A stretch of 64,000 nucleotides of DNA. It comes from Roseimicrobium sp. ORNL1 (GTDB lineage: Bacteria > Verrucomicrobiota > Verrucomicrobiia > Verrucomicrobiales > Verrucomicrobiaceae). The position numbers and the translations under genes were made by a program. This document shows, piece by piece, positions 1 through 64,000 of this stretch. Within the stretch, counting starts at the first letter, position 1; every line of letters begins with the position of its first letter. The stretch lies in NCBI RefSeq assembly GCF_011044495.1, contig NZ_CP049143.1, positions 1,674,001-1,738,000 on the forward strand, read 5' to 3'. Below the pieces are notes generated by a model, which worked only from the letters and a program-made list of their open reading frames with translations, had not been told where the DNA came from and ran no database searches.

Positions 1-187
1 GGCGGAGCAGGTAGCTCAGTTCTGCGCCCTGCTGCACGAGATGGGAGCCAGCCAGTCCGGCCACTTTTTGTGTAAAATCCTTCATGCCCAGCAGCTCGCT
101 GAGCACCAGGCCGGAGTCATTAAAACTCAGGGTCTGGTCAAAGTCGCTCGCCACGAGATACGTGGGGTTGAGGTCTGAGGTTTTCAT
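1..187 (-). CDS. HAD-family hydrolase, N-terminal part (cut by window edge)
   Basis: The reverse strand opens with ATG at 187 and reads 62 codons to the window edge without a stop. Residues 14-18 read DFDQT, the DxDxT nucleophile motif of haloacid-dehalogenase-type phosphatases, preceded by a hydrophobic beta strand (YLVAS), as expected for HAD motif I. The catalytic nucleophile would be the first Asp. The rest of the protein, including motifs II-IV and the cap domain, lies outside the window, so the substrate cannot be assigned. It is divergent from the GntR-type regulator at 347, with about 160 bases between the two starts. That placement makes it a possible target of the regulator, but this is inference only. 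Confidence 0.7.
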
Positions 188-346
188 GAGACAAGGATCG
201 CATAGCTGATATATCTGGCAATTCACCAAAGGAGGGCGGTGAGCCGTAAATGAAGTGAAATGCATTGGTAGTGAGTGAAAAGCGGCGGCGCTACACTGGG
301 TTGAAATTGCGTTGCTAATTGCAAAATCTGTTATATCATTTGCCTC

Positions 347-1468
347 GTGCCTGCCGCGCTTCCCCTCTCTGCTCCCACCAAGCACCGGCAGGTTTTTGAC
401 ACGCTGAGGCATGAGATTCTGACGGGCAAATACCAGCCGGGTCAGCGTCTGCCCAGCGAGGCGGAACTGGTGAAGCGTTTTGGCGCCTCTCGCATCACGG
501 TGGGGCGTGCGGTGCGGGAGTTGCAGCAGAGGCAGCTGGTGGACCGCAAGGCGGGCTCAGGGACCTATGTGCGTGGCGAGCCCGGGCAGGGATTGTCGTT
601 TGGGCTGCTCATTCCGGACTTTGGTCGCACGGAGATTTTTGAGCCCATCTGCCACGGCATGGCGGATGCACCCCAGGCTTCCAACCATGTGCTGATTTGG
701 GGGCAGGGGACTGGGATGGTGGCAGCCGGTGAAGTGAGCCGGCAGGCCCGGGCGCTGCAGCTTTGCCAGCAGTATGTGTCGCGACGCGTAGCAGGCGTGT
801 TCTTTGCGCCATTGGAGCGGCTTTCGCCGGGAGATGATACTAATGCGCGCATCATGGCTGCCTTTGATCAGGCGAGCATTCCCGTGGTGTTGATTGACCG
901 CGACCATCTGCCGTATCCACACCGCAGCCGGCATGACCTGGTGGGCATCGACAACCGGCGTGCAGGTTTCCGCATAACAGCGCATCTGCTCGGGTTGGGA
1001 GCGAAGCGTGTTGCTTTCGTCAGCTATCCCAACTCACCCTCTACCATCGGCGAACGTCTGGCGGGGTACCGGGAAGCGTTGCTTGTGCAGGGTGTGGCGC
1101 CGGATTCTGCGCTCGTGCGTGAACTGGAGGGAGATTCCGTGGAAGCCGCCACAGAGGTTGCGAAGTCGTTGGACGTGGATGCCATCGTCTGTGGCAATGA
1201 TCGTACCGCAGGCCGCTTGATGCAGGGACTGGCCGCCTGTGGCAAACGTGTGCCGATCGATGTGCGGCTCGCGGGAATTGATGACGTGGGCTATGCCACA
1301 CTGCTGCCCGTGCCTCTCACTACGATGCACCAGCCGTGTCGTGAGATAGGCATGGCCGCGATGACTGCCATGCTGGAGCGTACCACGCGGCCGGACATGC
1401 CGGTGCGCGACATCCTCCTGGAGTGCCCGCTGGTGGTGCGGGATTCGTGCGGAGCGAAGTTGTCGTAA
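347..1468 (+). CDS. GntR-family regulator with LacI-type sugar-binding domain
   Basis: This 373 aa protein starts with GTG. Residues 10-75 form a GntR winged helix ([20 protein letters not shown], then [13 protein letters not shown]). The remainder (about 80-365) is a periplasmic-binding-protein-like ligand domain of the LacI/GalR class, with the VLIDRD strand, GIDNRRAG, and a C-terminal [19 protein letters not shown] segment typical of LacI effector domains. Such GntR-LacI chimeras (AraR type) usually repress carbohydrate genes and are released by a sugar. It is divergent from the HAD gene. AT-rich sequence with repeated TTGC/GCAA motifs lies just before the start (313-332) and may be an operator, but no clean palindrome is visible. 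The effector is unknown. Confidence 0.85.
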
Positions 1469-1489
1469 GCGACTGAGCGGGTGTACCAA

Positions 1490-1942
1490 CTACTGAGATT
1501 GATCGACATGCCGATTCCAAGCGTCCCAGTCGAAAGTCCGGCCCCGAGCATCTTCAAAACCCATTTCCCACGGCTGCCGATGCACCTTGACCCGCGTCGG
1601 TTTGACAAGCGGTCCATGCGCCCGATCCCAGATGGGTGTCTGTTCACGTCCGAATACCACCCGCTCTACGCTGCTTGGAATCACCGTTTCGAAGTTTATC
1701 TCGGGAGAGAGGCTATTCCGCGAGCCAAGCTCCATTGTCACTCTAAGCTCATCGTTGCTATGTTCGCTCGCAATCCTCTTAATTCCTCCCATGCTTTGGT
1801 TGATACGGCCTTCGAGGTGGAGGATGGCTTTCCCCCTTGCTGTCTTGCTGGTCACCAAAATCGGATGAATGTCCCGCAATTCTACGTCCATCCGTGGTTT
1901 GGTGCACGAGGAAAGCCCGCGCCAAGAGCCATCAATAAACAT
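1490..1942 (-). CDS. Hypothetical protein
   Basis: About 150 aa of unrecognised function. I prefer the ATG at 1942 because a GGAGG lies 12 bases upstream; an in-frame ATG at 2032 would add 30 residues of poor character. The sequence has ordinary protein composition, with alternating strand-like segments (ELRDIHPILVTS, KAILHLEG, DELRVTMELG, EINFETVIPSSVERVVFG) and a Trp/Arg-rich C terminus (TPIWDRAH, PWEMGF, FDWDAW). That looks more protein-like than the competing plus-strand reading frame at 1481-1954. There is no signal peptide or membrane segment. It is convergent with the GntR gene. Local base composition is lower in GC than the neighbours, which could indicate recent acquisition. Confidence 0.5.
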   Translation of the reverse strand: MFIDGSWRGLSSCTKPRMDVELRDIHPILVTSKTARGKAILHLEGRINQSMGGIKRIASEHSNDELRVTMELGSRNSLSPEINFETVIPSSVERVVFGREQTPIWDRAHGPLVKPTRVKVHRQPWEMGFEDARGRTFDWDAWNRHVDQSQ

Positions 1943-2069
1943 AGGGAGAAGTAACCTCCGTAATTTCTTTGGTGCTTTGATGCCATGCTCGTGCGCTCCG
2001 TTTGCATTTTGAATTGGACACTTCAGGCACACGGGTTGTCAACGGGGTTCCGCTGGCTAGGGTCGGTGA

Positions 2070-3055
2070 ATGGCGGACTCGCATCTCACCCCTTCATCCA
2101 CTTCCCACCAGGTAGATATCAAACGCATCGGCATTCTAGGCGCAGGGCAGATGGGCGCTGCGGCGGCGGTGATGTTCCGCAGGGCAGGATTTGAAGTGCG
2201 GCTGTGGGCCCGGCGTGAGGAGAAGCTGCTGGAGTCGAGGACGGCGCTGGCGGCGGTGGAGTCTTTTTTGGATGGGCATTTCGGAACCGTGCAGGGAGGC
2301 GGGGGAGTGCTGCATTTGGAGTCGTCGTTCGCGGAAGTGGACGCCACCTCGGATGCAGTGCTGGAGTGCGTGGTGGAGGACATGGGCCAGAAGATTGAGC
2401 TGTTGAAGCAGTTGAAGAGTTGTCGCGAGCGCGGTGCTTTGGTGATGACGTGCACAAGCGCTCTGTGCATCTCGGACATGGCTGCCGGGAGCGGCATGGA
2501 GCCCGTGCTCGTAGGCGCACATTTCTGGAATCCACCGCACTTGATTCCGGTGGTGGAGATCATCGGAGGAAAGGACACACCCGCCATGCAGGTGGAGCGG
2601 GCGATGGCGCTGATGAAGACCGTGGGCAAGATTCCCGTGAAGTGCGCGGATGTGCCCGCTTTGTGGGGAATCGCCTGCATGCATGCCATGTGGCGCGAAG
2701 CATTGGCGATGGTGGATGCTGGCGTGTGCTCCGCGCAGGACATCGACCGCGTGGTGAAGTGGACCTTTGCGCTACGCCGCCGGCGTTGGGGCCGATGGAA
2801 AACATCGACCTCGTGGGCATCGGCCTCGTGCACCGGGTGGAGTCGTACCTGTTCCCGCATCTTGCCACGAATGCGGCGCCTTCCGAGGCCCTGAGTTCAC
2901 GACTGCAAAGCGGGGAGACCGGCATGGATGCGGGTCGGGGTTTCTATGACTGGAAGGAGCGCGATGCGCAGGCCACGGTGGCGCTGAGAGATCGGCAAAT
3001 TGTGAGACAGTTGCAATTCCTCCGGGAACAGGGCGTTTTTGACAATCCCCAATAG
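2070..3055 (+). pseudogene. 3-hydroxyacyl-CoA dehydrogenase family protein, interrupted by a frameshift
   Basis: The N-terminal frame starting at 2070 carries a Rossmann motif (IGILGAGQMG, residues 20-29) and the family signature GAHFWNPPHLIPVVEIIGG. At about 2771-2790 the homology leaves this frame. The C-terminal domain (PALGPMENIDLVGIGLVHRV onward to stop at 3055) continues in the frame offset by minus one. The combined span of 986 nt is one base short of a whole number of codons, consistent with loss of a single base in the GC-rich stretch around 2775-2790. The intact protein would be about 328 aa, normal for single-domain NAD-dependent 3-hydroxyacyl-CoA or L-gulonate dehydrogenases. Without the repair the protein loses its C-terminal dimerisation domain. 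This may be a true pseudogene or an assembly error. Confidence 0.8.
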
Positions 3056-3069
3056 TTCAATCCATCACC

Positions 3070-4047
3070 ATGCGGCGCTTTCCCTGTTCCATGAATTTCA
3101 TCCCCCGACTCTTCCTTTCACTATCCATCCTCACGCTGGGCTTGGTCCAGGCGGGCGCGCAGGAGGCGGGGGTAGAGCGCATCCGCGATGTGATCTACAC
3201 GAAGCATGATGGCGTGGCGCTGACCATGGATGTCTTCAAGCCGGAGAAGCCGAATGGCGCGGGCATCATCAAGATCATCAGCGGCGGATGGAAGTCGAAT
3301 CACAAGGGCATCAGCGATGGTGGCTGGCCGAAGGCGGGATATACGACTTTCGTGGTGGTGCATGGCACGCAGCCCCGTTTCCAGGTGGAAGAGATCGTGG
3401 CGGACCTGAACCGCGCCGTGCGGTTCATTCGTGCGAATGCCGCGCAGTACGGGGTGGATCCGAACAAGCTCGGTGTCACCGGCGGCAGCGCGGGCGGTCA
3501 CCTCAGCCTCATGCTTGCGACTCGTGGTGGCCCTGGCGATCCGAAGGCGGAAGATCCGATCGATCGCGAGAGCAGCGCGGTGAATGCGGTGGCCTGTTTC
3601 TACCCGCCCACGGACTATTTGAACTGGTTTGAAGACGGTGACAATGCGGTGGGCATTGGCAAGCTCGAAGCCTATGCAGGCGCCTTCGGCCCGAAGGCTG
3701 CGACGGCTGAAGGCAGAGAAGCGCTTGGTAAGGAACTCTCGCCCATCTACTGGGTGCACAAGGGTCAGCCTCCCATCTTCATTGTGCATGGGGATGCCGA
3801 CCCACAGGTGTCGATCACGCAGGCGCATCGCTTCTTCAAGAAGTGCGGTGAGGTGGGAACGCCGTGTGAGATCTTCATCCGCGAAGGCGCCGGGCACGGT
3901 GGCTGGCAGGAGATGACGGAGGACACCGCGAGGATGACGGAGTGGTTTGATCTCCAACTCCTCGGCAAGCAGCCGGCAAAGCCCTTCAAGCTGGGCATTT
4001 CCTCCGGACCGAGCACGCCGGTGAAGAAGCCTGCGGCGACGCGCTGA
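3070..4047 (+). CDS. Secreted alpha/beta hydrolase (BD-FAE / carboxylesterase-like)
   Basis: 325 aa with an N-terminal signal peptide (hydrophobic LFLSLSILTLGLVQAGA, cleavage near AGA-QE). A second in-frame ATG at 3091 gives a more compact signal sequence and may be the true start. The nucleophile elbow is GGSAGGHL. The acid lies in HGDADPQV and the catalytic His in GAGHGG, in the correct order for the alpha/beta-hydrolase triad. The oxyanion region GGWKSNHKG resembles feruloyl/xylan esterase-type proteins. It follows the dehydrogenase by 14 bases. A periplasmic or secreted esterase acting on acylated polysaccharide or small esters is likely; the exact substrate is unknown. Confidence 0.85.
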   Translation: MRRFPCSMNFIPRLFLSLSILTLGLVQAGAQEAGVERIRDVIYTKHDGVALTMDVFKPEKPNGAGIIKIISGGWKSNHKGISDGGWPKAGYTTFVVVHGTQPRFQVEEIVADLNRAVRFIRANAAQYGVDPNKLGVTGGSAGGHLSLMLATRGGPGDPKAEDPIDRESSAVNAVACFYPPTDYLNWFEDGDNAVGIGKLEAYAGAFGPKAATAEGREALGKELSPIYWVHKGQPPIFIVHGDADPQVSITQAHRFFKKCGEVGTPCEIFIREGAGHGGWQEMTEDTARMTEWFDLQLLGKQPAKPFKLGISSGPSTPVKKPAATR

Positions 4048-4099
4048 GTTCTTCCATCAACAGTTGAAAAAGGTCTTGTTCAGGGAGCCGGGGACTGGG

Positions 4100-4266
4100 C
4101 AAAGGAGCGTGGACACTCTTGTCCGCCGTTCTATTGTGTAGCGACCTTCTTGATACGGAAGCGACTCGTGACATCACTGGATCATCTGGTGGCATGTGGC
4201 CTTGCCTGCCAGATGAAAGAGGGTGGTGCGTCAGGGATGGCGGACAAGAGTGTCCACGCTCCTTTG
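4100..4266. repeat. MITE-like palindromic element, copy 1 (family A)
   Basis: This 167 bp non-coding element has perfect 28 bp terminal inverted repeats: the left arm at 4100-4127 begins CAAAGGAGCGTGGACACTC and the right arm is at 4239-4266. A second copy lies at 57900-58067 in opposite orientation, with matching interior sequence (the GGCATGTGGCCTTGCCTGCCAGATGA-type core at 4190-4216). No transposase frame is present and no clear target-site duplication is visible. It fills the gap between the convergent esterase and TMEM43-like genes. Confidence 0.85.
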
Positions 4267-4322
4267 CAAGGCCAGGCGCATCACCTTGGGATTGAATGGC
4301 TCCCTCGCAGGCATCCCACCAA

Positions 4323-5465
4323 TTACCCCACGGCTGTCTTGCGATACTTCATGCCCCAGCCGATGCCGAGGGCTGCCATGATGATGAGCAGCACGATGGT
4401 AAGAAGCGGACGGTAGGCGAACCACGCGGTGCCGATGACCAGCAGGGACAGCATCACCGCGAGCACGGCAGAGAACAACGTGACGCCGGTGGAGAGCAGG
4501 CGGCTGACGAAGGGAACCGAGCGGCCCAAGGAGGCGAGTGGATTGAAGAGCAACCGGATGCCCGCGAAGACAAAGAGGGTTCCCACGAGGCGAATGGCCC
4601 AGGTGAGGGCGATGTTCTCCTTCACCGCGCGATCAAACATGACATCGGCGCCCACATGGCCATCGGCCACGAGTTCGATGAAGGTGCCTGCCTTGGTGGG
4701 ATAGGGTGTGATGGAAGTGCCGGTCTGGCGTCCCACGATGCTGTGGGGGCCGGGCTTGAGAATCCGCCAGGTGACCTTGAGATCGCCGACCTGGGGCATG
4801 AGCGGGTTGGCTCCGAAGTAAAGGGTGCTGTCCTGCAACTGCGGCGGATTGGGCTCGGTGAAGGTGTAGGCGCTTTCATTCATCGGCAGCGCCTGTCCTT
4901 CGCCGAGTTTTGCCACCAGACCTTCGGGAAGATGAAAGGCACCGATGGTCGCATCCTTCGCGGTCCATCCCTCGCTGGAGTAGCGCCATGCGGTGGGGTT
5001 GGTGTGGTTGAGCGGTTGGTTGAAGGAGGCGGAGTTGATGGGCTTGTCGTCCCACACCTTGTCATAAGTGTAGGTCGTGGTGCCGTTGCGGCTGCTGTCG
5101 TTGTTCGAATAGGTGGTCTCAGAACTTTCCTTCCACTGGTACATCTGAACCTTGCGTGCGAGGCGCAACGCCAGTTGTTTGATGCCAAAGGCGCTGTCCT
5201 CCAGCGGGACTTTTGTGACGGCCTCGCCGGAGAGATGCACCAGCTTCGACTCCTGCTGGGCATCGACTTTCGCAGCGTCCACGGGAACGACGATGGCGGC
5301 GCCTTCTGCAAGGCCCCGGGCTGTCCGGATGGCGCGACCTTCATTCTTCCACAACACGACGGTGAAGACCAGAAGGAGCAACAGGCCGATGCCTGAGCTG
5401 ATGAGCGTGGCTTTCACTCCCTGCATCAGGGAGCTGGAGGTGCTTCCGGGAAGAGGCGGTGGCAT
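4323..5465 (-). CDS. TMEM43 (LUMA)-family membrane protein
   Basis: 380 aa. One transmembrane segment lies near the N terminus (LISSGIGLLLLLVFTVVLW, about residues 21-40) and is followed directly by KNEGRA. A large non-cytoplasmic region follows (about 45-285), then three or four closely spaced hydrophobic segments at the C terminus (IRLVGTLFVFAGIRLLF; LFSAVLAVMLSLLVIGTAWF; LLTIVLLIIMAALGIGWGM). This topology, the N-terminal motif and the WFAYRPL motif in the C-terminal membrane region match bacterial members of the TMEM43/DUF1625 family. The role in bacteria is not established. Its start is 68 bases downstream of the stop of the MotA/TolQ-like gene on the same strand, so the two may be co-transcribed. 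Confidence 0.8.
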   Translation of the reverse strand: MPPPLPGSTSSSLMQGVKATLISSGIGLLLLLVFTVVLWKNEGRAIRTARGLAEGAAIVVPVDAAKVDAQQESKLVHLSGEAVTKVPLEDSAFGIKQLALRLARKVQMYQWKESSETTYSNNDSSRNGTTTYTYDKVWDDKPINSASFNQPLNHTNPTAWRYSSEGWTAKDATIGAFHLPEGLVAKLGEGQALPMNESAYTFTEPNPPQLQDSTLYFGANPLMPQVGDLKVTWRILKPGPHSIVGRQTGTSITPYPTKAGTFIELVADGHVGADVMFDRAVKENIALTWAIRLVGTLFVFAGIRLLFNPLASLGRSVPFVSRLLSTGVTLFSAVLAVMLSLLVIGTAWFAYRPLLTIVLLIIMAALGIGWGMKYRKTAVG

Positions 5466-5532
5466 GAAGGGGAACCGCGGAATGGTGCGGCGCGCCCACT
5501 TCTAGCGCCGAATTTTCTCCTCGCAACAACCC

Positions 5533-5964
5533 TCATGCGGGTGATGCGGGATGGCTCAGTTTTGGTGGAAAAAACTCATGCCGCTTGATGAGGGCGATGG
5601 CGAGGAGAAGGAGGCCCAGCGGGAGCAAGTACACAGCCGCTGACCAGGCCACACCACTTGCGATCATGAACCAGAAGACCCACTTGTCGCGGTAGGGTGT
5701 TGCGATCACCGCGATGCAAATCAACAAGGCGCCGATGGTGCCGACTCCCATGCCGATGGCTGTAGACCAGAGCACCTGCCCAATGGCAGCACTCAGGTGG
5801 CTTGGGTCTTCCACGCCGGCGGTTCCTAGCGTCTCAAACGCCTTGGTCATTCCGATGACCGTGCCGATCATGCCAATGAGAATAGCCAGATGCATCCATG
5901 CGCCGGTTTTGGCCAGCTTTCTGCCGGTGGCATGGGCGCTTGAGGTGTTTGGGGCTTCCGACAT
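5533..5964 (-). CDS. MotA/TolQ/ExbB proton-channel-like membrane protein
   Basis: About 143 aa from the ATG at 5964 (MSEAPNTSS). An upstream in-frame ATG at 6174 would add a basic, low-quality extension overlapping the divergent DUF1343 gene, so it was rejected. Three hydrophobic segments are visible: AWMHLAILIGMIGTVIGMTKAF (about 22-43), a central LSAAIGQVLWSTAIGMGVGTIGALLICIAVIA, and the C-terminal pair FWFMIASGVAWSAAVYLLP / LGLLLLAIALI. The G-TVIGM-AFETL and LSAAIGQVLWSTAIGMGVG segments resemble the TolQ/ExbB/MotA signature. No TolR/ExbD partner is adjacent, so the coupled function is unknown. Confidence 0.7.
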   Translation of the reverse strand: MSEAPNTSSAHATGRKLAKTGAWMHLAILIGMIGTVIGMTKAFETLGTAGVEDPSHLSAAIGQVLWSTAIGMGVGTIGALLICIAVIATPYRDKWVFWFMIASGVAWSAAVYLLPLGLLLLAIALIKRHEFFPPKLSHPASPA

Positions 5965-6087
5965 CGCCGGATGATACGTTGGCGAGGCATCACCTTGCAC
6001 GGTTTTTTCCAGTGTACGTGAAGTGCAGGTTCGCGTCTGCCTTCTCCGCCCGCTTGCAATTGCATGCCTTTCCTGCGATGGAGGACG

Positions 6088-7326
6088 ATGAACCTCCGAA
6101 CTCTGATCCTTGGCGTGCTCGCGACCACGGCGCTGACGCTGGCCAGTTGTACCACGCCCTCGACGCAGGTGCATGGACCTGCGAATGGCGGACCGTTCCG
6201 GCTGGGCGTGGATGTGCTCGCGGGAAACAACTGGGATCTACTGCGCGGCAAGAGAGTGGGCCTCATCTGCAATCAAACGAGCATGACGGCCAGCGGCCTG
6301 ACCACGCGTGCGGCGATGAAGCGTGGCGGCGTGAACCTGGTCGCGTTGTATGCGCCGGAGCATGGCATCGACGGCACCATCAAGGCCGGGGTGCATGTGC
6401 GGAATGCGCGCGATGGCCAGACGGGATTGCCGGTGTACTCGCTGTATGGAGACACGCGCAAACCCACGCCGGCGATGCTGGCTCCGATCGATGTGCTGGT
6501 GTTTGACCTGCAGGACATCGGCTCGCGCAGCTACACGTACATCTCCACCATGGTACTGGCGATGGAGGCCTGCGGTGAGACGGGGAAGGAATTTGTGGTG
6601 CTGGACCGCCCCAACCCCTTGGGTGGCATCCGAGTGGAAGGGCCGCCGGTGGAGCCCCGATGGAAATCCTTCGTGAGCCAGGTGAATGTGCCTTATGTGC
6701 ACGGCATGACGGCTGGTGAGCTCGCGATGATGACAGCAGGCCAGGGCTGGGTGAGCCGCCGTCCCAACCTGCGCGTAGTGAAAATGACCGGGTGGAACCG
6801 TGGCATGCTGTGGGACAACACCGGCCTGCGCTGGTACCGCACCTCGCCAAATATTCCGCACTCCACCTCGCCGCTGTACTACGTGACCACAGGCATCCTC
6901 GGTGGTGCTGCTGGGGTAGACGTGGGGATTGGCACGGAGAATCCCTTCGGCTATGCCGGCGGCAGTGGGGTGAATGGCGCGGCCTTCTGCGGCTACTGCC
7001 AGCGCCTCGGGTTCCCCGGCGTGAGGTTTACCCCGTACAGTAAAAATGGCTTTGGTGGCGCGAGACTGGCCATCGACGGTCGCTCCCCGGCGAACCTCGT
7101 CGCGCTGGATGTCTACATGCTCGCCGAGCTAAATCGCCAGTCACGGGGCCGTGTGCTGGGCAAGATGTCCGGCTCGCAGATCAACCTTTTCAACAAGGTG
7201 TATGGCAGCGATTCCCTGCGCCGCGACCTCCTGCGTGGGGTGCCCCCGCAGCGGATTGTTTCTTCATGGAAAGGCTTTGAACAAGGTTTCAGAGGCAGGC
7301 GGCAGGCGTACCTGATGTATCCCTGA
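6088..7326 (+). CDS. DUF1343 lipoprotein, exo-beta-N-acetylmuramidase NamZ-like
   Basis: About 412 aa from ATG 6088; an alternative ATG at 6064 adds 8 residues. The N terminus is a lipoprotein signal peptide with lipobox LASC followed by TTPST. The body matches DUF1343: GVDVLAGNNWDLLRGKRVGLICNQTS, YAPEHGIDG, DVLVFDLQDIGSRSYTYISTM, VVLDRPNPLGG, and YVHGMTAGELA. Family members such as Bacillus NamZ remove terminal MurNAc from peptidoglycan fragments, so a role in cell-wall recycling at the outer envelope is likely. It is divergent from the MotA/TolQ-like gene. The match is strong along the full length. Confidence 0.9.
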   Translation: MNLRTLILGVLATTALTLASCTTPSTQVHGPANGGPFRLGVDVLAGNNWDLLRGKRVGLICNQTSMTASGLTTRAAMKRGGVNLVALYAPEHGIDGTIKAGVHVRNARDGQTGLPVYSLYGDTRKPTPAMLAPIDVLVFDLQDIGSRSYTYISTMVLAMEACGETGKEFVVLDRPNPLGGIRVEGPPVEPRWKSFVSQVNVPYVHGMTAGELAMMTAGQGWVSRRPNLRVVKMTGWNRGMLWDNTGLRWYRTSPNIPHSTSPLYYVTTGILGGAAGVDVGIGTENPFGYAGGSGVNGAAFCGYCQRLGFPGVRFTPYSKNGFGGARLAIDGRSPANLVALDVYMLAELNRQSRGRVLGKMSGSQINLFNKVYGSDSLRRDLLRGVPPQRIVSSWKGFEQGFRGRRQAYLMYP

Positions 7327-7337
7327 TGCAATCTCCC

Positions 7338-7372
7338 CAGAGAAACCACTGGACGCCCTACGGGTTTCTCTG
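7338..7372 (+). terminator. Hairpin after the DUF1343 gene (possible terminator)
   Basis: A perfect 10 bp stem (CAGAGAAACC / GGTTTCTCTG) encloses a 15-base loop, 12 bases after the stop of the DUF1343 gene. No U-tract follows, so factor-independent termination is uncertain. It may instead protect the transcript end. Confidence 0.4.
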
Positions 7373-7428
7373 CCACAAATAGGCCAGCACGGGCCTGGCC
7401 CAATCTCATATTTTTCTCAAACTGACTG

Positions 7429-7959
7429 ATGGCAAAGAAAGCAGCAAGCAAGAAGACCGCCAAGCCGACGACGGTGGCAGCGGCAGCTCCCTCCAAATTC
7501 GAAGGGGAGGCCATGGCCAAGGCCGCGGCGAACTACGCGGATGACAAGAAGGCGGAGGACATCGTGATCATGGACGTGCGCGGCATCTCGCCGGTCACGG
7601 ACTACTTCGTGATCTGCAGCGTGACTTCCATGCCGCAACTGCGCGCCGTGCGTGACGAGATTGAGTACCAGTTCAAGACGGAGCACAACGCCCGTCCGCT
7701 TGCCGGGGATCGCAATCTGGAAAGCCTGTGGCTCATCCTGCACTACGGCGATGTGATGATTCACGTCTTCCACAAGGAAAAGCGTGACTTCTACGCACTT
7801 GAGGACCTGTGGAGTGACGCGCCGGTGGTGTCGTGGAGTCCCACGCTGCCCGCCGCCGCTGCCGCAGCGAAAAAGGTCACCGCAGTGAAGAAGGCTCCCG
7901 CCAAAAAGACGGCGGCCAAGAAAGCCGCAAGCAAGAAGGCGACGAAGAAGGCCAAATGA
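7429..7959 (+). CDS. rsfS: Ribosome silencing factor RsfS with lysine-rich N- and C-terminal tails
   Basis: 176 aa. The core (about residues 25-135) is RsfS/Iojap: KAANYADDKKAEDIVIMDVRG, SPVTDYFVICSVTS, and WLILHYGDVMIHVFHKEKRDFYALEDLW, with the conserved D-Y-F and H-F residues. RsfS binds ribosomal protein uL14 and blocks subunit joining when nutrients are scarce. The usual length is about 105-130 aa. Here there is an N-terminal KKAASKKTAKP segment and a C-terminal tail of roughly 30 residues built from KKA/AKK units, resembling histone H1-like tails. The stop overlaps the cinA start (ATGA), so the two are translationally coupled. Confidence 0.92.
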   Translation: MAKKAASKKTAKPTTVAAAAPSKFEGEAMAKAAANYADDKKAEDIVIMDVRGISPVTDYFVICSVTSMPQLRAVRDEIEYQFKTEHNARPLAGDRNLESLWLILHYGDVMIHVFHKEKRDFYALEDLWSDAPVVSWSPTLPAAAAAAKKVTAVKKAPAKKTAAKKAASKKATKKAK

Positions 7960-9212
7960 AGATCGAGCTCATCAACACCGGCACGGAGCTGCTGATTGGT
8001 GACGTGATCAATACCAACGCAGCCTGGCTGGGGCAGAAGCTCGCCGAGCTGGGTCTCGCCGTGGAGCGCTCCACCGTGGTGCCGGATGGCATGGCCATTC
8101 AGCACGCGCTGGATGAAGCCTGCCGTCGCTCGGATGTGGTGATCGTGACGGGTGGGCTGGGACCCACCTCGGACGACGTGTCTCGAGAAGCGGCTTCCGC
8201 CGTGCTCGGGCTGGCCATCCAGGTGAGTGACGCGATTCTGACCCAGCTTACCGAGTTCTTCGCCAAGCGCGGCAAGCCGGTGAATGAGCACAACAAACGG
8301 CAGGCCATGGTCCCGCATGGCGGTATCACCCTGCCCAATCCTCATGGCACGGCGCCCGGCGTCTTTCTTCCGGCGGCTCTGGGTCAGAGCCGGGGATTGA
8401 ACTGTGCCGTCTTCCTGCTGCCCGGTCCTCCTCGTGAGCTCAAGCCCATGATGGAGAATGAAGTGGTGCCCCGCCTGAAGGAGATGCTGCCGGGTGGGGA
8501 GGACCGCGTGTGCCGGTACTTCAACTTCACCGGCCTCGGCGAGTCGGACATTTCGATGGCCTTGCAAGATGGCCTGGAAGCGATTGGCGGGCTGGAGATC
8601 GGTTACTGTCTCGGGAAGGGAGACGTGGATGTCCGTCTTTCAGGCCCGGCCGCGGCGATTGAGCAGGCCGGCGTGCTGTGCCGCGAAAAGCTCGGTGAGT
8701 ATCTGATTTCCGATGATCGCCGACTCGTGGAGGAGGTCTGTGTGGCCATGCTTGCAGAGAAAGGTCAGTGGGTGGCCACTGCGGAGAGCTGCACAGGCGG
8801 CTTCATCGCCCACCGGCTGACGAACGTGAGCGGCGCCTCCAAGGTGCTCGGGCACGGATTTGTGACGTATGCCAACGAGGCCAAGACCCAGCATCTGGGC
8901 GTGCCGGCCGCACTCATCGCGGCCCATGGCGCTGTGAGTGAGGAGGTGGCGGCAGCCATGGCAGAAGGCTGCCTGCGCGTGAGCGGGGCGGACCACGCCG
9001 TGGCGGTGACCGGGATCGCCGGTCCCACCGGGGGCACGCCTGACAAGCCCACGGGCACTGTCTTCATCGCGCTGGCGTCCAAGGGACAGCCGGTGGAGGT
9101 GCAGAAACGGTGGTTCAGCGGCGAGCGGGAGCGGTTCAAGATCCTGACCAGCCAGACGGCCCTGGACTTCCTGCGCCGCCGCCTGTGCGGGTATGGCTTG
9201 CCGACGGCCTGA
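7956..9212 (+). CDS. cinA: CinA-like protein (competence/damage-inducible protein A)
   Basis: 418 aa from the ATG at 7956, which overlaps the rsfS stop. The N-terminal MoCF-like domain begins MKIELINTGTELLIGDVINTN and carries the VTGGLGPTSDDVSREA motif; in this family it acts as ADP-ribose pyrophosphatase (COG1058). The C-terminal domain (about 255-415) is the PncC-type NMN deamidase, with VATAESCTGGFIAHRLT and VAVTGIAGPTGGTPDKPTGTVF. Both domains are complete, so a bifunctional NAD-recycling enzyme is expected. Translational coupling with rsfS is a local feature. Confidence 0.93.
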   Translation: MKIELINTGTELLIGDVINTNAAWLGQKLAELGLAVERSTVVPDGMAIQHALDEACRRSDVVIVTGGLGPTSDDVSREAASAVLGLAIQVSDAILTQLTEFFAKRGKPVNEHNKRQAMVPHGGITLPNPHGTAPGVFLPAALGQSRGLNCAVFLLPGPPRELKPMMENEVVPRLKEMLPGGEDRVCRYFNFTGLGESDISMALQDGLEAIGGLEIGYCLGKGDVDVRLSGPAAAIEQAGVLCREKLGEYLISDDRRLVEEVCVAMLAEKGQWVATAESCTGGFIAHRLTNVSGASKVLGHGFVTYANEAKTQHLGVPAALIAAHGAVSEEVAAAMAEGCLRVSGADHAVAVTGIAGPTGGTPDKPTGTVFIALASKGQPVEVQKRWFSGERERFKILTSQTALDFLRRRLCGYGLPTA

Positions 9213-9224
9213 ATTTCTGCCACA

Positions 9225-11327
9225 GTGTTTTCCCGTATTTATTTCGGGAGGACTCCCCCCATCCGTTTCCGCATGTCTGCTGCTGTGCCGCGCCTGAACT
9301 TCCGTCGTCCCCTTGCCCGCATGGCGTGGCTGGGTGGTGCGCTGGCCATTACTATTTCCACTTCTGCCCTGCTGGCCGATGTTGCCACTGGTATATCAAA
9401 GAAGGAAAAGGAACGGGATCGCCGCGACAAAGACGAGAAGCGGAAGGAGACGTCCTATCTGCCTGAAGGTCGCTCGCTTACCACAGGATTCGTTGCCGGT
9501 CAGTCGATTGATATAGAGCTCAGCGCTGCGGCGGGTACCGCCCGGCAGGTGGAGTTCCTCATTCGTCAGGCGCCACAGAATGGTACTCTGTCCCCGCTCC
9601 GGCCGCACCCGTCGGACTCGAGCAAGGTGATGGTCACCTACCAGCACGGCTCTGCACAAGGACCGCTCTCGGACAGCTTCACCTTTGCCTGCCGTGTGTC
9701 GGACGGAAGCTGGTCTGCCCCTGCCACCGTTACCTTGGTAGGCCAGCGGATGGAGCCGAAGATCGAGATCGTGGAAAACCCTTCTTTTGGGAGAATTTTT
9801 ACCGGTCAGGAGAAGGTGGGCAAGGTGATGGTGAGAAATGCGGGCAGCTCTCCCCTGTACACTGATCTTGTGTGGCAGGAGCCGTGGGTGGGCCCGACGA
9901 GTCTGAAGGTGCCAGTGGGTGGCATTGAGGAGTTCCTTGTGATCTTCCGGCCGACCAAGGCTGGTGAGTACCGTCAGGACATGGTGCTCCAGCCCGGCGT
10001 CGCATCCAGCCGCGTGATCCTGTACGGGGACAGCGTGCTTCCATTTTCCGTGAGCCCAAGCAGGGTGGATTTGGGATTCAAGGAAGCCGAGGGCCGGCGA
10101 GTTGGCTCGATTTCCCTGGTAAACGCGAGGGATGAAATCGTGCAGGCCGTGGTGATCCTGCCTGCGGGGCTACTGGGACCGTCCACCGTGGAGTTGGGAC
10201 CCTCGTCAAAAACCGAGATGCTCCTGTGGCTGCCCGAGGACCATGTGGAAAAATTTTCAGGCGAGGTCGTGATCAAGTCGGGACCTTCCACCGCCACAGT
10301 GGATGTGGAAGCCAAGCCCACGCCTGCTTTCATGAAGCTGGTGTCGCCCGGTGCTGGTGGCATTGACTTTGGAAAAGTCACCGGGAAAACAAATCCCACC
10401 TATGACGTGGTGGTGGAGAATCGTGGTGGTGAAGCGCTCGTTCTGGAAGCGAAGACCATTCCACCCTTCGCGTTGGACAGCCCGGGTGGCGCCATCAGTA
10501 TCGAGCCCAGACAGCGGAGAACCTTCAAGGTATCCCTGCGGGCGGACCGACCTGGCTTGCAGACCGGTCATGTGGAGTTCCTCAGTGGGACAGGCCGCAT
10601 CACGGTGCCCCTGCGTGTGGACGTGCAGGAGTCCAAGGGACAAATGCCTCTGGCCTCCTCAGCCGGGACCGCGCACAAACCTCAATCGGCGATCTCTGAG
10701 GTGCGCCCGGCTCCGATCTCTTCGCCCCGCCCCGCGAACTCGGTCAGCGCGGCTTCCAACAGCAACAATACTTCCGCTTCCTCGCACGAAGCCACTGAGG
10801 AGACCGACGTCACACCCAGAGGCCGCACGGAGACGGCAGTGCTCGCCTTGCTGGCCATGAAGGGTATGCCGATGCCCAAGGACTCGGTGAATCCCTACCT
10901 GGATCAGGCAAGTGAAGTGGAGATCCTTGGTCGCGACTCTTCATCCATCGCGCTGGCGTGGAAAAAGCCCTCCGTGGTGCCCTCCGGCTGGACGATCGAG
11001 TTCGCCAGCATGGTCTACCACCAGGATCTCAACACTTTCGTCAAGGTATGGAAGCAGTACCCCAACTGGAAGCCTGAGGACGCGGGAAGCGACAAGGTCG
11101 GTATTCGGTTGTTTGGTCTGCGTCCGGCGGAGCAGTATGAGCTGCGCATCTTGGGGGTGGATCGCGAGGGCAAGTTCTCGAAGCCTTCGGCAACGGTGTT
11201 CACGTCCACCTCCGATGCCTGGCGTGTGCCCGCCTGGGCCTGGCGTCTGATGATCGTGAGTGCGCTGGGCTTGGTGGGGTATGTACTCTTCCGTGTGCGA
11301 CGCGGAGACTTCCTCGTAGAGGCGTGA
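9225..11327 (+). CDS. Large secreted, membrane-anchored protein with Ig-like/ASPM-SPD2-type repeats
   Basis: 700 aa from a GTG; an ATG at 9273 (MSAAVPRLNF) is an equally good start. An N-terminal hydrophobic stretch (WLGGALAITISTSALLA) looks like a signal peptide. It is followed by a highly charged KEKERDRRDKDEKRK segment, then several beta-sandwich-like units with EIVENPSFGRIFTGQEKVGKV, VSPSRVDLGF, and GGIDFGKVTGKTNPTYDVVVENRGG. These resemble ASPM-SPD2-Hydin/choice-of-anchor-D domains. A Ser/Asn-rich linker (about 475-530), a fibronectin-III-like unit and a C-terminal membrane helix (WRLMIVSALGLVGYVLF) plus a basic tail complete it. An envelope structural or adhesive role is plausible; the function is unknown. 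Confidence 0.75.
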   Translation: MFSRIYFGRTPPIRFRMSAAVPRLNFRRPLARMAWLGGALAITISTSALLADVATGISKKEKERDRRDKDEKRKETSYLPEGRSLTTGFVAGQSIDIELSAAAGTARQVEFLIRQAPQNGTLSPLRPHPSDSSKVMVTYQHGSAQGPLSDSFTFACRVSDGSWSAPATVTLVGQRMEPKIEIVENPSFGRIFTGQEKVGKVMVRNAGSSPLYTDLVWQEPWVGPTSLKVPVGGIEEFLVIFRPTKAGEYRQDMVLQPGVASSRVILYGDSVLPFSVSPSRVDLGFKEAEGRRVGSISLVNARDEIVQAVVILPAGLLGPSTVELGPSSKTEMLLWLPEDHVEKFSGEVVIKSGPSTATVDVEAKPTPAFMKLVSPGAGGIDFGKVTGKTNPTYDVVVENRGGEALVLEAKTIPPFALDSPGGAISIEPRQRRTFKVSLRADRPGLQTGHVEFLSGTGRITVPLRVDVQESKGQMPLASSAGTAHKPQSAISEVRPAPISSPRPANSVSAASNSNNTSASSHEATEETDVTPRGRTETAVLALLAMKGMPMPKDSVNPYLDQASEVEILGRDSSSIALAWKKPSVVPSGWTIEFASMVYHQDLNTFVKVWKQYPNWKPEDAGSDKVGIRLFGLRPAEQYELRILGVDREGKFSKPSATVFTSTSDAWRVPAWAWRLMIVSALGLVGYVLFRVRRGDFLVEA

Positions 11328-11449
11328 GACGCCAGCCTCACTGGCGAGCCGGCTGCTCTGGCCGCTGAGCGCGAGTCTGGATTTCACCACATGCCGGGTT
11401 GCGCGCGGGTAAACCACTGTTCATGGTGGCCGCTCTCTCCTGACTGCCC

Positions 11450-12406
11450 ATGACACCTCCTCTCCGCTTCCAGCCCCTGTACCAGACACGCGTCTGGGGT
11501 GGCCGACGGCTTGAAACCGTGCTGAAGCGTGAGCTGCCGGACGAACAGCCGTACGGTGAAAGCTGGGAGCTGTGTGACCGCGCGGAATTCCAGAGCAAGG
11601 TGGTGGATGGCAGGTACAAGGGAATGAGCCTGCACGATCTGTGGATGCACCACCGCGTGGACATCTTCGGCTCGCGCTACGCGAGTCATCCCGCCACACG
11701 ATTTCCCATCCTGCTGAAGGTCCTGGATTGTGAAGAGGTGCTGTCCCTGCAGGTGCATCCGCCAGCCTCCATCGCAGCCTCACTTGATGGAGAACCGAAG
11801 ACGGAGATGTGGCACGTGATGGATGCAAGTCCCCAAGCAGCCATCTACGCGGGGCTGAAGCGTGGTGTCACGAGGGATGACTTTGTGCGTGCCCTGGAGG
11901 AGGGGAGCGTCGCAGATCTGGTGCATCAGGTGCATCCGAAGGTGGGCCAGTTCATGTTTGTGGAGAGCGGCAGACTCCACGCGTTGGGAGCTGGATTGCT
12001 GGTCTATGAAATCCAGCAGAACAGCGATACGACTTACCGCGTGTTCGACTGGAATCGGGTGGGATTGGACGGCAAGCCGCGCGCCCTGCATGTGCAGGAA
12101 TCCCTTGCCTGCATCGACTTTGACGATGCCGAGCCATCTCTGCAGCAGCCTGGCCCGGATGGCGGTCTGGTCACGTGCCCGTGGTTTGATGTGAGACGCT
12201 CCACCCTGCCTGCGGGAGAACGCGTGGAACTGGCCAACTCCGAAGACTTCGTCTGTATCGCGGTCCTTCGCGGTGACATCAATTTGGGTGAAGGAAAAGC
12301 CGGTGCGGGTGCACTTCTTCTGCTGCCGCCTGCCACCGCGGATGCTGCTGCACGGACAGTCGCGGCGGTTTCCGATGCCGAATGGCTGGAGATCAGGCTT
12401 CCCTGA
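11450..12406 (+). CDS. manA: Mannose-6-phosphate isomerase, class I
   Basis: 318 aa, the usual length for short bacterial type I PMIs. Signature segments are RVWGGRRL near the N terminus, YGESWELCDR, the metal-site region SLQVHPP with KTEMWHVMDA, and FVESGRLHALGAGLLVYEIQQNSDTTYRVFDW. These supply the zinc ligands (Gln/His/Glu/His) of the cupin fold. It interconverts fructose-6-phosphate and mannose-6-phosphate, feeding GDP-mannose and glycan synthesis. It stands between the large surface protein and a thermonuclease gene on the same strand without close coupling. Confidence 0.93.
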   Translation: MTPPLRFQPLYQTRVWGGRRLETVLKRELPDEQPYGESWELCDRAEFQSKVVDGRYKGMSLHDLWMHHRVDIFGSRYASHPATRFPILLKVLDCEEVLSLQVHPPASIAASLDGEPKTEMWHVMDASPQAAIYAGLKRGVTRDDFVRALEEGSVADLVHQVHPKVGQFMFVESGRLHALGAGLLVYEIQQNSDTTYRVFDWNRVGLDGKPRALHVQESLACIDFDDAEPSLQQPGPDGGLVTCPWFDVRRSTLPAGERVELANSEDFVCIAVLRGDINLGEGKAGAGALLLLPPATADAAARTVAAVSDAEWLEIRLP

Positions 12407-12453
12407 GGCAGTGGTATTCTGTATTACACCCTATCATCTTCACTATTTCTTTC

Positions 12454-13008
12454 ATGCATCGATCGCTGGCGAAGCACGTGCTGTTGTTGCTCATCATCGT
12501 CTGGTCCGCCGGATGTGAAGGGCTGGCGCCCCATCCGGGAACGACGTCTCAGCGACGAACACCGGGCGTGGAGAGGTCTGCTCCTCCCCGTGCGATCGTG
12601 CGACCGGCCGCGCGACACCGTGTTGTGAAGGTGCATGACGGCGACAGCGTGACGCTCCTCTCCGATGGTGTGCAATATAAAGCGCGCCTGTCCGGGATTG
12701 ATGCGCCGGAACTGCGGCAGGAGTTCGGACTTCATGCGAAAGCAACCCTTGTGGCAATGGTCGAGGGAAGGGTGGTAACCTTCACCGACAGCGGCCTGGA
12801 CCGTTATCACCGCACCCTCGTGCGCCTGCACGTGGAGGGAATGGATGTGAATGCGGAGATGGTGCGGCGCGGCATGGCCTGGAAATACAGCGCCTATACC
12901 CGTGATCCTGTCCTTACTTCCGCTGAACAGGAAGCGCGCCAGTTCCACCGGGGACTCTGGTCGCAAGCCAATCCTGTGCCTCCATGGGAATGGAGACACG
13001 CGCGGTAG
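12454..13008 (+). CDS. Thermonuclease-family (SNase-like) lipoprotein
   Basis: About 184 aa from ATG 12454; an in-frame ATG at 12382 lies inside manA and is rejected. A lipoprotein signal peptide ends at the lipobox WSAGC. The nuclease domain (about residues 60-180) contains VVKVHDGDSVTLL, ARLSGIDAPELRQEFG and YHRTLVRLHV. These supply the Asp, Arg, Glu and Arg active-site positions of the staphylococcal nuclease fold. A membrane-tethered nuclease that degrades extracellular DNA or RNA is likely. The start lies 47 bases after the manA stop. Confidence 0.88.
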   Translation: MHRSLAKHVLLLLIIVWSAGCEGLAPHPGTTSQRRTPGVERSAPPRAIVRPAARHRVVKVHDGDSVTLLSDGVQYKARLSGIDAPELRQEFGLHAKATLVAMVEGRVVTFTDSGLDRYHRTLVRLHVEGMDVNAEMVRRGMAWKYSAYTRDPVLTSAEQEARQFHRGLWSQANPVPPWEWRHAR

Positions 13009-13046
13009 GGGTCGTGTTTTTTCCCTGAGAACGGGCAGCGGGTATG

Positions 13047-13244
13047 CTAGTGCGATACCTGCCCGTGCTCGGACTGATCGCGCGACATGCGGCGCAGTTC
13101 TTCGTAGGCGAGTTTGCGGTCGTCATCGGTGACCCGGGAATGGCCGTGGCGCTTGGCCACTTCCGCTGCGCGGACTTCAATGGGATCGGGGCTGCCGGGT
13201 TTGGGTACGGTATCGCGGACGATCGGTTCTGCTTCAGCTGGCAT
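13047..13244 (-). CDS. Small hypothetical protein (DUF2934-like helix)
   Basis: 65 aa and highly charged: a Pro-rich start (MPAEAEPIVRDTVPKPGSPDP) followed by a helical segment EVRAAEVAKRHGHSRVTDDDRKLAYEELRR. The latter faintly resembles DUF2934-type small proteins. No ribosome binding site is obvious. Codon choice and composition are gene-like, and no better frame overlaps it. Function unknown. Confidence 0.5.
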   Translation of the reverse strand: MPAEAEPIVRDTVPKPGSPDPIEVRAAEVAKRHGHSRVTDDDRKLAYEELRRMSRDQSEHGQVSH

Positions 13245-13351
13245 GGTGATGTGGGGAAGGATGAGGATTGAGGTGAAATGCTCTGCCCGGAGCAGGCAGT
13301 GCGCCCTTCAGCGCGCTGCCGTCACCGGGCAGGATTGAGATAAATGGAGGA

Positions 13352-13855
13352 CTACTTCTGGAGGCGTTTGATGTGCTCAAGGTGACCTTCAATGGTTGGA
13401 AGGTTCTTTGAGGCGAAAGCCTTTACCTCGCCATCCTTGGCGTTTTCCGCAGCGTCCTTGAAGTTCTTCACGGACTTTTCATGCCCGTCCTTCATGGCTT
13501 CGAGGAACTGCTTGTCGAACTCTTCGCCGCTGTACTTCTCGAGATCCTTCACCGTGTCTGCGCCCTTCGGAGCGATGACGGATGAAAGCTGTGCGCCCTT
13601 GGTGCTGGCGAGGGCCGTGAGGCCTTCATTGAGCATCGTATGATCCTTGATCATCGTTTCAGCCAGCGCCTTCACCTCAGCGCGGGTGGCCTTCTGTGCG
13701 CCGAGCTCGGCCACCTTGACTTCGGTCATGCCGCTTTCGGCAGCCATCTTGACGAATTTCTCATCTGAGGCGTTCAGCGAGCTGGGATCCTTGGCGTTTA
13801 CGAAGAACGCAGCAGCGAGCGAAAGGCAGGCGATGGAGATAGCTTTAAGTTTCAT
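13352..13855 (-). CDS. DUF4142-domain secreted protein
   Basis: 167 aa. Signal peptide MKLKAISIACLSLAAAFFVNA, with cleavage probably after VNA. The mature part is a helical DUF4142 domain: SDEKFVKMAAESGMTEVKVAELGAQKA, VKALAETMIKDHTMLNEGL, FLEAMKDGHEKSVKNF, and a final EGHLEHIKRLQ. The D-H and E-H pairs are typical of this ferritin-like predicted four-helix family, found in many Gram-negative periplasms. The precise role is unknown; stress-related roles are suggested for relatives. No operon partner is evident. Confidence 0.88.
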   Translation of the reverse strand: MKLKAISIACLSLAAAFFVNAKDPSSLNASDEKFVKMAAESGMTEVKVAELGAQKATRAEVKALAETMIKDHTMLNEGLTALASTKGAQLSSVIAPKGADTVKDLEKYSGEEFDKQFLEAMKDGHEKSVKNFKDAAENAKDGEVKAFASKNLPTIEGHLEHIKRLQK

Positions 13856-13976
13856 GGATTGAGTTGGTTTGGGGTTACTGAGGCGTATCGCGACCCTTTC
13901 TGGAAGTGGATGCGTTTGCGGGAGCGACAGCCCGTTTTTGGGGCGATTTCCCTATCGCTGAGGGCAATCTGCACGA

Positions 13977-14189
13977 CTAGAACGTCGCTGCGGTAAGACC
14001 AACGCGGCCACGCTGAAGCATCACATCGTGGAGGGGAGAACCCGGATCATTGGAGGCCGGGGAGGGTTCATCGAAAAAGCGTACTTCATCCCGTTGCATG
14101 GCGATGGAGGGGTGTGAGCCTGAGCCGGTGTCGACAGTGCTGCAGCTCGCGAAGACGAAAGGAAGGGCGAGAAGGAAAAGGTGTTTCAT
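13977..14189 (-). CDS. Small lipoprotein, paralogue 1
   Basis: 70 aa with a lipoprotein signal (MKHLFLLALPFVFASC, Cys 16). The mature part has the pattern MQRDEVRFFDEPSP, N-PGSPL, QRGRVGL and an ATF end. The next minus-strand gene upstream (14548-14760) has exactly the same length and the same pattern, so the two are diverged tandem paralogues. Both carry GAATCGGC and GCAAATGGATG boxes upstream of the start. The family is not one I recognise. The function is unknown, with probable attachment to an envelope membrane. Confidence 0.7.
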   Translation of the reverse strand: MKHLFLLALPFVFASCSTVDTGSGSHPSIAMQRDEVRFFDEPSPASNDPGSPLHDVMLQRGRVGLTAATF

Positions 14190-14547
14190 ATGCGTGATTG
14201 GTGAAGTGGGCTTTTACCGGGAATCGGCACGCTCAATGCAAATGGATGGGCAACATGCATTCAGGCTCGGGGCCCATGACGTGAATGCTCCCGCGTCCGA
14301 CAAGTGCGCGGTGGAACATTGTCGTACTCCCCCAAGTTCCAGCTACTCGAGCGGTAGGGGGCACGTGGCTTATCCTGCTATCGCGAGGAAAAACTTTTCA
14401 GGCAAGAGTCGAACGCACAGACCCCCGTTCACGACGAGGAGTGCGACGCGATGAAGAAGCCGGTGTCGACGGAGGCGTGCACTGATGCGGTCACGCTGTT
14501 CGGCCCTGTCGCTGGCAATCCCTTGAAAACTGGTCTGGCGTTGAAAG
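14190..14547. other. Intergenic stretch between the two paralogous lipoprotein genes
   Basis: No credible gene, RNA or terminator is seen. The first 60 bases hold the upstream region of paralogue 1: a GAATCGGC box at 14221-14228 and GCAAATGGATG at 14238-14248, matching boxes upstream of paralogue 2. The remainder is unremarkable. Confidence 0.6.
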
Positions 14548-14760
14548 CTAAAAGGTCCTTACGGGAATGCCCACACGGCCCTGTTGGCGCTGCACCGAAT
14601 TCAATGGGGAGTTCGGGTTTTCAGAAAGGGGGGTGGGGTCATCAAAGGCGCGTGTCTCGCGGCGTTGCAGGGCTGTTGGCTCCGGCCTGTTGTGGTCGTG
14701 GGAAGCGCAGCCCGTGAAAACGAGAGTGAGGGTCAGAGTGAGGAGGAGACAGACTTTCAT
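14548..14760 (-). CDS. Small lipoprotein, paralogue 2
   Basis: 70 aa from the ATG at 14760 (MKVCLLLTLTLTLVFTGC, lipobox FTGC). In-frame ATGs at 14766 and 14802 exist, but the start chosen here gives exactly the length of paralogue 1 and leaves the shared upstream boxes outside the gene. The mature region (LQRRETRAFDDPTPLSENPNSPL, then QRQQGRVGIPVRTF) aligns end to end with the 13977-14189 product. The conserved core is R-E-R-FD-P-P-N-P-SPL-QRGRVG. No known domain is recognised. Confidence 0.7.
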   Translation of the reverse strand: MKVCLLLTLTLTLVFTGCASHDHNRPEPTALQRRETRAFDDPTPLSENPNSPLNSVQRQQGRVGIPVRTF

Positions 14761-14783
14761 GGGCATGATGGATTTCGATTTGA

Positions 14784-14813
14784 GAATCGGCCTGATATCC
14801 ACGCAAATGGATG
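14784..14813 (-). promoter_or_regulatory. Upstream boxes shared by the lipoprotein pair (copy 2)
   Basis: GAATCGGC (14784-14791) and GCAAATGGATG (14803-14813) match, in the same order, 14221-14228 and 14238-14248 upstream of the paralogue. The boxes are 11 and 9 bases apart respectively. Read on the minus strand they could be promoter or operator elements retained after duplication. Confidence 0.45.
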
Positions 14814-14938
14814 CGGGGAAAATACTGTCGCAGCGATGTTAACGCGAATGTCGGTACAACGCCATTGGTAAAATTGCCCGGCGGGAAGTCCAATGGCACG
14901 ACTAGCCGCGAGATTATGAGTGCCTCACACGGCTCTCT

Positions 14939-16240
14939 ATGAGACAGAATTCCCCCCGAGACCAGGAATCCCATACTGGATCCACTTTCGCAGCCCACCT
15001 GACCACCGCGATCGTCAGCGGCGTAACCACGGCCGTCCTTGCCCGGAACTTTTTCGAAAGCGAGAAGAAGGTGACGCACTCGATTGAGACGGACTATGGG
15101 GTGGAGGATCCCGACTTCCGCCGTACCATCAGCCACATGCTGGGGCCTCCCTTTGTGGGTGGCAACGACGTGAGAATCTACAACAACGGTGCGGAGATTT
15201 TCCCAGCCATGTTGCATGCCATCCGGATGGCTCAGCATTCAGTCACGTTTGAGAACTTTGTGTTCACCAGTGGTCGCGTGACCAGACAGTTCGCAGGCGC
15301 CTTTGCCGAGCGCGCCCTGGCGGGCGTGAAAGTTCACTTCCTTCAGGATGCCATGGGCTGCAATTGCATTCGCGGTGAGGAGTTCAACGTGATGAAGAAA
15401 GCCGGGGTCGAGGTGGAGGTGTTCCGTTACTTGAATCTCCGCTTCAACGAACGCACCCACCGCAAGCTGCTGGTGATCGATGGGAAGTTTGGCTTCATCG
15501 GCGGCGTGGGAATCTCCGATGACTGGGATGGTGATGCCGAACAGCCAACCCACTGGAGGGACACGCAGTACCTCGTCCGTGGGCCAGCGGTGGCTCAGAT
15601 GCAGCAGGCTTTCATGGACAACTGGATTCAGACGCGCGCCTGCGTGCTGCATGGGGATCGCTATTTCCCGCACGTCGAAAAGGAGAACGGAATGAACTGC
15701 CAGGTGTTCAAGAGTTCGTCATCCGAAGGAGCAGACAGTGCGCGCCTGCTCTTCATCTTTGCCATAGCTGCCGCGCGTCGCACCATTCGCATCGCCAATG
15801 CCTACTTCATTCCAGACGATCTCACCGTCCAGACTCTGGTGGAAGCTCGTGCACGGAATGTGGATGTGGAAGTGATCGTGCCGGGCGAACTCACCGATCA
15901 GCACCTCGTTCGCAAGGTGGGACGCGCTCGCTGGAAGAAGATGATCGAGGCAGGCATCAAGTTTTACGAGTACCAGCCTTCGCGCTTCCACTGCAAGTAC
16001 ATGATTGTCGATGAGTTCCTCTCATGCGTGGGCTCGTGCAATCTCGACAACCGCTCGCTGCGCCTGAATGAGGAGGCAAATCTCAATATCCTGGATCGTG
16101 ACTTTGCCCGGGAGCACCTGCAAATCTTTGAGCGGGACAAGGCCGACTCACGGAGAATCGGGCTCGACGAGTGGCGCTCCCGTCCTCTCGGCGAAAAGGT
16201 CGTGGGACTGTTGGGTTGCGCCCTGCGTTCCCAGTTGTGA
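14939..16240 (+). CDS. Phospholipase D-family protein, cardiolipin synthase-like
   Basis: 433 aa. Two HKD catalytic motifs are present: HRKLLVIDGKFGFIGG (about residues 178-193) and FHCKYMIVDEFLSCVGSCNLDNRSLRLNEE (about 350-380). These place the protein in the PLD superfamily with the spacing of bacterial cardiolipin synthases. A short hydrophobic stretch (HLTTAIVSGVTTAVLARNFF) near the N terminus may be a weak membrane anchor, unlike the two strong helices of ClsA; ClsB/ClsC-type enzymes are closer. The 3' end overlaps the convergent EEP gene by 93 bases. Cls-EEP neighbours recur in bacteria (general knowledge), suggesting joint phospholipid work. Confidence 0.88.
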   Translation: MRQNSPRDQESHTGSTFAAHLTTAIVSGVTTAVLARNFFESEKKVTHSIETDYGVEDPDFRRTISHMLGPPFVGGNDVRIYNNGAEIFPAMLHAIRMAQHSVTFENFVFTSGRVTRQFAGAFAERALAGVKVHFLQDAMGCNCIRGEEFNVMKKAGVEVEVFRYLNLRFNERTHRKLLVIDGKFGFIGGVGISDDWDGDAEQPTHWRDTQYLVRGPAVAQMQQAFMDNWIQTRACVLHGDRYFPHVEKENGMNCQVFKSSSSEGADSARLLFIFAIAAARRTIRIANAYFIPDDLTVQTLVEARARNVDVEVIVPGELTDQHLVRKVGRARWKKMIEAGIKFYEYQPSRFHCKYMIVDEFLSCVGSCNLDNRSLRLNEEANLNILDRDFAREHLQIFERDKADSRRIGLDEWRSRPLGEKVVGLLGCALRSQL

Positions 16241-17011
16241 TACCGGGATAAGCAGATCCGCGATCAGCGGCAGATGGTCAGAGGCCACCTTCGCGAGTGG
16301 GGAACGGCAAACTTCCACGGACTCCACGGAGATACCCGAAGATACAAAAATGTAGTCGAGGCGCAGGAAAGGCAGTCGCGAAGGGAACGTGGCCCGGGCG
16401 CGGAAAAAGCTCCCGGTGCGTTGTGCATCCTGCATCCGTGAGGCCAGCCGGCGGTAGATGCGCGAGGTGGGAAGGTCATTGAGATCCCCACAAAAGATCA
16501 CGGGTGAATTGCAGTCGGGATGAGACAGCCAGTCTGGACCGAGGAGTGCCTCCACCTGATTGCGCCGTTCCGTGTTGCTCAGACCGAGGTGCGTGTTCAG
16601 CACATGAAAAACGGCGTTCCCCTTCTTCACGGAGATCCACAGGGCACCGCGGGGTTCGAAGGCAAGAGGTGAGGCCGCGGTGGGCAGTTCCGCTCCCTTG
16701 ATGAGTTGGAAGGGCCAGGGCGTGAGAATTGCATCGCCATACTGCTCCTCAGGTAGAGGAAGCCAGGCGGGATGGAAATGGCCCTTCATGCCCAGGCATT
16801 CGGCTATGAGATTTGCCTGGTGGCTGCCACCGCTCCGGCGTCGGGCGACGTCCAGTTCCTGCAGCGCGACGATGTCCGGGCTGTAGGGAGCGATGACTGA
16901 GGCGATGCGCTCCGCGTCGAACTTGCCATCGGTACCAGCGCACCCATGGACGTTGTACGTCATCACGCGGAGCGGCACGGTCCCTGCGGCGCGATGGAGG
17001 GCATCACTCAT
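16148..17011 (-). CDS. Endonuclease/exonuclease/phosphatase (EEP)-family protein
   Basis: About 287 aa from ATG 17011 (MSDALHRAAG); an ATG at 17071 would add 20 unlikely residues. EEP motifs in order: LRVMTYNVHGC, DIVALQELD, VLNTHLGL, VIFCGDLND, LDYIFVSSG and the terminal SDHLPLIADL, giving a complete catalytic set (Asn, Glu, Asp, Asn, Asp, His). No signal peptide. Substrates in the family range from DNA to phospholipid head groups. The convergent overlap with a cardiolipin synthase-type gene favours a phospholipase or phosphodiesterase role, but that is inference. Confidence 0.85.
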   Translation of the reverse strand: MSDALHRAAGTVPLRVMTYNVHGCAGTDGKFDAERIASVIAPYSPDIVALQELDVARRRSGGSHQANLIAECLGMKGHFHPAWLPLPEEQYGDAILTPWPFQLIKGAELPTAASPLAFEPRGALWISVKKGNAVFHVLNTHLGLSNTERRNQVEALLGPDWLSHPDCNSPVIFCGDLNDLPTSRIYRRLASRMQDAQRTGSFFRARATFPSRLPFLRLDYIFVSSGISVESVEVCRSPLAKVASDHLPLIADLLIPVSQLGTQGATQQSHDLFAERTGAPLVEPDSP

Positions 17012-17115
17012 ACCGTTGTTTCGCACATGAAAGGGACCTGGCCGCATGCACGCGGCTTCGCTGCAACGCACGATAACAAAGGCAAAACAACAGCAACAAC
17101 AACATTAACATTGCC

Positions 17116-17352
17116 ATGAACACCGAACCTTCTCGTGCTCCCCTGGTAACCACCAGTGCTGAAGATGCCGCCAACATGATGATGAGCGAAGGAGGCCCGG
17201 TAAGGTCCTCTGAGCCCGAGTCGAACAGCCTGGCGGCTGCCTGCTGTTCCTGGGTGGATCTCCGCGCCACGGTGGACAGGCATCCGTTGTGCACCCTCGC
17301 CGTGGCGTTCTCCGTGGGGCTCGTGGCGGGAATTTGCACGCACTTCGAATAA
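17116..17352 (+). CDS. Small membrane-anchored protein, ElaB/YqjD-like tail
   Basis: 78 aa. A polar N-terminal half is followed by DLRATVDRHPLCTLAVAFSVGLVAGICTHFE. A basic helix, then H-P and a single C-terminal membrane helix is the arrangement of the ElaB/YqjD/DUF883 ribosome-associated inner-membrane proteins. The N-terminal helical part is shorter than usual. No clear ribosome binding site. It sits between the EEP gene and convergent glgX. Confidence 0.5.
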   Translation: MNTEPSRAPLVTTSAEDAANMMMSEGGPVRSSEPESNSLAAACCSWVDLRATVDRHPLCTLAVAFSVGLVAGICTHFE

Positions 17353-17377
17353 CGTTCTCATTTCAGCTCGCCTCTCG

Positions 17378-19591
17378 TCACGCGGGCACCGGTTCGGCTT
17401 GGATAGCTGCCGGCTGCTCTGCTGGTGCAGGTTCGGCAGGGACGGTAGCCGGACGCTCGGCTGGCTTGGGCTTCGCCACAAACACCGCCAGAGAGCGGGC
17501 CTGAATCTTGAACTTGTTGGATTCACTCACGCGGGTCTTACCCGGGATGTCGGAGGTCATGGCACGAGGTGTCCAGAAGCGTGTGCCAAAGGTGGGCGGC
17601 ATAACGCAGTTGAGATCCTCGTGATGGGCATTCATGAGGATGAAGACGGAATCGCTTACACGTGGCTCCCCGGCATCGTTCAGCTCGTTGAGACTGTTTC
17701 CAGGCAGCAGCATGCCGAAGCACCGCACAAAGCCGGCGCTCCAGTCCTCTCCGGTCATCTCGCGCCCCTCGACGTTCCACCAGATCACGTCCTTGGGCAG
17801 TCCTTCCGCGGGAGGCTGGCCGGTCAGGAAGTTCTTCCGACGGAGCACGCGCTGTTCGTCGCGTAGCGCAATCAATGTGGTCACGAACTTCTGCAGTTCC
17901 GCGGCATCCTGATTATCATTCCACGGCAGCCAGGAGATTTCGTTGTCCTGGCAGTAGGCATTGTTGTTGCCCTTCTGGGTGCGCCAGCGCTCGTCACCAG
18001 CGGTGATCATCGGTGCGCCTTGTGAGAGCAGCAGGGTGGCCAGGAAGTTGCGCACCTGACGGCGGCGCAGGCGGTTGATCTCGGGATTGTCTGTTTCGCC
18101 CTCGGCGCCGCAGTTCCAGCTGGCGTTGTTGTTGTCCCCGTCGCGATTGTCTTCGCCGTTGGCCTCGTTGTGCTTGTTGTCGTAGCTCACCAGATCCCGC
18201 ACGCAAAAGCCATCGTGGGAGGTGATGAAATTGATGCTCGCGTGAGGATGGCGCCCGCTGTGATCATAGAGATCCGCACTTCCGGAGAGTCGCGCTGCCA
18301 GTTCACCTGCCTGGCCCATGCCTTTCCAGAAATCACGCACCTCATCGCGGTAGCGTCCATTCCACTCGGCCCAGCCGGTGGGGAAGTTTCCGACCTGGTA
18401 GCCACCCATTCCCACATCCCAGGGTTCCGCGATCAGTTTCACCGCGGAGAGAACGGGATCCTGCCCTATGGCATCGAAGAAGGAACTGAGCTTGTTCCAC
18501 CCATGAAGCTCTCGGGCGAGCGCGCTGGCAAGGTCGAAGCGGAAGCCATCCACATGCATCTCCGTCACCCAGTAGCGCAGGCTGTCCATGAGGAGGCGCA
18601 GGCCCACCTGGTTCTGCATGCTGAGAGTGTTGCCGCAGCCGGTGAAGTCCTCGTAGTAGCGGGGATGCTCCTGGGACAGCCGGTAGTAGGACGCATTGTC
18701 GATGCCGCGATAGCAGAGGGTGGGGCCACACTGATTTCCCTCTGCCGTGTGATTGTACACCACATCGAGGATGACCTCGATGCCCTCCGCATGAAGACGC
18801 TTCACCATGCCCTTGAACTCATGCATGGCCTGATGGGGATCCTTCACAGAGGCGTAACCCGGTTCGAAAGCAAAATAGGAGAGCGTGTTGTATCCCCAGT
18901 AGTTGTTCAGGCTTTTCTCCAGGAGGTAGGAGTCATCCAGATGATGATGCACTGGCAGGAGTTCAATGGCGGTGACACCAAGAGATTTGATGTAGTTCAT
19001 CGCTTCATCTGAAGCGAGGCCGGCATAGGTGCCACGCAGGTGCTCGGGAATGGTGGAGAGCTGCTTGGTGAATCCCTTCACGTGCAGTTCATAGATGGTG
19101 GTGCGGTGCCATGACGTCTGCGGTGGTCGGTCATCTCCCCAGTCAAACCCCGTGTCCAGTACCACGCTCAAGGGTGCATAGGGTGCCGAGTCGCGTTCAT
19201 CGAAGCTGAGATCCACGGCTTCATGACCAGTGGTATAGCCGAAGAGTTCAGGAGACCATTTGGTGAGGGTCCTTCCCATGGCCCGGCCATACGGGTCTAC
19301 GAGCACCTTATTGGGGTTGAATCGATGGCCACGTTCTGGCTCGTAGGGACCGTGCACTCGGAAGCCGTACTTCTGGCCGGGCTTGATGCCGGGGACAAAA
19401 CCATGCCACACCTGATTGGTGCATTCCGGCAGTGTCAGGCGCGTTTCCCGGGTTGGGTCATCGCCTTCAAAGAGGCAGAGCTCGACCTTGGTGGCATGCG
19501 CGGAAAAGAGCGCAAAATTCACGCCGTCTGGTTCAAGGGTGGGACCGAGGGGGACAGGTTTTCCGGGACGGACGATGATGTTGTCGCTCAT
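17378..19591 (-). CDS. glgX: Glycogen debranching enzyme GlgX
   Basis: About 737 aa from ATG 19591 (MSDNIIVRPGKPVPLG); the earlier ATG at 19672 is rejected. An N-terminal CBM48 domain (GVNFALFSAHATKVELCLFE) precedes the GH13 barrel with the four conserved regions: DVVYNHTAEGN, GFRFDLASAL, KLIAEPWDVG and FITSHDGF. The catalytic residues are the Asp in GFRFD and the Glu in AEPWD. It cleaves alpha-1,6 branches of phosphorylase-limit glycogen. The C terminus carries a Pro/Ala-rich tail (PAERPATVPAEPAPAEQPAA) beyond the normal GlgX end, which is unusual. No other glycogen genes are adjacent. Confidence 0.93.
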   Translation of the reverse strand: MSDNIIVRPGKPVPLGPTLEPDGVNFALFSAHATKVELCLFEGDDPTRETRLTLPECTNQVWHGFVPGIKPGQKYGFRVHGPYEPERGHRFNPNKVLVDPYGRAMGRTLTKWSPELFGYTTGHEAVDLSFDERDSAPYAPLSVVLDTGFDWGDDRPPQTSWHRTTIYELHVKGFTKQLSTIPEHLRGTYAGLASDEAMNYIKSLGVTAIELLPVHHHLDDSYLLEKSLNNYWGYNTLSYFAFEPGYASVKDPHQAMHEFKGMVKRLHAEGIEVILDVVYNHTAEGNQCGPTLCYRGIDNASYYRLSQEHPRYYEDFTGCGNTLSMQNQVGLRLLMDSLRYWVTEMHVDGFRFDLASALARELHGWNKLSSFFDAIGQDPVLSAVKLIAEPWDVGMGGYQVGNFPTGWAEWNGRYRDEVRDFWKGMGQAGELAARLSGSADLYDHSGRHPHASINFITSHDGFCVRDLVSYDNKHNEANGEDNRDGDNNNASWNCGAEGETDNPEINRLRRRQVRNFLATLLLSQGAPMITAGDERWRTQKGNNNAYCQDNEISWLPWNDNQDAAELQKFVTTLIALRDEQRVLRRKNFLTGQPPAEGLPKDVIWWNVEGREMTGEDWSAGFVRCFGMLLPGNSLNELNDAGEPRVSDSVFILMNAHHEDLNCVMPPTFGTRFWTPRAMTSDIPGKTRVSESNKFKIQARSLAVFVAKPKPAERPATVPAEPAPAEQPAAIQAEPVPA

Positions 19592-19834
19592 GGATGATGA
19601 TTCTAGCTGGGCACGGACTAGGCCCCGGGAGGTGCGCACGCGCATGGCGCCACCGGGGCGGCACTGTTGCATCGCAGTCAGTCGCCAAAGCGGCTGTCAC
19701 GTGGCTGCATGTTGCATGGAGAAATCCACGATGTGGAAGTGAGGGGAACCGGAAGCCTCTGTCTGGGCGATTTCCGGTAGAAGAAGACGCGGGCACACGC
19801 CTCGCGTGTCATCAAACACCCTGATTTTTACGTC

Positions 19835-20227
19835 ATGAAACTTTCCGAATTCCTAAGCAGAAATTTGAAGCTCCTGAGTCCCGAGGACACGGTCCAGACT
19901 GCGGGAAGCCAGATGCGGAAGCATCATGCTTCGAACATGCCGGTGGCCTCCGACCGCAAGCTGGTGGGCATGGTCGACCAGCCCGATCCTGACCTTCAAG
20001 CGACTCGATATGGTCATGATCCCAAGAAGGTAACCGTGGGAGAATCCATGAGCGAGAACGCGGTCTGCTGCACCGAGGAGCAGGATCTGACCTCAGCGCT
20101 TCGGGTGATGAATGATCATCATCTGGACTTCCTCCCGATCGTGGACAAGCAACATTGCGTTGTCGGAGTGGTGCACCGGGATGAACTGGTGGAGATGGCC
20201 GCGACCCAGGGCGACGCGGGTCTGTAG
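19835..20227 (+). CDS. CBS-domain protein
   Basis: 130 aa holding two CBS motifs that make one Bateman module: LSPEDTVQTAGSQMRKHHASNMPVAS...LVGMV in the N-terminal half and TEEQDLTSALRVMNDHHLDFLPIVDKQHCVVGVVHRDEL in the C-terminal half. Such stand-alone modules bind adenosine nucleotides and regulate partner enzymes or channels. The partner is unknown here; the downstream UbiB-type gene is separated by 209 bases. Confidence 0.85.
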   Translation: MKLSEFLSRNLKLLSPEDTVQTAGSQMRKHHASNMPVASDRKLVGMVDQPDPDLQATRYGHDPKKVTVGESMSENAVCCTEEQDLTSALRVMNDHHLDFLPIVDKQHCVVGVVHRDELVEMAATQGDAGL

Positions 20228-20250
20228 AGAAGGTGAAGAGTTGAAGGAAT

Positions 20251-20341
20251 GGCCGCAAAAGAACGCATAAGGCTGGCTCCGGAAGACTACGTCACCTGCT
20301 GTGATTGCATTTCCTGTGTGTTCTTTGTGCTTTTTTGCGGC
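20251..20341. repeat. Inverted repeat GCCGCAAAA...TTTTTTGCGGC
   Basis: An imperfect inverted repeat joins 20251-20267 (GGCCGCAAAAGAACGCA) to 20317-20341, which ends in TTTTTTGCGGC, with about 50 bases between. The sequence type (genes of AAGAACGCA / CACAAAGAACACA words) recurs in many bacterial genomes as dispersed filler. It could act as a terminator after the CBS gene. Confidence 0.4.
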
Positions 20342-20436
20342 TATTTCCCGTGGCGCATAACCGAGGGGCGCAGCCCGGCAGTTTTTCCCAGGCACACGCG
20401 AACAGTTCTTGAAAGACGATCCACTGGCAGACGAAG

Positions 20437-22116
20437 ATGTCCTTGATGCCTGCCACCACTCTCTCCCTCCGGCCGTCTCACCTCAAGAGGTACCACACGC
20501 TGATCCGGTTGCTGGCCAAGTATGGGCTGAGTGATCTGGTGAAGAACGCGCCGCTCATTGACGATCCGCTTCCCCAACAGCCCATCCAGCTCGTGCCTGC
20601 AAAGGCCACCGAACTGGCGCGGGATCTGGAGGTGCTGGGGCCGGCGTTCATCAAGCTGGGGCAACTGCTCTCCACGCGCGCAGACTTCATTGCGCCCGTC
20701 TATGCGGATGCGTTGAGCCGTCTGCAGAATCAGGTGGAGCCCTTCCCCTTTGAGCAGGTGGAGGCCATCGTCAGCGTGGAGCTGGGCGTGCGCCTTTCCA
20801 AGGCGTTTGCAGAGTTTGATTCCACACCTATCGCGGCGGCATCGCTGGGCCAGGTGCATCGCGCCGTTTTGCGCAATGGGCAGGTGGTCGCGGTGAAGGT
20901 GCAGCGCCCGGGAGTGCGGGAGTCTATCGCGGAGGATCTTGAAGTCTTCGCCGAGGTGGCGGGATTTCTGGATGCCCACACTGAACTCGGGCGCCGTTAT
21001 GAGTTCAGCAAGATCGTCGAGCAGCTGCGCATCTCCTTGATTCATGAGCTCGACTACCGCCAGGAAGCGGAGAACCTGAAGCTCATGCGCAAGCAGCTTG
21101 AGGAGTTCAAGCTGATCGTGATACCGGCGCCCGTGGATCACTACACCTCCGGCAGGGTGCTAACCATGGACCACATCAGTGGGCAGAAGGTGACCTCCTT
21201 GAGCGGCCTCACCCAGATGGACATTGATGGTCCTGCTTTGGCAGAGGAGTTCTTTCGCGCGTACCTGCACCAGATTCTGAACGTGGGTTTGTTCCATGCA
21301 GATCCGCATCCGGGAAATGTGTTCGTGACCAACGACCATCGGATTGCCCTGATTGACCTGGGTATGGTGGCCCGCATTGGTCCACAGATGCAGGATCATC
21401 TCATCAAACTCCTGCTCGCGATCAGCGAAGGCCAATCCGAACGCGCGGCGGAGGTGGCCGAGCGAATGGGCACGCCCAAGGATACATTCAAAGCAGCAGC
21501 GTTTCGCGAGCGCATTGGTGCCCTCGTGAGTGAACAATACAGCGCGAGCCTGAACCGCATCCTCGTCGGCAGGGTGGTGGTGCAGGTGGCCCAGATCTCC
21601 GCAGAGACAGGCCTGAGTGTGCCTGGAGAACTCACCATGCTCGGCAAGACCTTGCTGAATCTGGACCGCGTGGGCATGGCACTGTGGCCGGAGTTCAGCC
21701 CGAATGAATCCATCCGCCGCAACGTGGCGGACATCATGCATCGCAAAACCTTGCAGAGTCTCTCTCCTGCCAATCTGCTGGGCACGGCGATGGAAGCGAA
21801 GGAACTGCTGGAGCGTTTGCCCTCACGCCTAAATGCTATTCTTACGCATCTTGCTGAGAACCGTCTACGTGTGGACCTGCGGGCCGTGGACGAAGGGGAG
21901 TTTATTTCCGGACTCCAAAAAATAGCCAACCGTATCACGCAAGGATTGATCTTTGCAGGGCTCACCGTGAGTGCTGCACTGATGATGAGGGTGGACACAG
22001 GGTTTAAGATCTTCGGCTACTCCGGCCTCGCGTTCCTGTTTTTCATCATTGCCGCGATTGGCGCCATGTGGGTGGCCATCGAAATCATGCTTCACGATCG
22101 GCGACCGCGGAAATAG
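20437..22116 (+). CDS. ABC1/UbiB-family protein kinase-like protein
   Basis: 559 aa, full length for UbiB/AarF proteins. The N-terminal KxGQ-type motif is in LGPAFIKLGQLLSTRADFI. The Ala-rich nucleotide loop is in IAAASLGQVHRAVL, VAVKVQRPG supplies the lysine, and FHADPHPGNVFV and IALIDLGMVARIG supply the catalytic and metal-binding residues. Two C-terminal hydrophobic helices (LIFAGLTVSAALMM and GLAFLFFIIAAIGAMWVAIEIML) anchor it in the membrane. Family members have ATPase activity supporting ubiquinone biosynthesis or lipid homeostasis. No ubi genes are adjacent, so the quinone link is by family only. Confidence 0.9.
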   Translation: MSLMPATTLSLRPSHLKRYHTLIRLLAKYGLSDLVKNAPLIDDPLPQQPIQLVPAKATELARDLEVLGPAFIKLGQLLSTRADFIAPVYADALSRLQNQVEPFPFEQVEAIVSVELGVRLSKAFAEFDSTPIAAASLGQVHRAVLRNGQVVAVKVQRPGVRESIAEDLEVFAEVAGFLDAHTELGRRYEFSKIVEQLRISLIHELDYRQEAENLKLMRKQLEEFKLIVIPAPVDHYTSGRVLTMDHISGQKVTSLSGLTQMDIDGPALAEEFFRAYLHQILNVGLFHADPHPGNVFVTNDHRIALIDLGMVARIGPQMQDHLIKLLLAISEGQSERAAEVAERMGTPKDTFKAAAFRERIGALVSEQYSASLNRILVGRVVVQVAQISAETGLSVPGELTMLGKTLLNLDRVGMALWPEFSPNESIRRNVADIMHRKTLQSLSPANLLGTAMEAKELLERLPSRLNAILTHLAENRLRVDLRAVDEGEFISGLQKIANRITQGLIFAGLTVSAALMMRVDTGFKIFGYSGLAFLFFIIAAIGAMWVAIEIMLHDRRPRK

Positions 22117-22213
22117 CACGGAAGATATCCCCGCTTGCTGATGACTGTGCTGCCGTTGCGCTCACCGTTCACGATGATGTGCGACTAGGAAATGCTGTTA
22201 CGACCATCGTCTC

Positions 22214-22687
22214 ATGCTAGTGCGTATCGGTATCATGCTCCCACCTGGTACGACTGCTTCCCCCTCGGTCACTGCACAGCCTTCGTCGCGCTCTTCAGCT
22301 CCCACACGGCCGTGGCGCATTGGTGTGGCGGATGATCATTCGATTATGCGTGCGGTCTATCGCACCCTCCTGGAGGATGAGCCCAGATTTACCCTCGCGT
22401 GGAGCGCCGCGACTCTGGCAGAAGCCCGGCAACAAATGCAGGCGGATCTGCCGGATCTTTTGATCGTGGACATCAACATGCCGGATGGCGATGGCCTCGA
22501 CTTCGTGCGCGAGACACTGCCCCAGGCACCGGATATGCGGGTGCTGGTAATTTCCGCTCATGAAGAGCGCGAGTACCCTGAAATGGCGCGTGCCTGTGGA
22601 GCGCACGGGTACCTGTGCAAGAACAGCACTCCGACCGATGTACTGGCCGCGCTGGACTCGCTCCGCAGAGGCGAACCTTCGTTTTAG
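22214..22687 (+). CDS. Single-domain response regulator (REC only)
   Basis: 157 aa. A receiver domain occupies residues 30-157: RIGVADDHSIMRAVY, phosphoacceptor Asp in LLIVDINMPDGDGLDF, the VLVISAHEE strand and the conserved Lys in GYLCKNS. The features are those of NarL/FixJ receivers. The protein stops at SLRRGEPSF, exactly where a LuxR-type helix-turn-helix linker would begin, so there is no DNA-binding output. It may be a truncated NarL-type regulator or a phosphorelay shuttle. It is followed on the same strand by the REC-HATPase and kinase-like genes. Confidence 0.88.
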   Translation: MLVRIGIMLPPGTTASPSVTAQPSSRSSAPTRPWRIGVADDHSIMRAVYRTLLEDEPRFTLAWSAATLAEARQQMQADLPDLLIVDINMPDGDGLDFVRETLPQAPDMRVLVISAHEEREYPEMARACGAHGYLCKNSTPTDVLAALDSLRRGEPSF

Positions 22688-22908
22688 GAGCTTTTTCTCC
22701 GGGAAATCGCCGTGTTAAGACGCTTTTTTGTGCAGCGTGCATGAACACGCCCATCCGCAGCATCCTCATGCCGCGATAGTTGCACACCAGGGAGTACTTC
22801 TCGCCGGCGCGCCTCGGGGTGCCTGCGTGTCGGTCTGCCTGCTCCCTGAATCCATCGCTGCTTGTCCGAAGCGATGGCTCAAGTACATTGCCATTCACAT
22901 CTTCAGAA

Positions 22909-24051
22909 ATGACCCACTCCATCATTCCCCCCACGCCAGCCCTGGTGCTGGTCGTGGACGATCAGCCCAGGAACTTGCAGATGTTGAAAGCCTCCCTGAT
23001 GCGGGAAGGCCTTCGAGTGGTAGTGGCAAGCTCGGGCGAGGAAGCGCTGGAGATGATAGAACGGCAACAGCCCGACCTCATGTTGCTCGATGTCATGATG
23101 CCCGGCATGGATGGCTTCGATGTGTGCGCGCGGGTGAAGTCGAATCCTGCCACGCGTGACATTCCCGTTATTTTCCTCACGGCAGAAACGCAGCTTCAGT
23201 CGATCAAAAGAGGATTCGAAGTGGGGGGCGTGGACTATGTCACGAAGCCCTTCAACCGGCAGGAAATGGTGGCGCGGGTCAACACGCAGGTGGAACTCCG
23301 CCGCGCCCAGATGCGCCATACTGCGAGCCTGATGGAACAGACACGGCTCATCAATATCATTGCCCAGCACTGGCTCAAACCGCTGCAGCGGCTGGTGTTC
23401 CTCACGTCGCAGAGCAGAAACATCTGCCGGGCCAATGCGAATGGCGCAGATACGAATGCCAATGCTGGGGCCTTCGCCATGGAGGCCGAGGCGACTGCGG
23501 GGCAGATGCTTTCTTCCCTCGAGGATTTTCTCCACGAGTCCCAAGGCGTAATCACCGGCGCCAGGCATCTTCAGCCGGGTACCATCACCACGGATGAACT
23601 GAAGGCCATCATCGAGAACTGGTATGTCACCGCCATCCGCCGACAGCTCGACTTTCAGGTGATGGCGCCTCCCATTCCCATGCCGGTGTCTGCGAGTGTC
23701 TTCACCGCTACTCAAATCCTCGATCCCATCCTGGCGAATGCCGTGAAGGCCGCGCGAGAGCAGGGAAGGATCTCTGCACGTGTGCGGCATGTGGGAGGGG
23801 AGATCATCGTGGAGGTCGAGGACGATGGCCCCGGGTTCTCGAAAGAGTACCTCAAGCATCCGTTCCAGGCGAGTGTCCGCCCCAGCGGCAACTCCAAAGA
23901 ACGCCAGCATCTGGGCATTGGCCTGGCGCTGGCCAAGCGCGCCGCGGATCGTATTTCCGCGCGTCTCGAGTTGGATAACCTTGGCGCTGGTGGTGCGTTG
24001 GTTCGAGTGACTTTTTCCCCCGCCACGGCGGAGTCTTCCAAAGATGTCTGA
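22909..24051 (+). CDS. Response regulator-histidine kinase hybrid (REC + HATPase)
   Basis: About 380 aa from ATG 22909 (MTHSIIPPTP); the longer in-frame start at 22780 is unlikely. REC domain residues 8-125: VLVVDDQPRNLQML, LMLLDVMMPGMDGFD, IFLTAE, YVTKPFN. A middle helical part (LINIIAQHWLKPLQRLVFL) occupies the place of the dimerisation/phosphotransfer domain. The C-terminal HATPase has N box NAVKAAREQ, G1 VEDDGPGF and G2 LGIGLALAKRA. The architecture resembles cyanobacterial and verrucomicrobial REC-first kinases. The stop overlaps the next gene by 8 bases, indicating translational coupling. Confidence 0.85.
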   Translation: MTHSIIPPTPALVLVVDDQPRNLQMLKASLMREGLRVVVASSGEEALEMIERQQPDLMLLDVMMPGMDGFDVCARVKSNPATRDIPVIFLTAETQLQSIKRGFEVGGVDYVTKPFNRQEMVARVNTQVELRRAQMRHTASLMEQTRLINIIAQHWLKPLQRLVFLTSQSRNICRANANGADTNANAGAFAMEAEATAGQMLSSLEDFLHESQGVITGARHLQPGTITTDELKAIIENWYVTAIRRQLDFQVMAPPIPMPVSASVFTATQILDPILANAVKAAREQGRISARVRHVGGEIIVEVEDDGPGFSKEYLKHPFQASVRPSGNSKERQHLGIGLALAKRAADRISARLELDNLGAGGALVRVTFSPATAESSKDV

Positions 24052-24733
24052 TTCCTCTCCCGCGAAAGACCAGGATGCACTCGTGCCGCTGGGCGCGGTG
24101 GTGGCATTTCTCAAGCATCATCTCCATGATGTGCGCAATGATCTCAACGCGCTGAACCTGGAGGCCATGCTGCTGGACGTGTACGTCACCGACAAGGACG
24201 GCGCGGAGTCTGTGCAACGCATCCAGGAATCGCTACACCAGAGTGCCACACGACTGGGCGCGCTCTCTCGAAAATTCTCCGAGGTGTCTCCTGGAAGCGA
24301 GCCGCTGTCCGCGCAGTTCGTCCTCACGAGCTGGCGGGATGAGTGGAACTCGTCAGGCGCTGCTCCGAAGATCGATTGGGAGCCCTCTACCGTGCAGGCA
24401 AATGTGAAAGCGGATCCGGTGCATCTCGGGGAGATCTTCCGGGAATGGCTTTCCAATGTGAAGCAGTACGCGAGTGCTGGCGCGGTGATCTCACTGGCAC
24501 AGAATGGCGAAGGGGAAGTCATCTTCCGTCTCGTGGAGCAGAAGTCCGAGCCAGTGGATCCTTCCGAGTGGGGAGAGCGCCCCTTTGAGAAGCCCCGGCG
24601 TGGCAGCTATGGTCTGGGCCTCTGGCGCGTGCGCAATCTCGTGAAGGCGAATCAGGGCTCCTGGCGGCAGTACTACTCTCCTGAGGACAGCTGCCTCGTG
24701 ACTGAATTGAGCTTGCCAGTGTCGAAGGGCTGA
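24044..24733 (+). CDS. Degenerate sensor-kinase-like protein
   Basis: 229 aa. The N-terminal helix FLKHHLHDVRNDLNALNLEAMLL resembles a HisKA phosphoacceptor helix (H-DVRN). The C-terminal part resembles a HATPase: an N-box-like REWLSNVKQYA and a G2-like GSYGLGLWRVRNLVKAN. The G1 box (DxGxG) is not visible, so ATP hydrolysis is doubtful; it may be a phosphotransferase or scaffold. It overlaps the upstream REC-HATPase gene by 8 bases and most likely works with it. Confidence 0.65.
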   Translation: MSDSSPAKDQDALVPLGAVVAFLKHHLHDVRNDLNALNLEAMLLDVYVTDKDGAESVQRIQESLHQSATRLGALSRKFSEVSPGSEPLSAQFVLTSWRDEWNSSGAAPKIDWEPSTVQANVKADPVHLGEIFREWLSNVKQYASAGAVISLAQNGEGEVIFRLVEQKSEPVDPSEWGERPFEKPRRGSYGLGLWRVRNLVKANQGSWRQYYSPEDSCLVTELSLPVSKG

Positions 24734-24849
24734 AGCGTTCGCGCGTTCTAGTACCAAAGGGAGTTGAAGCCGACTCTTTATATTAAAGACGTCGGACTAC
24801 CTGGAGTGATTCATGCGACAAGCGTTCTATGGAACACGGACATGGCACA

Positions 24850-25005
24850 GGCCCAAGGATCGGGAACGCCTCGTTCCGGTGGGTGAAAGGGTATATGTGG
24901 TGTATCCATCTCGGCACTCTCTTGGAACACAGGGGATGCTCGACATGCAACATCACCGAGCATGGTGACCGCTGACGGGAACGAGGCGTTCCCGCTCCTT
25001 GGGCC
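24850..25005. repeat. MITE-like palindromic element (family B)
   Basis: A 156 bp element with about 30 bp imperfect terminal inverted repeats. The left arm at 24850-24880 begins GGCCCAAGGATCGGGAACGC; the right arm at 24973-25005 is its near-complement. Each arm is itself partly palindromic around CGGGAACGCCTCGTTCC. There is no coding capacity. It occupies most of the 24734-25199 gap. Confidence 0.7.
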
Positions 25006-25121
25006 TATCGCAACACACTGGGTGAGTTCGTTGCGTTCAAAGGCCCGCTTTCAACTCGTCCTTGGTATAATCCCTGAGTTCCTCGGGTTTCATTTTTTTG
25101 GCCACGCGTTTCTTCATGCGC

Positions 25122-25157
25122 AAAAAGAACGGGAGCCATATGGCTCCCGTTCTTTTT
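25122..25157 (-). terminator. Bidirectional intrinsic terminator
   Basis: A long perfect stem (AAAAAGAACGGGAGCCAT / ATGGCTCCCGTTCTTTTT) lies 43 bases beyond the stop of the sigma-factor gene. Because the arms begin with A-runs and end with T-runs, it can work in both directions. It is the strongest terminator in the window. Confidence 0.9.
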
Positions 25158-25199
25158 TGGAATATTTGAATGAAATCGAATCAGGCCAGTCCCCAGAGA

Positions 25200-25787
25200 T
25201 CAGGCGGCTTCGGCCAGTTCCATCATGCGGCTCAGCTTCTTCACACCAAGTTCAATGCGGGTCTTGATGGTGCCCAGCGGTACTGAGAGATGAGAGGCGA
25301 TCTCGCGCTGGCTCAGGCCATCGACAAACGTGAGCTTCACTGCGATGCCCTGGGCGGGCGGAAGTTCTTCGATGAGGTCGTTCAGTTCGTGCTGGCGGAT
25401 TTCGCGATCCACCACATTCGGACGGTGCTCGGGAAGATCGGCGGGGGCGGTCTTTTCGAAGCGCGTGGTGGCGGCCTGATAGGCGAGTTTGCGGCGCACG
25501 CGGTCAAGCGCACGACGGCGGGCCACGATGATGAGCCAGCCAAGCAGCTGTCCCTTTTCCGAGGAGAAGGAGGAGGCCTGCTGCCACAGCTGTACGAATA
25601 CGTCCTGCAGTACTTCTTCGCCATCAGCTTCGTTATCCAGCACGCGCATGATCACACTGCGCAGCACCTGGCGGTGGCGGCGGTAGAGGATCTCAAGCGC
25701 TCTGGCGGACCGGTTCTGCGCAACCTCGACCATGAGATCGGCATCGGAAGGTCCTTCGACAGGGGCAGGAATGGGATTCTTTTTCAT
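25200..25787 (-). CDS. ECF-family RNA polymerase sigma factor
   Basis: About 195 aa from ATG 25787 (MKKNPIPAPVEG); an ATG at 25835 adds 16 residues. Sigma region 2 spans ALEILYRRHRQVLRSVIMRVLDNEADGEEVLQDVFVQLWQQASSF and GWLIIVARRRALDRVRR. Region 4 spans LPPAQGIAVKLTFVDGLSQREIASHLSVPLGTIKTRIELGVKKL. The layout matches SigK/RpoE-type ECF factors. No anti-sigma gene with a zinc-finger domain is adjacent, although such genes usually follow directly. Upstream are two palindromes (25968-25982 and 25996-26010) that may be regulatory. A strong terminator follows the gene. Confidence 0.9.
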   Translation of the reverse strand: MKKNPIPAPVEGPSDADLMVEVAQNRSARALEILYRRHRQVLRSVIMRVLDNEADGEEVLQDVFVQLWQQASSFSSEKGQLLGWLIIVARRRALDRVRRKLAYQAATTRFEKTAPADLPEHRPNVVDREIRQHELNDLIEELPPAQGIAVKLTFVDGLSQREIASHLSVPLGTIKTRIELGVKKLSRMMELAEAA

Positions 25788-25967
25788 GAAGGTGATGGTG
25801 CGTTGTTCGAAAGTTCGGGATGGGTTTGTTGGCATCTCTAGTGCAAATCTTGTGCCTTTATGCCTCGAGCAGTCGCAAGTGGCTGAAGTCGAATGATTTA
25901 CAAAAAACGGCCAATTTGCCAGTCAGCCGCGATTCTGTGCAAAATGTCTGACTTTGCCGGGGGCTCG

Positions 25968-26010
25968 TGTGCAAATTGCACAGTGCACGGTCCGGTTGGC
26001 ACGGTGCCAA
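25968..26010. promoter_or_regulatory. Two perfect palindromes upstream of the ECF sigma gene
   Basis: TGTGCAAATTGCACA (25968-25982) and TTGGCACGGTGCCAA (25996-26010) are perfect 15-base inverted repeats, 13 bases apart, about 180-220 bases upstream of the sigma-factor start. A partial copy of the first (TGTGCAAAATG) lies at 25936-25946. They look like operator sites; the binding protein is unknown. Confidence 0.4.
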
Positions 26011-26043
26011 AAGAAAGCGCCGTGCGAATGACCGCACGGCGCC
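26005..26043 (-). terminator. Terminator of the DUF6799 gene
   Basis: On the minus strand a perfect 10 bp GC-rich stem (GCGCCGTGCG / CGCACGGCGC, 26017-26042) with a 6-base loop is followed by CTTTCTTTT, about 50 bases after the stop of the upstream gene. This has the form of an intrinsic terminator. Confidence 0.7.
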
Positions 26044-26092
26044 AAGTGCCCGTTTTCGAAGGGGTTAAAGGGTTCCCAAGGAGTCTGTAGCC

Positions 26093-27199
26093 CTAGCGAT
26101 TGGTGGAGCCCCCAGAGGTGCCGCTACCCGAACTGGAGCTGCCTCCAGAGCTGGTGGAGCCGGAGCTTCCGGAAGTGCCTCCGCTGGAAGTGGATGTACC
26201 CCCGCTGGTGCTGCGTGCGCCTGTAGCGGTGCTGCCCGTAGAAGAGGTGCCGGTGGCACTACTGCCAGTCGTGCCGCCTGAGGTTCCACTCCTTACGGCG
26301 TTCGGATTGTTGGTGTTTTGGCCCTGCGGAGTAGCCGTACCACTGCTGCTTCGCTGATTTGGCGTTGTGGGGCGCGGGGTGGTTGTTTGCGAGTTTACGC
26401 CCGTATTGGTGCCGCGGCTGTTGAGTTGGTTGGGCGTGGCGGTGCTGGACGCGCCGGGCGCGTTGGGGTCCACGTTGGTGCCCGTGCTGGCCCGCTGGTT
26501 GGGCGTGGCATTGCTATTCGTCGTGGTACCAGTCGTATTGGTTCGGTTGGTGCCCGTGGTCTGACGGTCTGTGGAAGTGGTGCCGGTCGTTTGTCCGTCC
26601 ACGAATGTGGTCACACCAGGATCGACAACTGTGCTTGAACTGCCCCGGTCAGTAGCGGTCCGGCCTCTGCCTGTGGTATTCGGTACTTGAGAGAAGCCAT
26701 CGGGATTCGAGGGCGCTGTAGAGGAACCCGGAGGTGAGATGGGGTGACCAGATCCTGCCGGAGCCAGGCCCGAACGGTTTTCACCGGTGATCGTGGTAGC
26801 GGCACGGGTGCGATCATCCAGCGTGAGCAAGCTGGGATCCACGGGCACGACTCGACCATCTGTGGTGAGCATCTGACCTGCCGGGATCTGCCACGTGCGG
26901 CCATCAAACCCCGTGACTGTTCCATTGGGTTCGATACGCAGAACCTGCTCCTTCGTCACTTGGGAGAACGCGCCGTTTCTGATCACGTACACGTTTCCAT
27001 CTCTCAGGAAAAAGCCGTCAGGAATGGGAGTCACAGCCGTGGTGGTTGTCGTGGTGGCTGTGGCAGCAGTGGGAGGAATCGCCGGCATCGGTGTACCCGG
27101 CGGAGGACTTTGCTGGAAGGGAAGCGCCTGACCTCGGGTGAAGGTCGGCAGGCTCAGGCAGGACACTGCCGTGAGAACGAGCACGGGGATGGTTTTCAT
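26093..27199 (-). CDS. Secreted DUF6799-like protein with long low-complexity tail
   Basis: About 368 aa from ATG 27199 (MKTIPVLVLTAVSCLSLPTF, signal peptide). Residues about 55-120 (PDGFFLRDGNVYVIRNGAFSQVT, then LRIEPNGTVTGFDGRTWQIPAGQMLTTDGRVV) match the DUF6799 pattern of repeated DG-hydrophobic turns. From about residue 150 the chain consists almost wholly of Thr, Ser, Asn and Gly with short near-repeats (NTTGTTTNSNATPNQRAS, TATPNQLNSRGTN, and a final GGTS/SGSS tract). The tail is probably disordered and may be glycosylated or cell-surface exposed. Function unknown. Confidence 0.75.
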   Translation of the reverse strand: MKTIPVLVLTAVSCLSLPTFTRGQALPFQQSPPPGTPMPAIPPTAATATTTTTTAVTPIPDGFFLRDGNVYVIRNGAFSQVTKEQVLRIEPNGTVTGFDGRTWQIPAGQMLTTDGRVVPVDPSLLTLDDRTRAATTITGENRSGLAPAGSGHPISPPGSSTAPSNPDGFSQVPNTTGRGRTATDRGSSSTVVDPGVTTFVDGQTTGTTSTDRQTTGTNRTNTTGTTTNSNATPNQRASTGTNVDPNAPGASSTATPNQLNSRGTNTGVNSQTTTPRPTTPNQRSSSGTATPQGQNTNNPNAVRSGTSGGTTGSSATGTSSTGSTATGARSTSGGTSTSSGGTSGSSGSTSSGGSSSSGSGTSGGSTNR

Positions 27200-27425
27200 G
27201 GGGGGCAAGGATGAAGCGGCATGGCGCAATCATCTTGCGCCGTGCGGGGGTTGCGGGTGTGCCACCCCGGAGTAGCATGCTGCTCACCGAGGTGGGCGCG
27301 GAGGAAATGTCCTTCGCACAGGGATCAATTCGCCCTGGTACCGCCGTGTGCGTTGGTTTTGCTCGAAAGCAACTCCCTTGCACCCACACTCATGAATATT
27401 GCAATGCCGCTCTCGCAACCGCGAG

Positions 27426-28412
27426 CTACACCGAATTCGCTGAGGTGCCCGTGGCTTGCAGATCACTCAGATTCTGCAGCGTTACGGAGGCGATCTGCTC
27501 CATGGCTTCACGGGTGAAAAATGCCTGGTGTCCCGTCAGCAGCACGTTGGGAAAGGTGGTGAGACGCATGAAGACGTCGTCGGGAATGATATGATGAGAG
27601 TGATCGCTGAAGAAGAGCTTGTCCTCCTCTTCATACACATCCAGGGCCAGACCACCGATGATGCCGCTCTTCAGTGCGGCGATCACGGCTGCGGTATCGA
27701 TCAATGCGCCGCGACCGGTATTGATGAGCAGCACACCGCGCTTCATCTGGGAGAGGCTTTGTTCATTTACCAGGTGGCGGGTCTCGGGCGTGAGGGGGCA
27801 GTGCAGGCTGATGATATCACTCTGTGGCAGGGCCTCCTGGAGTGGCAGGTAGGTGACCCCCAAGGCTTCCAGTTCCGCGTTGCGATAGGCGTCTACTGCG
27901 AAGACACGGCAACCAATGCAATGCATGATGCGTGCAAAGATGGCGCCAATCTTCCCTGTGCCCACCACCGTGACTGTTTTGCCAACGAGGTCGAAGCCCA
28001 TCAACCCGGCGAGTTCGAAGTTCCCCTCGCGGACGCGGTTGTACGCTTTGTGAATGCGGCGGTTCAGGGAGAAGAGGAGGGTGACTGCGAACTCTGCCAC
28101 CGCGTGGGGTGAATAGGCCGGCACACGCACGACGGCCAGGCCGCGTTCCTTGGCGCGCACAAGATCCACGTTGTTGTACCCGGCGCATCGCAGCGCGATC
28201 GCCTTCACACCGAGGTCGGCCAGCGTGTCCACGACCGTCGCATTCACGAGGTCATTGACAAAAACACAGACGGCGTCATACCCCTTGGCCAGGCTGGCGG
28301 TGGCTTCGTCCAGTCGCGCCGGCAGGAACTTCAACTTGTGGTCTCCCTTTCCGTTGGCGGCGTTGAGAAACTCCTCATCATAGCTCTTGCTGCTGAATAC
28401 GACGGTCTTCAT
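27426..28412 (-). CDS. ldhA: 2-hydroxyacid dehydrogenase, D-lactate dehydrogenase-like
   Basis: About 328 aa from ATG 28412 (MKTVVFSSKSYDEEF). NAD-binding motif VTVVGTGKIGAIFARI (about residues 146-161). The catalytic Arg lies in LLINTGRGALIDTAAV, followed by the Glu region and the catalytic His in LTGHQAFFTREAM. The LRCAGYNNVDL and YSPHAVAEFAVTLLFSLNR segments are typical of fermentative D-lactate dehydrogenase. It reduces pyruvate to D-lactate with NADH in the cytoplasm. It is convergent with nothing and divergent from the porin gene at 28784. Confidence 0.88.
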   Translation of the reverse strand: MKTVVFSSKSYDEEFLNAANGKGDHKLKFLPARLDEATASLAKGYDAVCVFVNDLVNATVVDTLADLGVKAIALRCAGYNNVDLVRAKERGLAVVRVPAYSPHAVAEFAVTLLFSLNRRIHKAYNRVREGNFELAGLMGFDLVGKTVTVVGTGKIGAIFARIMHCIGCRVFAVDAYRNAELEALGVTYLPLQEALPQSDIISLHCPLTPETRHLVNEQSLSQMKRGVLLINTGRGALIDTAAVIAALKSGIIGGLALDVYEEEDKLFFSDHSHHIIPDDVFMRLTTFPNVLLTGHQAFFTREAMEQIASVTLQNLSDLQATGTSANSV

Positions 28413-28701
28413 GCCGCCATGATAGTGGGTGGAAGCGGGCAGGCGAGGAACAAATGAGGCACACAAATAGGACCTTTGGGCAGGGGAGAGGGCTTGAATG
28501 CCGGCTCATTCGCTATGGGAACAGGGGTTGCGAGATTCGCATTCGTCAACGTGTGGAATAACGCGCGGATAATTCGATGATTTATAGAAAAACAAATCCA
28601 AACATGGATGCGGCCTGATTTATTGCGTGTGTGTCTGGTCATACTGGTGCTGGTTCGCGGTATTATTTGGCTCAAAAGATTTCCTGAGCGGGCAACATCA
28701 C

Positions 28702-28718
28702 TTGGCACCGCTCATGCT
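28702..28718 (+). promoter_or_regulatory. Sigma-54-like promoter upstream of the porin gene
   Basis: TTGGCAC-CGCTC-ATGCT matches the sigma-54 consensus TGGCAC-N5-TTGCW with one mismatch in the -12 box. The -24 GG (28704-28705) and -12 GC (28716-28717) are exactly 10 bases apart. The predicted start point lies about 55 bases before the porin ATG. Rigid GG-N10-GC spacing is the main support. Confidence 0.6.
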
Positions 28719-28783
28719 TATCACCCGTTCCAAGCGGCTGGCACAGTCGTCACACGTGAACAACAACCAGAAAGGCAAAACGA

Positions 28784-29611
28784 ATGAAATTCATCTCCCG
28801 AATGACCTCAGGAAAACTTGCAACAGCAGGCCTGGCGCTCGCGATCGCGGCGCTCATGACTCCTGCGACGGCGACCGCCGGTACGGTCAGCGGTAAGGGT
28901 ACCACGATCGTCACTCCCCCGGTCGAGGAAAAACCCTTCATCACCGGCAACCTGTCACTCTTCTATGACACCCATTTCATCTCCTACGGCCAGGACGTCT
29001 GGGGCGTGGGCAACGACTGGGGTGAGTGGTTCTTCCACCCCTCCTTCGAGCTCGATTTCCAGATCACGGACTCCCTCCAGTTCTATGTGAACACCTGGGC
29101 GGACGTGAACGACCAGATCGAAGGTGATATCGGCGACTACGTGCAGGAAATCGACGTGAACGTGGGCTTCTACTACACGCTCGACAAATTCAAGTTCCAG
29201 CTCGGCTACGGCTCTTGGAACTATGCTTCGCAGACTGAGCACATCATCGACGGCAAGGTCACCTACACGGATGGCCTGATCAATCCGTTCGTCGCTGTGC
29301 ACGGCCGCGTGGGCATTGACATCCCCGGATATGACGAAGGCGTGGTCGCCCAAGTCGGTGTGGCTCCGTCCACCGCCCTTGGCCCTGTGACCCTGTCCTT
29401 CCCTGTCACCGTGTCCTTCGACACGGACGGCTTCCACGCTGGTGACGGTGGCTTCGCCTACGTCTCCGCCGGTGTTGGCGCCTCCATCCCGATCCACAAG
29501 CAGATCTCGCTGAGCATCGGCGCGACCTACTACCACACGCAGGACGACGTCATCCCGAACGCGGATGAAGACTTCGTGGTGGGTTCGGCTGGTGTCGTGT
29601 TCACCTTCTAA
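28784..29611 (+). CDS. TorF-type outer-membrane beta-barrel protein
   Basis: 275 aa. Signal peptide (MTSGKLATAGLALAIAALMTPATATA). The mature protein is rich in alternating aromatic/polar strands: GNLSLFYDTHFISYGQDVW, FFHPSFELDFQITDSLQFYVNTWADV, VNVGFYYTLDKFKFQLGYGSW, ISLSIGATYYH. It ends in Phe (VVFTF), the C-terminal signal of outer-membrane barrels. It resembles the TorF-family putative porins. It precedes urtABCDE, and a sigma-54-like site lies upstream. I infer a role in outer-membrane entry of urea or a related small solute; the sequence alone does not prove this. Confidence 0.8.
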   Translation: MKFISRMTSGKLATAGLALAIAALMTPATATAGTVSGKGTTIVTPPVEEKPFITGNLSLFYDTHFISYGQDVWGVGNDWGEWFFHPSFELDFQITDSLQFYVNTWADVNDQIEGDIGDYVQEIDVNVGFYYTLDKFKFQLGYGSWNYASQTEHIIDGKVTYTDGLINPFVAVHGRVGIDIPGYDEGVVAQVGVAPSTALGPVTLSFPVTVSFDTDGFHAGDGGFAYVSAGVGASIPIHKQISLSIGATYYHTQDDVIPNADEDFVVGSAGVVFTF

Positions 29612-29638
29612 TTCGTGCCTGGTTAGCCATTCAAGTGG

Positions 29639-29676
29639 GCGCGCGCCGACGCCACAAACGCGGCGCGCGCTTTTTT
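29639..29676 (+). terminator. Intrinsic terminator after the porin gene
   Basis: A perfect 10 bp stem GCGCGCGCCG / CGGCGCGCGC with a 12-base loop is followed immediately by TTTTTT, starting 28 bases after the porin stop. It separates the porin transcript from urtA. Confidence 0.9.
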
Positions 29677-29723
29677 AGTGCCATCGACAAACAAGACACT
29701 CATTCATCATTCAACCATTCATC

Positions 29724-30977
29724 ATGAAACGCCGGTTCTTTAATTCGATGATGGCCGCAGCCCTGGTGGGCTCTGTGGCGCTCCCTGCGCATGCCGCCGA
29801 CACCGTGAAGGTGGGCGTGCTGCACTCCCTGAGTGGCACCATGGCCATCAGTGAGACGTCCCTCCGTGACGTGCTTCTTTACACGTTCGACGAAATCAAC
29901 GCCGCTGGCGGCGTGATGGGCAAGAAGATCGAGCCTGTGGTGGTGGATGGCGCCTCCAACTGGCCGCTCTTCGCTGAAAAGGCCAAGCAACTCCTCGAGC
30001 AGGACAAGTGTGCGGTCGTCTTCGGCTGCTGGACCTCCGTGAGCCGCAAATCGGTGCTCCCGGTCTTTGAAAAGAACAATGGCCTCCTCTTCTATCCCGT
30101 GCAGTACGAGGGTGAAGAAGAATCCCCGAACGTCTGCTACACCGCCGAAGCGGTGAACCAGCAGGCCACTCCCGCTGTGGACTACCTCCTTGAGCAGGGA
30201 ATCAAGAAATTCTACCTCCTGGGCTCCGACTACGTCTATCCCCAGACCACGAACCTCGTGCTTCTGGAGTATCTCCTGAGCAAGGGCGTGCCGCTCGAAA
30301 ACATCGGTGGTGGTTATCGCAAGGACGACTCCGGCAAGATCATCTCCGCCGGCAAGTACACCCCCTTCGGTCACACCGACTACCAGCAGATCGTTGCTGA
30401 AATCAAGCAATTCTCCGCCGGTGGCAACGCCGCGGTGGTGAGCACGCTGAACGGCGACACCAACGTGCCCTTCTTCAAGGAATACGCCGCTGCCGGCCTC
30501 ACTGCTGAGACCTGCCCGGTCGTGTCCTTCTCCATCTCGGAAGATGAATTCCGCGGTCTCCCCGCTGACAAGCTCGTGGGCCAGCTCGGCTGCTGGAGCT
30601 ACTTCCAGTCCATCGACAGCCCTGCGAACAAGAAGTTCGTGGACGGCTTCCAGTCCTGGCTGAAGAAGTCTGATGTCACTGGCATCGTGAAGGAAGGTCG
30701 CGTGACCTGCTCCCCGATGGTGCTCTCCTATGACGGTGTGTACCTCTGGAAGGCCTGCGTGGAAAAGGCTGGCAGCTTCGATGTGGACAAGGTGCGTGAA
30801 GCTTGGAAGAGCGGCCTGAGCTTCGAAGGCCCGAACGGCAAGGTCACTTCCCAGAAGAACATGCACATGACCAAGAATGTGTACATCGGCGAGACCAAGG
30901 CGGATGGCCAGTTCAAGATCCTCAAGGACTTCAAGGAAGTGTACGGCGAGCCCTGGCTGAAGGGCAAGTTCAAATGA
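29724..30977 (+). CDS. urtA: Urea ABC transporter substrate-binding protein UrtA
   Basis: 417 aa with a signal peptide ([24 protein letters not shown]). The mature protein follows the UrtA pattern throughout: [97 protein letters not shown], and the C-terminal [16 protein letters not shown]. It binds urea (or short amides) in the periplasm and delivers it to UrtBC. It opens the urtABCDE run, and a GC-rich hairpin separates it from urtB, as is common for highly expressed binding proteins. Confidence 0.96.
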
Positions 30978-31033
30978 TTTGAGGCTGCTTCGCCCCGCGA
31001 AGTGAGAGCTGGCCGGCGTGCCAGTTCCGAGTG

Positions 31034-31061
31034 GGGGCGGGTTCAGGAATGAGCCCGCCCC
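31034..31061 (+). terminator. Hairpin between urtA and urtB
   Basis: GGGGCGGG / CCCGCCCC stem with a 12-base loop, without a U-tract. It sits 57 bases after urtA. It may be a partial terminator or an mRNA stabiliser that lets the binding protein be made in excess over the permease. Confidence 0.45.
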
Positions 31062-31115
31062 TTCAATCCCTTCAGACGTTATCGCTGACTTTTCCATCCA
31101 TCTTTTCCTCTGCAC

Positions 31116-32828
31116 GTGAAAGCTCTCTTCCGCCTGCTCTCACTCACTCTGCTCTCGGGCTTGCTGTGCTCCGCCTCGCTCTTTGCAGAGACCGCCCGGC
31201 AAACCATTGCGAACGCTGCGCTGGCAGAAGACGCTGCCAAGAAGCGCGAGATCATCACCTCGCTGATCGGGCAGGGGGATGAAATCATCAAACCATTGCT
31301 CGACGATTGGAAGGCGGACAAACTTTACATTCACACCACGGCCACGGGCGAGAAGATTGCGGTGCGCCTGCAGGACGACAAGGATGACGCAGGCACCCAG
31401 AGCGCCGTGCGCGTGGACGATGGCACATCGCTCAAGGATGCTGCCGGTCAACCGCTGCGACTCATTGCCAAGGAGCAGAAAATCGTGGAGCACGATCGTG
31501 GCCTGCGCAATGCCATGAAAGGCGTGCTGGACCTGCTGGACCTGTCTTCACCCGATGTGAAAAAGCGCGTCCAAGCCGTGCAGACGCTCGGCTTCGCCCA
31601 GAATGCGGAGAAGGTGCCTGCGCTGGAAGCTCGCATGAAAGTGGAGCAGGATCCGGAGGTCATCCGCGCGCTCAAGGAAGCCATGGCGCTGATCAAACTC
31701 AAGGATCCTTCTGATGATGCGAAAGTAACAGCGCTCAAGGAGCTGAAGGAATTGCACACATTCTCGTCCTACGATTCCATCAAGGCCACGCTGAAGGAAG
31801 CAGAGGCTGCCTCCAAAGCGCCTGTGGCTGGTGCCGCGAAAGAGGCGCTTGCTGCCATTGATAGTCATCGGAGCTTTGTGAACTTCTTCGGTACCATCTT
31901 CCGTGGCCTCAGTCTCGGCAGCATTCTTCTTATTGCTGCCCTCGGTCTCGCCATCACGTTCGGCCTCATGGGCGTGATCAACATGGCGCACGGCGAGATG
32001 ATCGCGGTGGGGGCCTACACGACCTACATCGTTCAGAATATCTTCGGTGCGGGCGTGACCATTCCGCTCTTTGGTCTGTCGCTGGCCATCCCTGGTATGC
32101 ATGCCACCGGAGCCTTATACAATAGTTACTTCCTCTTCGCAATTCCCGCCAGCTTCCTGACGGCTGCACTGGTGGGCATTGCACTGGAGCGCGGCATCAT
32201 TCAATTCCTCTACCGCCGTCCGCTGGAAAGCTTGCTGGCGACGTGGGGCGTGTCCCTGCTGCTCCAGCAGGTCTTCCGTCTGACCTTTGGTGCGAACAAT
32301 GTGCAGGTGGGCAGCCCGACATGGCTCAGTGGTAACTGGACGATTGGTGATATCATCTTCAACTGGAACCGTGTCTTCGTCATCGGCTTCGCGATCTTCA
32401 TCGTGTTTGGTACTTATCTGGTGCTCACGAAGACGTCGCTCGGACTCTTGATGCGCGCGGTGATGCAGAACCGCAACATGGCCGCGTGCATGGGTATTCG
32501 CACGAGCCGGGTGAACATGATGACTTTCGGCTTCGGTAGCGGCCTTGCAGGCCTGGCGGGAGCCTTCCTCAGCCAGATCACCAATACAGGTCCTTCACTT
32601 GGGCAGAGCTATATCGTGGAATGTTTCATGACCGTGGTCGTGGGCGGGGTGGGGAATATCGCTGGCACTGTCACGAGTGCGGTAGGCATCGGCATGGCGG
32701 ATCAGTCCATCCAGCAGATCCTGCTGAATCCGGTGATGGGCAAGATTCTCGTGCTCGTGGGGATCATCCTCTTTCTCCAGTGGAGGCCAGCCGGCATTTT
32801 TGTCACCCGCAGCCGCTCGCTGGACTAG
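31116..32828 (+). CDS. urtB: Urea ABC transporter permease UrtB
   Basis: 570 aa. A signal-like N terminus (LFRLLSLTLLSGLLCSASLFA) leads into a roughly 210-residue extracytoplasmic region, with HEAT-like helices around SSPDVKKRVQAVQTLGFAQNAEKVPALEARM. Such an extension is typical of UrtB proteins. From about residue 265 the LivH-type permease begins: SLGSILLIAALGLAITFGLMGVINMAHGEMIAVGAYT, with multiple membrane helices ending in MGKILVLVGIILFLQWRPAGIF. It forms the membrane pore with UrtC. The urtC start follows after 80 bases that contain a strong sigma-54-like promoter. Confidence 0.95.
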   Translation: MKALFRLLSLTLLSGLLCSASLFAETARQTIANAALAEDAAKKREIITSLIGQGDEIIKPLLDDWKADKLYIHTTATGEKIAVRLQDDKDDAGTQSAVRVDDGTSLKDAAGQPLRLIAKEQKIVEHDRGLRNAMKGVLDLLDLSSPDVKKRVQAVQTLGFAQNAEKVPALEARMKVEQDPEVIRALKEAMALIKLKDPSDDAKVTALKELKELHTFSSYDSIKATLKEAEAASKAPVAGAAKEALAAIDSHRSFVNFFGTIFRGLSLGSILLIAALGLAITFGLMGVINMAHGEMIAVGAYTTYIVQNIFGAGVTIPLFGLSLAIPGMHATGALYNSYFLFAIPASFLTAALVGIALERGIIQFLYRRPLESLLATWGVSLLLQQVFRLTFGANNVQVGSPTWLSGNWTIGDIIFNWNRVFVIGFAIFIVFGTYLVLTKTSLGLLMRAVMQNRNMAACMGIRTSRVNMMTFGFGSGLAGLAGAFLSQITNTGPSLGQSYIVECFMTVVVGGVGNIAGTVTSAVGIGMADQSIQQILLNPVMGKILVLVGIILFLQWRPAGIFVTRSRSLD

Positions 32829-32848
32829 GTAGGCCATTTCTCCGGTGC

Positions 32849-32864
32849 TGGCACTCTTTTTGCA
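32849..32864 (+). promoter_or_regulatory. Sigma-54-like promoter between urtB and urtC
   Basis: TGGCAC-TCTTT-TTGCA is an exact match to the TGGCAC-N5-TTGCW consensus, with GG at 32850-32851 and GC at 32862-32863. The predicted start point is about 35 bases upstream of the urtC ATG. It is an internal promoter candidate for urtCDE and possibly the urease genes. Confidence 0.7.
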
Positions 32865-32908
32865 ACGGCTTCTCCAATTCGCAACGCACATCCACCTGAC
32901 TCCGCCAC

Positions 32909-34075
32909 ATGAGCCTTTCGCTTGTAGGTAACAATTTCTGGAACACACGCCGCACGATCGAGGTTGCCGCCGTGGGCAACATCGGAGTGTTGATGGTCGT
33001 GGTCTTGCCACTGCTGAATTCCTTGGATTTGATGTCCAACTTCTGGCTGGGCGTCATTGGCAAGTACCTCTGCTATGCCATTCTTGCCATCTCTGTGGAC
33101 ATGCTGTGGGGCTACATGGGCTTGCTGAGCTTGGGGCAGGCCCTTTTCTTCAGTCTCGGAGGGTACATGCTGGGCATGTATCTGATGCGAATGATTGGCG
33201 GCGAGACGATGCCCACGTTTCTTTCCATGCAAGGCTATGAGGACTGGCCGTGGTTCTTCGCACCTTTTACAAGCTTCTCCTTCGCCATGCTGATGGTGGT
33301 CTTCGTTCCCGGGATAGTAGCTCTGGTATTCGGTTTCCTTGCTTTTCGTTCGCGCATCAAAGGGGTGTACTTCTCCATCCTCACCCAGGCTCTCACCTAT
33401 GCGGCCGCTCTTCAATTCTTCCGCAACGACATGCTCATGGGAGGAAACAATGGCTTTACGGACTTCAAGCTCCTCCTTGGACATGACATCCGCAGCGAGG
33501 TTACGCAGCGTGCGCTCTATATCATTACCGGAGTGGCCCTCATCGGCATCTATGCCATGTGCCGCTGGCTGAATGGCACCAAGTTCGGCCTAGTGCAGCG
33601 AGCTATTCGCGACAGTGAAAATCGTGTGCTCTTCTCAGGCTACGCTGCGGCACACTACAAGCTTTTCATCTTTGTGCTGAGCGGGATTGTGGCGGCCATT
33701 GGTGGCGCGCTCTACGTGGCGCAGGTGCAGATTATCAATCCTGCGGAGATGCAGGTGGACAAGTCCCTGGATGCTGTGGTGTGGGTCGCGGTCGGTGGTC
33801 GGGGTACACTGCTGGGACCCATCATCGGTGCGGTCAGTGTGAATGCACTCAAGAGCTGGGCCACCAACGCTTTCCCGGATGCATGGCTCATCATCCTGGG
33901 TGGTCTCTTCGTTTTTGTAGTGCTCTTCATGCCCAAGGGAATCGTGGGTCTGCCTGCGCAATTGATGGGCGTGTGGAGGAAATATCAGGCTCGAAAGTTG
34001 GTGGATGATGAGCCGACGGTGCCCCTTGCTGAAACTCCCACTGCAGACCCCACCGCTTCTTCTCCAGTCAAATGA
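32909..34075 (+). CDS. urtC: Urea ABC transporter permease UrtC
   Basis: 388 aa, a LivM-type permease. It has about ten hydrophobic segments, with the UrtC-typical [35 protein letters not shown] early, a long loop around [19 protein letters not shown], and a conserved [25 protein letters not shown] near the C terminus. It pairs with UrtB in the inner membrane. Its stop overlaps the urtD start by four bases (ATGA), so translation is coupled. Confidence 0.95.
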
Positions 34076-34854
34076 GTGCCACGCTGCAACTTGCTGAACC
34101 AAAACCATTCCTCCTGGCTGCGGAAGGATTGAACAAGTCCTTCCAGGGATTCCGTGCGATCAAGGATCTCTCGTTCTATCTCGACCAGGGGGAGCTTCGA
34201 ACGGTCATCGGGCCAAACGGTGCGGGGAAGACCACTTTCCTGGATCTCATCACCGGTCGCACCAAGCCCGATACGGGGACGATGCAGTTTGAGAATCGCG
34301 ACATCCTCCCGATGAACGAGTATGAGATCTACCGTCTGGGGATCGGTCGCAAATTTCAGACGCCTACGGTCTATACGGATCACACGGTGTACGAGAATCT
34401 TGTGCTCAGCTTGGAGGGTTCTCGTGGGGTGTGGCGCAGCCTCTTCAGTAAGGTTAAGCCCTCCGAAAAAGACCGCATCGCTGAGATTCTGGATACCATC
34501 AAGCTCAAGGATAGCGCGAAACGGAAGGCCGGTGAGCTGGCGCACGGGCAGAAGCAGTGGCTGGAGATCGGCATGCTACTGGCCCAGAATGCGAAGCTGC
34601 TCCTCGTGGATGAGCCGGCTGCTGGCATGACGGATGAAGAGACGCACCGCACAGGTGAGTTGCTGCTTTCACTCGCGGGTGCGCACACCATCGTGGTGAT
34701 TGAGCATGACATGACCTTTGTGCGGCAGATTGCCAAGGACCGCCGCGTGACCGTGCTGCATCAGGGTACGGTGCTTTGCGAGGGTGCCGTCGACTTCGTG
34801 CAGAACGACGAGCGTGTCATCGAAGTGTATCTCGGCCGCAAATCAAAACACTAG
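34072..34854 (+). CDS. urtD: Urea ABC transporter ATPase UrtD
   Basis: 260 aa. LivG-type ATPase with Walker [18 protein letters not shown], a Q-loop region FQTPTVY, an ABC signature-like [14 protein letters not shown], Walker [12 protein letters not shown] and the H-loop VVIEHDM. The AHGQKQW form of the signature is characteristic of UrtD. It powers UrtBC together with UrtE. A 4-base overlap with urtC and a 6-base gap to urtE put it firmly in the operon. Confidence 0.95.
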
Positions 34855-34860
34855 TCCTTC

Positions 34861-35562
34861 ATGAACGTATTAGAGGTCAAAGGCCTTCAAGCATCGATTG
34901 GCGGAAGCCGCATACTGCGTGGCGTGGAGTTTCAGGTGCCGCCGAAGTCGGTCTTCTGCCTGATGGGGCGCAACGGCGTGGGGAAGACCTCCACGCTGAA
35001 GTCGCTCGTGGGACTGCTGGGCACGGACAGCGGAAGCATGACGCTGGATGGAAAGGCCCTCAATGGTCTTGCGCCTGAGGAGCGTGCGCGCATGGGGATT
35101 GGCTATGTACCGCAGGGACGCGAAATCTTCCCGCACCTCACTGTGCAGGAGAATCTGGTCATCGGCACCGTGGCGCGTGGCATGAAGCTCAATGGCCAGC
35201 TCGACCGTATCTACACGCTCTTTCCCATCATCAAAGAGTTCCTGCCGCGTAAGGGCGGGATGCTGAGCGGTGGACAGCAGCAGCAGCTCGCCATTGCGCG
35301 AGCCCTGCTCACGAAGCCCAAGCTGCTCATTCTCGATGAACCCACCGAGGGCATCCAGCCGAACATCATCGACCAGATCGGCGATGCCATCAAGATGCTG
35401 CGCGAAGAGGGCGAGATGAGCATTCTTCTGGTGGAGCAGTACCTCGACTTCTGCAAGGAACTGGGGGATAACTTCGCCATTCTCGAGCGCGGCTCCGTGG
35501 CCGCTTCTGGAGCAATGAAGGATCTCTCGGACCAGATGATTAAAGAATTTCTCACGGTGTGA
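34861..35562 (+). CDS. urtE: Urea ABC transporter ATPase UrtE
   Basis: 233 aa. LivF-type ATPase with Walker A LMGRNGVGKTSTLKSLVG, Q-loop YVPQGREIFPHLTVQENL, signature MLSGGQQQQLAIARALL and Walker B LLILDEPTEGIQPNII. It is the second nucleotide-binding subunit of the urea importer. The urease-linked HupE/UreJ gene begins 74 bases later, so transport and hydrolysis are probably expressed together. Confidence 0.95.
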   Translation: MNVLEVKGLQASIGGSRILRGVEFQVPPKSVFCLMGRNGVGKTSTLKSLVGLLGTDSGSMTLDGKALNGLAPEERARMGIGYVPQGREIFPHLTVQENLVIGTVARGMKLNGQLDRIYTLFPIIKEFLPRKGGMLSGGQQQQLAIARALLTKPKLLILDEPTEGIQPNIIDQIGDAIKMLREEGEMSILLVEQYLDFCKELGDNFAILERGSVAASGAMKDLSDQMIKEFLTV

Positions 35563-35636
35563 GCGAAGCGCAGTTGCGCTGCTGCTCATGCCATCCCAAT
35601 TTGGCCAATACTCTCTCATCTTCTTCCCAAACTCCC

Positions 35637-36251
35637 ATGACCCTGAGAAGACTGCTCCCGAAAGCCCTGCCCCTGGCCCCGTTCCTTCTGGCCACGAGCG
35701 CGTACGCGCACCCCGGCCATCCGCATCCCTTTGAAGAGGTGGACGAGTTCGAGTCACCTGCCGCAGATTTTGCGCAGGCGGTGCTGCATCCGTTCTCAGG
35801 GTTGGATCACCTCCTCGCTGCGGTGATGGTGGGATGCCTGGTATACATGATGGGGCGTAAGCTCGGCGCAGTGGCCTCCGCGATGTTCATAGGCAGCCTG
35901 ACACTAGGCTGGGCAATTGCGAAGGTTGGTATGGCCTTGCCCATGATGGAGCAGGGACTCGCGCTCTCGGTGGTGGCCGCAGGGCTGATGTTGGTGATGT
36001 ATGCGAAGGCCTCGAATGCGGTGTGTTTCGGTGTGATTGCCGCCCTCGGATTCTGGCACGGCAGCGCGCATGGGATGGAGATGGCCTCGGTCGCTCCTGC
36101 AGCAGGCCTGATTGCAGGCACGGGAGTCGCGATGATGCTTGGCTCCATGGTGGCGATGGTTTCCACGAAGCTGAGTCCCTCAGCTATCAAGTATGCAGGT
36201 GCTGCGGCTGCGGTCGCTGGCGTGGTGATGGTGGCCCAGCGCGTGGCCTGA
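35637..36251 (+). CDS. ureJ: HupE/UreJ-family nickel permease
   Basis: About 204 aa from ATG 35637 (MTLRRLLPKALPLAPFLLATSAYA), giving a good signal peptide; the longer GTG start at 35559 overlaps urtE and reads poorly. The mature N terminus HPGHPHPFEE is a histidine-rich metal-binding segment. HPFSGLDHLLAAVMVGCL is the HupE/UreJ signature (HPxxGxDH), followed by five or six membrane helices including GFWHGSAHGMEM. It brings Ni2+ into the cell for the urease encoded immediately downstream. Confidence 0.9.
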   Translation: MTLRRLLPKALPLAPFLLATSAYAHPGHPHPFEEVDEFESPAADFAQAVLHPFSGLDHLLAAVMVGCLVYMMGRKLGAVASAMFIGSLTLGWAIAKVGMALPMMEQGLALSVVAAGLMLVMYAKASNAVCFGVIAALGFWHGSAHGMEMASVAPAAGLIAGTGVAMMLGSMVAMVSTKLSPSAIKYAGAAAAVAGVVMVAQRVA

Positions 36252-36289
36252 GGTTTGGGACTTGAGCTTGAGGCTTCGAAAATTTCACC

Positions 36290-36592
36290 ATGCATCTCTC
36301 TCCTCGCGAACAGGAAAAGCTCCTTGTGGTTGTGGCGGCGGACCTCGCGCGCAAGCGCCGTGACCGCGGCCTGAAGCTGAACTATCCCGAAACGATCGCG
36401 TTCATCACCGCCGAGATTTTCGAAGGTGCGCGTGACGGCAAGAGTGTCTCCGAACTCATGAGCTACGGCACCACTCTGGTGAAGAGGAGTGAAGTCATGG
36501 AAGGTGTGGCCGAGATGATTCACGACATCCAGGTGGAAGCGACCTTCCCCGATGGCACCAAGCTCGTCACGGTGCACAACCCTGTACGCTAA
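36290..36592 (+). CDS. ureA: Urease subunit gamma
   Basis: 100 aa, the standard length. Starts [23 protein letters not shown] and contains [27 protein letters not shown] and [18 protein letters not shown], all diagnostic for UreA. The smallest structural subunit of the nickel urease trimer. It is separated by 12 bases from ureB; the gene order ureA-ureB-ureC is the usual bacterial one. Confidence 0.97.
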
Positions 36593-36604
36593 CAACGCAC
36601 ATCC

Positions 36605-36918
36605 ATGATACCGGGCGAAATCATCCATCCTCCAGGAAGCGGGGAGTTGCCGGCGAATGTCGGCCTGGCCACGACCACGGTGCTGGTGTCCAACACCGGC
36701 GACCGGCCCATACAGGTGGGGAGCCACTTCCATTTCTACGAAGTGAACACTTCGCTTGAGTTTGATCGCGCTGCGACGCTGGGTTTCCGGCTGAACATTC
36801 CCGCGGGAACCGCCGTGCGTTTTGAGCCGGGCGACACTCGTGAAGTAGTGCTCGTGGCCTTCGCCGGCAAGCGCGAGATGTACGGACTCAACAACCTCGT
36901 GAACGGACCGTTGCCAGC

Positions 36919-36922
<4 letters not shown>
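36605..36922 (+). CDS. ureB: Urease subunit beta
   Basis: 105 aa. [11 protein letters not shown] start, [46 protein letters not shown] and a C-terminal [10 protein letters not shown] are all canonical for UreB. It overlaps the ureC start by four bases, indicating translational coupling to the catalytic subunit. Confidence 0.97.
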
Positions 36923-38640
<1,718 letters not shown>

Positions 38641-38642
38641 CA

Positions 38643-39074
38643 ATGCATCTCGTTCACCGCATGGCCGCTCCCACCTCCGCGCGGCCAGAGGATTCCCAGA
38701 TAGTCTTGAACGCGGAGCGGGCCATGTTTCTCAAGCGTCGCTGGCGCGGCGTGGCGAGCGATGGCCAGGAGTTTGGCTTCGACCTGCAGGAACGCCTGAA
38801 GGATGGCTGCGTCATCTTCCAGACGGAGACGGTGGATTACGTCATCCGGCAGATTCCGGAGCTGGTGTATCAGATCAAGATGACGTCCCCTGAGTTTGCC
38901 GCGCTGGTGGGCTGGAAGGTGGGTAACCTGCACTTCCCGGTGCAGATCACCGCCGAGTGGGTGCGCATCACTCATGACCTGGCCATCAAGCAGCTCCTGG
39001 AGCGGGAAGGCTGGGCGTTTGAAGAAGCGACTGTTGTGTTCAACCCCTTGCGTGTGATGCCCCATGCTTCCTGA
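38643..39074 (+). CDS. ureE: Urease accessory protein UreE
   Basis: 143 aa. It begins 2 bases after ureC. An N-terminal RRWRGVASDGQEFGFDLQERLKDGCVIF segment and the C-terminal HFPVQITAEWVRITHDLAIKQLLEREGW domain follow the UreE nickel metallochaperone pattern. The C-terminal His-rich tail seen in Klebsiella UreE is absent, as in many species. Its end overlaps ureF by 11 bases. Confidence 0.9.
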   Translation: MHLVHRMAAPTSARPEDSQIVLNAERAMFLKRRWRGVASDGQEFGFDLQERLKDGCVIFQTETVDYVIRQIPELVYQIKMTSPEFAALVGWKVGNLHFPVQITAEWVRITHDLAIKQLLEREGWAFEEATVVFNPLRVMPHAS

Positions 39075-39738
39075 GTGGCTTCCCTGGCTGTTGCAGGTCA
39101 ATGATTCCCAGTTTCCCTCCGGGTCCTATGCGCACTCGATGGGACTGGAGGAACTGGTGCAGCGCGGGTTGGTGCCGAAACCGGATGATGTGGAGAAGTT
39201 TCTGCATCAGCAGGTGGTTCCCAGTCTGTGCGCATTCGAGCTGCCCTTCCTCGCTCAGGCGCATGCAGCGGCGACTGCTCATGACATTGCCGAGCTGCGC
39301 CGCCTCGATGATGAACTGGATGCGTGGAAGCTCGCGGCAGAGCTGCGGCAGGCGAGCCGGCAGATTGGCTCACGTCGATTGACGCTGACGCGCAAGCTGG
39401 AGGATTCCACTCTCGCGGCAGAGTACGCTTCCACGGATGCGCCGTGTCATCATCTCATTGTGTGTGCCATTGAACTGAAGTCCCTGCCTGTGGCAGCAGC
39501 AGCCTGTGCGTATGCCCAGCAGACCATCAGCGGATATGCCACGTCCGCCATGAAGCTGGTGCGCATGGGACAGGAGCGTTGCCAGTTGATGGTGCGTGGC
39601 GCCATCACCGCGCTGGCCCCCAAGCTGGAGGCTGCCGTCGAACTGACGCCTGAGCGCCGTATCGGTTGGTTTAATCCGCTTCTCGAAATCGCTTCGATGC
39701 GCCATTCTCGGGCGCACGAGCGTCTCTTCATTTCCTAG
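39064..39738 (+). CDS. ureF: Urease accessory protein UreF
   Basis: 224 aa, helical. The signature N terminus WLLQVNDSQFPSGSYAHSMGLEELVQRG and the C-terminal QTISGYATSAMKLVRMGQ are typical of UreF, which with UreG and UreD builds the urease activation complex. The start overlaps the ureE end; ureG follows 12 bases later. Confidence 0.94.
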   Translation: MLPEWLPWLLQVNDSQFPSGSYAHSMGLEELVQRGLVPKPDDVEKFLHQQVVPSLCAFELPFLAQAHAAATAHDIAELRRLDDELDAWKLAAELRQASRQIGSRRLTLTRKLEDSTLAAEYASTDAPCHHLIVCAIELKSLPVAAAACAYAQQTISGYATSAMKLVRMGQERCQLMVRGAITALAPKLEAAVELTPERRIGWFNPLLEIASMRHSRAHERLFIS

Positions 39739-39750
39739 TTTCTGTATCGT

Positions 39751-40380
39751 ATGACCACGAACGCTTCTATTGATAGCACCCGCCCCATCCGCATCGGAGT
39801 CGGAGGTCCGGTGGGCTCCGGCAAGACCATGTGTGTGCTTCGCCTTTCCCAGTGGCTGAAGGACGAGTACTCCATGGCGGTGATCACCAATGACATTTAT
39901 ACGCGTGAGGATGCTGAGTTCCTGATGCGGCAGAATGTGCTACCCGCAGACCGCGTCATGGGTGTGGAGACAGGTGGATGCCCACACACGGCGATTCGTG
40001 ATGACACCAGCATGAACATGGCCGCCGTGGTGGAACTGGAGAAGCGCCATGCGGACCTGAAGCTCATCCTGATTGAGAGTGGTGGTGACAATCTCTCCGC
40101 CACTTTCTCACCTGAACTGGTGGATGCGTACATCTATGTGATTGATGTCGCGGAAGGTGACAAGATTCCGCGCAAGGGTGGCCCGGCCATCCGCACCAGT
40201 GACTTGCTGCTTATCAACAAGACGGAACTCGCTCCTTATGTGGGTGCCGACCTTGATGTGATGGCTCGCGATGCCAAGATTATGCGTGGGGAACGTCCCT
40301 TCATCTTTGCCGACTTGAAGTCGGAAAAGGGGAAGGATGACTTGATTGGTTGGTTGAAGCGCGAGTATCTCTTCGTGTGA
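39751..40380 (+). CDS. ureG: Urease accessory GTPase UreG
   Basis: 209 aa. P-loop [31 protein letters not shown], the metal-binding Cys-Pro-His triad in [14 protein letters not shown], and the base-recognition LLLINKTEL (NKxE/D type). GTP hydrolysis by UreG drives nickel insertion. Full length and canonical. Confidence 0.97.
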
Positions 40381-40393
40381 CCTGTCGCAAGTC

Positions 40394-41194
40394 ATGATTG
40401 GTCATCTCAAGCTTGTCTGTTCCCTCAGGGAGGACGGTGTCAGCTATCTGCGGGAGCAGTCTTTTCGCGCACCGATGCACCTCAGCAAGCCGCACTTCGA
40501 TGAGGGTGCTCTGGTGGTGAATCTGGTGAATCCGACGGCGGGCATCTTCGATGATGACCACATCGCTCTGGAGGCGACGGTGGAGGAGCAGGCGAGGCTG
40601 GTGCTCACGACGCCGGCATCCAGTCGCGTGTTTCGCTCACGCAAAGGGGACGTGGCACATGTGACGCAGACGCTGCGCGTGGCCGAGGGTGGCATGCTGG
40701 AGTATTTCCCCGAGCCGTTCATCCCGCATGCAGGGGCGCGGTATCATCAGAAGAATGACATCCATGTGGCCGCAGGTGCGTCGCTGATGTTCTTTGAGTG
40801 GCTGGCGCCTGGGCGCGTGACCAGTGGTGAAGTCTTTGAGTTTGATGAGCTGCAGTGGGATACCGATGTGTGGTCGGGTGGAGCGCTGGCGGCAAGAGAG
40901 CGGTACACCTTGAGCAGGGTAGGGGACTCGCTGAATTCGCTGCTGCTGGTGTCTGAGACAGCCCACTATCTCGGGTGCTTTGTGTTTGGGTTGGCGACAT
41001 TCCCGCAGGCGGAGGCGGATGCGCTCACGTCTGAGGATGTTTACATCGGTTGTGGGCCGCTTGCGGTGGGCGGTGGGTGGACCATCAAAGCGGTGTGCCG
41101 TGATGCGGTGGCAGCGAGGAGGACGATGAAGAGGCTGCGGGAGATGATGTATGAGGCGATGGGGAGGGCGCTGCCGACGTTGGGGAGGTTTTGA
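40394..41194 (+). CDS. ureD: Urease accessory protein UreD (UreH)
   Basis: 266 aa. LVNPTAGIFDDDHIALEATVEEQARLVLTTPASSRVFRS is the UreD core, followed by EYFPEPFIPHAGARYHQKNDIHV and FFEWLAPGRVTSGEVFEFD. It scaffolds nickel delivery to the urease apoprotein. Its place at the end of the operon, rather than before ureA as in Klebsiella, is a common alternative arrangement. The gene is followed by repeat sequence and the convergent allophanate hydrolase operon. Confidence 0.94.
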   Translation: MIGHLKLVCSLREDGVSYLREQSFRAPMHLSKPHFDEGALVVNLVNPTAGIFDDDHIALEATVEEQARLVLTTPASSRVFRSRKGDVAHVTQTLRVAEGGMLEYFPEPFIPHAGARYHQKNDIHVAAGASLMFFEWLAPGRVTSGEVFEFDELQWDTDVWSGGALAARERYTLSRVGDSLNSLLLVSETAHYLGCFVFGLATFPQAEADALTSEDVYIGCGPLAVGGGWTIKAVCRDAVAARRTMKRLREMMYEAMGRALPTLGRF

Positions 41195-41235
41195 GGAGGA
41201 TACAGCTGCGGGTGATGGGTGTGGCGGGCTGCATT

Positions 41236-41272
41236 GGATTCAACGCAGAGACACAGAGACGCAGAGGAACTT
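41236..41272. repeat. Dispersed CGCAGAGACACAGAGACGCAGAG-type repeat
   Basis: The purine-rich stretch ACGCAGAGACACAGAGACGC and flanks belong to a repeat type seen in many unrelated bacterial genomes. No coding or structural role is apparent here. It lies between ureD and the convergent operon. Confidence 0.6.
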
Positions 41273-41330
41273 CGGAGACTGAGGGTGGCCGCGTACCAAA
41301 GACAGGTGGGAGTGGGTTGGGCCCTTTGAG

Positions 41331-41541
41331 CGAGAAACGAGGCTTTGCCAAAGTGGCTCACGCTGCCCTCAGCGTGAATCGTATCAGTATCCCTGAGATT
41401 GCCATGTGCCTTGAGCAGGAGTGAATGGGAGGTGCGGCACCAGGGGGGGGGCAGGCCGACTCAAGATTAGGCGCTTCGCGCTTGGTTTTTGAATCACGCT
41501 GAGGGTAGCGTGAGCCACTTTGGCAAAGCCTCATTTCTCCC
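41331..41541. repeat. MITE-like palindromic element (family C) in a convergent intergenic region
   Basis: A 211 bp element with terminal inverted repeats of about 50 bp: the left arm at 41331-41380 (from CGAGAAACGAGGCTTTGCC) and the right arm at 41491-41541 differ at only a few positions. Each arm contains its own small palindrome (CACGCTGCCCTCAGCGTG). A run of ten G lies inside near 41443. It ends 12 bases before the allophanate hydrolase stop and could stop transcription from both convergent operons. Confidence 0.8.
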
Positions 41542-41553
41542 GATAAGTAGAAA

Positions 41554-43377
41554 CTAACTACTCCGACTCTTCATCCAGTCACGCCAGCCGCCGAAGGAGG
41601 TGATTTCTTCTTCGGGTTGCAGGGCGATGGATTCGCAGAGGAAGCCGAAGACTTTGGTGCCGTCTTCGAGTTGCACTTTGCCGAAGCCGAGGGGTGGAGG
41701 CACGGCATTTACAAACGAGCCGACGGTGTCTTCGGGCAGTTCCCAGACTTCGAGTGCGATGGAGGTGCCGCCTTCCGTCACTCGGACGAGACCAGGACGG
41801 TCAGGGATGCTTCCAGTGCCGGGCACGCGATAGAGGCGGTAGTCCGGGGTGGTGCTGCCCTTGCGCACAAGGCGCCCGCCGCGTGAGATGAGTTGGTGAT
41901 TGAGCGGCAGGCCTTCCATGTGCGCACCGCATACCGCGATCTTCATCCAGGGCTTTGCTGCGGACGCTGTAGGAGATGGCATGGCAGGCAAAGCACTGCT
42001 GTTGATAGCGGTCTTCCCCACAGGAAGCTCGCTCTTCGCATGCATGGCTGCCGCGAGTACGGCCAGTCGCTTGTCCTCAAAGGCAGGCGAGAAGAGCGTG
42101 ATGCCCCAAGGCAACCCATTCCCAAGGAAACCCGCTGGCACCGCCCAGGCGCAGAGGTCCAGCAGGTTCATGTAGTTCGTGTACTTGCCCAGGTTGGAGT
42201 TGAGCTTGATGGGCTCGGCGAGAACCTCGGCGACTTTGTAAATCGTACCTGCGGTTGGCGTGAGGATGGCATCCACCTCAGACCACACGGCTTCCGAGGC
42301 GCGCTTGAGTTCGGCGAGACGATATTGCGAGGTAAAGGCAGCCACCGCATTGGGCTTGGCACCACCTTCAATGATCTGTCGCGTGACGGGATAGAGTGCT
42401 TCCGGAGTCTTTTCGATCAACTCAGGAATCACCGAATACCGTTCCGCGACCCAGGGGCCTTCATAGAGCAGACGTGCAGCATCGAGGAAGGGTTGCAGGT
42501 CCACTTCGCGAATGCGCCAGCCCAGCGACTCCGCGCGGGCGATGGAAGCTTCGTAAAGCCTCTGTGCATCGGCATCACCGAAGAAGTCGCGCTGCTCCGG
42601 CTTGGGCACACCGATGACGACGGACGCAGGATCCCAAGGCCGCTGCGAAGCGACATAGGGGCGTGCATAGGCATCCGCCTTATCAAACTCGGAAACGACG
42701 TCAGCCACGGCAGAGGCATCTGCCACGGACAAGGCGAAGACAGAGATGCAATCCAACGTGCGGCAGGCGGGCACCAGCCCCGAGGAACTGAGCAGGCCGC
42801 GCGTGGGCTTCCATCCCACGAGATTGTTAAACGAAGCCGGCACGCGGCCTGAGCCTGCGGTATCTGTGCCGAGGCTAAAGCTCGCCAACCCAAGCGCCAC
42901 GGACACGGCAGAGCCAGAGCTGGAGCCGCCGGGGATGTATTCCGCATCAAACGCATTCTGCGGCACACCATACGGCGAACGCACACCCACAAGACCCGTA
43001 GCGAACTGGTCGAGGTTCGTCTTGCCAAGAGGAATGGCTCCCGCAGCGATCAGCTTCTCCACCACGAAGGCGGATTTCGCCGGCTGGTAGCTATACGCAG
43101 GGCAGGCGGACGTGGTGGGCAGGGCATCCCAGTCGATGTTGTCCTTGATGGCAAAGGGGATGCCATAGAGTGGCAATGACGTCGGGTCCTTTTTCTCCAG
43201 CGCCGTGAGCAGTCCATCCACCACGCTCCACTCCGGACGTGCAATCCAGATGGCGGAGTCGGATTTCTCCGCGAGGTCAAACGCAGCGCGCACGACCTCG
43301 CGAGGAGTGGTGGTTTTAGAACGGTAGGCAGAGAGCAGGGTGGCGATGGACAGGTCCGGAGCCGGAGAGGAAGTCAT
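41554..43377 (-). CDS. atzF: Allophanate hydrolase
   Basis: 607 aa. The amidase-signature domain occupies the first 450 residues: [20 protein letters not shown] (catalytic Lys), [32 protein letters not shown] (Ser-cisSer pair). The C-terminal domain from about residue 480 ([40 protein letters not shown]) is the allophanate hydrolase partner domain. It cleaves allophanate to ammonium and CO2 via carboxylated intermediates. Its start overlaps the stop of the preceding carboxylase gene by four bases (ATGA), so both enzymes are made together as the last steps of the pathway. Confidence 0.95.
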
Positions 43378-46300
43378 GGAGCGATGGCGAGAAGTGTTTG
43401 GCCAGGAGAGACGGACTGGCTCTCACGTACCAGCACGGAAGATACCAATCCCGCCACCGGTGTGTGGACGTGGATCTCCATTTTCATCGCTTCCACCAGG
43501 GCCACGGTCTGCCCACTCTCCACGCGGTCACCCTCGGCTACGAGGAGCTTCCACAGGCTGCCATTCACCGGGCTCTGGATGGCCTCATGGCCATCTTCGA
43601 GCACGAAGTCTGCGGTCTCTTCAATCGCTCCTGTCTCGGAGGCGCTGGCGACATTCAGGCCTGCGGCGGCCCAGCGCTGGCGCTCTTCGTCGAAGGCGCG
43701 CTGCTGCTTTTCCTTGAACTCACGAATACCGGCATCCTCGCGGCTCAGGAACTCATGGTAATCGGAAAGCTTGAAGGTGGTGTCTTCAACACGTGGCGTG
43801 AAGCGGCCGTAGGGGAAGTCGCGACGGAGTTCCAGCAGTTCCTCCGGGCTCACGAGGTAGAACCGCACCTGGTCAAAGAAGCGCAGGAGCCATGGTCTGC
43901 CCTGCTCGAATGACGCGGTGGAGCGGAAGCGGTTCCACATCTGGATGGTGCGTCCTACGAACTGATAACCGCCGGGGCCTTCCATGCCGTAGATGCACAG
44001 GTAGGCACCGCCGATACCCACGGCATTCTCCGGCGTCCAGGTACGGGCAGGATTGTACTTCGTGGTGACCAGACGGTGACGCGGATCCAGTGGAGTCGCT
44101 ACAGGTGCGCCGAGATACACGTCGCCAAGGCCCAGCACGAGATAGCTGGCATCCAGCACGATGCGTTGCACGTCATCGATGGATTCGAGCCCGTTGATGC
44201 GGCGGATGAATTCGATGTTGCTCGGGCACCACGGAGCATCCGGTCGCACAGATTGCGTGTATTTCTGAATCGCTTCCTTCGTGGCCGGGTCATCCCACGA
44301 GAGCGGCAGGTGTACGATGCGCGAGGGCACCTCCATCTGATCCATGCTGGGCAGGTTTTGCCGCACTTCCTCGACCAGATCGATCACCCCATTCAGGCTG
44401 AGATCCTGGTTGTCGAAATGGATCTGCAGCGAGCGGATGCCGGGCGTGAGATCGATGATGTCCGGATGATCCCTGCGCACGAGTGCGAGGTAGATCGCAT
44501 GCGCCCAGAAGCGGAGCTGGATGTCGAGCACCAAAGGTCCGAACTCCACCAGGAGACAACGGTCCCCGGAGGGACGGTACACAATCTCCGGACGCTCACC
44601 GTCGGCAGGGATGGTGCGCAGCACCGCGCTGGTGTGGGGCACTTCTCCGGGCTCAGTGCGCCCGGGTTCCACGGGGGACTCAAGCTTGAGCGTGGCAATG
44701 AGGGTCTCCTGCTGTTCCTGCAGGATGCGGGCTTCGTCTTCCTCCAGCTTGCAGAAGCACACCTTGTCCCCGGGCTTTAGCTGGCCCAGCTTCCAGAGTT
44801 CTGCCTGCACGACCACGGCGGGACAGACAAAGCCGCCCAGGCTCGGGCCGTCCGGGCCCAGGAGAATGGGCATGTCACCCGTGAAATCCACGGAGCCCAC
44901 CGCATAGGCGTTGTCGTGAATGTTGGAGGGATGCAGACCGGCTTCGCCGCCATCAGGACGCGCCCACTTGGGCTTGGGGCCGATGAGTCGCACGCCTGTG
45001 CGCGCGGAGTTGTAGTGCACCTCCCACTCCGTGGCGAAGAAGGTGTCCATGTCTTCCGGCAGGAAAAACTCTGGTGCGCCGTGCGGACCATAGAGAACAC
45101 CGAGATTCCAGAGCCGACCTGCGCCCGAGGCGGAGACGTGGCCTGACACAAGGGCGAAGGCATTCGCGAGTCCCTTCGCCCTTTCGGCGATGATCTCTTC
45201 CTCTTCTTCTTCCAAAAGATGGGCAGAGCCATTCTCCTTGATGGAGAGCACATCTCCCAAGCGCAAGGCGCGACCGGCATGTCCGCCCACGTTGCCAAGG
45301 GTGAAGGTGGATCTGCTGCCAAGATACAGCGGGACATCGATGCCACCCTGTACGGCGAGGTAAGCGCGGCAGCCTGCACCCGAGGCCGAGCCAATCTTCA
45401 ACGTCTGCCCTGCCTTGATGGCGATGGGGCGCCAGAAGTCCACGGGCACGCCATCGAGTTCCGCAGACATCGTGGCGCCTGCGAGCGCGATGCGTGTATC
45501 CATGTTGAACCGCAGCGTGGGTCCGCCCACGGTGATCTCCAGGCCCGCGGCCTGCTGGCCATTTTTCAGCAGTCTGTTTGCCAGCCGGAGCGAGAGCGGA
45601 TCCATGGCCCCTGAGGGAGGCACGCCCACTTCCCAGTAGCCCTGCCGCCCGGGATAGTCCTGCACCGTGGTCATGGTGCCTGGGGCCATCACATCAATCG
45701 TGCGGGGCTTGTACTCAAAGTCGCCGAGCGCGCGCGTAGTCATGCGGCCATCCTTGAAGAGATCGCTTTGAGCGATCTGCTTGAGGTAGGCGACATTCGT
45801 CTCGATGCCACCCAGTCGCGTGGACTCCAGTGCGGAGATGAGCTTGGCGCGGGTTTCCTCGCGGGTCTCACCGTGAACGATGATCTTCACCAGGAGAGGA
45901 TCGTAGTGCGGTGTCACCTCCGTGCCGGCGCTCACCCATCCATCGTAGCGCACTTCCTTGGGCAGGCTCACGTGGGTGAGCACGCCGCAGGAGGGCTGGA
46001 AATCCTTGTTGGGATCCTCCGCATACACACGGGCCTGCATGGAGCAGCCAAAACGCGTGATGTAGATGTTCTCCACATTCATCTCGTGACCTGCCGCCAG
46101 GCGGATCATCCACTCCACGAGGTCGAATCCGGTCACCTCTTCCGTGACGGTGTGCTCCACCTGCAGGCGGGTGTTCACTTCCAGGAAGAAAAACTTTCCT
46201 GTGTCCGCATCGTACACAAACTCGACGGTGCCCGCAGAGCGGTAGCTCACGGACTTCGCGAGGCGCACGGCAGCCTCCCAGAGATTGCGGCGCTTCTCCT

Positions 46301-47042
46301 CATCGAGTCCTGGAGCCGGAGTTTCCTCGATGACCTTCTGGTTGCGCCGTTGCGTGGAGCAGTCGCGCTCGCCGAGAGCAATCACGCCGCCGAATCCATC
46401 GCCAAAGATCTGCACCTCGATGTGCCGCGCGTTGACGACGAACTTTTCCAGAAACACTCCACCATCACCGAAGCTGGCCTTGCCCTGTCGCACGACGGAT
46501 TCGAAGGCATTGCGCAGAGCATCCGGGTCATCACAGCGGCGCATGCCGATGCCACCACCACCCGCCGTGCTCTTGAGCATCACGGGGTAGCCGATGAGTT
46601 CGGCTTCATCCAGGGCTTCTGCGGCGTTGGAGAGCAGGTTGGTTCCCGGTACCAAGGGCACCTTGCAGGCGATCGCGTGCTCCCTCGCCATGTGCTTCAT
46701 GCCAAAGGCACGCATCTGCGCGGGCGTCGGCCCGATGAAGACCACGCCTGCCTTCTCACAGGCCTCGGCAAAGGATGCATTCTCGCTCAGCAGACCGTAG
46801 CCGGGATGCACTGCCTCAGCACCGCTCTTCGCGATGATCTCCAGAATTCTCGGCTGGTTCAAATAGCTCGCGGAAACTTGTGCTCCCCCCAACAGGTAGG
46901 CTTCATCCGCCATGGCCACATGCGGGGCATCACGGTCCGCTTCCGAGTACACGGCCACGGATTTCACGCCCATCTTCTTGAGCGTCCACATGATGCGGCA
47001 GGCGATCTCGCCACGATTGGCGACCAGGACTTTGCTAAACAT
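43374..47042 (-). CDS. uca: Urea carboxylase-family enzyme, probably guanidine carboxylase
   Basis: 1222 aa, biotin-dependent. Biotin carboxylase domain residues 1-445 ([17 protein letters not shown]-grasp [13 protein letters not shown]). The carboxyltransferase halves follow: KipA/AHS2-type from about 445 ([20 protein letters not shown]) and KipI/AHS1-type from about 820 ([17 protein letters not shown]). The BCCP domain is C-terminal with biotinyl-Lys1187 in [10 protein letters not shown]. Annotated relatives are urea carboxylases, but those co-encoded with two DUF1989 proteins have been shown to prefer guanidine. A complete urease is encoded next door. I therefore infer guanidine to be the natural substrate; the specificity residues were not checked. 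Confidence 0.92.
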
Positions 47043-47045
47043 AAA

Positions 47046-47705
<660 letters not shown>

Positions 47706-47709
47706 GGCC

Positions 47710-48426
47710 TTAGCGGGAGAGCAGGTAGTAGTCGAGGGTGTTGCGGTAGGCACGCGCGTTTTCCGGGCGCACCGTCATGGTGGCGTCCTCCATCGTGGGC
47801 GCGGCATTGGGGAAAACACTGAGCTTCACCGGGCGTGGCCCGTAGGTCTGGGAGGGGTGAAGTGGGTGCTGGCACGTATGCAGTACCACGAGCGTGTCCA
47901 TTTCGAAACGCAGGTCCACATGGTCGCCCGCCTTCGAGTGGCCCTCCACGTAGGAGAGATTGCCATCCACATCCGCCACCACCTTGCTGAAGAAGTTGAT
48001 GTTCGGCACCAGGTCGCGTTCCCCGAGCCCCCACTTGGCCAGCTCGATGAGGAAGCATTCGCGGCCGTTCCGGTAGAATTCATTCCGCGCCTCCTGGAAG
48101 TTGTGCACGCCGTAGCGCTCCTCCACCAGTTCCGCGTCGCTGGTGCCACACACCGTGTCATGCCAGCCGCAGGTGTCCTCCGTGATAGAGGCAAAGAGGC
48201 GGCCCATGTCCGAGTGGATGCCGTAGGGCGCGCGGAGGTAGAAGATGTGCTGGCCTTTCAGCGTGTCTGGCATGTTGTACCGCTCGTGGCGCTCGGGAGC
48301 GTGGTAGAGCAGCATACCCACATTGGCGCCACCGTTCAGGTCGGTGAGGCGGAGTGTCTTGCCGCGGGAGATGACGCGGGACCACATGCCCGCGCCGGTG
48401 AGTTCGATTTCGTAGATGGGTTCCAT
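47710..48426 (-). CDS. Urea carboxylase-associated protein 1 (DUF1989), likely carboxyguanidine deiminase subunit
   Basis: 238 aa. DUF1989 pattern: [77 protein letters not shown] and [19 protein letters not shown]. It shares the D-TCG-HDT and L-PNINFF blocks with the next gene, consistent with a heteromeric enzyme built from related subunits. It lies 22 bases after the NikR-like regulator, as the second gene of the minus-strand operon. Confidence 0.88.
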
Positions 48427-48448
48427 TGAAGAATGATGATGACTTGGC

Positions 48449-48922
48449 TCAAGCAGCCTCGGATTCCACTTCGGCAGACTGGATGGGAGGCAGGATGGTA
48501 CGGGAGAGATTGAAGCGCCCGCTTAGCACGCCTTTACAGGCCAGTAACTCGCTGGCAATCCGGCGCAGGGTTTTTGCCCGTCCTTGCACCAACAGCACCT
48601 CCATGGTGTGGCTGTTCTCCAGCAGTACCTGCAGCGAGCTGATGACCTCCGTGATGTGGGTGTACTGGATCTCGGAGAGCTGCTGCTTCAGGCCGGGCTT
48701 CTTGTGATCGTAGAGCAGGGTGATGGTCCCGGCCATGAGGTGGTCTCCCTTCAGACTGTAGTAGTCCGAGATTTGCTGCTGCATCATCTCGGAGATCGCC
48801 TGGGAGCGGTTCGAGAAGCCGCGCTCGTCCATCATCTCCTCGAACTGCTTGTACAGGGGGACCGGCAGGGAGATGGAGATGCGCTGTACAGGCTCGGGAC
48901 GGGAGAGGGGAGTTTCCGGCAT
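48449..48922 (-). CDS. NikR-fold ribbon-helix-helix regulator lacking the nickel ligands
   Basis: About 157 aa from ATG 48922 ([13 protein letters not shown]); ATGs at 48940 and 48952 are also in frame. The N-terminal RHH domain reads [35 protein letters not shown]. The C-terminal ACT-like domain ([22 protein letters not shown], then [35 protein letters not shown]) aligns with NikR without gaps. The positions of E. coli NikR His76, His87, His89 and Cys95 are Tyr, Gln, Leu and Thr here. A different effector is therefore likely. It is the first gene of the DUF1989-carboxylase operon and divergent from the ABC importer, so it is the obvious local regulator. Confidence 0.85.
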
Positions 48923-48935
48923 GCATGCCGCAGCA

Positions 48936-48951
48936 AGCATCGGGAATGCCA
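48936..48951 (-). promoter_or_regulatory. 16-base motif shared with the divergent promoter (minus-strand copy)
   Basis: On the minus strand TGGCATTCCCGATGCT matches 14 of 16 bases of the plus-strand motif at 49443-49458 and keeps GG-N10-GC spacing. It lies only about 14 bases before the chosen regulator start. It is therefore either an operator, or a promoter giving a nearly leaderless mRNA. Confidence 0.4.
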
Positions 48952-48953
48952 CC

Positions 48954-48964
48954 GCGTCATACGA
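48954..48964. promoter_or_regulatory. GCGTCATACGA repeat, copy 1 (candidate operator half-site)
   Basis: This 11-base word recurs exactly at 49388-49398, so each divergent operon has one copy. It contains TCATAC, the half-site of the E. coli NikR operator (GTATGA-N16-TCATAC), but no matching second half at 16 bases is visible. Confidence 0.4.
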
Positions 48965-49127
48965 TTTTCATCAGGAGTAATATTCAAAGCGCGGCCCGGT
49001 AGGATGGTGGCCACACGCCAGTGGTACTGGCTTGCGTTGGGTCCTTCCCCCGAGGCTCCCACGACAGACACGCACGGCTCTTCGTGGCAGTCGTGGGAGT
49101 CTCACACACGGCCCCAGCCTGACCACC

Positions 49128-49169
49128 AGACAGACACACACACCCCTAAAGGTGTGTGTGTGTCTGTCT
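49128..49169. repeat. Long CA/TG-rich hairpin in the divergent intergenic region
   Basis: AGACAGACACACACACC and GGTGTGTGTGTGTCTGTCT form a 17-19 bp stem with a two-base slip and a CCTAAA loop. A second small hairpin (TGACCCA...TGGGTCA) follows at about 49187-49208. There is no U-tract. The simple-sequence content suggests length may vary. Confidence 0.6.
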
Positions 49170-49340
49170 CTGTGTCAGTCTCGGCTGACCCAGGCATGCT
49201 TGGGTCATGAGTAGTAGAGTTCGAGACTAAAGGACAGAACCTGAGAGGATTAAACGCGTATGGACGCAGCTCCATAGGCATGGCCAGTTCCTGTGGCTGC
49301 TGGGCTTCTCTCCAAATCTATCGTGGACTGGGCAGCCCAT

Positions 49341-49358
49341 CAGGTGTATATACACCTG
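49341..49358. promoter_or_regulatory. Perfect 18-base palindrome upstream of the ABC operon
   Basis: CAGGTGTATATACACCTG is a perfect inverted repeat, about 85 bases upstream of the predicted -24 element. Size and placement fit an activator or repressor site. The partner protein is not known; the adjacent NikR-like protein is a candidate. Confidence 0.5.
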
Positions 49359-49387
49359 GCGTGTAAGTCTCATGCGAGGGCTCGCGT

Positions 49388-49398
49388 GCGTCATACGA
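49388..49398. promoter_or_regulatory. GCGTCATACGA repeat, copy 2
   Basis: Exact copy of 48954-48964. It lies about 45 bases upstream of the sigma-54-like element of the ABC operon and just after a small palindrome (CATGCGAGGGCTCGCGTG, 49371-49388). Confidence 0.4.
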
Positions 49399-49442
49399 AC
49401 TGCCTCAAGAAATATTACGATCTTTGGCCCGAAGCTGGATTT

Positions 49443-49458
49443 TGGCATGCCCGGTGCT
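49443..49458 (+). promoter_or_regulatory. Sigma-54-like promoter of the second ABC operon
   Basis: TGGCATG-CCCG-GTGCT fits the sigma-54 consensus with mismatches at one -24 and one -12 position and exact GG-N10-GC spacing (49444-49445 and 49456-49457). The predicted start is near 49469, leaving about 28 bases to the ATG at 49498, which is preceded by a good AAGGAGA ribosome binding site. Confidence 0.5.
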
Positions 49459-49497
49459 GACTTGGATGGCCTTCACCACCGACCCAAGGAGATACAC

Positions 49498-50505
49498 ATG
49501 CTGAAATTCATCTTGTCCAAGACCAAGACCCTCGCTGTGGCCGCGCTCGCAAGCGCCGCCTTGTTTGCTCCCACCGCACCGCTCGCCGCTGCTCCGCTCA
49601 AGATTGGCTACAGTGACTGGCCCGGCTGGGTCGCCTGGGAGATTGGCGTGAAGAAGGGCTGGTTCAAGGAAGCTGGCGTGGATGTGGAGTTCGTGTGGAT
49701 GGACTACGTGAAGTCCATGGAAGCCTATGCTGCCGGCCAGCTCGATGCCGTCACGATGACCAATGGAGATGCCCTGGTGACAGGCGCCACGGGAAAGCCC
49801 TCCGTCGGGATCATCATCAATGACTTCTCCAATGGGAATGACATGGTGATTGCCAAGAAGGGCATCGACTCCGTGAAGGCGCTCAAGGGCCAGACCATCG
49901 GGGTGGAAGTGGGCTTTGTGGATCACCTGCTCCTTCTGAAGGGTCTTGAGCTGAATGGCATGACGGAGAAGGACGTGACGCTCAAGAACACCCCCACGAA
50001 CAACACGCCCCAGGTGCTCGCCTCCGGTGAAGTCGCCGCCATTTGCGCATGGCAGCCGAACTCAGGACAGGCGCTGAAGGTCGCTCCCGGATCGAAGGCC
50101 ATCTTCACCTCCAAGGATGCCCCCGGCCTCATCTATGACCTGCTCTACGTCGATGCCGCCAGCCTCAAGGACAAGCGCGAGGAGTGGAAGAAGGTGGTGC
50201 AGGTCTGGTACAAGATCGTGGACTACATGTCCGATGAGAAGAACCTCGATGACGCACTGGTGATTCTGGCTGGTCGCGTGGGTGTCACTCCTGCGGAGTA
50301 TGAGCCCCTGCTTGGTGGCACCATGATCCTGAAGCCCGAGGCCGCGCTGAAGGCCTGGAAGAAGGGTGAAGGTCTCGACTCGGTCTATGGTTCCACCAAG
50401 GTGGTGGATGCCTTCAACGTGAAATACGAGGTCTACAAGGAGCCTGCCAAGACGGAGTCCTACCTCGACCCCTCCCTCACCTTGGAAGTGCTCGGCAAGA
50501 AGTAG
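49498..50505 (+). CDS. NitT/TauT-type ABC substrate-binding protein (urea carboxylase region)
   Basis: About 335 aa from ATG 49498, chosen because AAGGAGA lies 5 bases upstream and a signal peptide ([32 protein letters not shown]) begins there. The mature protein starts [33 protein letters not shown], the pattern of periplasmic proteins found beside urea carboxylase genes. Later blocks: [42 protein letters not shown]. It should capture the substrate of the adjacent pathway, most likely guanidine, in the periplasm. It is the first gene of a three-gene importer operon. Confidence 0.9.
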
Positions 50506-50557
50506 TCCTCACCTGCTTCCTGTCGCACCGCACCTTCCTCAACGCTGAACATCCCGC

Positions 50558-52066
50558 ATGGGTTCTGACCCTCTTCCTCCAGAACCTCAGAAGCATCGAG
50601 AGCCGTGGTTTGCCGTCCGGAAAGATCTGGACGGCCCGCGGAACTCGGCGCTGATGACGTTGTCATTTGTCCTGCCGCTGCTGGCATGGATCGTTGCCTC
50701 CTACGGTCCCTTCTGGAAGGCGCTGCATGAGGTGCAGATCTCCGCGGAGAGTCCTTCCGTGGCGAGCGTGTATGTGCCGGGAGACCGGCTCGCACCCGAC
50801 TACTTCACACCTTTCCAGGAAGCGATTCGCAAAGACAATGCCGCGGTGCAGGCTGCGCGTGATGCGGGCACGCCGCTGGAAGCCACGGCGCGGCAGAACA
50901 AGAAAGTCGTGCGGCATCTCTTTCCACTCGCCCTGGCAGAGGGCTGGGCGGGAAAGGAAGATGAAGCCAATGATGACAAGCTGCGCAGCGTGTGGCTGAA
51001 GATCGCGAGTGGCGAGTCCATTCCTCAGAAGGTCGAGCCCAGCGATGAGAACGCGAAGATCATCAAGGCCAACGCCGCGCTGCTCTCCGGTGCCGAGTGG
51101 CCCACACAGGCACTGCTGAAGCTGGTGCCGCAGTCGCGCGTATCCTATGACTATCCCGTGTATCTGGTGCCTCCGCACAAGGTCTTCACCACCGCGTGGG
51201 CGGACTTGAAAGGGAAGCCTGACGATACGAGCGCGGAGGAGGGGACAGAGAACAAGTCGGACGCGAAGTCGCTGCTCGTGCGTTACCAGGAGTCGCTGCG
51301 CACCATCAGTTTCGGCTTCCTGCTCGCGGCGCTGCTGGCCATTCCTCTGGGCATCCTGGCTGGCACGTTCGCGGTGTTTTCGAAAATGTTGGAGCCCTTC
51401 ACGGACTTCTTCCGCTACATGCCGGCGCCGACGTTTGGGGTGGTGCTGATGGCCATCTTCGGCCTCGAAGCCGCGCCGAAGATCATGCTGGTCTTCATCG
51501 GTACCTTTCCCACGGCGCTGCTGGTGATTGCGAATACCACACGGCAGCTCGATGTCTCGCTGCTGGAAGCGGCGCAGACGCTCGGTGCGAATCAGAAGCA
51601 GCTCGTCACGCGCGTCATCATCCCGGGAATCATGCCCACGCTGTACAATGACCTGCGCATCCTCATCGGCTGCGCGTGGACGTGGTTGGTGATCGCGGAA
51701 CTGCTGGGCTTCAAGAGTGGCCTCACGGAAATCATCGACACACGTGGGCGTCGCTTCCAGTTTGAGCATGTGTATCCGGCCATCTTGATGATTGGCCTCA
51801 CGGGATTCTTCACAGACCAGTTCCTTGGCTGGATAGGGCGCGGACTTTTCCCATGGGCGTTCCGTGGGCAGGCGGCTTCGTCACGCTGGTTCATCCGGGC
51901 ACTCACGTTCCTCCCGCGTCTTTTGGTGGCTGGCATTCGCAAGGCTTCTGCATACGCAGAGAAGCCGACCTTCCCCGCAGTGGTGCCTGAGGAGCCAGTT
52001 GCAGCTCCTGCGCCGTCGCCGTCCCCCCTCCCTGCCGTCACTCCCACGCCTCGCACCTCGCTATGA
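50558..52066 (+). CDS. NitT/TauT-type ABC permease with large N-terminal extension
   Basis: 502 aa, much longer than the 250-300 aa usual for this permease class. A first membrane helix ([22 protein letters not shown], about residues 31-52) is followed by roughly 190 mostly polar residues predicted to be extracytoplasmic (for example [22 protein letters not shown]). The regular permease then begins around residue 245 ([24 protein letters not shown]). The EAA loop reads [30 protein letters not shown] Pro-rich cytoplasmic tail ends the protein. The stop overlaps the ATPase start by four bases. Confidence 0.9.
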
Positions 52067-52962
52067 TTGCCACCCTCGACCTGCCTGACTATCGCGCGCA
52101 GACGCCTGCAGTCGCGGAGCGCTTCACGAAGCTGAAGCAGCGTCCGGCGGTGCTGTCCGTGCGTGGCTTGGAGAAGCGGTTCCCTTCACCGCAGGGTGAA
52201 GTCACCGCGCTGAAGAACATCAACTTCGATGTGCATCGCCGGGAGTTCATGTGCGTGGTGGGACAGTCCGGTTGCGGCAAGTCCACGCTCATCCGCATGC
52301 TTGCGGGACTGGAGACGCCCACGAGTGGGGAACTGCTCGTGGATGGCAAACCCGTGCGTGGCCCGGGTCGTGACCGCGGCATGGTGTTCCAGGGATATAC
52401 CCTGTTCCCCTGGCTTACCGTGAAGGCGAATGTGATGTTCGGCCCGCTCATGGCAGGCAAGGCGAAGTACACCGCCGAGTCCGAGGCTCGGCAGTGGATC
52501 GAACTGGTGGGGCTCAGCAAGTTTGAGGATGCCTATCCGCATCAACTCAGCGGTGGCATGAAACAGCGCGTGGCCATTGCGCGTGCGCTGGCAAACGAGC
52601 CACGCATCCTGCTGATGGATGAACCCTTCGGCGCACTGGACGCGCAGACGCGCGCCCAGATGCAGAGCTACCTGCTGCAGATCTGGAAGAACATCGACAT
52701 CACCATCCTCTTCATCACGCATGATCTGGATGAGGCCGTGTATCTCTCCGACCGGGTGCTCGTGCTGGAAGCACGCCCGGGCAGGGTGAAGGAAATCGTC
52801 GAGGTGCCGGTGCCACGCCCGCGTGACTTCTCTCAGATTGCGTTGCCTGAGTTCATGGCCACGAAGAATCGCTTACAAGAGCTCATCCATCCCGAGTCCG
52901 AGCGGAAGGAAGACAAGCTGCCCGTGCTGCGCCTCACGACGGTGGGGGATGATGTGGAGTAG
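52063..52962 (+). CDS. NitT/TauT-type ABC transporter ATP-binding protein
   Basis: 299 aa. Walker [20 protein letters not shown]-loop [17 protein letters not shown] signature [18 protein letters not shown], Walker [17 protein letters not shown] and H-loop [17 protein letters not shown] place it with SsuB/TauB/NrtD ATPases. An N-terminal extension of about 30 residues precedes the ATPase core. It overlaps the permease gene (ATGA) and ends the importer operon; no terminator hairpin is obvious after it. Confidence 0.93.
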
Positions 52963-53066
52963 CACAGCGCGGGGCAGAGGCTGACCTCGGGCGCTATCGA
53001 TTTTCAGGCCTCTCCCGGTCGCGAGAGATCCCGAATTGCAAAAAATGCGCAAGAATCACCCCGCTC

Positions 53067-54140
53067 GTGCGATTCCGCATCATGGAGCAGGGTGCACTTT
53101 GCGAGACTGAGAAAGCGACATTAAACGTCGGTAACGCCGGTGCCGACGCCGTTCCGGAGTTTTCACCTCGCATGCTCGCGGCAGAGGTTCGCCAGTTGTC
53201 CAAGGGGAGCAACTGGCGCCCCGCGTGGACCGTCGCCCTGCAATGGATTGTCATTGTCGGCGCGGTCGCATTGGCGCTGCACTTTCACCACTGGGCGGTG
53301 TGGCTGGTGGCTGGAGTGGTCATCGCTACGCGTCAGACTGCCCTTGGGGTGTTGATGCATGAAGCCGCGCACTATCATTTGTCTTCCCGCAAATGGCTCA
53401 ATGACTGGATCGGAGATATCCTGTGCGCCTTGCCGATTTACATGACGACCGCTGGCTACCGCTACGAGCACATGCGGCACCACCTGCACACGAATACTCC
53501 CGAGGATCCCACTTGGGAAAAAACCCAGGTGGACAGGGATCTGCTGGTGTTCCCCCAGGGGGCGCTCAAGACGTTTCGTGTTTTCCTTTTCGATCTGCTG
53601 GGCCTGCACATCCCGCGCATGATGCGTTACGTCCGCTCGCGGACGTATATCCACAGACTGGTGACGGGTGGCCCGCCACGTCTCAGCATTGCCGAGCATG
53701 TACGGTGGTTTCTTTTTCATGCCGCGTTGATCACCCTCCTTGCCGTGACCAACAGCTGGATTCCCTACCTGCTGTTGTGGGTGGTGCCGAGCATGACCTT
53801 GGGGACGGTGCTTTTCCGGATACGCATCCTCGCCGAGCATCCCGCCACCAAGGCGGTCGACGAGATCCACGACACCCGATTCGTCGAAGGGACCGTGCTC
53901 GAACGCCTCAGCATTGCTCCGCTGAACATCAATTATCACCTGGAGCATCATCTCTTCCCTTCCGTGCCGTGTCATCAACTGCCAGCCCTTCACAAGCTAC
54001 TGCTTGGTCGTGGCATTTACAGACCGGGGCAGAATTACTTCCGCTCGTATCTTGGCCTGCGGCACGGGGTGCTGGGATGGCTCATCGGTAGAAACCGCTT
54101 CCATCCAGTAACGACCGAGCAGTCGGATAATGAGGCGTGA
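53067..54140 (+). CDS. Membrane fatty acid desaturase-family protein
   Basis: 357 aa from a GTG; ATG 53082 is an alternative start. Three histidine boxes are present: HEAAHYH (about residue 98), HMRHHLHT (about 134) and HLEHH near the C terminus (in INYHLEHHLFPSVPCHQLPALH), giving a complete di-iron site. Hydrophobic segments (ALQWIVIVGAVALALHF, HAALITLLAV, IPYLLLWVVPSMTLG) match the four-helix desaturase topology. It introduces double bonds or hydroxyl groups into fatty acyl chains or related lipids. It is convergent with the sialidase gene, only 5 bases apart. Confidence 0.88.
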   Translation: MRFRIMEQGALCETEKATLNVGNAGADAVPEFSPRMLAAEVRQLSKGSNWRPAWTVALQWIVIVGAVALALHFHHWAVWLVAGVVIATRQTALGVLMHEAAHYHLSSRKWLNDWIGDILCALPIYMTTAGYRYEHMRHHLHTNTPEDPTWEKTQVDRDLLVFPQGALKTFRVFLFDLLGLHIPRMMRYVRSRTYIHRLVTGGPPRLSIAEHVRWFLFHAALITLLAVTNSWIPYLLLWVVPSMTLGTVLFRIRILAEHPATKAVDEIHDTRFVEGTVLERLSIAPLNINYHLEHHLFPSVPCHQLPALHKLLLGRGIYRPGQNYFRSYLGLRHGVLGWLIGRNRFHPVTTEQSDNEA

Positions 54141-54145
54141 GCACC

Positions 54146-55942
54146 TTACTTTGGCGTCTGAATCTTCAGATGCCGCGCACGGGGAAAGTTCCAGCCCTTG
54201 GGCACATCGTGGTAGCCAATCCACAACTCACCAGGGGCGCCTTCGATCACGAAGGGATAGGTGGTGCTTTTCCCACGAGCTACGGCGACCGGAGGCGACC
54301 ACGTGCTGCCTTCATCTGAGGAGGTGGCCACGTACAGCTCGCGACGATTCTTGGCCTTCTGGTTCCACACCATGGCAATGCGGTCATCGCTCAAGCGCGT
54401 CATGTGTCCCGGTGCGGAGGGTGCCTCGATGCTGCCAGCCTTTGCCGCAGTCCAGGTGGTGCCGCTGTCCGTCGAATACGAATCCCAGAACTGCCCACGC
54501 GTGGTGCGGATGAGCATCCACACGCGGCCGTCCTTGAGTTCCAGCAGGCTGGGTTCGAGTGCGCCTTCGTGGTCGCCAGCGCCACCGATATCAATCGGCG
54601 TGCCGAGAGTCCAGGTCTTGCCGCCATCGGAGGAAATGGACACGCGGCTCACGAGTCTGCCCGGGTCATTCACATAGTGCGAGTAGGGGACCATGATTTT
54701 TCCATCCTTGGTCTCGATGGCGCCATTGGTCGCGCCGCTGTAGCCATCGAAGATGGGTTGGGGCGTACTCCACGTCTTGCCGTCATCCGTGCTGCGCGCG
54801 GTGTACACATCGCTTTGTGCTTCCGGGGTCGGATTGAGGTCCTTCCACTTCCACGTTTTGAAGGCGAGATAGAAGATGTGAACGGTTCCATCGTTCGTCC
54901 GCAGGACTGAGGGATGCGATGCCTGACAGTCCGCATTCCGCGCAATCTCACGTTCTACGGACCACGTCTTGCCGCCGTCCTTGGTCACGCGCGCGGCGAT
55001 CCATGTCTGGCCTGCCTTTGCGTAGTAGCTGGAGGGCGTGGAGTACACCGCCATCATGGAGCCATCGCTGAGCTTGGTGAGGCCACAACCCAGCAGCACG
55101 GTGTCGCCGGGCGCATCGAGCGAGATGTCCGTGCACTGCGGAGCAATCTCCACGGTCTCACCGCTGGCCTTCCACACAGCGCCGGGCTGAACGCCAATCG
55201 GCGTTTCCTTCTCCATGGCGAGGACGCGCTCACGGAGAAGACCCGCCACGAGGCGATGGCCTTCGTCGTTGGGGTGCATGCCATCCAGTAGCAGTTTGTC
55301 GATCTCGATCTTCCCCTTCTCTGCACGGTCGCGATAGGCGCGCTGCGTGTCGATGAAGGGCACTTCGTTCGCCTGGGCCACCTTTGCCGCAGCCTCGTTG
55401 TATTTCACGAGCAGTCCGTTGAAGCCATCCGGGCTGGCTGGGTCATAGGGCGGCTTGCCGTACATTTTCTTGAGCAGCTCGGTCCAGCGCAGGGGATTGG
55501 GACCCATCACAATCACACGGGTGCCGGAGCTCTTTAGCGTTTTTACGAAGTACTCCAGGTTCTCCGTGTAACGCTCCAGCTTCACGCGCGGCTCCGTGGC
55601 GGGTGGGGTTTTCCACACGTCCACCGCGGAGTCATTGATGCCAAACTGCAGGATCACCAGCTTCGGCTTGTGCGCCAGCACGTCCTTTTCGAACCGCTTC
55701 CGCGCCATCTCCGTGGTGTTGCCTCCGATGCCGGCATTGATGATGGTCACATTCTGCAATTCCTCCTGAAGAATCGCGGAGTACACCGTGAGATTGCCAC
55801 GGGGTGCCGTGGTGGAATCGCCAAAGGCCACGACCGTGACCGGTTCAGCCGCGGGAATGGCATTCGCGAGTAGCGTGGATGCAAGGGCGGCTGCGGTCCA
55901 GACCATCAGGTGGCGCGCGGATGAAAGAGGCTGATAGCTCAT
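54146..55942 (-). CDS. Secreted SGNH hydrolase-sialidase fusion
   Basis: About 598 aa from ATG 55942 (MSYQPLSSARHLMVWTAAALASTLLANAIPAA, signal peptide); the longer start at 56095 is rejected. Residues about 35-240 are a GDSL/SGNH esterase: FGDSTT, NAGIGGNTTEM, LQFGINDSAVD, and the catalytic DGMHPNDEGH. Residues about 290-590 form a six-bladed sialidase-type propeller with at least five Asp boxes (KDGGKTWS, TDDGKTWS, SDGGKTWT, TDSGTTWT, SDEGSTWS). The pairing suggests de-O-acetylation and release of sialic acid or another glycan residue by one protein. Confidence 0.87.
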   Translation of the reverse strand: MSYQPLSSARHLMVWTAAALASTLLANAIPAAEPVTVVAFGDSTTAPRGNLTVYSAILQEELQNVTIINAGIGGNTTEMARKRFEKDVLAHKPKLVILQFGINDSAVDVWKTPPATEPRVKLERYTENLEYFVKTLKSSGTRVIVMGPNPLRWTELLKKMYGKPPYDPASPDGFNGLLVKYNEAAAKVAQANEVPFIDTQRAYRDRAEKGKIEIDKLLLDGMHPNDEGHRLVAGLLRERVLAMEKETPIGVQPGAVWKASGETVEIAPQCTDISLDAPGDTVLLGCGLTKLSDGSMMAVYSTPSSYYAKAGQTWIAARVTKDGGKTWSVEREIARNADCQASHPSVLRTNDGTVHIFYLAFKTWKWKDLNPTPEAQSDVYTARSTDDGKTWSTPQPIFDGYSGATNGAIETKDGKIMVPYSHYVNDPGRLVSRVSISSDGGKTWTLGTPIDIGGAGDHEGALEPSLLELKDGRVWMLIRTTRGQFWDSYSTDSGTTWTAAKAGSIEAPSAPGHMTRLSDDRIAMVWNQKAKNRRELYVATSSDEGSTWSPPVAVARGKSTTYPFVIEGAPGELWIGYHDVPKGWNFPRARHLKIQTPK

Positions 55943-56124
55943 AGGTCGGTACAAAAAGGAGGTCGACTGGCTTACGGCGATGCCACTGTACGCCCCGAAG
56001 AGGGGTTCACTTTCGTTCTGGAAAAACGGCAAACCTGCGTTTCCCCGTTGCATTATGGCCACATCGGGGCGACCGCTACCTTCCCCCTCGCCCACAGCGA
56101 GCGGAGGCAGAAAAAAGAGCAGTC

Positions 56125-56610
56125 ATGGTTAAGCTCGAGAGCATCATTTCCGGTGGCCAAACAGCCGCCGATCGCGCCGCATTGGATTGGGCGATTAAAA
56201 ACAGCATTCCTCACGGCGGCTGGTGTCCCAAAGGCCGCCCTGCCATTGATGGCAGCCTGGACGACAAGTACCAGCTCAAGGAAACGCCCTCGGAAGAGGG
56301 CATGGAGCGCATCGAGTGGAACGTGCGCGACGCTGACGCCACTGTCGTCTTCACCATGGCTGAGAAGGCCACGGGTGGCTCGCAAAAGACCCTTTCCATC
56401 GCCCGCAAGCTGAAGAAGCCCTGTCTGCATCTCCATCGTGGCATGCTCGCCGCCTCGGAGAAACTGGTGACCTTCCTGGAAAAGCACTACGTGCGCCGCC
56501 TCCACATCGCCGCGTCACGCGAGTCGAAGGAGCCCGGCCTGGAAGGCTGGGTGGCCATGACCTTGGACAAGGCCAAGCGTCTCATCGACGAGCGGTCGGC
56601 TGGGCTTTGA
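56125..56610 (+). CDS. Putative molybdenum carrier protein (SLOG/Rossmann type)
   Basis: 161 aa. LESIISGGQTAADRAALDWAIKNSIPHGGWCPKGRPAIDG is the diagnostic N terminus of the putative molybdenum cofactor carrier family (related to the LOG/DprA-like fold). DADATVVFTMAEKATGGSQKTLSIARKLKKPCLHLH completes the Rossmann-like core. The GGQTAAD and KATGGSQKT loops would bind the ligand. No molybdopterin biosynthesis genes are near, so the function is by family only. It is divergent from the sialidase gene. Confidence 0.85.
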   Translation: MVKLESIISGGQTAADRAALDWAIKNSIPHGGWCPKGRPAIDGSLDDKYQLKETPSEEGMERIEWNVRDADATVVFTMAEKATGGSQKTLSIARKLKKPCLHLHRGMLAASEKLVTFLEKHYVRRLHIAASRESKEPGLEGWVAMTLDKAKRLIDERSAGL

Positions 56611-56777
56611 TGTGTAGACACGCCACTTGTTGGCGAAACCGTCTGGTGAATACGGACTCAGAGTGAAGGGGGAACGGACTAGAGTTACCTCACATTCACT
56701 TGAGCACCTCATCATTTGCTCGCTAAACTGGGTGCCGCTCATTTCGCCAGCGCGTTCCGTTTTGCTTCCTTCTCCTC

Positions 56778-57860
56778 ATGTTCCTTATGTCCGACTCTCT
56801 TCCGCCTCTCCGCAGTCCGCTTGATCTGGAGCGTGTGCTGGAGTTCGAGTTTGTGCGTGCCACTGAGAATGCCGCGCTGCAGGCCATCCATTACCTTGGA
56901 CGTGGTGAGAAGGAGAAGGCAGATGCCGCAGCCTGTGCTGCCATCGCGGGTGTGTTCGACATCCTCGACATCAAGGGTGAGGTTGTCATCGGCGAAGGCA
57001 TCAAGGACGAAGCCCCTGGCATCTTCATCGGGGAACAGCTTGGTACCTGGCGTGATGGCACGCCCCGGTTCGACATCGCCCTGGATCCCATCGACGGCAC
57101 TTCAAATATCGCGAAGGGCATGCCCAACAGCATCTCCGTCATCGCAGCCGCGCAAATTCCCGTGGGATCGCCGCATGCCATGCGCGACCTGCCGAGTTTT
57201 TACAGCCACAAGATCGCCTTTGGCCCGGCGGTGAAGCAGCTGCTGAACGGCAGCGGTCGCAATCTGCTCGACATGCCCATGGGCGAGACGTTGCAATTCA
57301 TTGCCGATGCCTTGGGCAAGCGGGTGGGGGAGCTGGTGGTTTGCACCATGGACCGTCCACGCCACGACACCATCATCAAGCAAGTGCGTGAAGTAGGCGC
57401 GGCCCTGCGCATGATTTCGGATGGGGATATCACCGCCGCAGTGGCTCCCTCCATGCCCGGCTCGGGCGTTGATGTGTACATCGGCATGGGTGGCTCACCC
57501 GAGGGTGTGCTGGCCGCTGCCGCGTTGAAGTGCCTGGGCGGTGACATGCAACTCCGCATGTGGTTCGACAAGAGCCGCCATGAGTCCCACTACAACGAGG
57601 TATGTGCGAGCCTCTCCAAGGACGAACTCGAGCGCGTGTATCAGGTCGATGACCTTGTGATTGGAGAGAGCGCCCTGTTCTGCGCCACCGGCATCAGCGA
57701 CAGTCCGCTGGTGCCTGGGGTGAAGATTACCGGTCATCGTGCGGAGACACATTCCGTCCTCATGCGTGCCCGCAGCGGTACTGTGCGCCACATCACGGCG
57801 ACCCACAATCTGGACCGGAAGTTCATCCCGATGCGCCCGAGCTTTGCGAAGCTGATGTAA
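56778..57860 (+). CDS. glpX: Class II fructose-1,6-bisphosphatase GlpX
   Basis: 360 aa. The N terminus LEFEFVRATENAALQAIHYLGRGEKEKADAAA, the metal site GEVVIGEGIKDEAP, FDIALDPIDGTSNIAKG and MDRPRHDTII, and the PGSGVDVYIGMGGSPEGVLAAAALKCLGG block are canonical for GlpX. Li-sensitive Asp/Glu metal ligands are all present. It converts fructose-1,6-bisphosphate to fructose-6-phosphate in gluconeogenesis, and supplies ManA with substrate in principle. It is slightly longer than E. coli GlpX; an ATG three codons in (56787) is possible. Confidence 0.95.
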   Translation: MFLMSDSLPPLRSPLDLERVLEFEFVRATENAALQAIHYLGRGEKEKADAAACAAIAGVFDILDIKGEVVIGEGIKDEAPGIFIGEQLGTWRDGTPRFDIALDPIDGTSNIAKGMPNSISVIAAAQIPVGSPHAMRDLPSFYSHKIAFGPAVKQLLNGSGRNLLDMPMGETLQFIADALGKRVGELVVCTMDRPRHDTIIKQVREVGAALRMISDGDITAAVAPSMPGSGVDVYIGMGGSPEGVLAAAALKCLGGDMQLRMWFDKSRHESHYNEVCASLSKDELERVYQVDDLVIGESALFCATGISDSPLVPGVKITGHRAETHSVLMRARSGTVRHITATHNLDRKFIPMRPSFAKLM

Positions 57861-57899
57861 CATCGGGAAGAGCGTTCGAAGGTGAAGCGCCGGGCATTT

Positions 57900-58067
57900 C
57901 AAAGGAGCGCGGACACTCTTGTCCGCTATCCCTGACGTACGGACGTCTTTCATCTGGCAGGCAAGGCCGCATGCCACCAGCTGCTCCAGATGCATCACCA
58001 GTAAGTTTCCGCGTGATAGAGGTCGCTGCGCAACAGAACGGCGGACAAGAGTGTCCACGCTCCTTTG
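57900..58067. repeat. MITE-like palindromic element, copy 2 (family A, inverted)
   Basis: A 168 bp element with 28 bp terminal inverted repeats (left arm 57900-57927 with one or two changes, right arm 58040-58067). It is homologous along its length to 4100-4266 but in reverse orientation; the CTGGCAGGCAAGGCCGCATG core at 57954-57973 matches the complement of copy 1. It sits 39 bases after glpX. Confidence 0.85.
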
Positions 58068-58141
58068 CCTACCCTTCGCTTTCCGCCAAAGGGAACCAAT
58101 CATGCTCTGGTTCCCGAATTCATGGGAAACCCTTGTTTCCT

Positions 58142-58309
58142 ATGAGCATTCCTCTCGAACCTTCCCCTGTACCGGCTCCGCCTCCCGGACCCAATCCCAG
58201 CGATCCGAGGCCCGTTCAGCCCACCCAGCCATCACCCCGGCCGCCCATGCCTGAGCCCACGGATCCCACGCCTGCTGAGCCACCGCCGAGTGTGGTGCCA
58301 GTGGCGTAG
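58142..58309 (+). CDS. Small proline-rich peptide (tentative)
   Basis: 55 aa, starting MSIPLEPSPVPAPPPGPNP and consisting largely of Pro with Ser, Glu, Asp and Thr. It has no membrane segment. A weak GGGAA lies upstream. The regular P-x-P composition could be a real disordered peptide or chance reading of GC-rich DNA. It follows the MITE copy by 74 bases. Confidence 0.35.
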   Translation: MSIPLEPSPVPAPPPGPNPSDPRPVQPTQPSPRPPMPEPTDPTPAEPPPSVVPVA

Positions 58310-58344
58310 CATGGCGTGCGTGACCTCAAGGGATACCGCTGATA

Positions 58345-59379
58345 TCACAGGTCCTTCATCGGGTCCGGATCGAAGGGTCGTGCTTGCAAGAGGGGCACGA
58401 TGTTCTCAACGGGTCTCGCGCTCTTATTCTTGTCCTTCTGCCATTTCTGGATCTCCTCCTCCCATCGACGCATGGAGTCGTAGTGGGGGCCATAGAAAGA
58501 GAACGGGTATGCCTTGAGGTCTGTGTAGGCGGCGTACCATGCTTCGAAATCCTCCACATGACGCAGTCGCCATGCTGTGGGATCGTGAGCGACCCCGTGG
58601 CTGATGCACCAGGGGGCCCACACTTCCCTGCGGACCTTGTCCAGCTTTTGAAGGACGGACCACTCCAGCCTGGCGCATTCCTTGATGTAGACTTCCCGGG
58701 TGATGGGCGTCCTTGAGAAAATCCGCATCTCGAGGTCGTTCAAGTCGGGGAGATTTTCAGCATTCAAGAGCTCAAAGAACAGGCAACTCCAGGCATGCTC
58801 GAAGTTCTTGGAGTTCGCGAGGTGGGGGTCGCCGGCATCTCTGATGGTGATGCACAGGGGTTCTCCGCCGCATCCCCCGCCCCAATGGGACGCATACCGT
58901 TCCGTGGCTGGTAGAGCGTCCGCAGCATGAAAGTTTGGCTTCCAGTAGATGGGCTGCCTGGTGTGCTTGCCTTCGAAGTGCTCGATGGCCCATGCCGCAA
59001 TGGTGTCGTCTGCCGTGACGATGTCGAGGCGACGCGAGGGCATCGCGAGGTATTGCCCCATGTGGGAGCGGTCATCGATCATCTTGTTGAACTGGCGGAG
59101 GCCATGATCCTTCCGCACCGTGAAGGAGGCAGGAAGGTCCATGGACCTGAGTGCGATCCGAAGCGCTTCGGATCGGGAATCCACTGTCGACTTATCCAAT
59201 ACGGGCGCAGCGGTGGTAGGAAACACGCGCTTCAGGATCGCGATCGGGAGCGGCGGGAAAAGAGGATCGATGACCGGCTCTTCTGACCTGATTCCTGGCG
59301 ATGGAAGAACCATGGTCACGACGACGCCGGCGCGGAGGAGCGTCAGGCGCGCCCATGGCCGAGTCGTCAAAAACTTCAT
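58345..59379 (-). CDS. Hypothetical secreted protein
   Basis: 344 aa with a probable signal peptide (RPWARLTLLRAGVVVTMVLPSPGIRS). The mature part is mixed alpha/beta, with an SHWGGGCGGEPLC segment (two Cys that may form a disulphide) and a Trp/Arg-rich C-terminal half (KECARLEWSVLQKLDKVRREVWAPWC; RHVEDFEAWYAAYTDLKAYPFSFYG). I do not recognise the family. No enzymatic motif is evident. It stands alone between the proline-rich peptide and the glycosyltransferase cluster, on the same strand as the latter. Confidence 0.7.
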   Translation of the reverse strand: MKFLTTRPWARLTLLRAGVVVTMVLPSPGIRSEEPVIDPLFPPLPIAILKRVFPTTAAPVLDKSTVDSRSEALRIALRSMDLPASFTVRKDHGLRQFNKMIDDRSHMGQYLAMPSRRLDIVTADDTIAAWAIEHFEGKHTRQPIYWKPNFHAADALPATERYASHWGGGCGGEPLCITIRDAGDPHLANSKNFEHAWSCLFFELLNAENLPDLNDLEMRIFSRTPITREVYIKECARLEWSVLQKLDKVRREVWAPWCISHGVAHDPTAWRLRHVEDFEAWYAAYTDLKAYPFSFYGPHYDSMRRWEEEIQKWQKDKNKSARPVENIVPLLQARPFDPDPMKDL

Positions 59380-59469
59380 GGCCGGATTATCCCTACAGAA
59401 ACGTCGGGCGTCACGGCCAAATTTGGCAGACGGATAGTCCGTGAAGAAGAAATGGAAAAGCGGTGACCC

Positions 59470-60198
59470 TCAGGATGCGTCATCCTTTTTCCCCAGCCGC
59501 TCGAAGAAATACGGCACGGAAATCTTCAGGCACTGCACGCCATACTTCAGCGCTTTCTTGAAGGGGATGGAGCTGGCGTCCTCCTCGTAGGAAGTCGGGC
59601 AGGTGACTTCGCAGGTGTCGAATCCGGCACGTAGCGCGCCGATGAACATCTGGTTGTCGAAGATGAAGTCGTTGCGGTACGTGTGGAAGGGCACCGTCTC
59701 CAAAAGCTTGCGCGTGTAGGCGCGGTAGCCCGTGTGGAACTCGCTGTGGGTCACACCCAGGCACACGTCCATGGCGGCGGTGATCACGCGGTTGGGCAGG
59801 TAGCGCCAGAAGGGCATGGTGCCCTTCGCGCCCTTGCCGCTGGTGCGTACACCCAGGCAGAGATCCCAGTGCTCGGTGGCCAGCATGGAGGCCATGGCCA
59901 GGGTGAGCTTCGGCGTGTACTGATAATCCGGGTGAAGCTGGATGACGATGTCGGCCCCGGCGTCGAGCGCGTACTGCAGGCAGCGCTTCACATTGCCGCC
60001 ATAGTTCTGGTTCGTCTCGTTGCGATGCACCTCAATGCCCAGCGCCTGGGCAGCGGCCACGGTGTTGTCCTTGGAGCAGTCATCCACCAGGATGATGGTG
60101 TCCACGAACTCACGCGGGATGTCTCCCACGGTCTTGGCGACGGTCTTCTCCGCGAAATACGCGGGCATCGTGACGGCGATCTTCTTTCCTTGCAGCAT
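59470..60198 (-). CDS. Family 2 glycosyltransferase
   Basis: 242 aa. GT-A fold: KKIAVTMPAYFAEKTVAKTV, IILVDDCSKDNTV, NQNYGGNVKRCLQYALDAGADIVIQLHPDYQY (the LHPDYQ replacing the usual DxD-type DADGQ). It continues through MPFWRYLPNRVITAAMDVCLGVTHSEFHTGYRAYTRKLLETV. No C-terminal membrane helices, so it is cytosolic or peripheral. It resembles dolichyl-phosphate mannose synthase-type enzymes that make a polyprenyl-phosphate sugar, the donor used by GT-C proteins such as the one encoded at 61497-63434. The acceptor is unknown. Confidence 0.88.
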   Translation of the reverse strand: MLQGKKIAVTMPAYFAEKTVAKTVGDIPREFVDTIILVDDCSKDNTVAAAQALGIEVHRNETNQNYGGNVKRCLQYALDAGADIVIQLHPDYQYTPKLTLAMASMLATEHWDLCLGVRTSGKGAKGTMPFWRYLPNRVITAAMDVCLGVTHSEFHTGYRAYTRKLLETVPFHTYRNDFIFDNQMFIGALRAGFDTCEVTCPTSYEEDASSIPFKKALKYGVQCLKISVPYFFERLGKKDDAS

Positions 60199-60225
60199 GG
60201 TTCCGACTCTGGCGTGCTCGCATAC

Positions 60226-61419
60226 TCAGGCAACAGCAAGCTCCCGCAATCCGATGCGGGGCAGCATGCTTTGCCAGGCGTGTTTGGCCAGAGAGTCGGG
60301 AATGTCCACGTCGGATGCGGAAAGGATTTGTCCTGCGGAGACGGAATTGCGGAGGCGTGCGCCGGTCAGTAGGCCAATGGGTGGCGCGGAGCCGCACTCG
60401 GAGAAGCGCATGGCCTCGCCCCGGAAGTCGTTGCCGCCAATCGCGCGGTCAATGAGCTGACCGGCCCGAAGATCCCTCTTGGCAATCGCGACCACGTTTA
60501 CCTTCGGGGTGGGGGAGTTGTTCAGCAGAGGTCCGCGGCCTTCCAGCACGCGGCGGATGGTGCGCGGCATCTCCAGGTGACAGAGGTGATAGGGGCGCAA
60601 CAGGGTGTAATACGGTCCATCACCCAGTTTCAGGTAGCGCAGCACCTCGGGGCGCTCCGTGTTGTGGGTGCCCACAAGGAAAACGCCGGCGGGCAGTTTC
60701 GGGTTGAGCACGTAGTCGCTGATGGGGCTGCCGAGCGCCGTCGCCTCATGACCCAGCATGAGGGCTGCGTCTTCCAGCGGGATGTCCCGCAGGCCCAGCA
60801 TGCCGCGCTGCGCGACGTCCGCCTGCAGTCCGTTGGCCACCAGCGCCTGCTCAATCTGGAGCTTGGTGCCGTCGGTGAAGCTCGTCACCTGGGGAATGCT
60901 GATGCCGTTGCGCTCCGCCCAGTAGGCCATCTCGGTGGGAGCGGGGTTTTCGTTGAGGAACCCTTTGATGTTTCCGTAGACCAGCGGGCGGAAGCCCATG
61001 CTGACTGCTTCTTCATGCAGGGCGGCGAGGGAGCCGGGCTGGTCTCCCTCTGCCTCGGTCAGGAGCCCTCGCGTGCAGAAATACGAGCCCACAGTCACGT
61101 GGAATTCCGCCCCCATGGTCACCACCGGCAGGCCAGCCTTGAATGCTGTGTCCACCACCGTGGCCGCATGCTGGATGTCCCCGCTGCATTCCACCACAAG
61201 ATCGGAGTTCTCGATCAGCTCGTCCAGTGACCGGGTGAGCAGTCGCGGCTCAAAATTCGCCACGGACTCGACGCTACGCCGGGTGAAAATGCGGCTGACG
61301 CTGAATTCCGAGGACATGCGCATCAGCATGCACAATCCCATCGCGATGAATCCTGTACCCACGATGCCTATCCGCGCAGGCACAGAACGAGGGGAGCGGG
61401 ATTTTGACGAATGCTGCAT
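60226..61419 (-). CDS. NAD(P)-dependent oxidoreductase with C-terminal SAF domain
   Basis: 397 aa. N-terminal Rossmann fold: RIGIVGTGFIAMGLCMLM, then SDLVVECSGDIQHAATVVDTAFKAGLPVVTMGAEFHVTVG, resembling homoserine dehydrogenase-like proteins. The C-terminal 85 residues (VVAIAKRDLRAGQLIDRAIGGNDF, then ISAGQ-type SAGQILSASDVDIP) form an SAF domain as in sialic acid synthases and AFP-like proteins. Such fusions occur in sugar or polysaccharide gene clusters. The reaction is unassigned. It lies 27 bases upstream of the GT2 gene on the same strand. Confidence 0.8.
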   Translation of the reverse strand: MQHSSKSRSPRSVPARIGIVGTGFIAMGLCMLMRMSSEFSVSRIFTRRSVESVANFEPRLLTRSLDELIENSDLVVECSGDIQHAATVVDTAFKAGLPVVTMGAEFHVTVGSYFCTRGLLTEAEGDQPGSLAALHEEAVSMGFRPLVYGNIKGFLNENPAPTEMAYWAERNGISIPQVTSFTDGTKLQIEQALVANGLQADVAQRGMLGLRDIPLEDAALMLGHEATALGSPISDYVLNPKLPAGVFLVGTHNTERPEVLRYLKLGDGPYYTLLRPYHLCHLEMPRTIRRVLEGRGPLLNNSPTPKVNVVAIAKRDLRAGQLIDRAIGGNDFRGEAMRFSECGSAPPIGLLTGARLRNSVSAGQILSASDVDIPDSLAKHAWQSMLPRIGLRELAVA

Positions 61420-61496
61420 GTGTTGGGGGCGCTCGAATTCTGACGTTAAAAGATGGGGAAAGCAACCAATTACCCAATAAGATCACTCCCGTGTAT

Positions 61497-63434
61497 TCAT
61501 GGCGATTTACCCTTGTAGAGGAACACGTGGCGGGTCGTAGGATGAAGTAATCCGTAATGTACGGATTTCAGTTCAAAAATGGCCGGATCGCCCAAAATGT
61601 CACAGATGGGCTTCGTGGTCGGCTGAGCTTGAAGGAATCGCAGGAATCCCACATTGATGTAGAAGGGGCGGCCGGATTGGTCGGAATCCGCCATCAGCTT
61701 GCGGAACTGCTCCACTGTGTCGAAGCGGTACTGAGCCGGGTCATACCCCTCGGTGTACATGCGGAAGGCGCCGCTCATCACTCCCTTGTCGATATCTGGA
61801 TTTCGGGGATTCATCACGGCACGGTAGCTGGCCACCGCCTCCCGAGAGGGCTCGATGGCGTGGTCGCGGAGCAGCGAACGGGGCTGGCGGGTGATGAAGG
61901 CGAACAGCGCAATCGTGATGACGAGCGCGGCCTGTACGGCCGCCCTCGCCGGGCTACGTGCAGGCGTAAGTTCAGTCAAAAGCCCACCTCCGGCGGCTGC
62001 CATGAGGAAGAGACCCGGGATGAAAGGACTGAAGTACCAGTCATAGGGACGGTTCTTGCTCAACATCATATGCAGCAGCATCAAGGCGGGAGCGCCCACG
62101 GTGAAGAGGAAAAGGGAACGGTTAGCCGACTTGGCGAACAGTGAGATATAGCCCACACCGAGAAGAACGATGAAGAGGGCAGCCCCCACCCAGTGCAGCA
62201 CGGGCAGCGTCTGTGCGGAGATCTGCCAGGCGTAGCGGTAGGGATTCTCCGGTTCATCCCAAGGCTGAAAGGGCTGGCCGAAGAGCCACGCAGATAGGCT
62301 GTCCTGCCAGAAGCGCGCGTCGAGCGTGCCGTGAATCTCGCCCTTGGCCATGAACTCCTGGAGCTGTGGCAGGCAGGGAGCGAGCCAGCCCACCATGATG
62401 ACGAGTGTCAGCATGTTTGCCACGAACCAGCGGCGTGCGAGCAGCCACATGGAGGGATTCTTCAGGCCCAGCTGAAGCAGGCAGAACATCGCTGTGAAGT
62501 TCAACGCGACCACCGGGTACACGCCCTGGAGATTGCTCCAGATCATGAAGAAGTTCCCCAGGCCGAAGAGCACCCACCATGTCCACCTTCCCGTCTGCAA
62601 CGCACGACCAAGGACGCCGAGCATCAAGGTGGCGCTGAGCATGATGAAGCCGTACCCGCGGCCATCCACCCCGAAGCGGGTGAACCAGGGATGCAGCAGC
62701 AGCAGCGGCAATCCCCACCACCACGCCCGTATCCCCCAGACCCGCAGTGCCCAGATGAAGGCGGGAATCAACAGCAAGCCAGCTACGAAGACAGGTGCGC
62801 GCAGCAGCGCCTCGCTGAACCACGCAGCACCCGGCTCGGTGCTCTTTTGAAAAAACGTGTCGTGCGAGAGGCGCGCAAAGACGGAGTAGCCCAGGTGGTT
62901 CGTGGGTTTCCGCATGTTCCACAGCGTGGTGGTCCACTCACGGGGTGTTACCTTGAGGCTGCCGTCCGGCTGGCGGTCCACACGATCCAGGATGAAGCGG
63001 CTGGCGTTGAATTCTTCATCCCCCCACATGGAGTGGAAGAGGCGCGGTTGATTGTGCCAGGCTGCCAGCCCCATCAGCAGGATGCAGGCGATGATTTCCC
63101 CCTTGCCCAGAGACGGCTGCTCCGGAGACGGTGTGAACTTCATGTCTGGCGTCCGCCTCTTTCCCAGCCAGGGAGAGGCGAGCAAGAGAGCGCCCACGAT
63201 GACGAGGTTTACCTTGAGCCCCTTGTACAGCCACACCGGCACGTAGGCCTCCGGAGCCGCGCTGCCACCGTCCGCGCGGGCCTTTTCCTGCAATCGCTGA
63301 AGTCGCTTCTCCGCCTTGTCCTGGCTGCCCATTCCTTCTTTCAGGGCGAGCAGGCCCAGCAGCACCACCAGGCAGGTGATGATGAGAGGCAGGGATTCCC
63401 GAAAGGGAATGCGTGCGAACAGGGAGCGCATCAC
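61497..63434 (-). CDS. GT-C-type membrane glycosyltransferase (ArnT/PMT-like)
   Basis: 645 aa with about 11-13 hydrophobic segments. The first extracytoplasmic loop holds LFHSMWGDEEFNASRFIL, with the acidic pair (Asp-Glu) expected for catalysis in GT-C (GT39/GT83) enzymes. The middle contains FIWALRVWGIRAWWWGLPLLLLHPWFTRFGVDGRGYGFIML. A soluble C-terminal part follows the last helix (AALVITIALFAFITRQPR). It probably transfers a sugar from a lipid carrier to an envelope acceptor. First gene of the three-gene minus-strand cluster. Starts at 63434 or 63431 are both possible. Confidence 0.82.
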   Translation of the reverse strand: MMRSLFARIPFRESLPLIITCLVVLLGLLALKEGMGSQDKAEKRLQRLQEKARADGGSAAPEAYVPVWLYKGLKVNLVIVGALLLASPWLGKRRTPDMKFTPSPEQPSLGKGEIIACILLMGLAAWHNQPRLFHSMWGDEEFNASRFILDRVDRQPDGSLKVTPREWTTTLWNMRKPTNHLGYSVFARLSHDTFFQKSTEPGAAWFSEALLRAPVFVAGLLLIPAFIWALRVWGIRAWWWGLPLLLLHPWFTRFGVDGRGYGFIMLSATLMLGVLGRALQTGRWTWWVLFGLGNFFMIWSNLQGVYPVVALNFTAMFCLLQLGLKNPSMWLLARRWFVANMLTLVIMVGWLAPCLPQLQEFMAKGEIHGTLDARFWQDSLSAWLFGQPFQPWDEPENPYRYAWQISAQTLPVLHWVGAALFIVLLGVGYISLFAKSANRSLFLFTVGAPALMLLHMMLSKNRPYDWYFSPFIPGLFLMAAAGGGLLTELTPARSPARAAVQAALVITIALFAFITRQPRSLLRDHAIEPSREAVASYRAVMNPRNPDIDKGVMSGAFRMYTEGYDPAQYRFDTVEQFRKLMADSDQSGRPFYINVGFLRFLQAQPTTKPICDILGDPAIFELKSVHYGLLHPTTRHVFLYKGKSP

Positions 63435-63588
63435 GCGATGATGGAGAGGCAGGCGCGACGCTCAAGCTCAAGGACGGCTTTCTGCATCTGCGCACCGGAT
63501 GCGTGAGGCTGCGCCAAGGCAGCCGGTCAAGAAACTGGCAGTCAACACATGCCTGCATTGACTTTTGCGACGCGGCAAGCTCCGTCTT

Positions 63589-63895
63589 TGCGTATGAACG
63601 TCGGGTTAAGATATGGAAGTGGTGCCGAAGGCCTTGGACTGCGCGCAGCCTTGCTGCCGCTTTCCTCAAGTGCAGCCTGCTGCACGCATCACCGCGACGA
63701 AGTCGCCAAGCTTTTCTGGATAGGTCACCCTGCGAGCGCATGCCACCATCGCCGCAGCAGGCTGCGGACTCCGGAAAGCGGCAGCAGGGCTGCACGCAGT
63801 CCAAGGACGCTGCGCGTCACAGCGTCCGGATCATTTGCGCAGATTTCCCTTCCCTGTGATGGCACGCAGTTTTCTTAGCCCGACGTTCATGCGCA
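63589..63895. repeat. Long imperfect palindromic element (family D)
   Basis: A 307 bp element with near-identical ends: TGCGTATGAACGTCGGGTTA at 63589-63608 and its near complement at 63873-63895. The arms pair again at 63632-63665 against 63771-63804 (32 of 34 bases) and at 63672-63686 against 63750-63766. The whole DNA can fold into a long hairpin. No coding capacity. It lies upstream of the GT-C gene. Confidence 0.75.
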
Positions 63896-64000
63896 GAGAG
63901 GGGCGCGACACGCGCTTCACAACGCAATGCGAAGCGTTCCGGCATCTGCAACCAGCACTTCATCGCGACTGCTGACGCCTTACCATCCGGAGAATGGCGG
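63896..64000. other. Window end, no feature seen
   Basis: No start codon with a credible frame, RNA or hairpin is visible in the last 105 bases. Confidence 0.5.

Follow-up and report, generated by a model that had tools for sequence, protein, structure and literature searches.

A candidate nickel-independent NikR-family switch at the sigma-54 promoters of guanidine and urea operons in Verrucomicrobiota

The window, the 64,000-nucleotide stretch of Roseimicrobium sp. ORNL1 DNA analyzed here, contains a 575-bp intergenic region (48923-49497, taking the ATG at 48922 as the regulator start) that forms the divide between a leftward operon of regulator, UAAP1, UAAP2, carboxylase, and allophanate hydrolase genes and a rightward ABC transporter operon. 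The left operon, on the minus strand, is led by a NikR-family regulator of 157 aa with a ribbon-helix-helix and a NikR_C domain (48449..48922). It continues with a UAAP1-family protein (DUF1989; 47710..48426) and a UAAP2-family protein (47046..47753), which by their context would be the two subunits of a carboxyguanidine deiminase, a carboxylase of the urea carboxylase family (43374..47042), and an allophanate hydrolase (41554..43377). The transporter operon, on the plus strand, encodes an NMT1/SsuA-like substrate-binding protein (49498..50505), related to TIGR03427 and under its cut-off, a permease (50558..52066), and an ATPase (52063..52962). Guanidine carboxylases are distinguished by Asp at Kluyveromyces lactis (K. 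lactis) positions 1330 and 1584 (PMC11410670). The window carboxylase has Asp aligned to both Asn1330 and Asp1584 of 5i8i (counted by eye). Its diagnostic residue, which is Asn1330 in the urea enzyme of K. lactis, is the Asp of the guanidine type, and Asp1584 is kept. Among 127 loci with a carboxylase match, 109 have Asp at the diagnostic motif and 2 have Cys, the motif not being found in 16. As judged from its predicted products, the left operon encodes a guanidine-type carboxylase pathway.

The original prediction had drawn attention to two words, each present on both sides of the divide, and had read both as sites of one co-regulating protein. The repeats are real. The first word, GCGTCATACGA, stands at 48954-48964 and again at 49388-49398 and, with two forward and no reverse matches in the one-contig, 7,957,748-base genome (reversed control, 0), is unique to the region; the second, a 16-base motif, lies at 48936-48951 on the minus strand and at 49443-49458 on the plus strand with 14 of 16 positions identical. 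This second word does not bear out the role of a further regulator site. Promoters of the sigma-54 type have a GG-N10-GC core within the consensus TGGCAY...TGCW, and the TGGCAT-N6-TGCT of the motif contains the GG-N10-GC of such -24/-12 promoters. We rejected a second operator because of this fit, the orientation of each copy toward its genes, and the presence of the motif in 7/7 transporter regions where the locus lacks the regulator; judged by its letters and placement, the motif is a sigma-54 promoter core, one per operon, each facing its genes. The predicted promoter toward the regulator operon is TGGCATTCCCGATGCT (48936..48951, minus strand, predicted +1 at ~48925) and the one toward the transporter operon TGGCATGCCCGGTGCT (49443..49458, plus strand, predicted +1 at ~49469). 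The genome encodes rpoN and contains ten strong matches to enhancer-binding proteins; a strict sigma-54 motif that precedes the rpoN match by ~65 bp (G000:C1:4883800-4883815) hints at rpoN autoregulation. On the regulator side (48922-48951), the predicted start falls ~3 nt ahead of the ATG, so the message would be near-leaderless, which would rule out the GTG at 48952 as a start.

We counted the motif in two collections of loci. The first set consisted of 97 upstream regions, 54 of the regulator and 43 of the substrate-binding protein, and both the promoter and the half-site patterns were picked after viewing it; loci gathered later therefore give the fairer test. Of 86 such loci fetched, 11 already seen were removed, leaving 75, of which 43 have the regulator; they share kinship with one another and with the first set, and upstream regions below 150 nt (2/43 regulator regions) and transporter matches below 50% identity were omitted. 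In the first set, the sigma-54 motif was found on the gene strand in 61/97 regions and on the other strand in 14/97 (shuffles, 2.1), and in the later loci it was present in 18/41 regulator and 9/11 transporter regions (shuffles, 0.4 and 0.35). Within the window, 5 matches to the strict TGGCAYN6TGCW were found against 1.03 expected, and none of 100 shuffles reached 5; two of these matches lie in the control region and another at 28703. A sigma-54-like motif also appeared in 8/74 control regions taken upstream of carboxylase and hydrolase genes (shuffles, 1.2), and genome-wide the strict TGGCAYN6TGCT occurs 47 times as compared with 35 for the reversed pattern. With such background, the motif by itself is weak evidence, and the case for the two promoters rests on place, orientation, and conservation.

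The first word had been noted to contain the NikR half-site TCATAC. It does carry a NikR-type half-site, but the predicted operator extends beyond the word to a second half-site at a distance of 21-22 bp. Predicted operator 1 (48956..48983), which includes GCGTCATACGA, combines GTCATAC at 48956-48962 with GTAATAT at 48977-48983, 21 bp apart; predicted operator 2 (49390..49418) combines GTCATAC at 49390-49396 with ATATTAC at 49412-49418, 22 bp apart. To describe such pairs we used the seven-letter half-site pattern GTMWKAC with one mismatch allowed and counted spacing from start to start. Pairs at spacing 21 occurred in 46 of the 97 first-set regions (shuffles, 0.3) and at spacing 22 in 8 (shuffles, 0.8), the remaining spacings from 8 to 40 giving 0 to 5 pairs. 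In the later loci, pairs with either of these two spacings were present in 19/41 regulator regions (shuffles, <1), with no pair in the other 22/41, and in 5/11 transporter regions. Where the later loci lack the regulator, pairs were seen in 0/7 transporter and 1/32 UAAP1 regions, and controls gave 1/74. The pattern GTMWKAC-N14/15-RTAWTAY, designed to cover both window sites, has three matches in the 7.96-Mb genome (reversed control, 1), and each of the three precedes a sigma-54 motif that belongs to a nitrogen-use operon. Half-site orientation varies at one spacing, being inverted, direct, or everted. Several relatives carry GTATGA-N16-TCATAC ahead of the regulator gene, which is the arrangement of the Escherichia coli (E. 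coli) NikR operator (PMC7055735), and NikR variants GTGTTAC-N13/14-GTAACAC and reversed half-sites, as well as Desulfotalea NikR sites, have been described (PMC545781).

Conservation in relatives, the test that the original prediction had set itself, holds for the words. In the sister species of the same genus (G061), the same operons diverge from an intergenic region of only ~212 bp, both words hold their position on both sides, and the DNA from operator to start codon is nearly identical to that of the window on each side; a third tandem half-site at 49369, absent from G061, was treated as chance. These patterns strongly suggest that the protein of 48449-48922 binds the operators, by which it would also control its own operon. 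Co-regulation of both operons by one protein thus looks correct, with the NikR-family protein in that part, but of the two words only the first would belong to its operator.

What the sister lacks is the middle of the region: ~360 bp, most of the segment 48988..49387, is absent from G061. The structured elements that had also been noted lie here. The CA/TG hairpin is present at ~49127-49169, within arms 49113-49147/49150-49184, as is the perfect 18-base palindrome CAGGTGTATATACACCTG at 49341-49358, and neither the hairpins (49052-49103, 49113-49184) nor the palindrome is retained in G061. The segment also holds a 22-bp near-perfect palindrome, TGACCCAGGCATGCTTGGGTCA, at 49186-49207. No further full copy of the segment was found in the window genome or in G061, and we rejected a mobile repeat on this ground. 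Could these elements act in control, as a riboswitch, an attenuator, or sites of an enhancer protein? Their structure is strong (DNA fold of 49050-49210, z = -7.26 vs shuffles), and the perfect palindrome precedes the transporter promoter by ~100 bp, a usual distance for an enhancer. Yet all of them are inside the segment that G061 lacks and that has no second full copy in either genome, and in the intergenic region Rfam gave no match at gathering threshold, only look-alikes far below it, of which the best, to a microRNA model, scored 31 bits (gathering 100). A control function of these elements is extremely improbable. For a guanidine riboswitch in particular (classes in Rfam 15), nothing in the window reached the gathering threshold, and on this result and the weakness of the look-alikes we rejected a riboswitch or attenuator in the control region. 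Nor was a guanidine riboswitch found in 40 short loci (39 genomes, all of the same class; ~1.5 kb on each side of the regulator or UAAP1) or in 18 long loci of the same group, some of whose genomes are shared with the short set.

The regulator itself belongs to the NikR superfamily by fold, with a ribbon-helix-helix followed by the NikR C-terminal domain. Pfam matches are NikR_C (1.7e-21) and RHH_1 (8.8e-05), the comparison with Pyrococcus horikoshii (P. horikoshii) NikR gives 1.5e-23, and the predicted structure (mean pLDDT 83.3, pTM 0.56) is closest to NikR structures, with a best E of 2.3e-12. One could think of a true nickel-responsive NikR that chooses between a nickel urease and the nickel-free carboxylase route, a reading consistent with the NikR name assigned just over the cut-off of one NCBIfam model, with the protein being the sole NikR match in the genome, and with one operator at a urease cluster. 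The ligands tell otherwise. Nickel is bound in E. coli NikR by His76, His87, His89, and Cys95 (PMC7055735); at these positions the window protein carries Y, Q, L, and T. In a set of 98 such proteins that includes the one from the window, the nickel Cys is found in 0/98 and all four ligands in 0/98. The three ligand His are kept in 12/98, a point in favor of a nickel response; the score against TIGR02793 nikR is below the cut-off of that model (63.4 vs 175.45 bits). As all four ligands are replaced, a nickel link is unlikely for the window protein, and the nickel-governed choice of route as a whole is very improbable.

We then compared the DNA-contact residues with the operators in the 74 of 98 proteins whose operator could be classified with one mismatch allowed. 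All 33 with Thr as the second contact residue have GTATGA/TCATAC-type operators, and 37 of 41 with Ser have GTAWTAC or GTAACAC types; the four Ser exceptions comprise three TCATAC types, the window among them, and one mixed. In a first look at exact half-sites the link was complete (Thr 24/24, Ser 12/12), and it is weaker with one mismatch allowed. The window protein is of the Ser type, yet each of its operators is a hybrid in which one half-site is of the TCATAC type. The protein tree shows 7 changes in the contact residue and 6 in the operator, with 7 independent residue/operator pairs on all branches and 3 on supported ones and none in the opposite direction; these are too few for a sign test to reach significance. 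A C-terminal tail motif is conserved in 94/98 proteins, a pattern that was picked after looking and is not counted as evidence.

The third genomic match is predicted operator 3 (28638..28666), GTCATAC and GTATTAT 22 bp apart, which is retained in G061 with GTAATAC as its second half-site. The strict sigma-54 motif at 28703-28718 begins 36 bp past it and forms the predicted promoter TGGCACCGCTCATGCT (plus strand, predicted +1 at ~28729) of a cluster at 28784..38640 on the same strand, with a porin-like ORF (28784-29611), a UrtA-like ORF (29724-30977, UrtA-like domain by Pfam) followed by urtBCDE-like ORFs, and a ureC-like ORF (36919-38640). The urt and urease names come partly from reading the translations. 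Another strict sigma-54-like motif, TGGCACTCTTTTTGCA, lies between the urtB-like and urtC-like ORFs (32849-32864, plus strand) and may be an internal promoter. The ureC-like ORF also contains an antisense Rfam match to 5_ureB_sRNA (37077-37369, minus strand; 101.8 bits, gathering 40); this model matches in loci L049 and L052 too and may reflect conserved coding sequence, not RNA. We looked for the operator upstream of urt in 21 close UrtA relatives among 29 loci, of which 2 were too short and 19 readable. A sigma-54-like motif was present in 14/19, and the only convincing operator pair was that of G061, as 15/19 had none and 3/19 had weak, off-consensus pairs judged to be chance. We accordingly rejected urt/urease as a general member of the regulon; the cluster seems to have joined it in the window's genus.

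How the regulator would act can be approached from operator position. Operator pairs were present in 90 regions, of which 62 also contain a strict sigma-54 motif and 28 lack one. In these 62, the operator abuts the -24 element from upstream in 20, lies 11-40 bp upstream in 12 and farther in 2, overlaps the core in 9, and falls on the downstream side of -12 in 19, including a spurious case at +455. The core-overlapping and downstream operators favor a repressor, a role that we infer with moderate confidence and that E. coli NikR has as well (PMC7055735). The opposite reading, an activator or co-activator of sigma-54 promoters, or a protein acting either way by site position, draws on the 34/62 operators upstream of -24, which fall into clusters at ~-41/-44 and ~-62/-65 with some two helical turns between them, and on the window species, whose three operators are centered at ~-44.5, -65, and -77 from the predicted starts, all upstream of -24. 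The starts are predicted, and the 9 and 19 operators in and beyond the core suit a repressor, so we consider this reading unlikely. In the window species an activator is possible; a repressor there would have to hinder the polymerase or the looped enhancer protein.

Taken together, the observations are probably best explained by a nickel-independent NikR-family gate on sigma-54 promoters of guanidine and urea operons. Two divergent sigma-54 promoters would each adjoin a NikR-type operator with 7-bp half-sites ~two helical turns apart, and the regulator would gate both divergent operons, that of the guanidine carboxylase and that of the ABC transporter, as well as, in the window's genus, the urea-transporter/urease cluster. 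This gating would sit on top of control by sigma-54 and its enhancer protein, probably under nitrogen limitation. Since the nickel site is lost, the signal read by the C-terminal domain is most likely guanidine or a carboxylase-pathway metabolite, and a guanidine-related ligand has weak to moderate backing. A general nitrogen signal, such as glutamine, urea, or ammonium status, would suit ACT-like domains, which often bind amino acids, and the third site of the window's genus serves urea transport and urease. Against it, sigma-54 would already read nitrogen status, the operator is missing at the urea cluster in most relatives, and guanidine riboswitches occur in the same kind of operon in other phyla: of 11 such loci, 10 have no regulator, and 7 of these 10 have guanidine-I or -II. 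We regard a general signal as somewhat unlikely. In Thiomicrorhabdus, a gammaproteobacterium, a NikR-family gene adjoins UAAP1 and a guanidine-II lies beyond the hydrolase gene (L191, 8522-8935 and 16089-16135); horizontal transfer of the regulator is possible.

A joint reading, tentative and to our mind somewhat short of an even chance, is that Verrucomicrobiota swapped the guanidine riboswitch for a nickel-free NikR clade sensing guanidine or carboxyguanidine, and that contact residue and half-sites changed together, the window's genus being half-switched. The regulator is common and not universal, being absent in 6/60 first-set loci and in 7/45 later loci (L118-L172), one of which ends just upstream, so that some riboswitch-free loci have neither control. 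Riboswitches have been named as the only guanidine receptors known besides transporters and enzymes (PMC12186494). In searches that covered mainly open-access literature, we found no paper linking NikR with guanidine or urea carboxylase operons, none joining a nickel-responsive regulator to allophanate, and nothing relevant on guanidine riboswitches in Verrucomicrobiota. If the proposal is true, these proteins would be the first guanidine-responsive transcription factors, and a metal-sensor family would have shifted to a new signal with its operator geometry retained. The locus is a concrete candidate with defined operators, reducing the question to a binding assay, and genes at such loci called nickel-responsive regulator NikR may be misnamed.

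The proposed switch can be set beside three known systems. It resembles NikR of E. coli, Helicobacter pylori (H. pylori), and P. horikoshii in sequence, predicted fold, and operator half-sites ~two turns apart, and, as with the Desulfotalea NikR sites (PMC545781), its half-site orientations vary. It differs from NikR in having lost the nickel ligands to other residues and in its predicted targets, which are sigma-54-dependent operons for guanidine and urea; in addition, one contact-strand residue and the letters of the half-sites differ between lineages of these regulators. With the riboswitch-run guanidine carboxylase operons of the Vreelandella boliviensis type (PMC12508155) the window has in common the enzymes as well as an ABC transporter that includes a substrate-binding subunit, and induction by guanidine would be expected here too; in place of a riboswitch, none of which was detected in the window, its operon has a NikR-family gene. 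The -24/-12 promoters, finally, are those of sigma-54 nitrogen-use genes, and sigma-54 control of COG3665 genes has been predicted in Proteobacteria (PMC12316311), whereas the present case is in Verrucomicrobiota and is joined to a NikR-type operator at the promoter.
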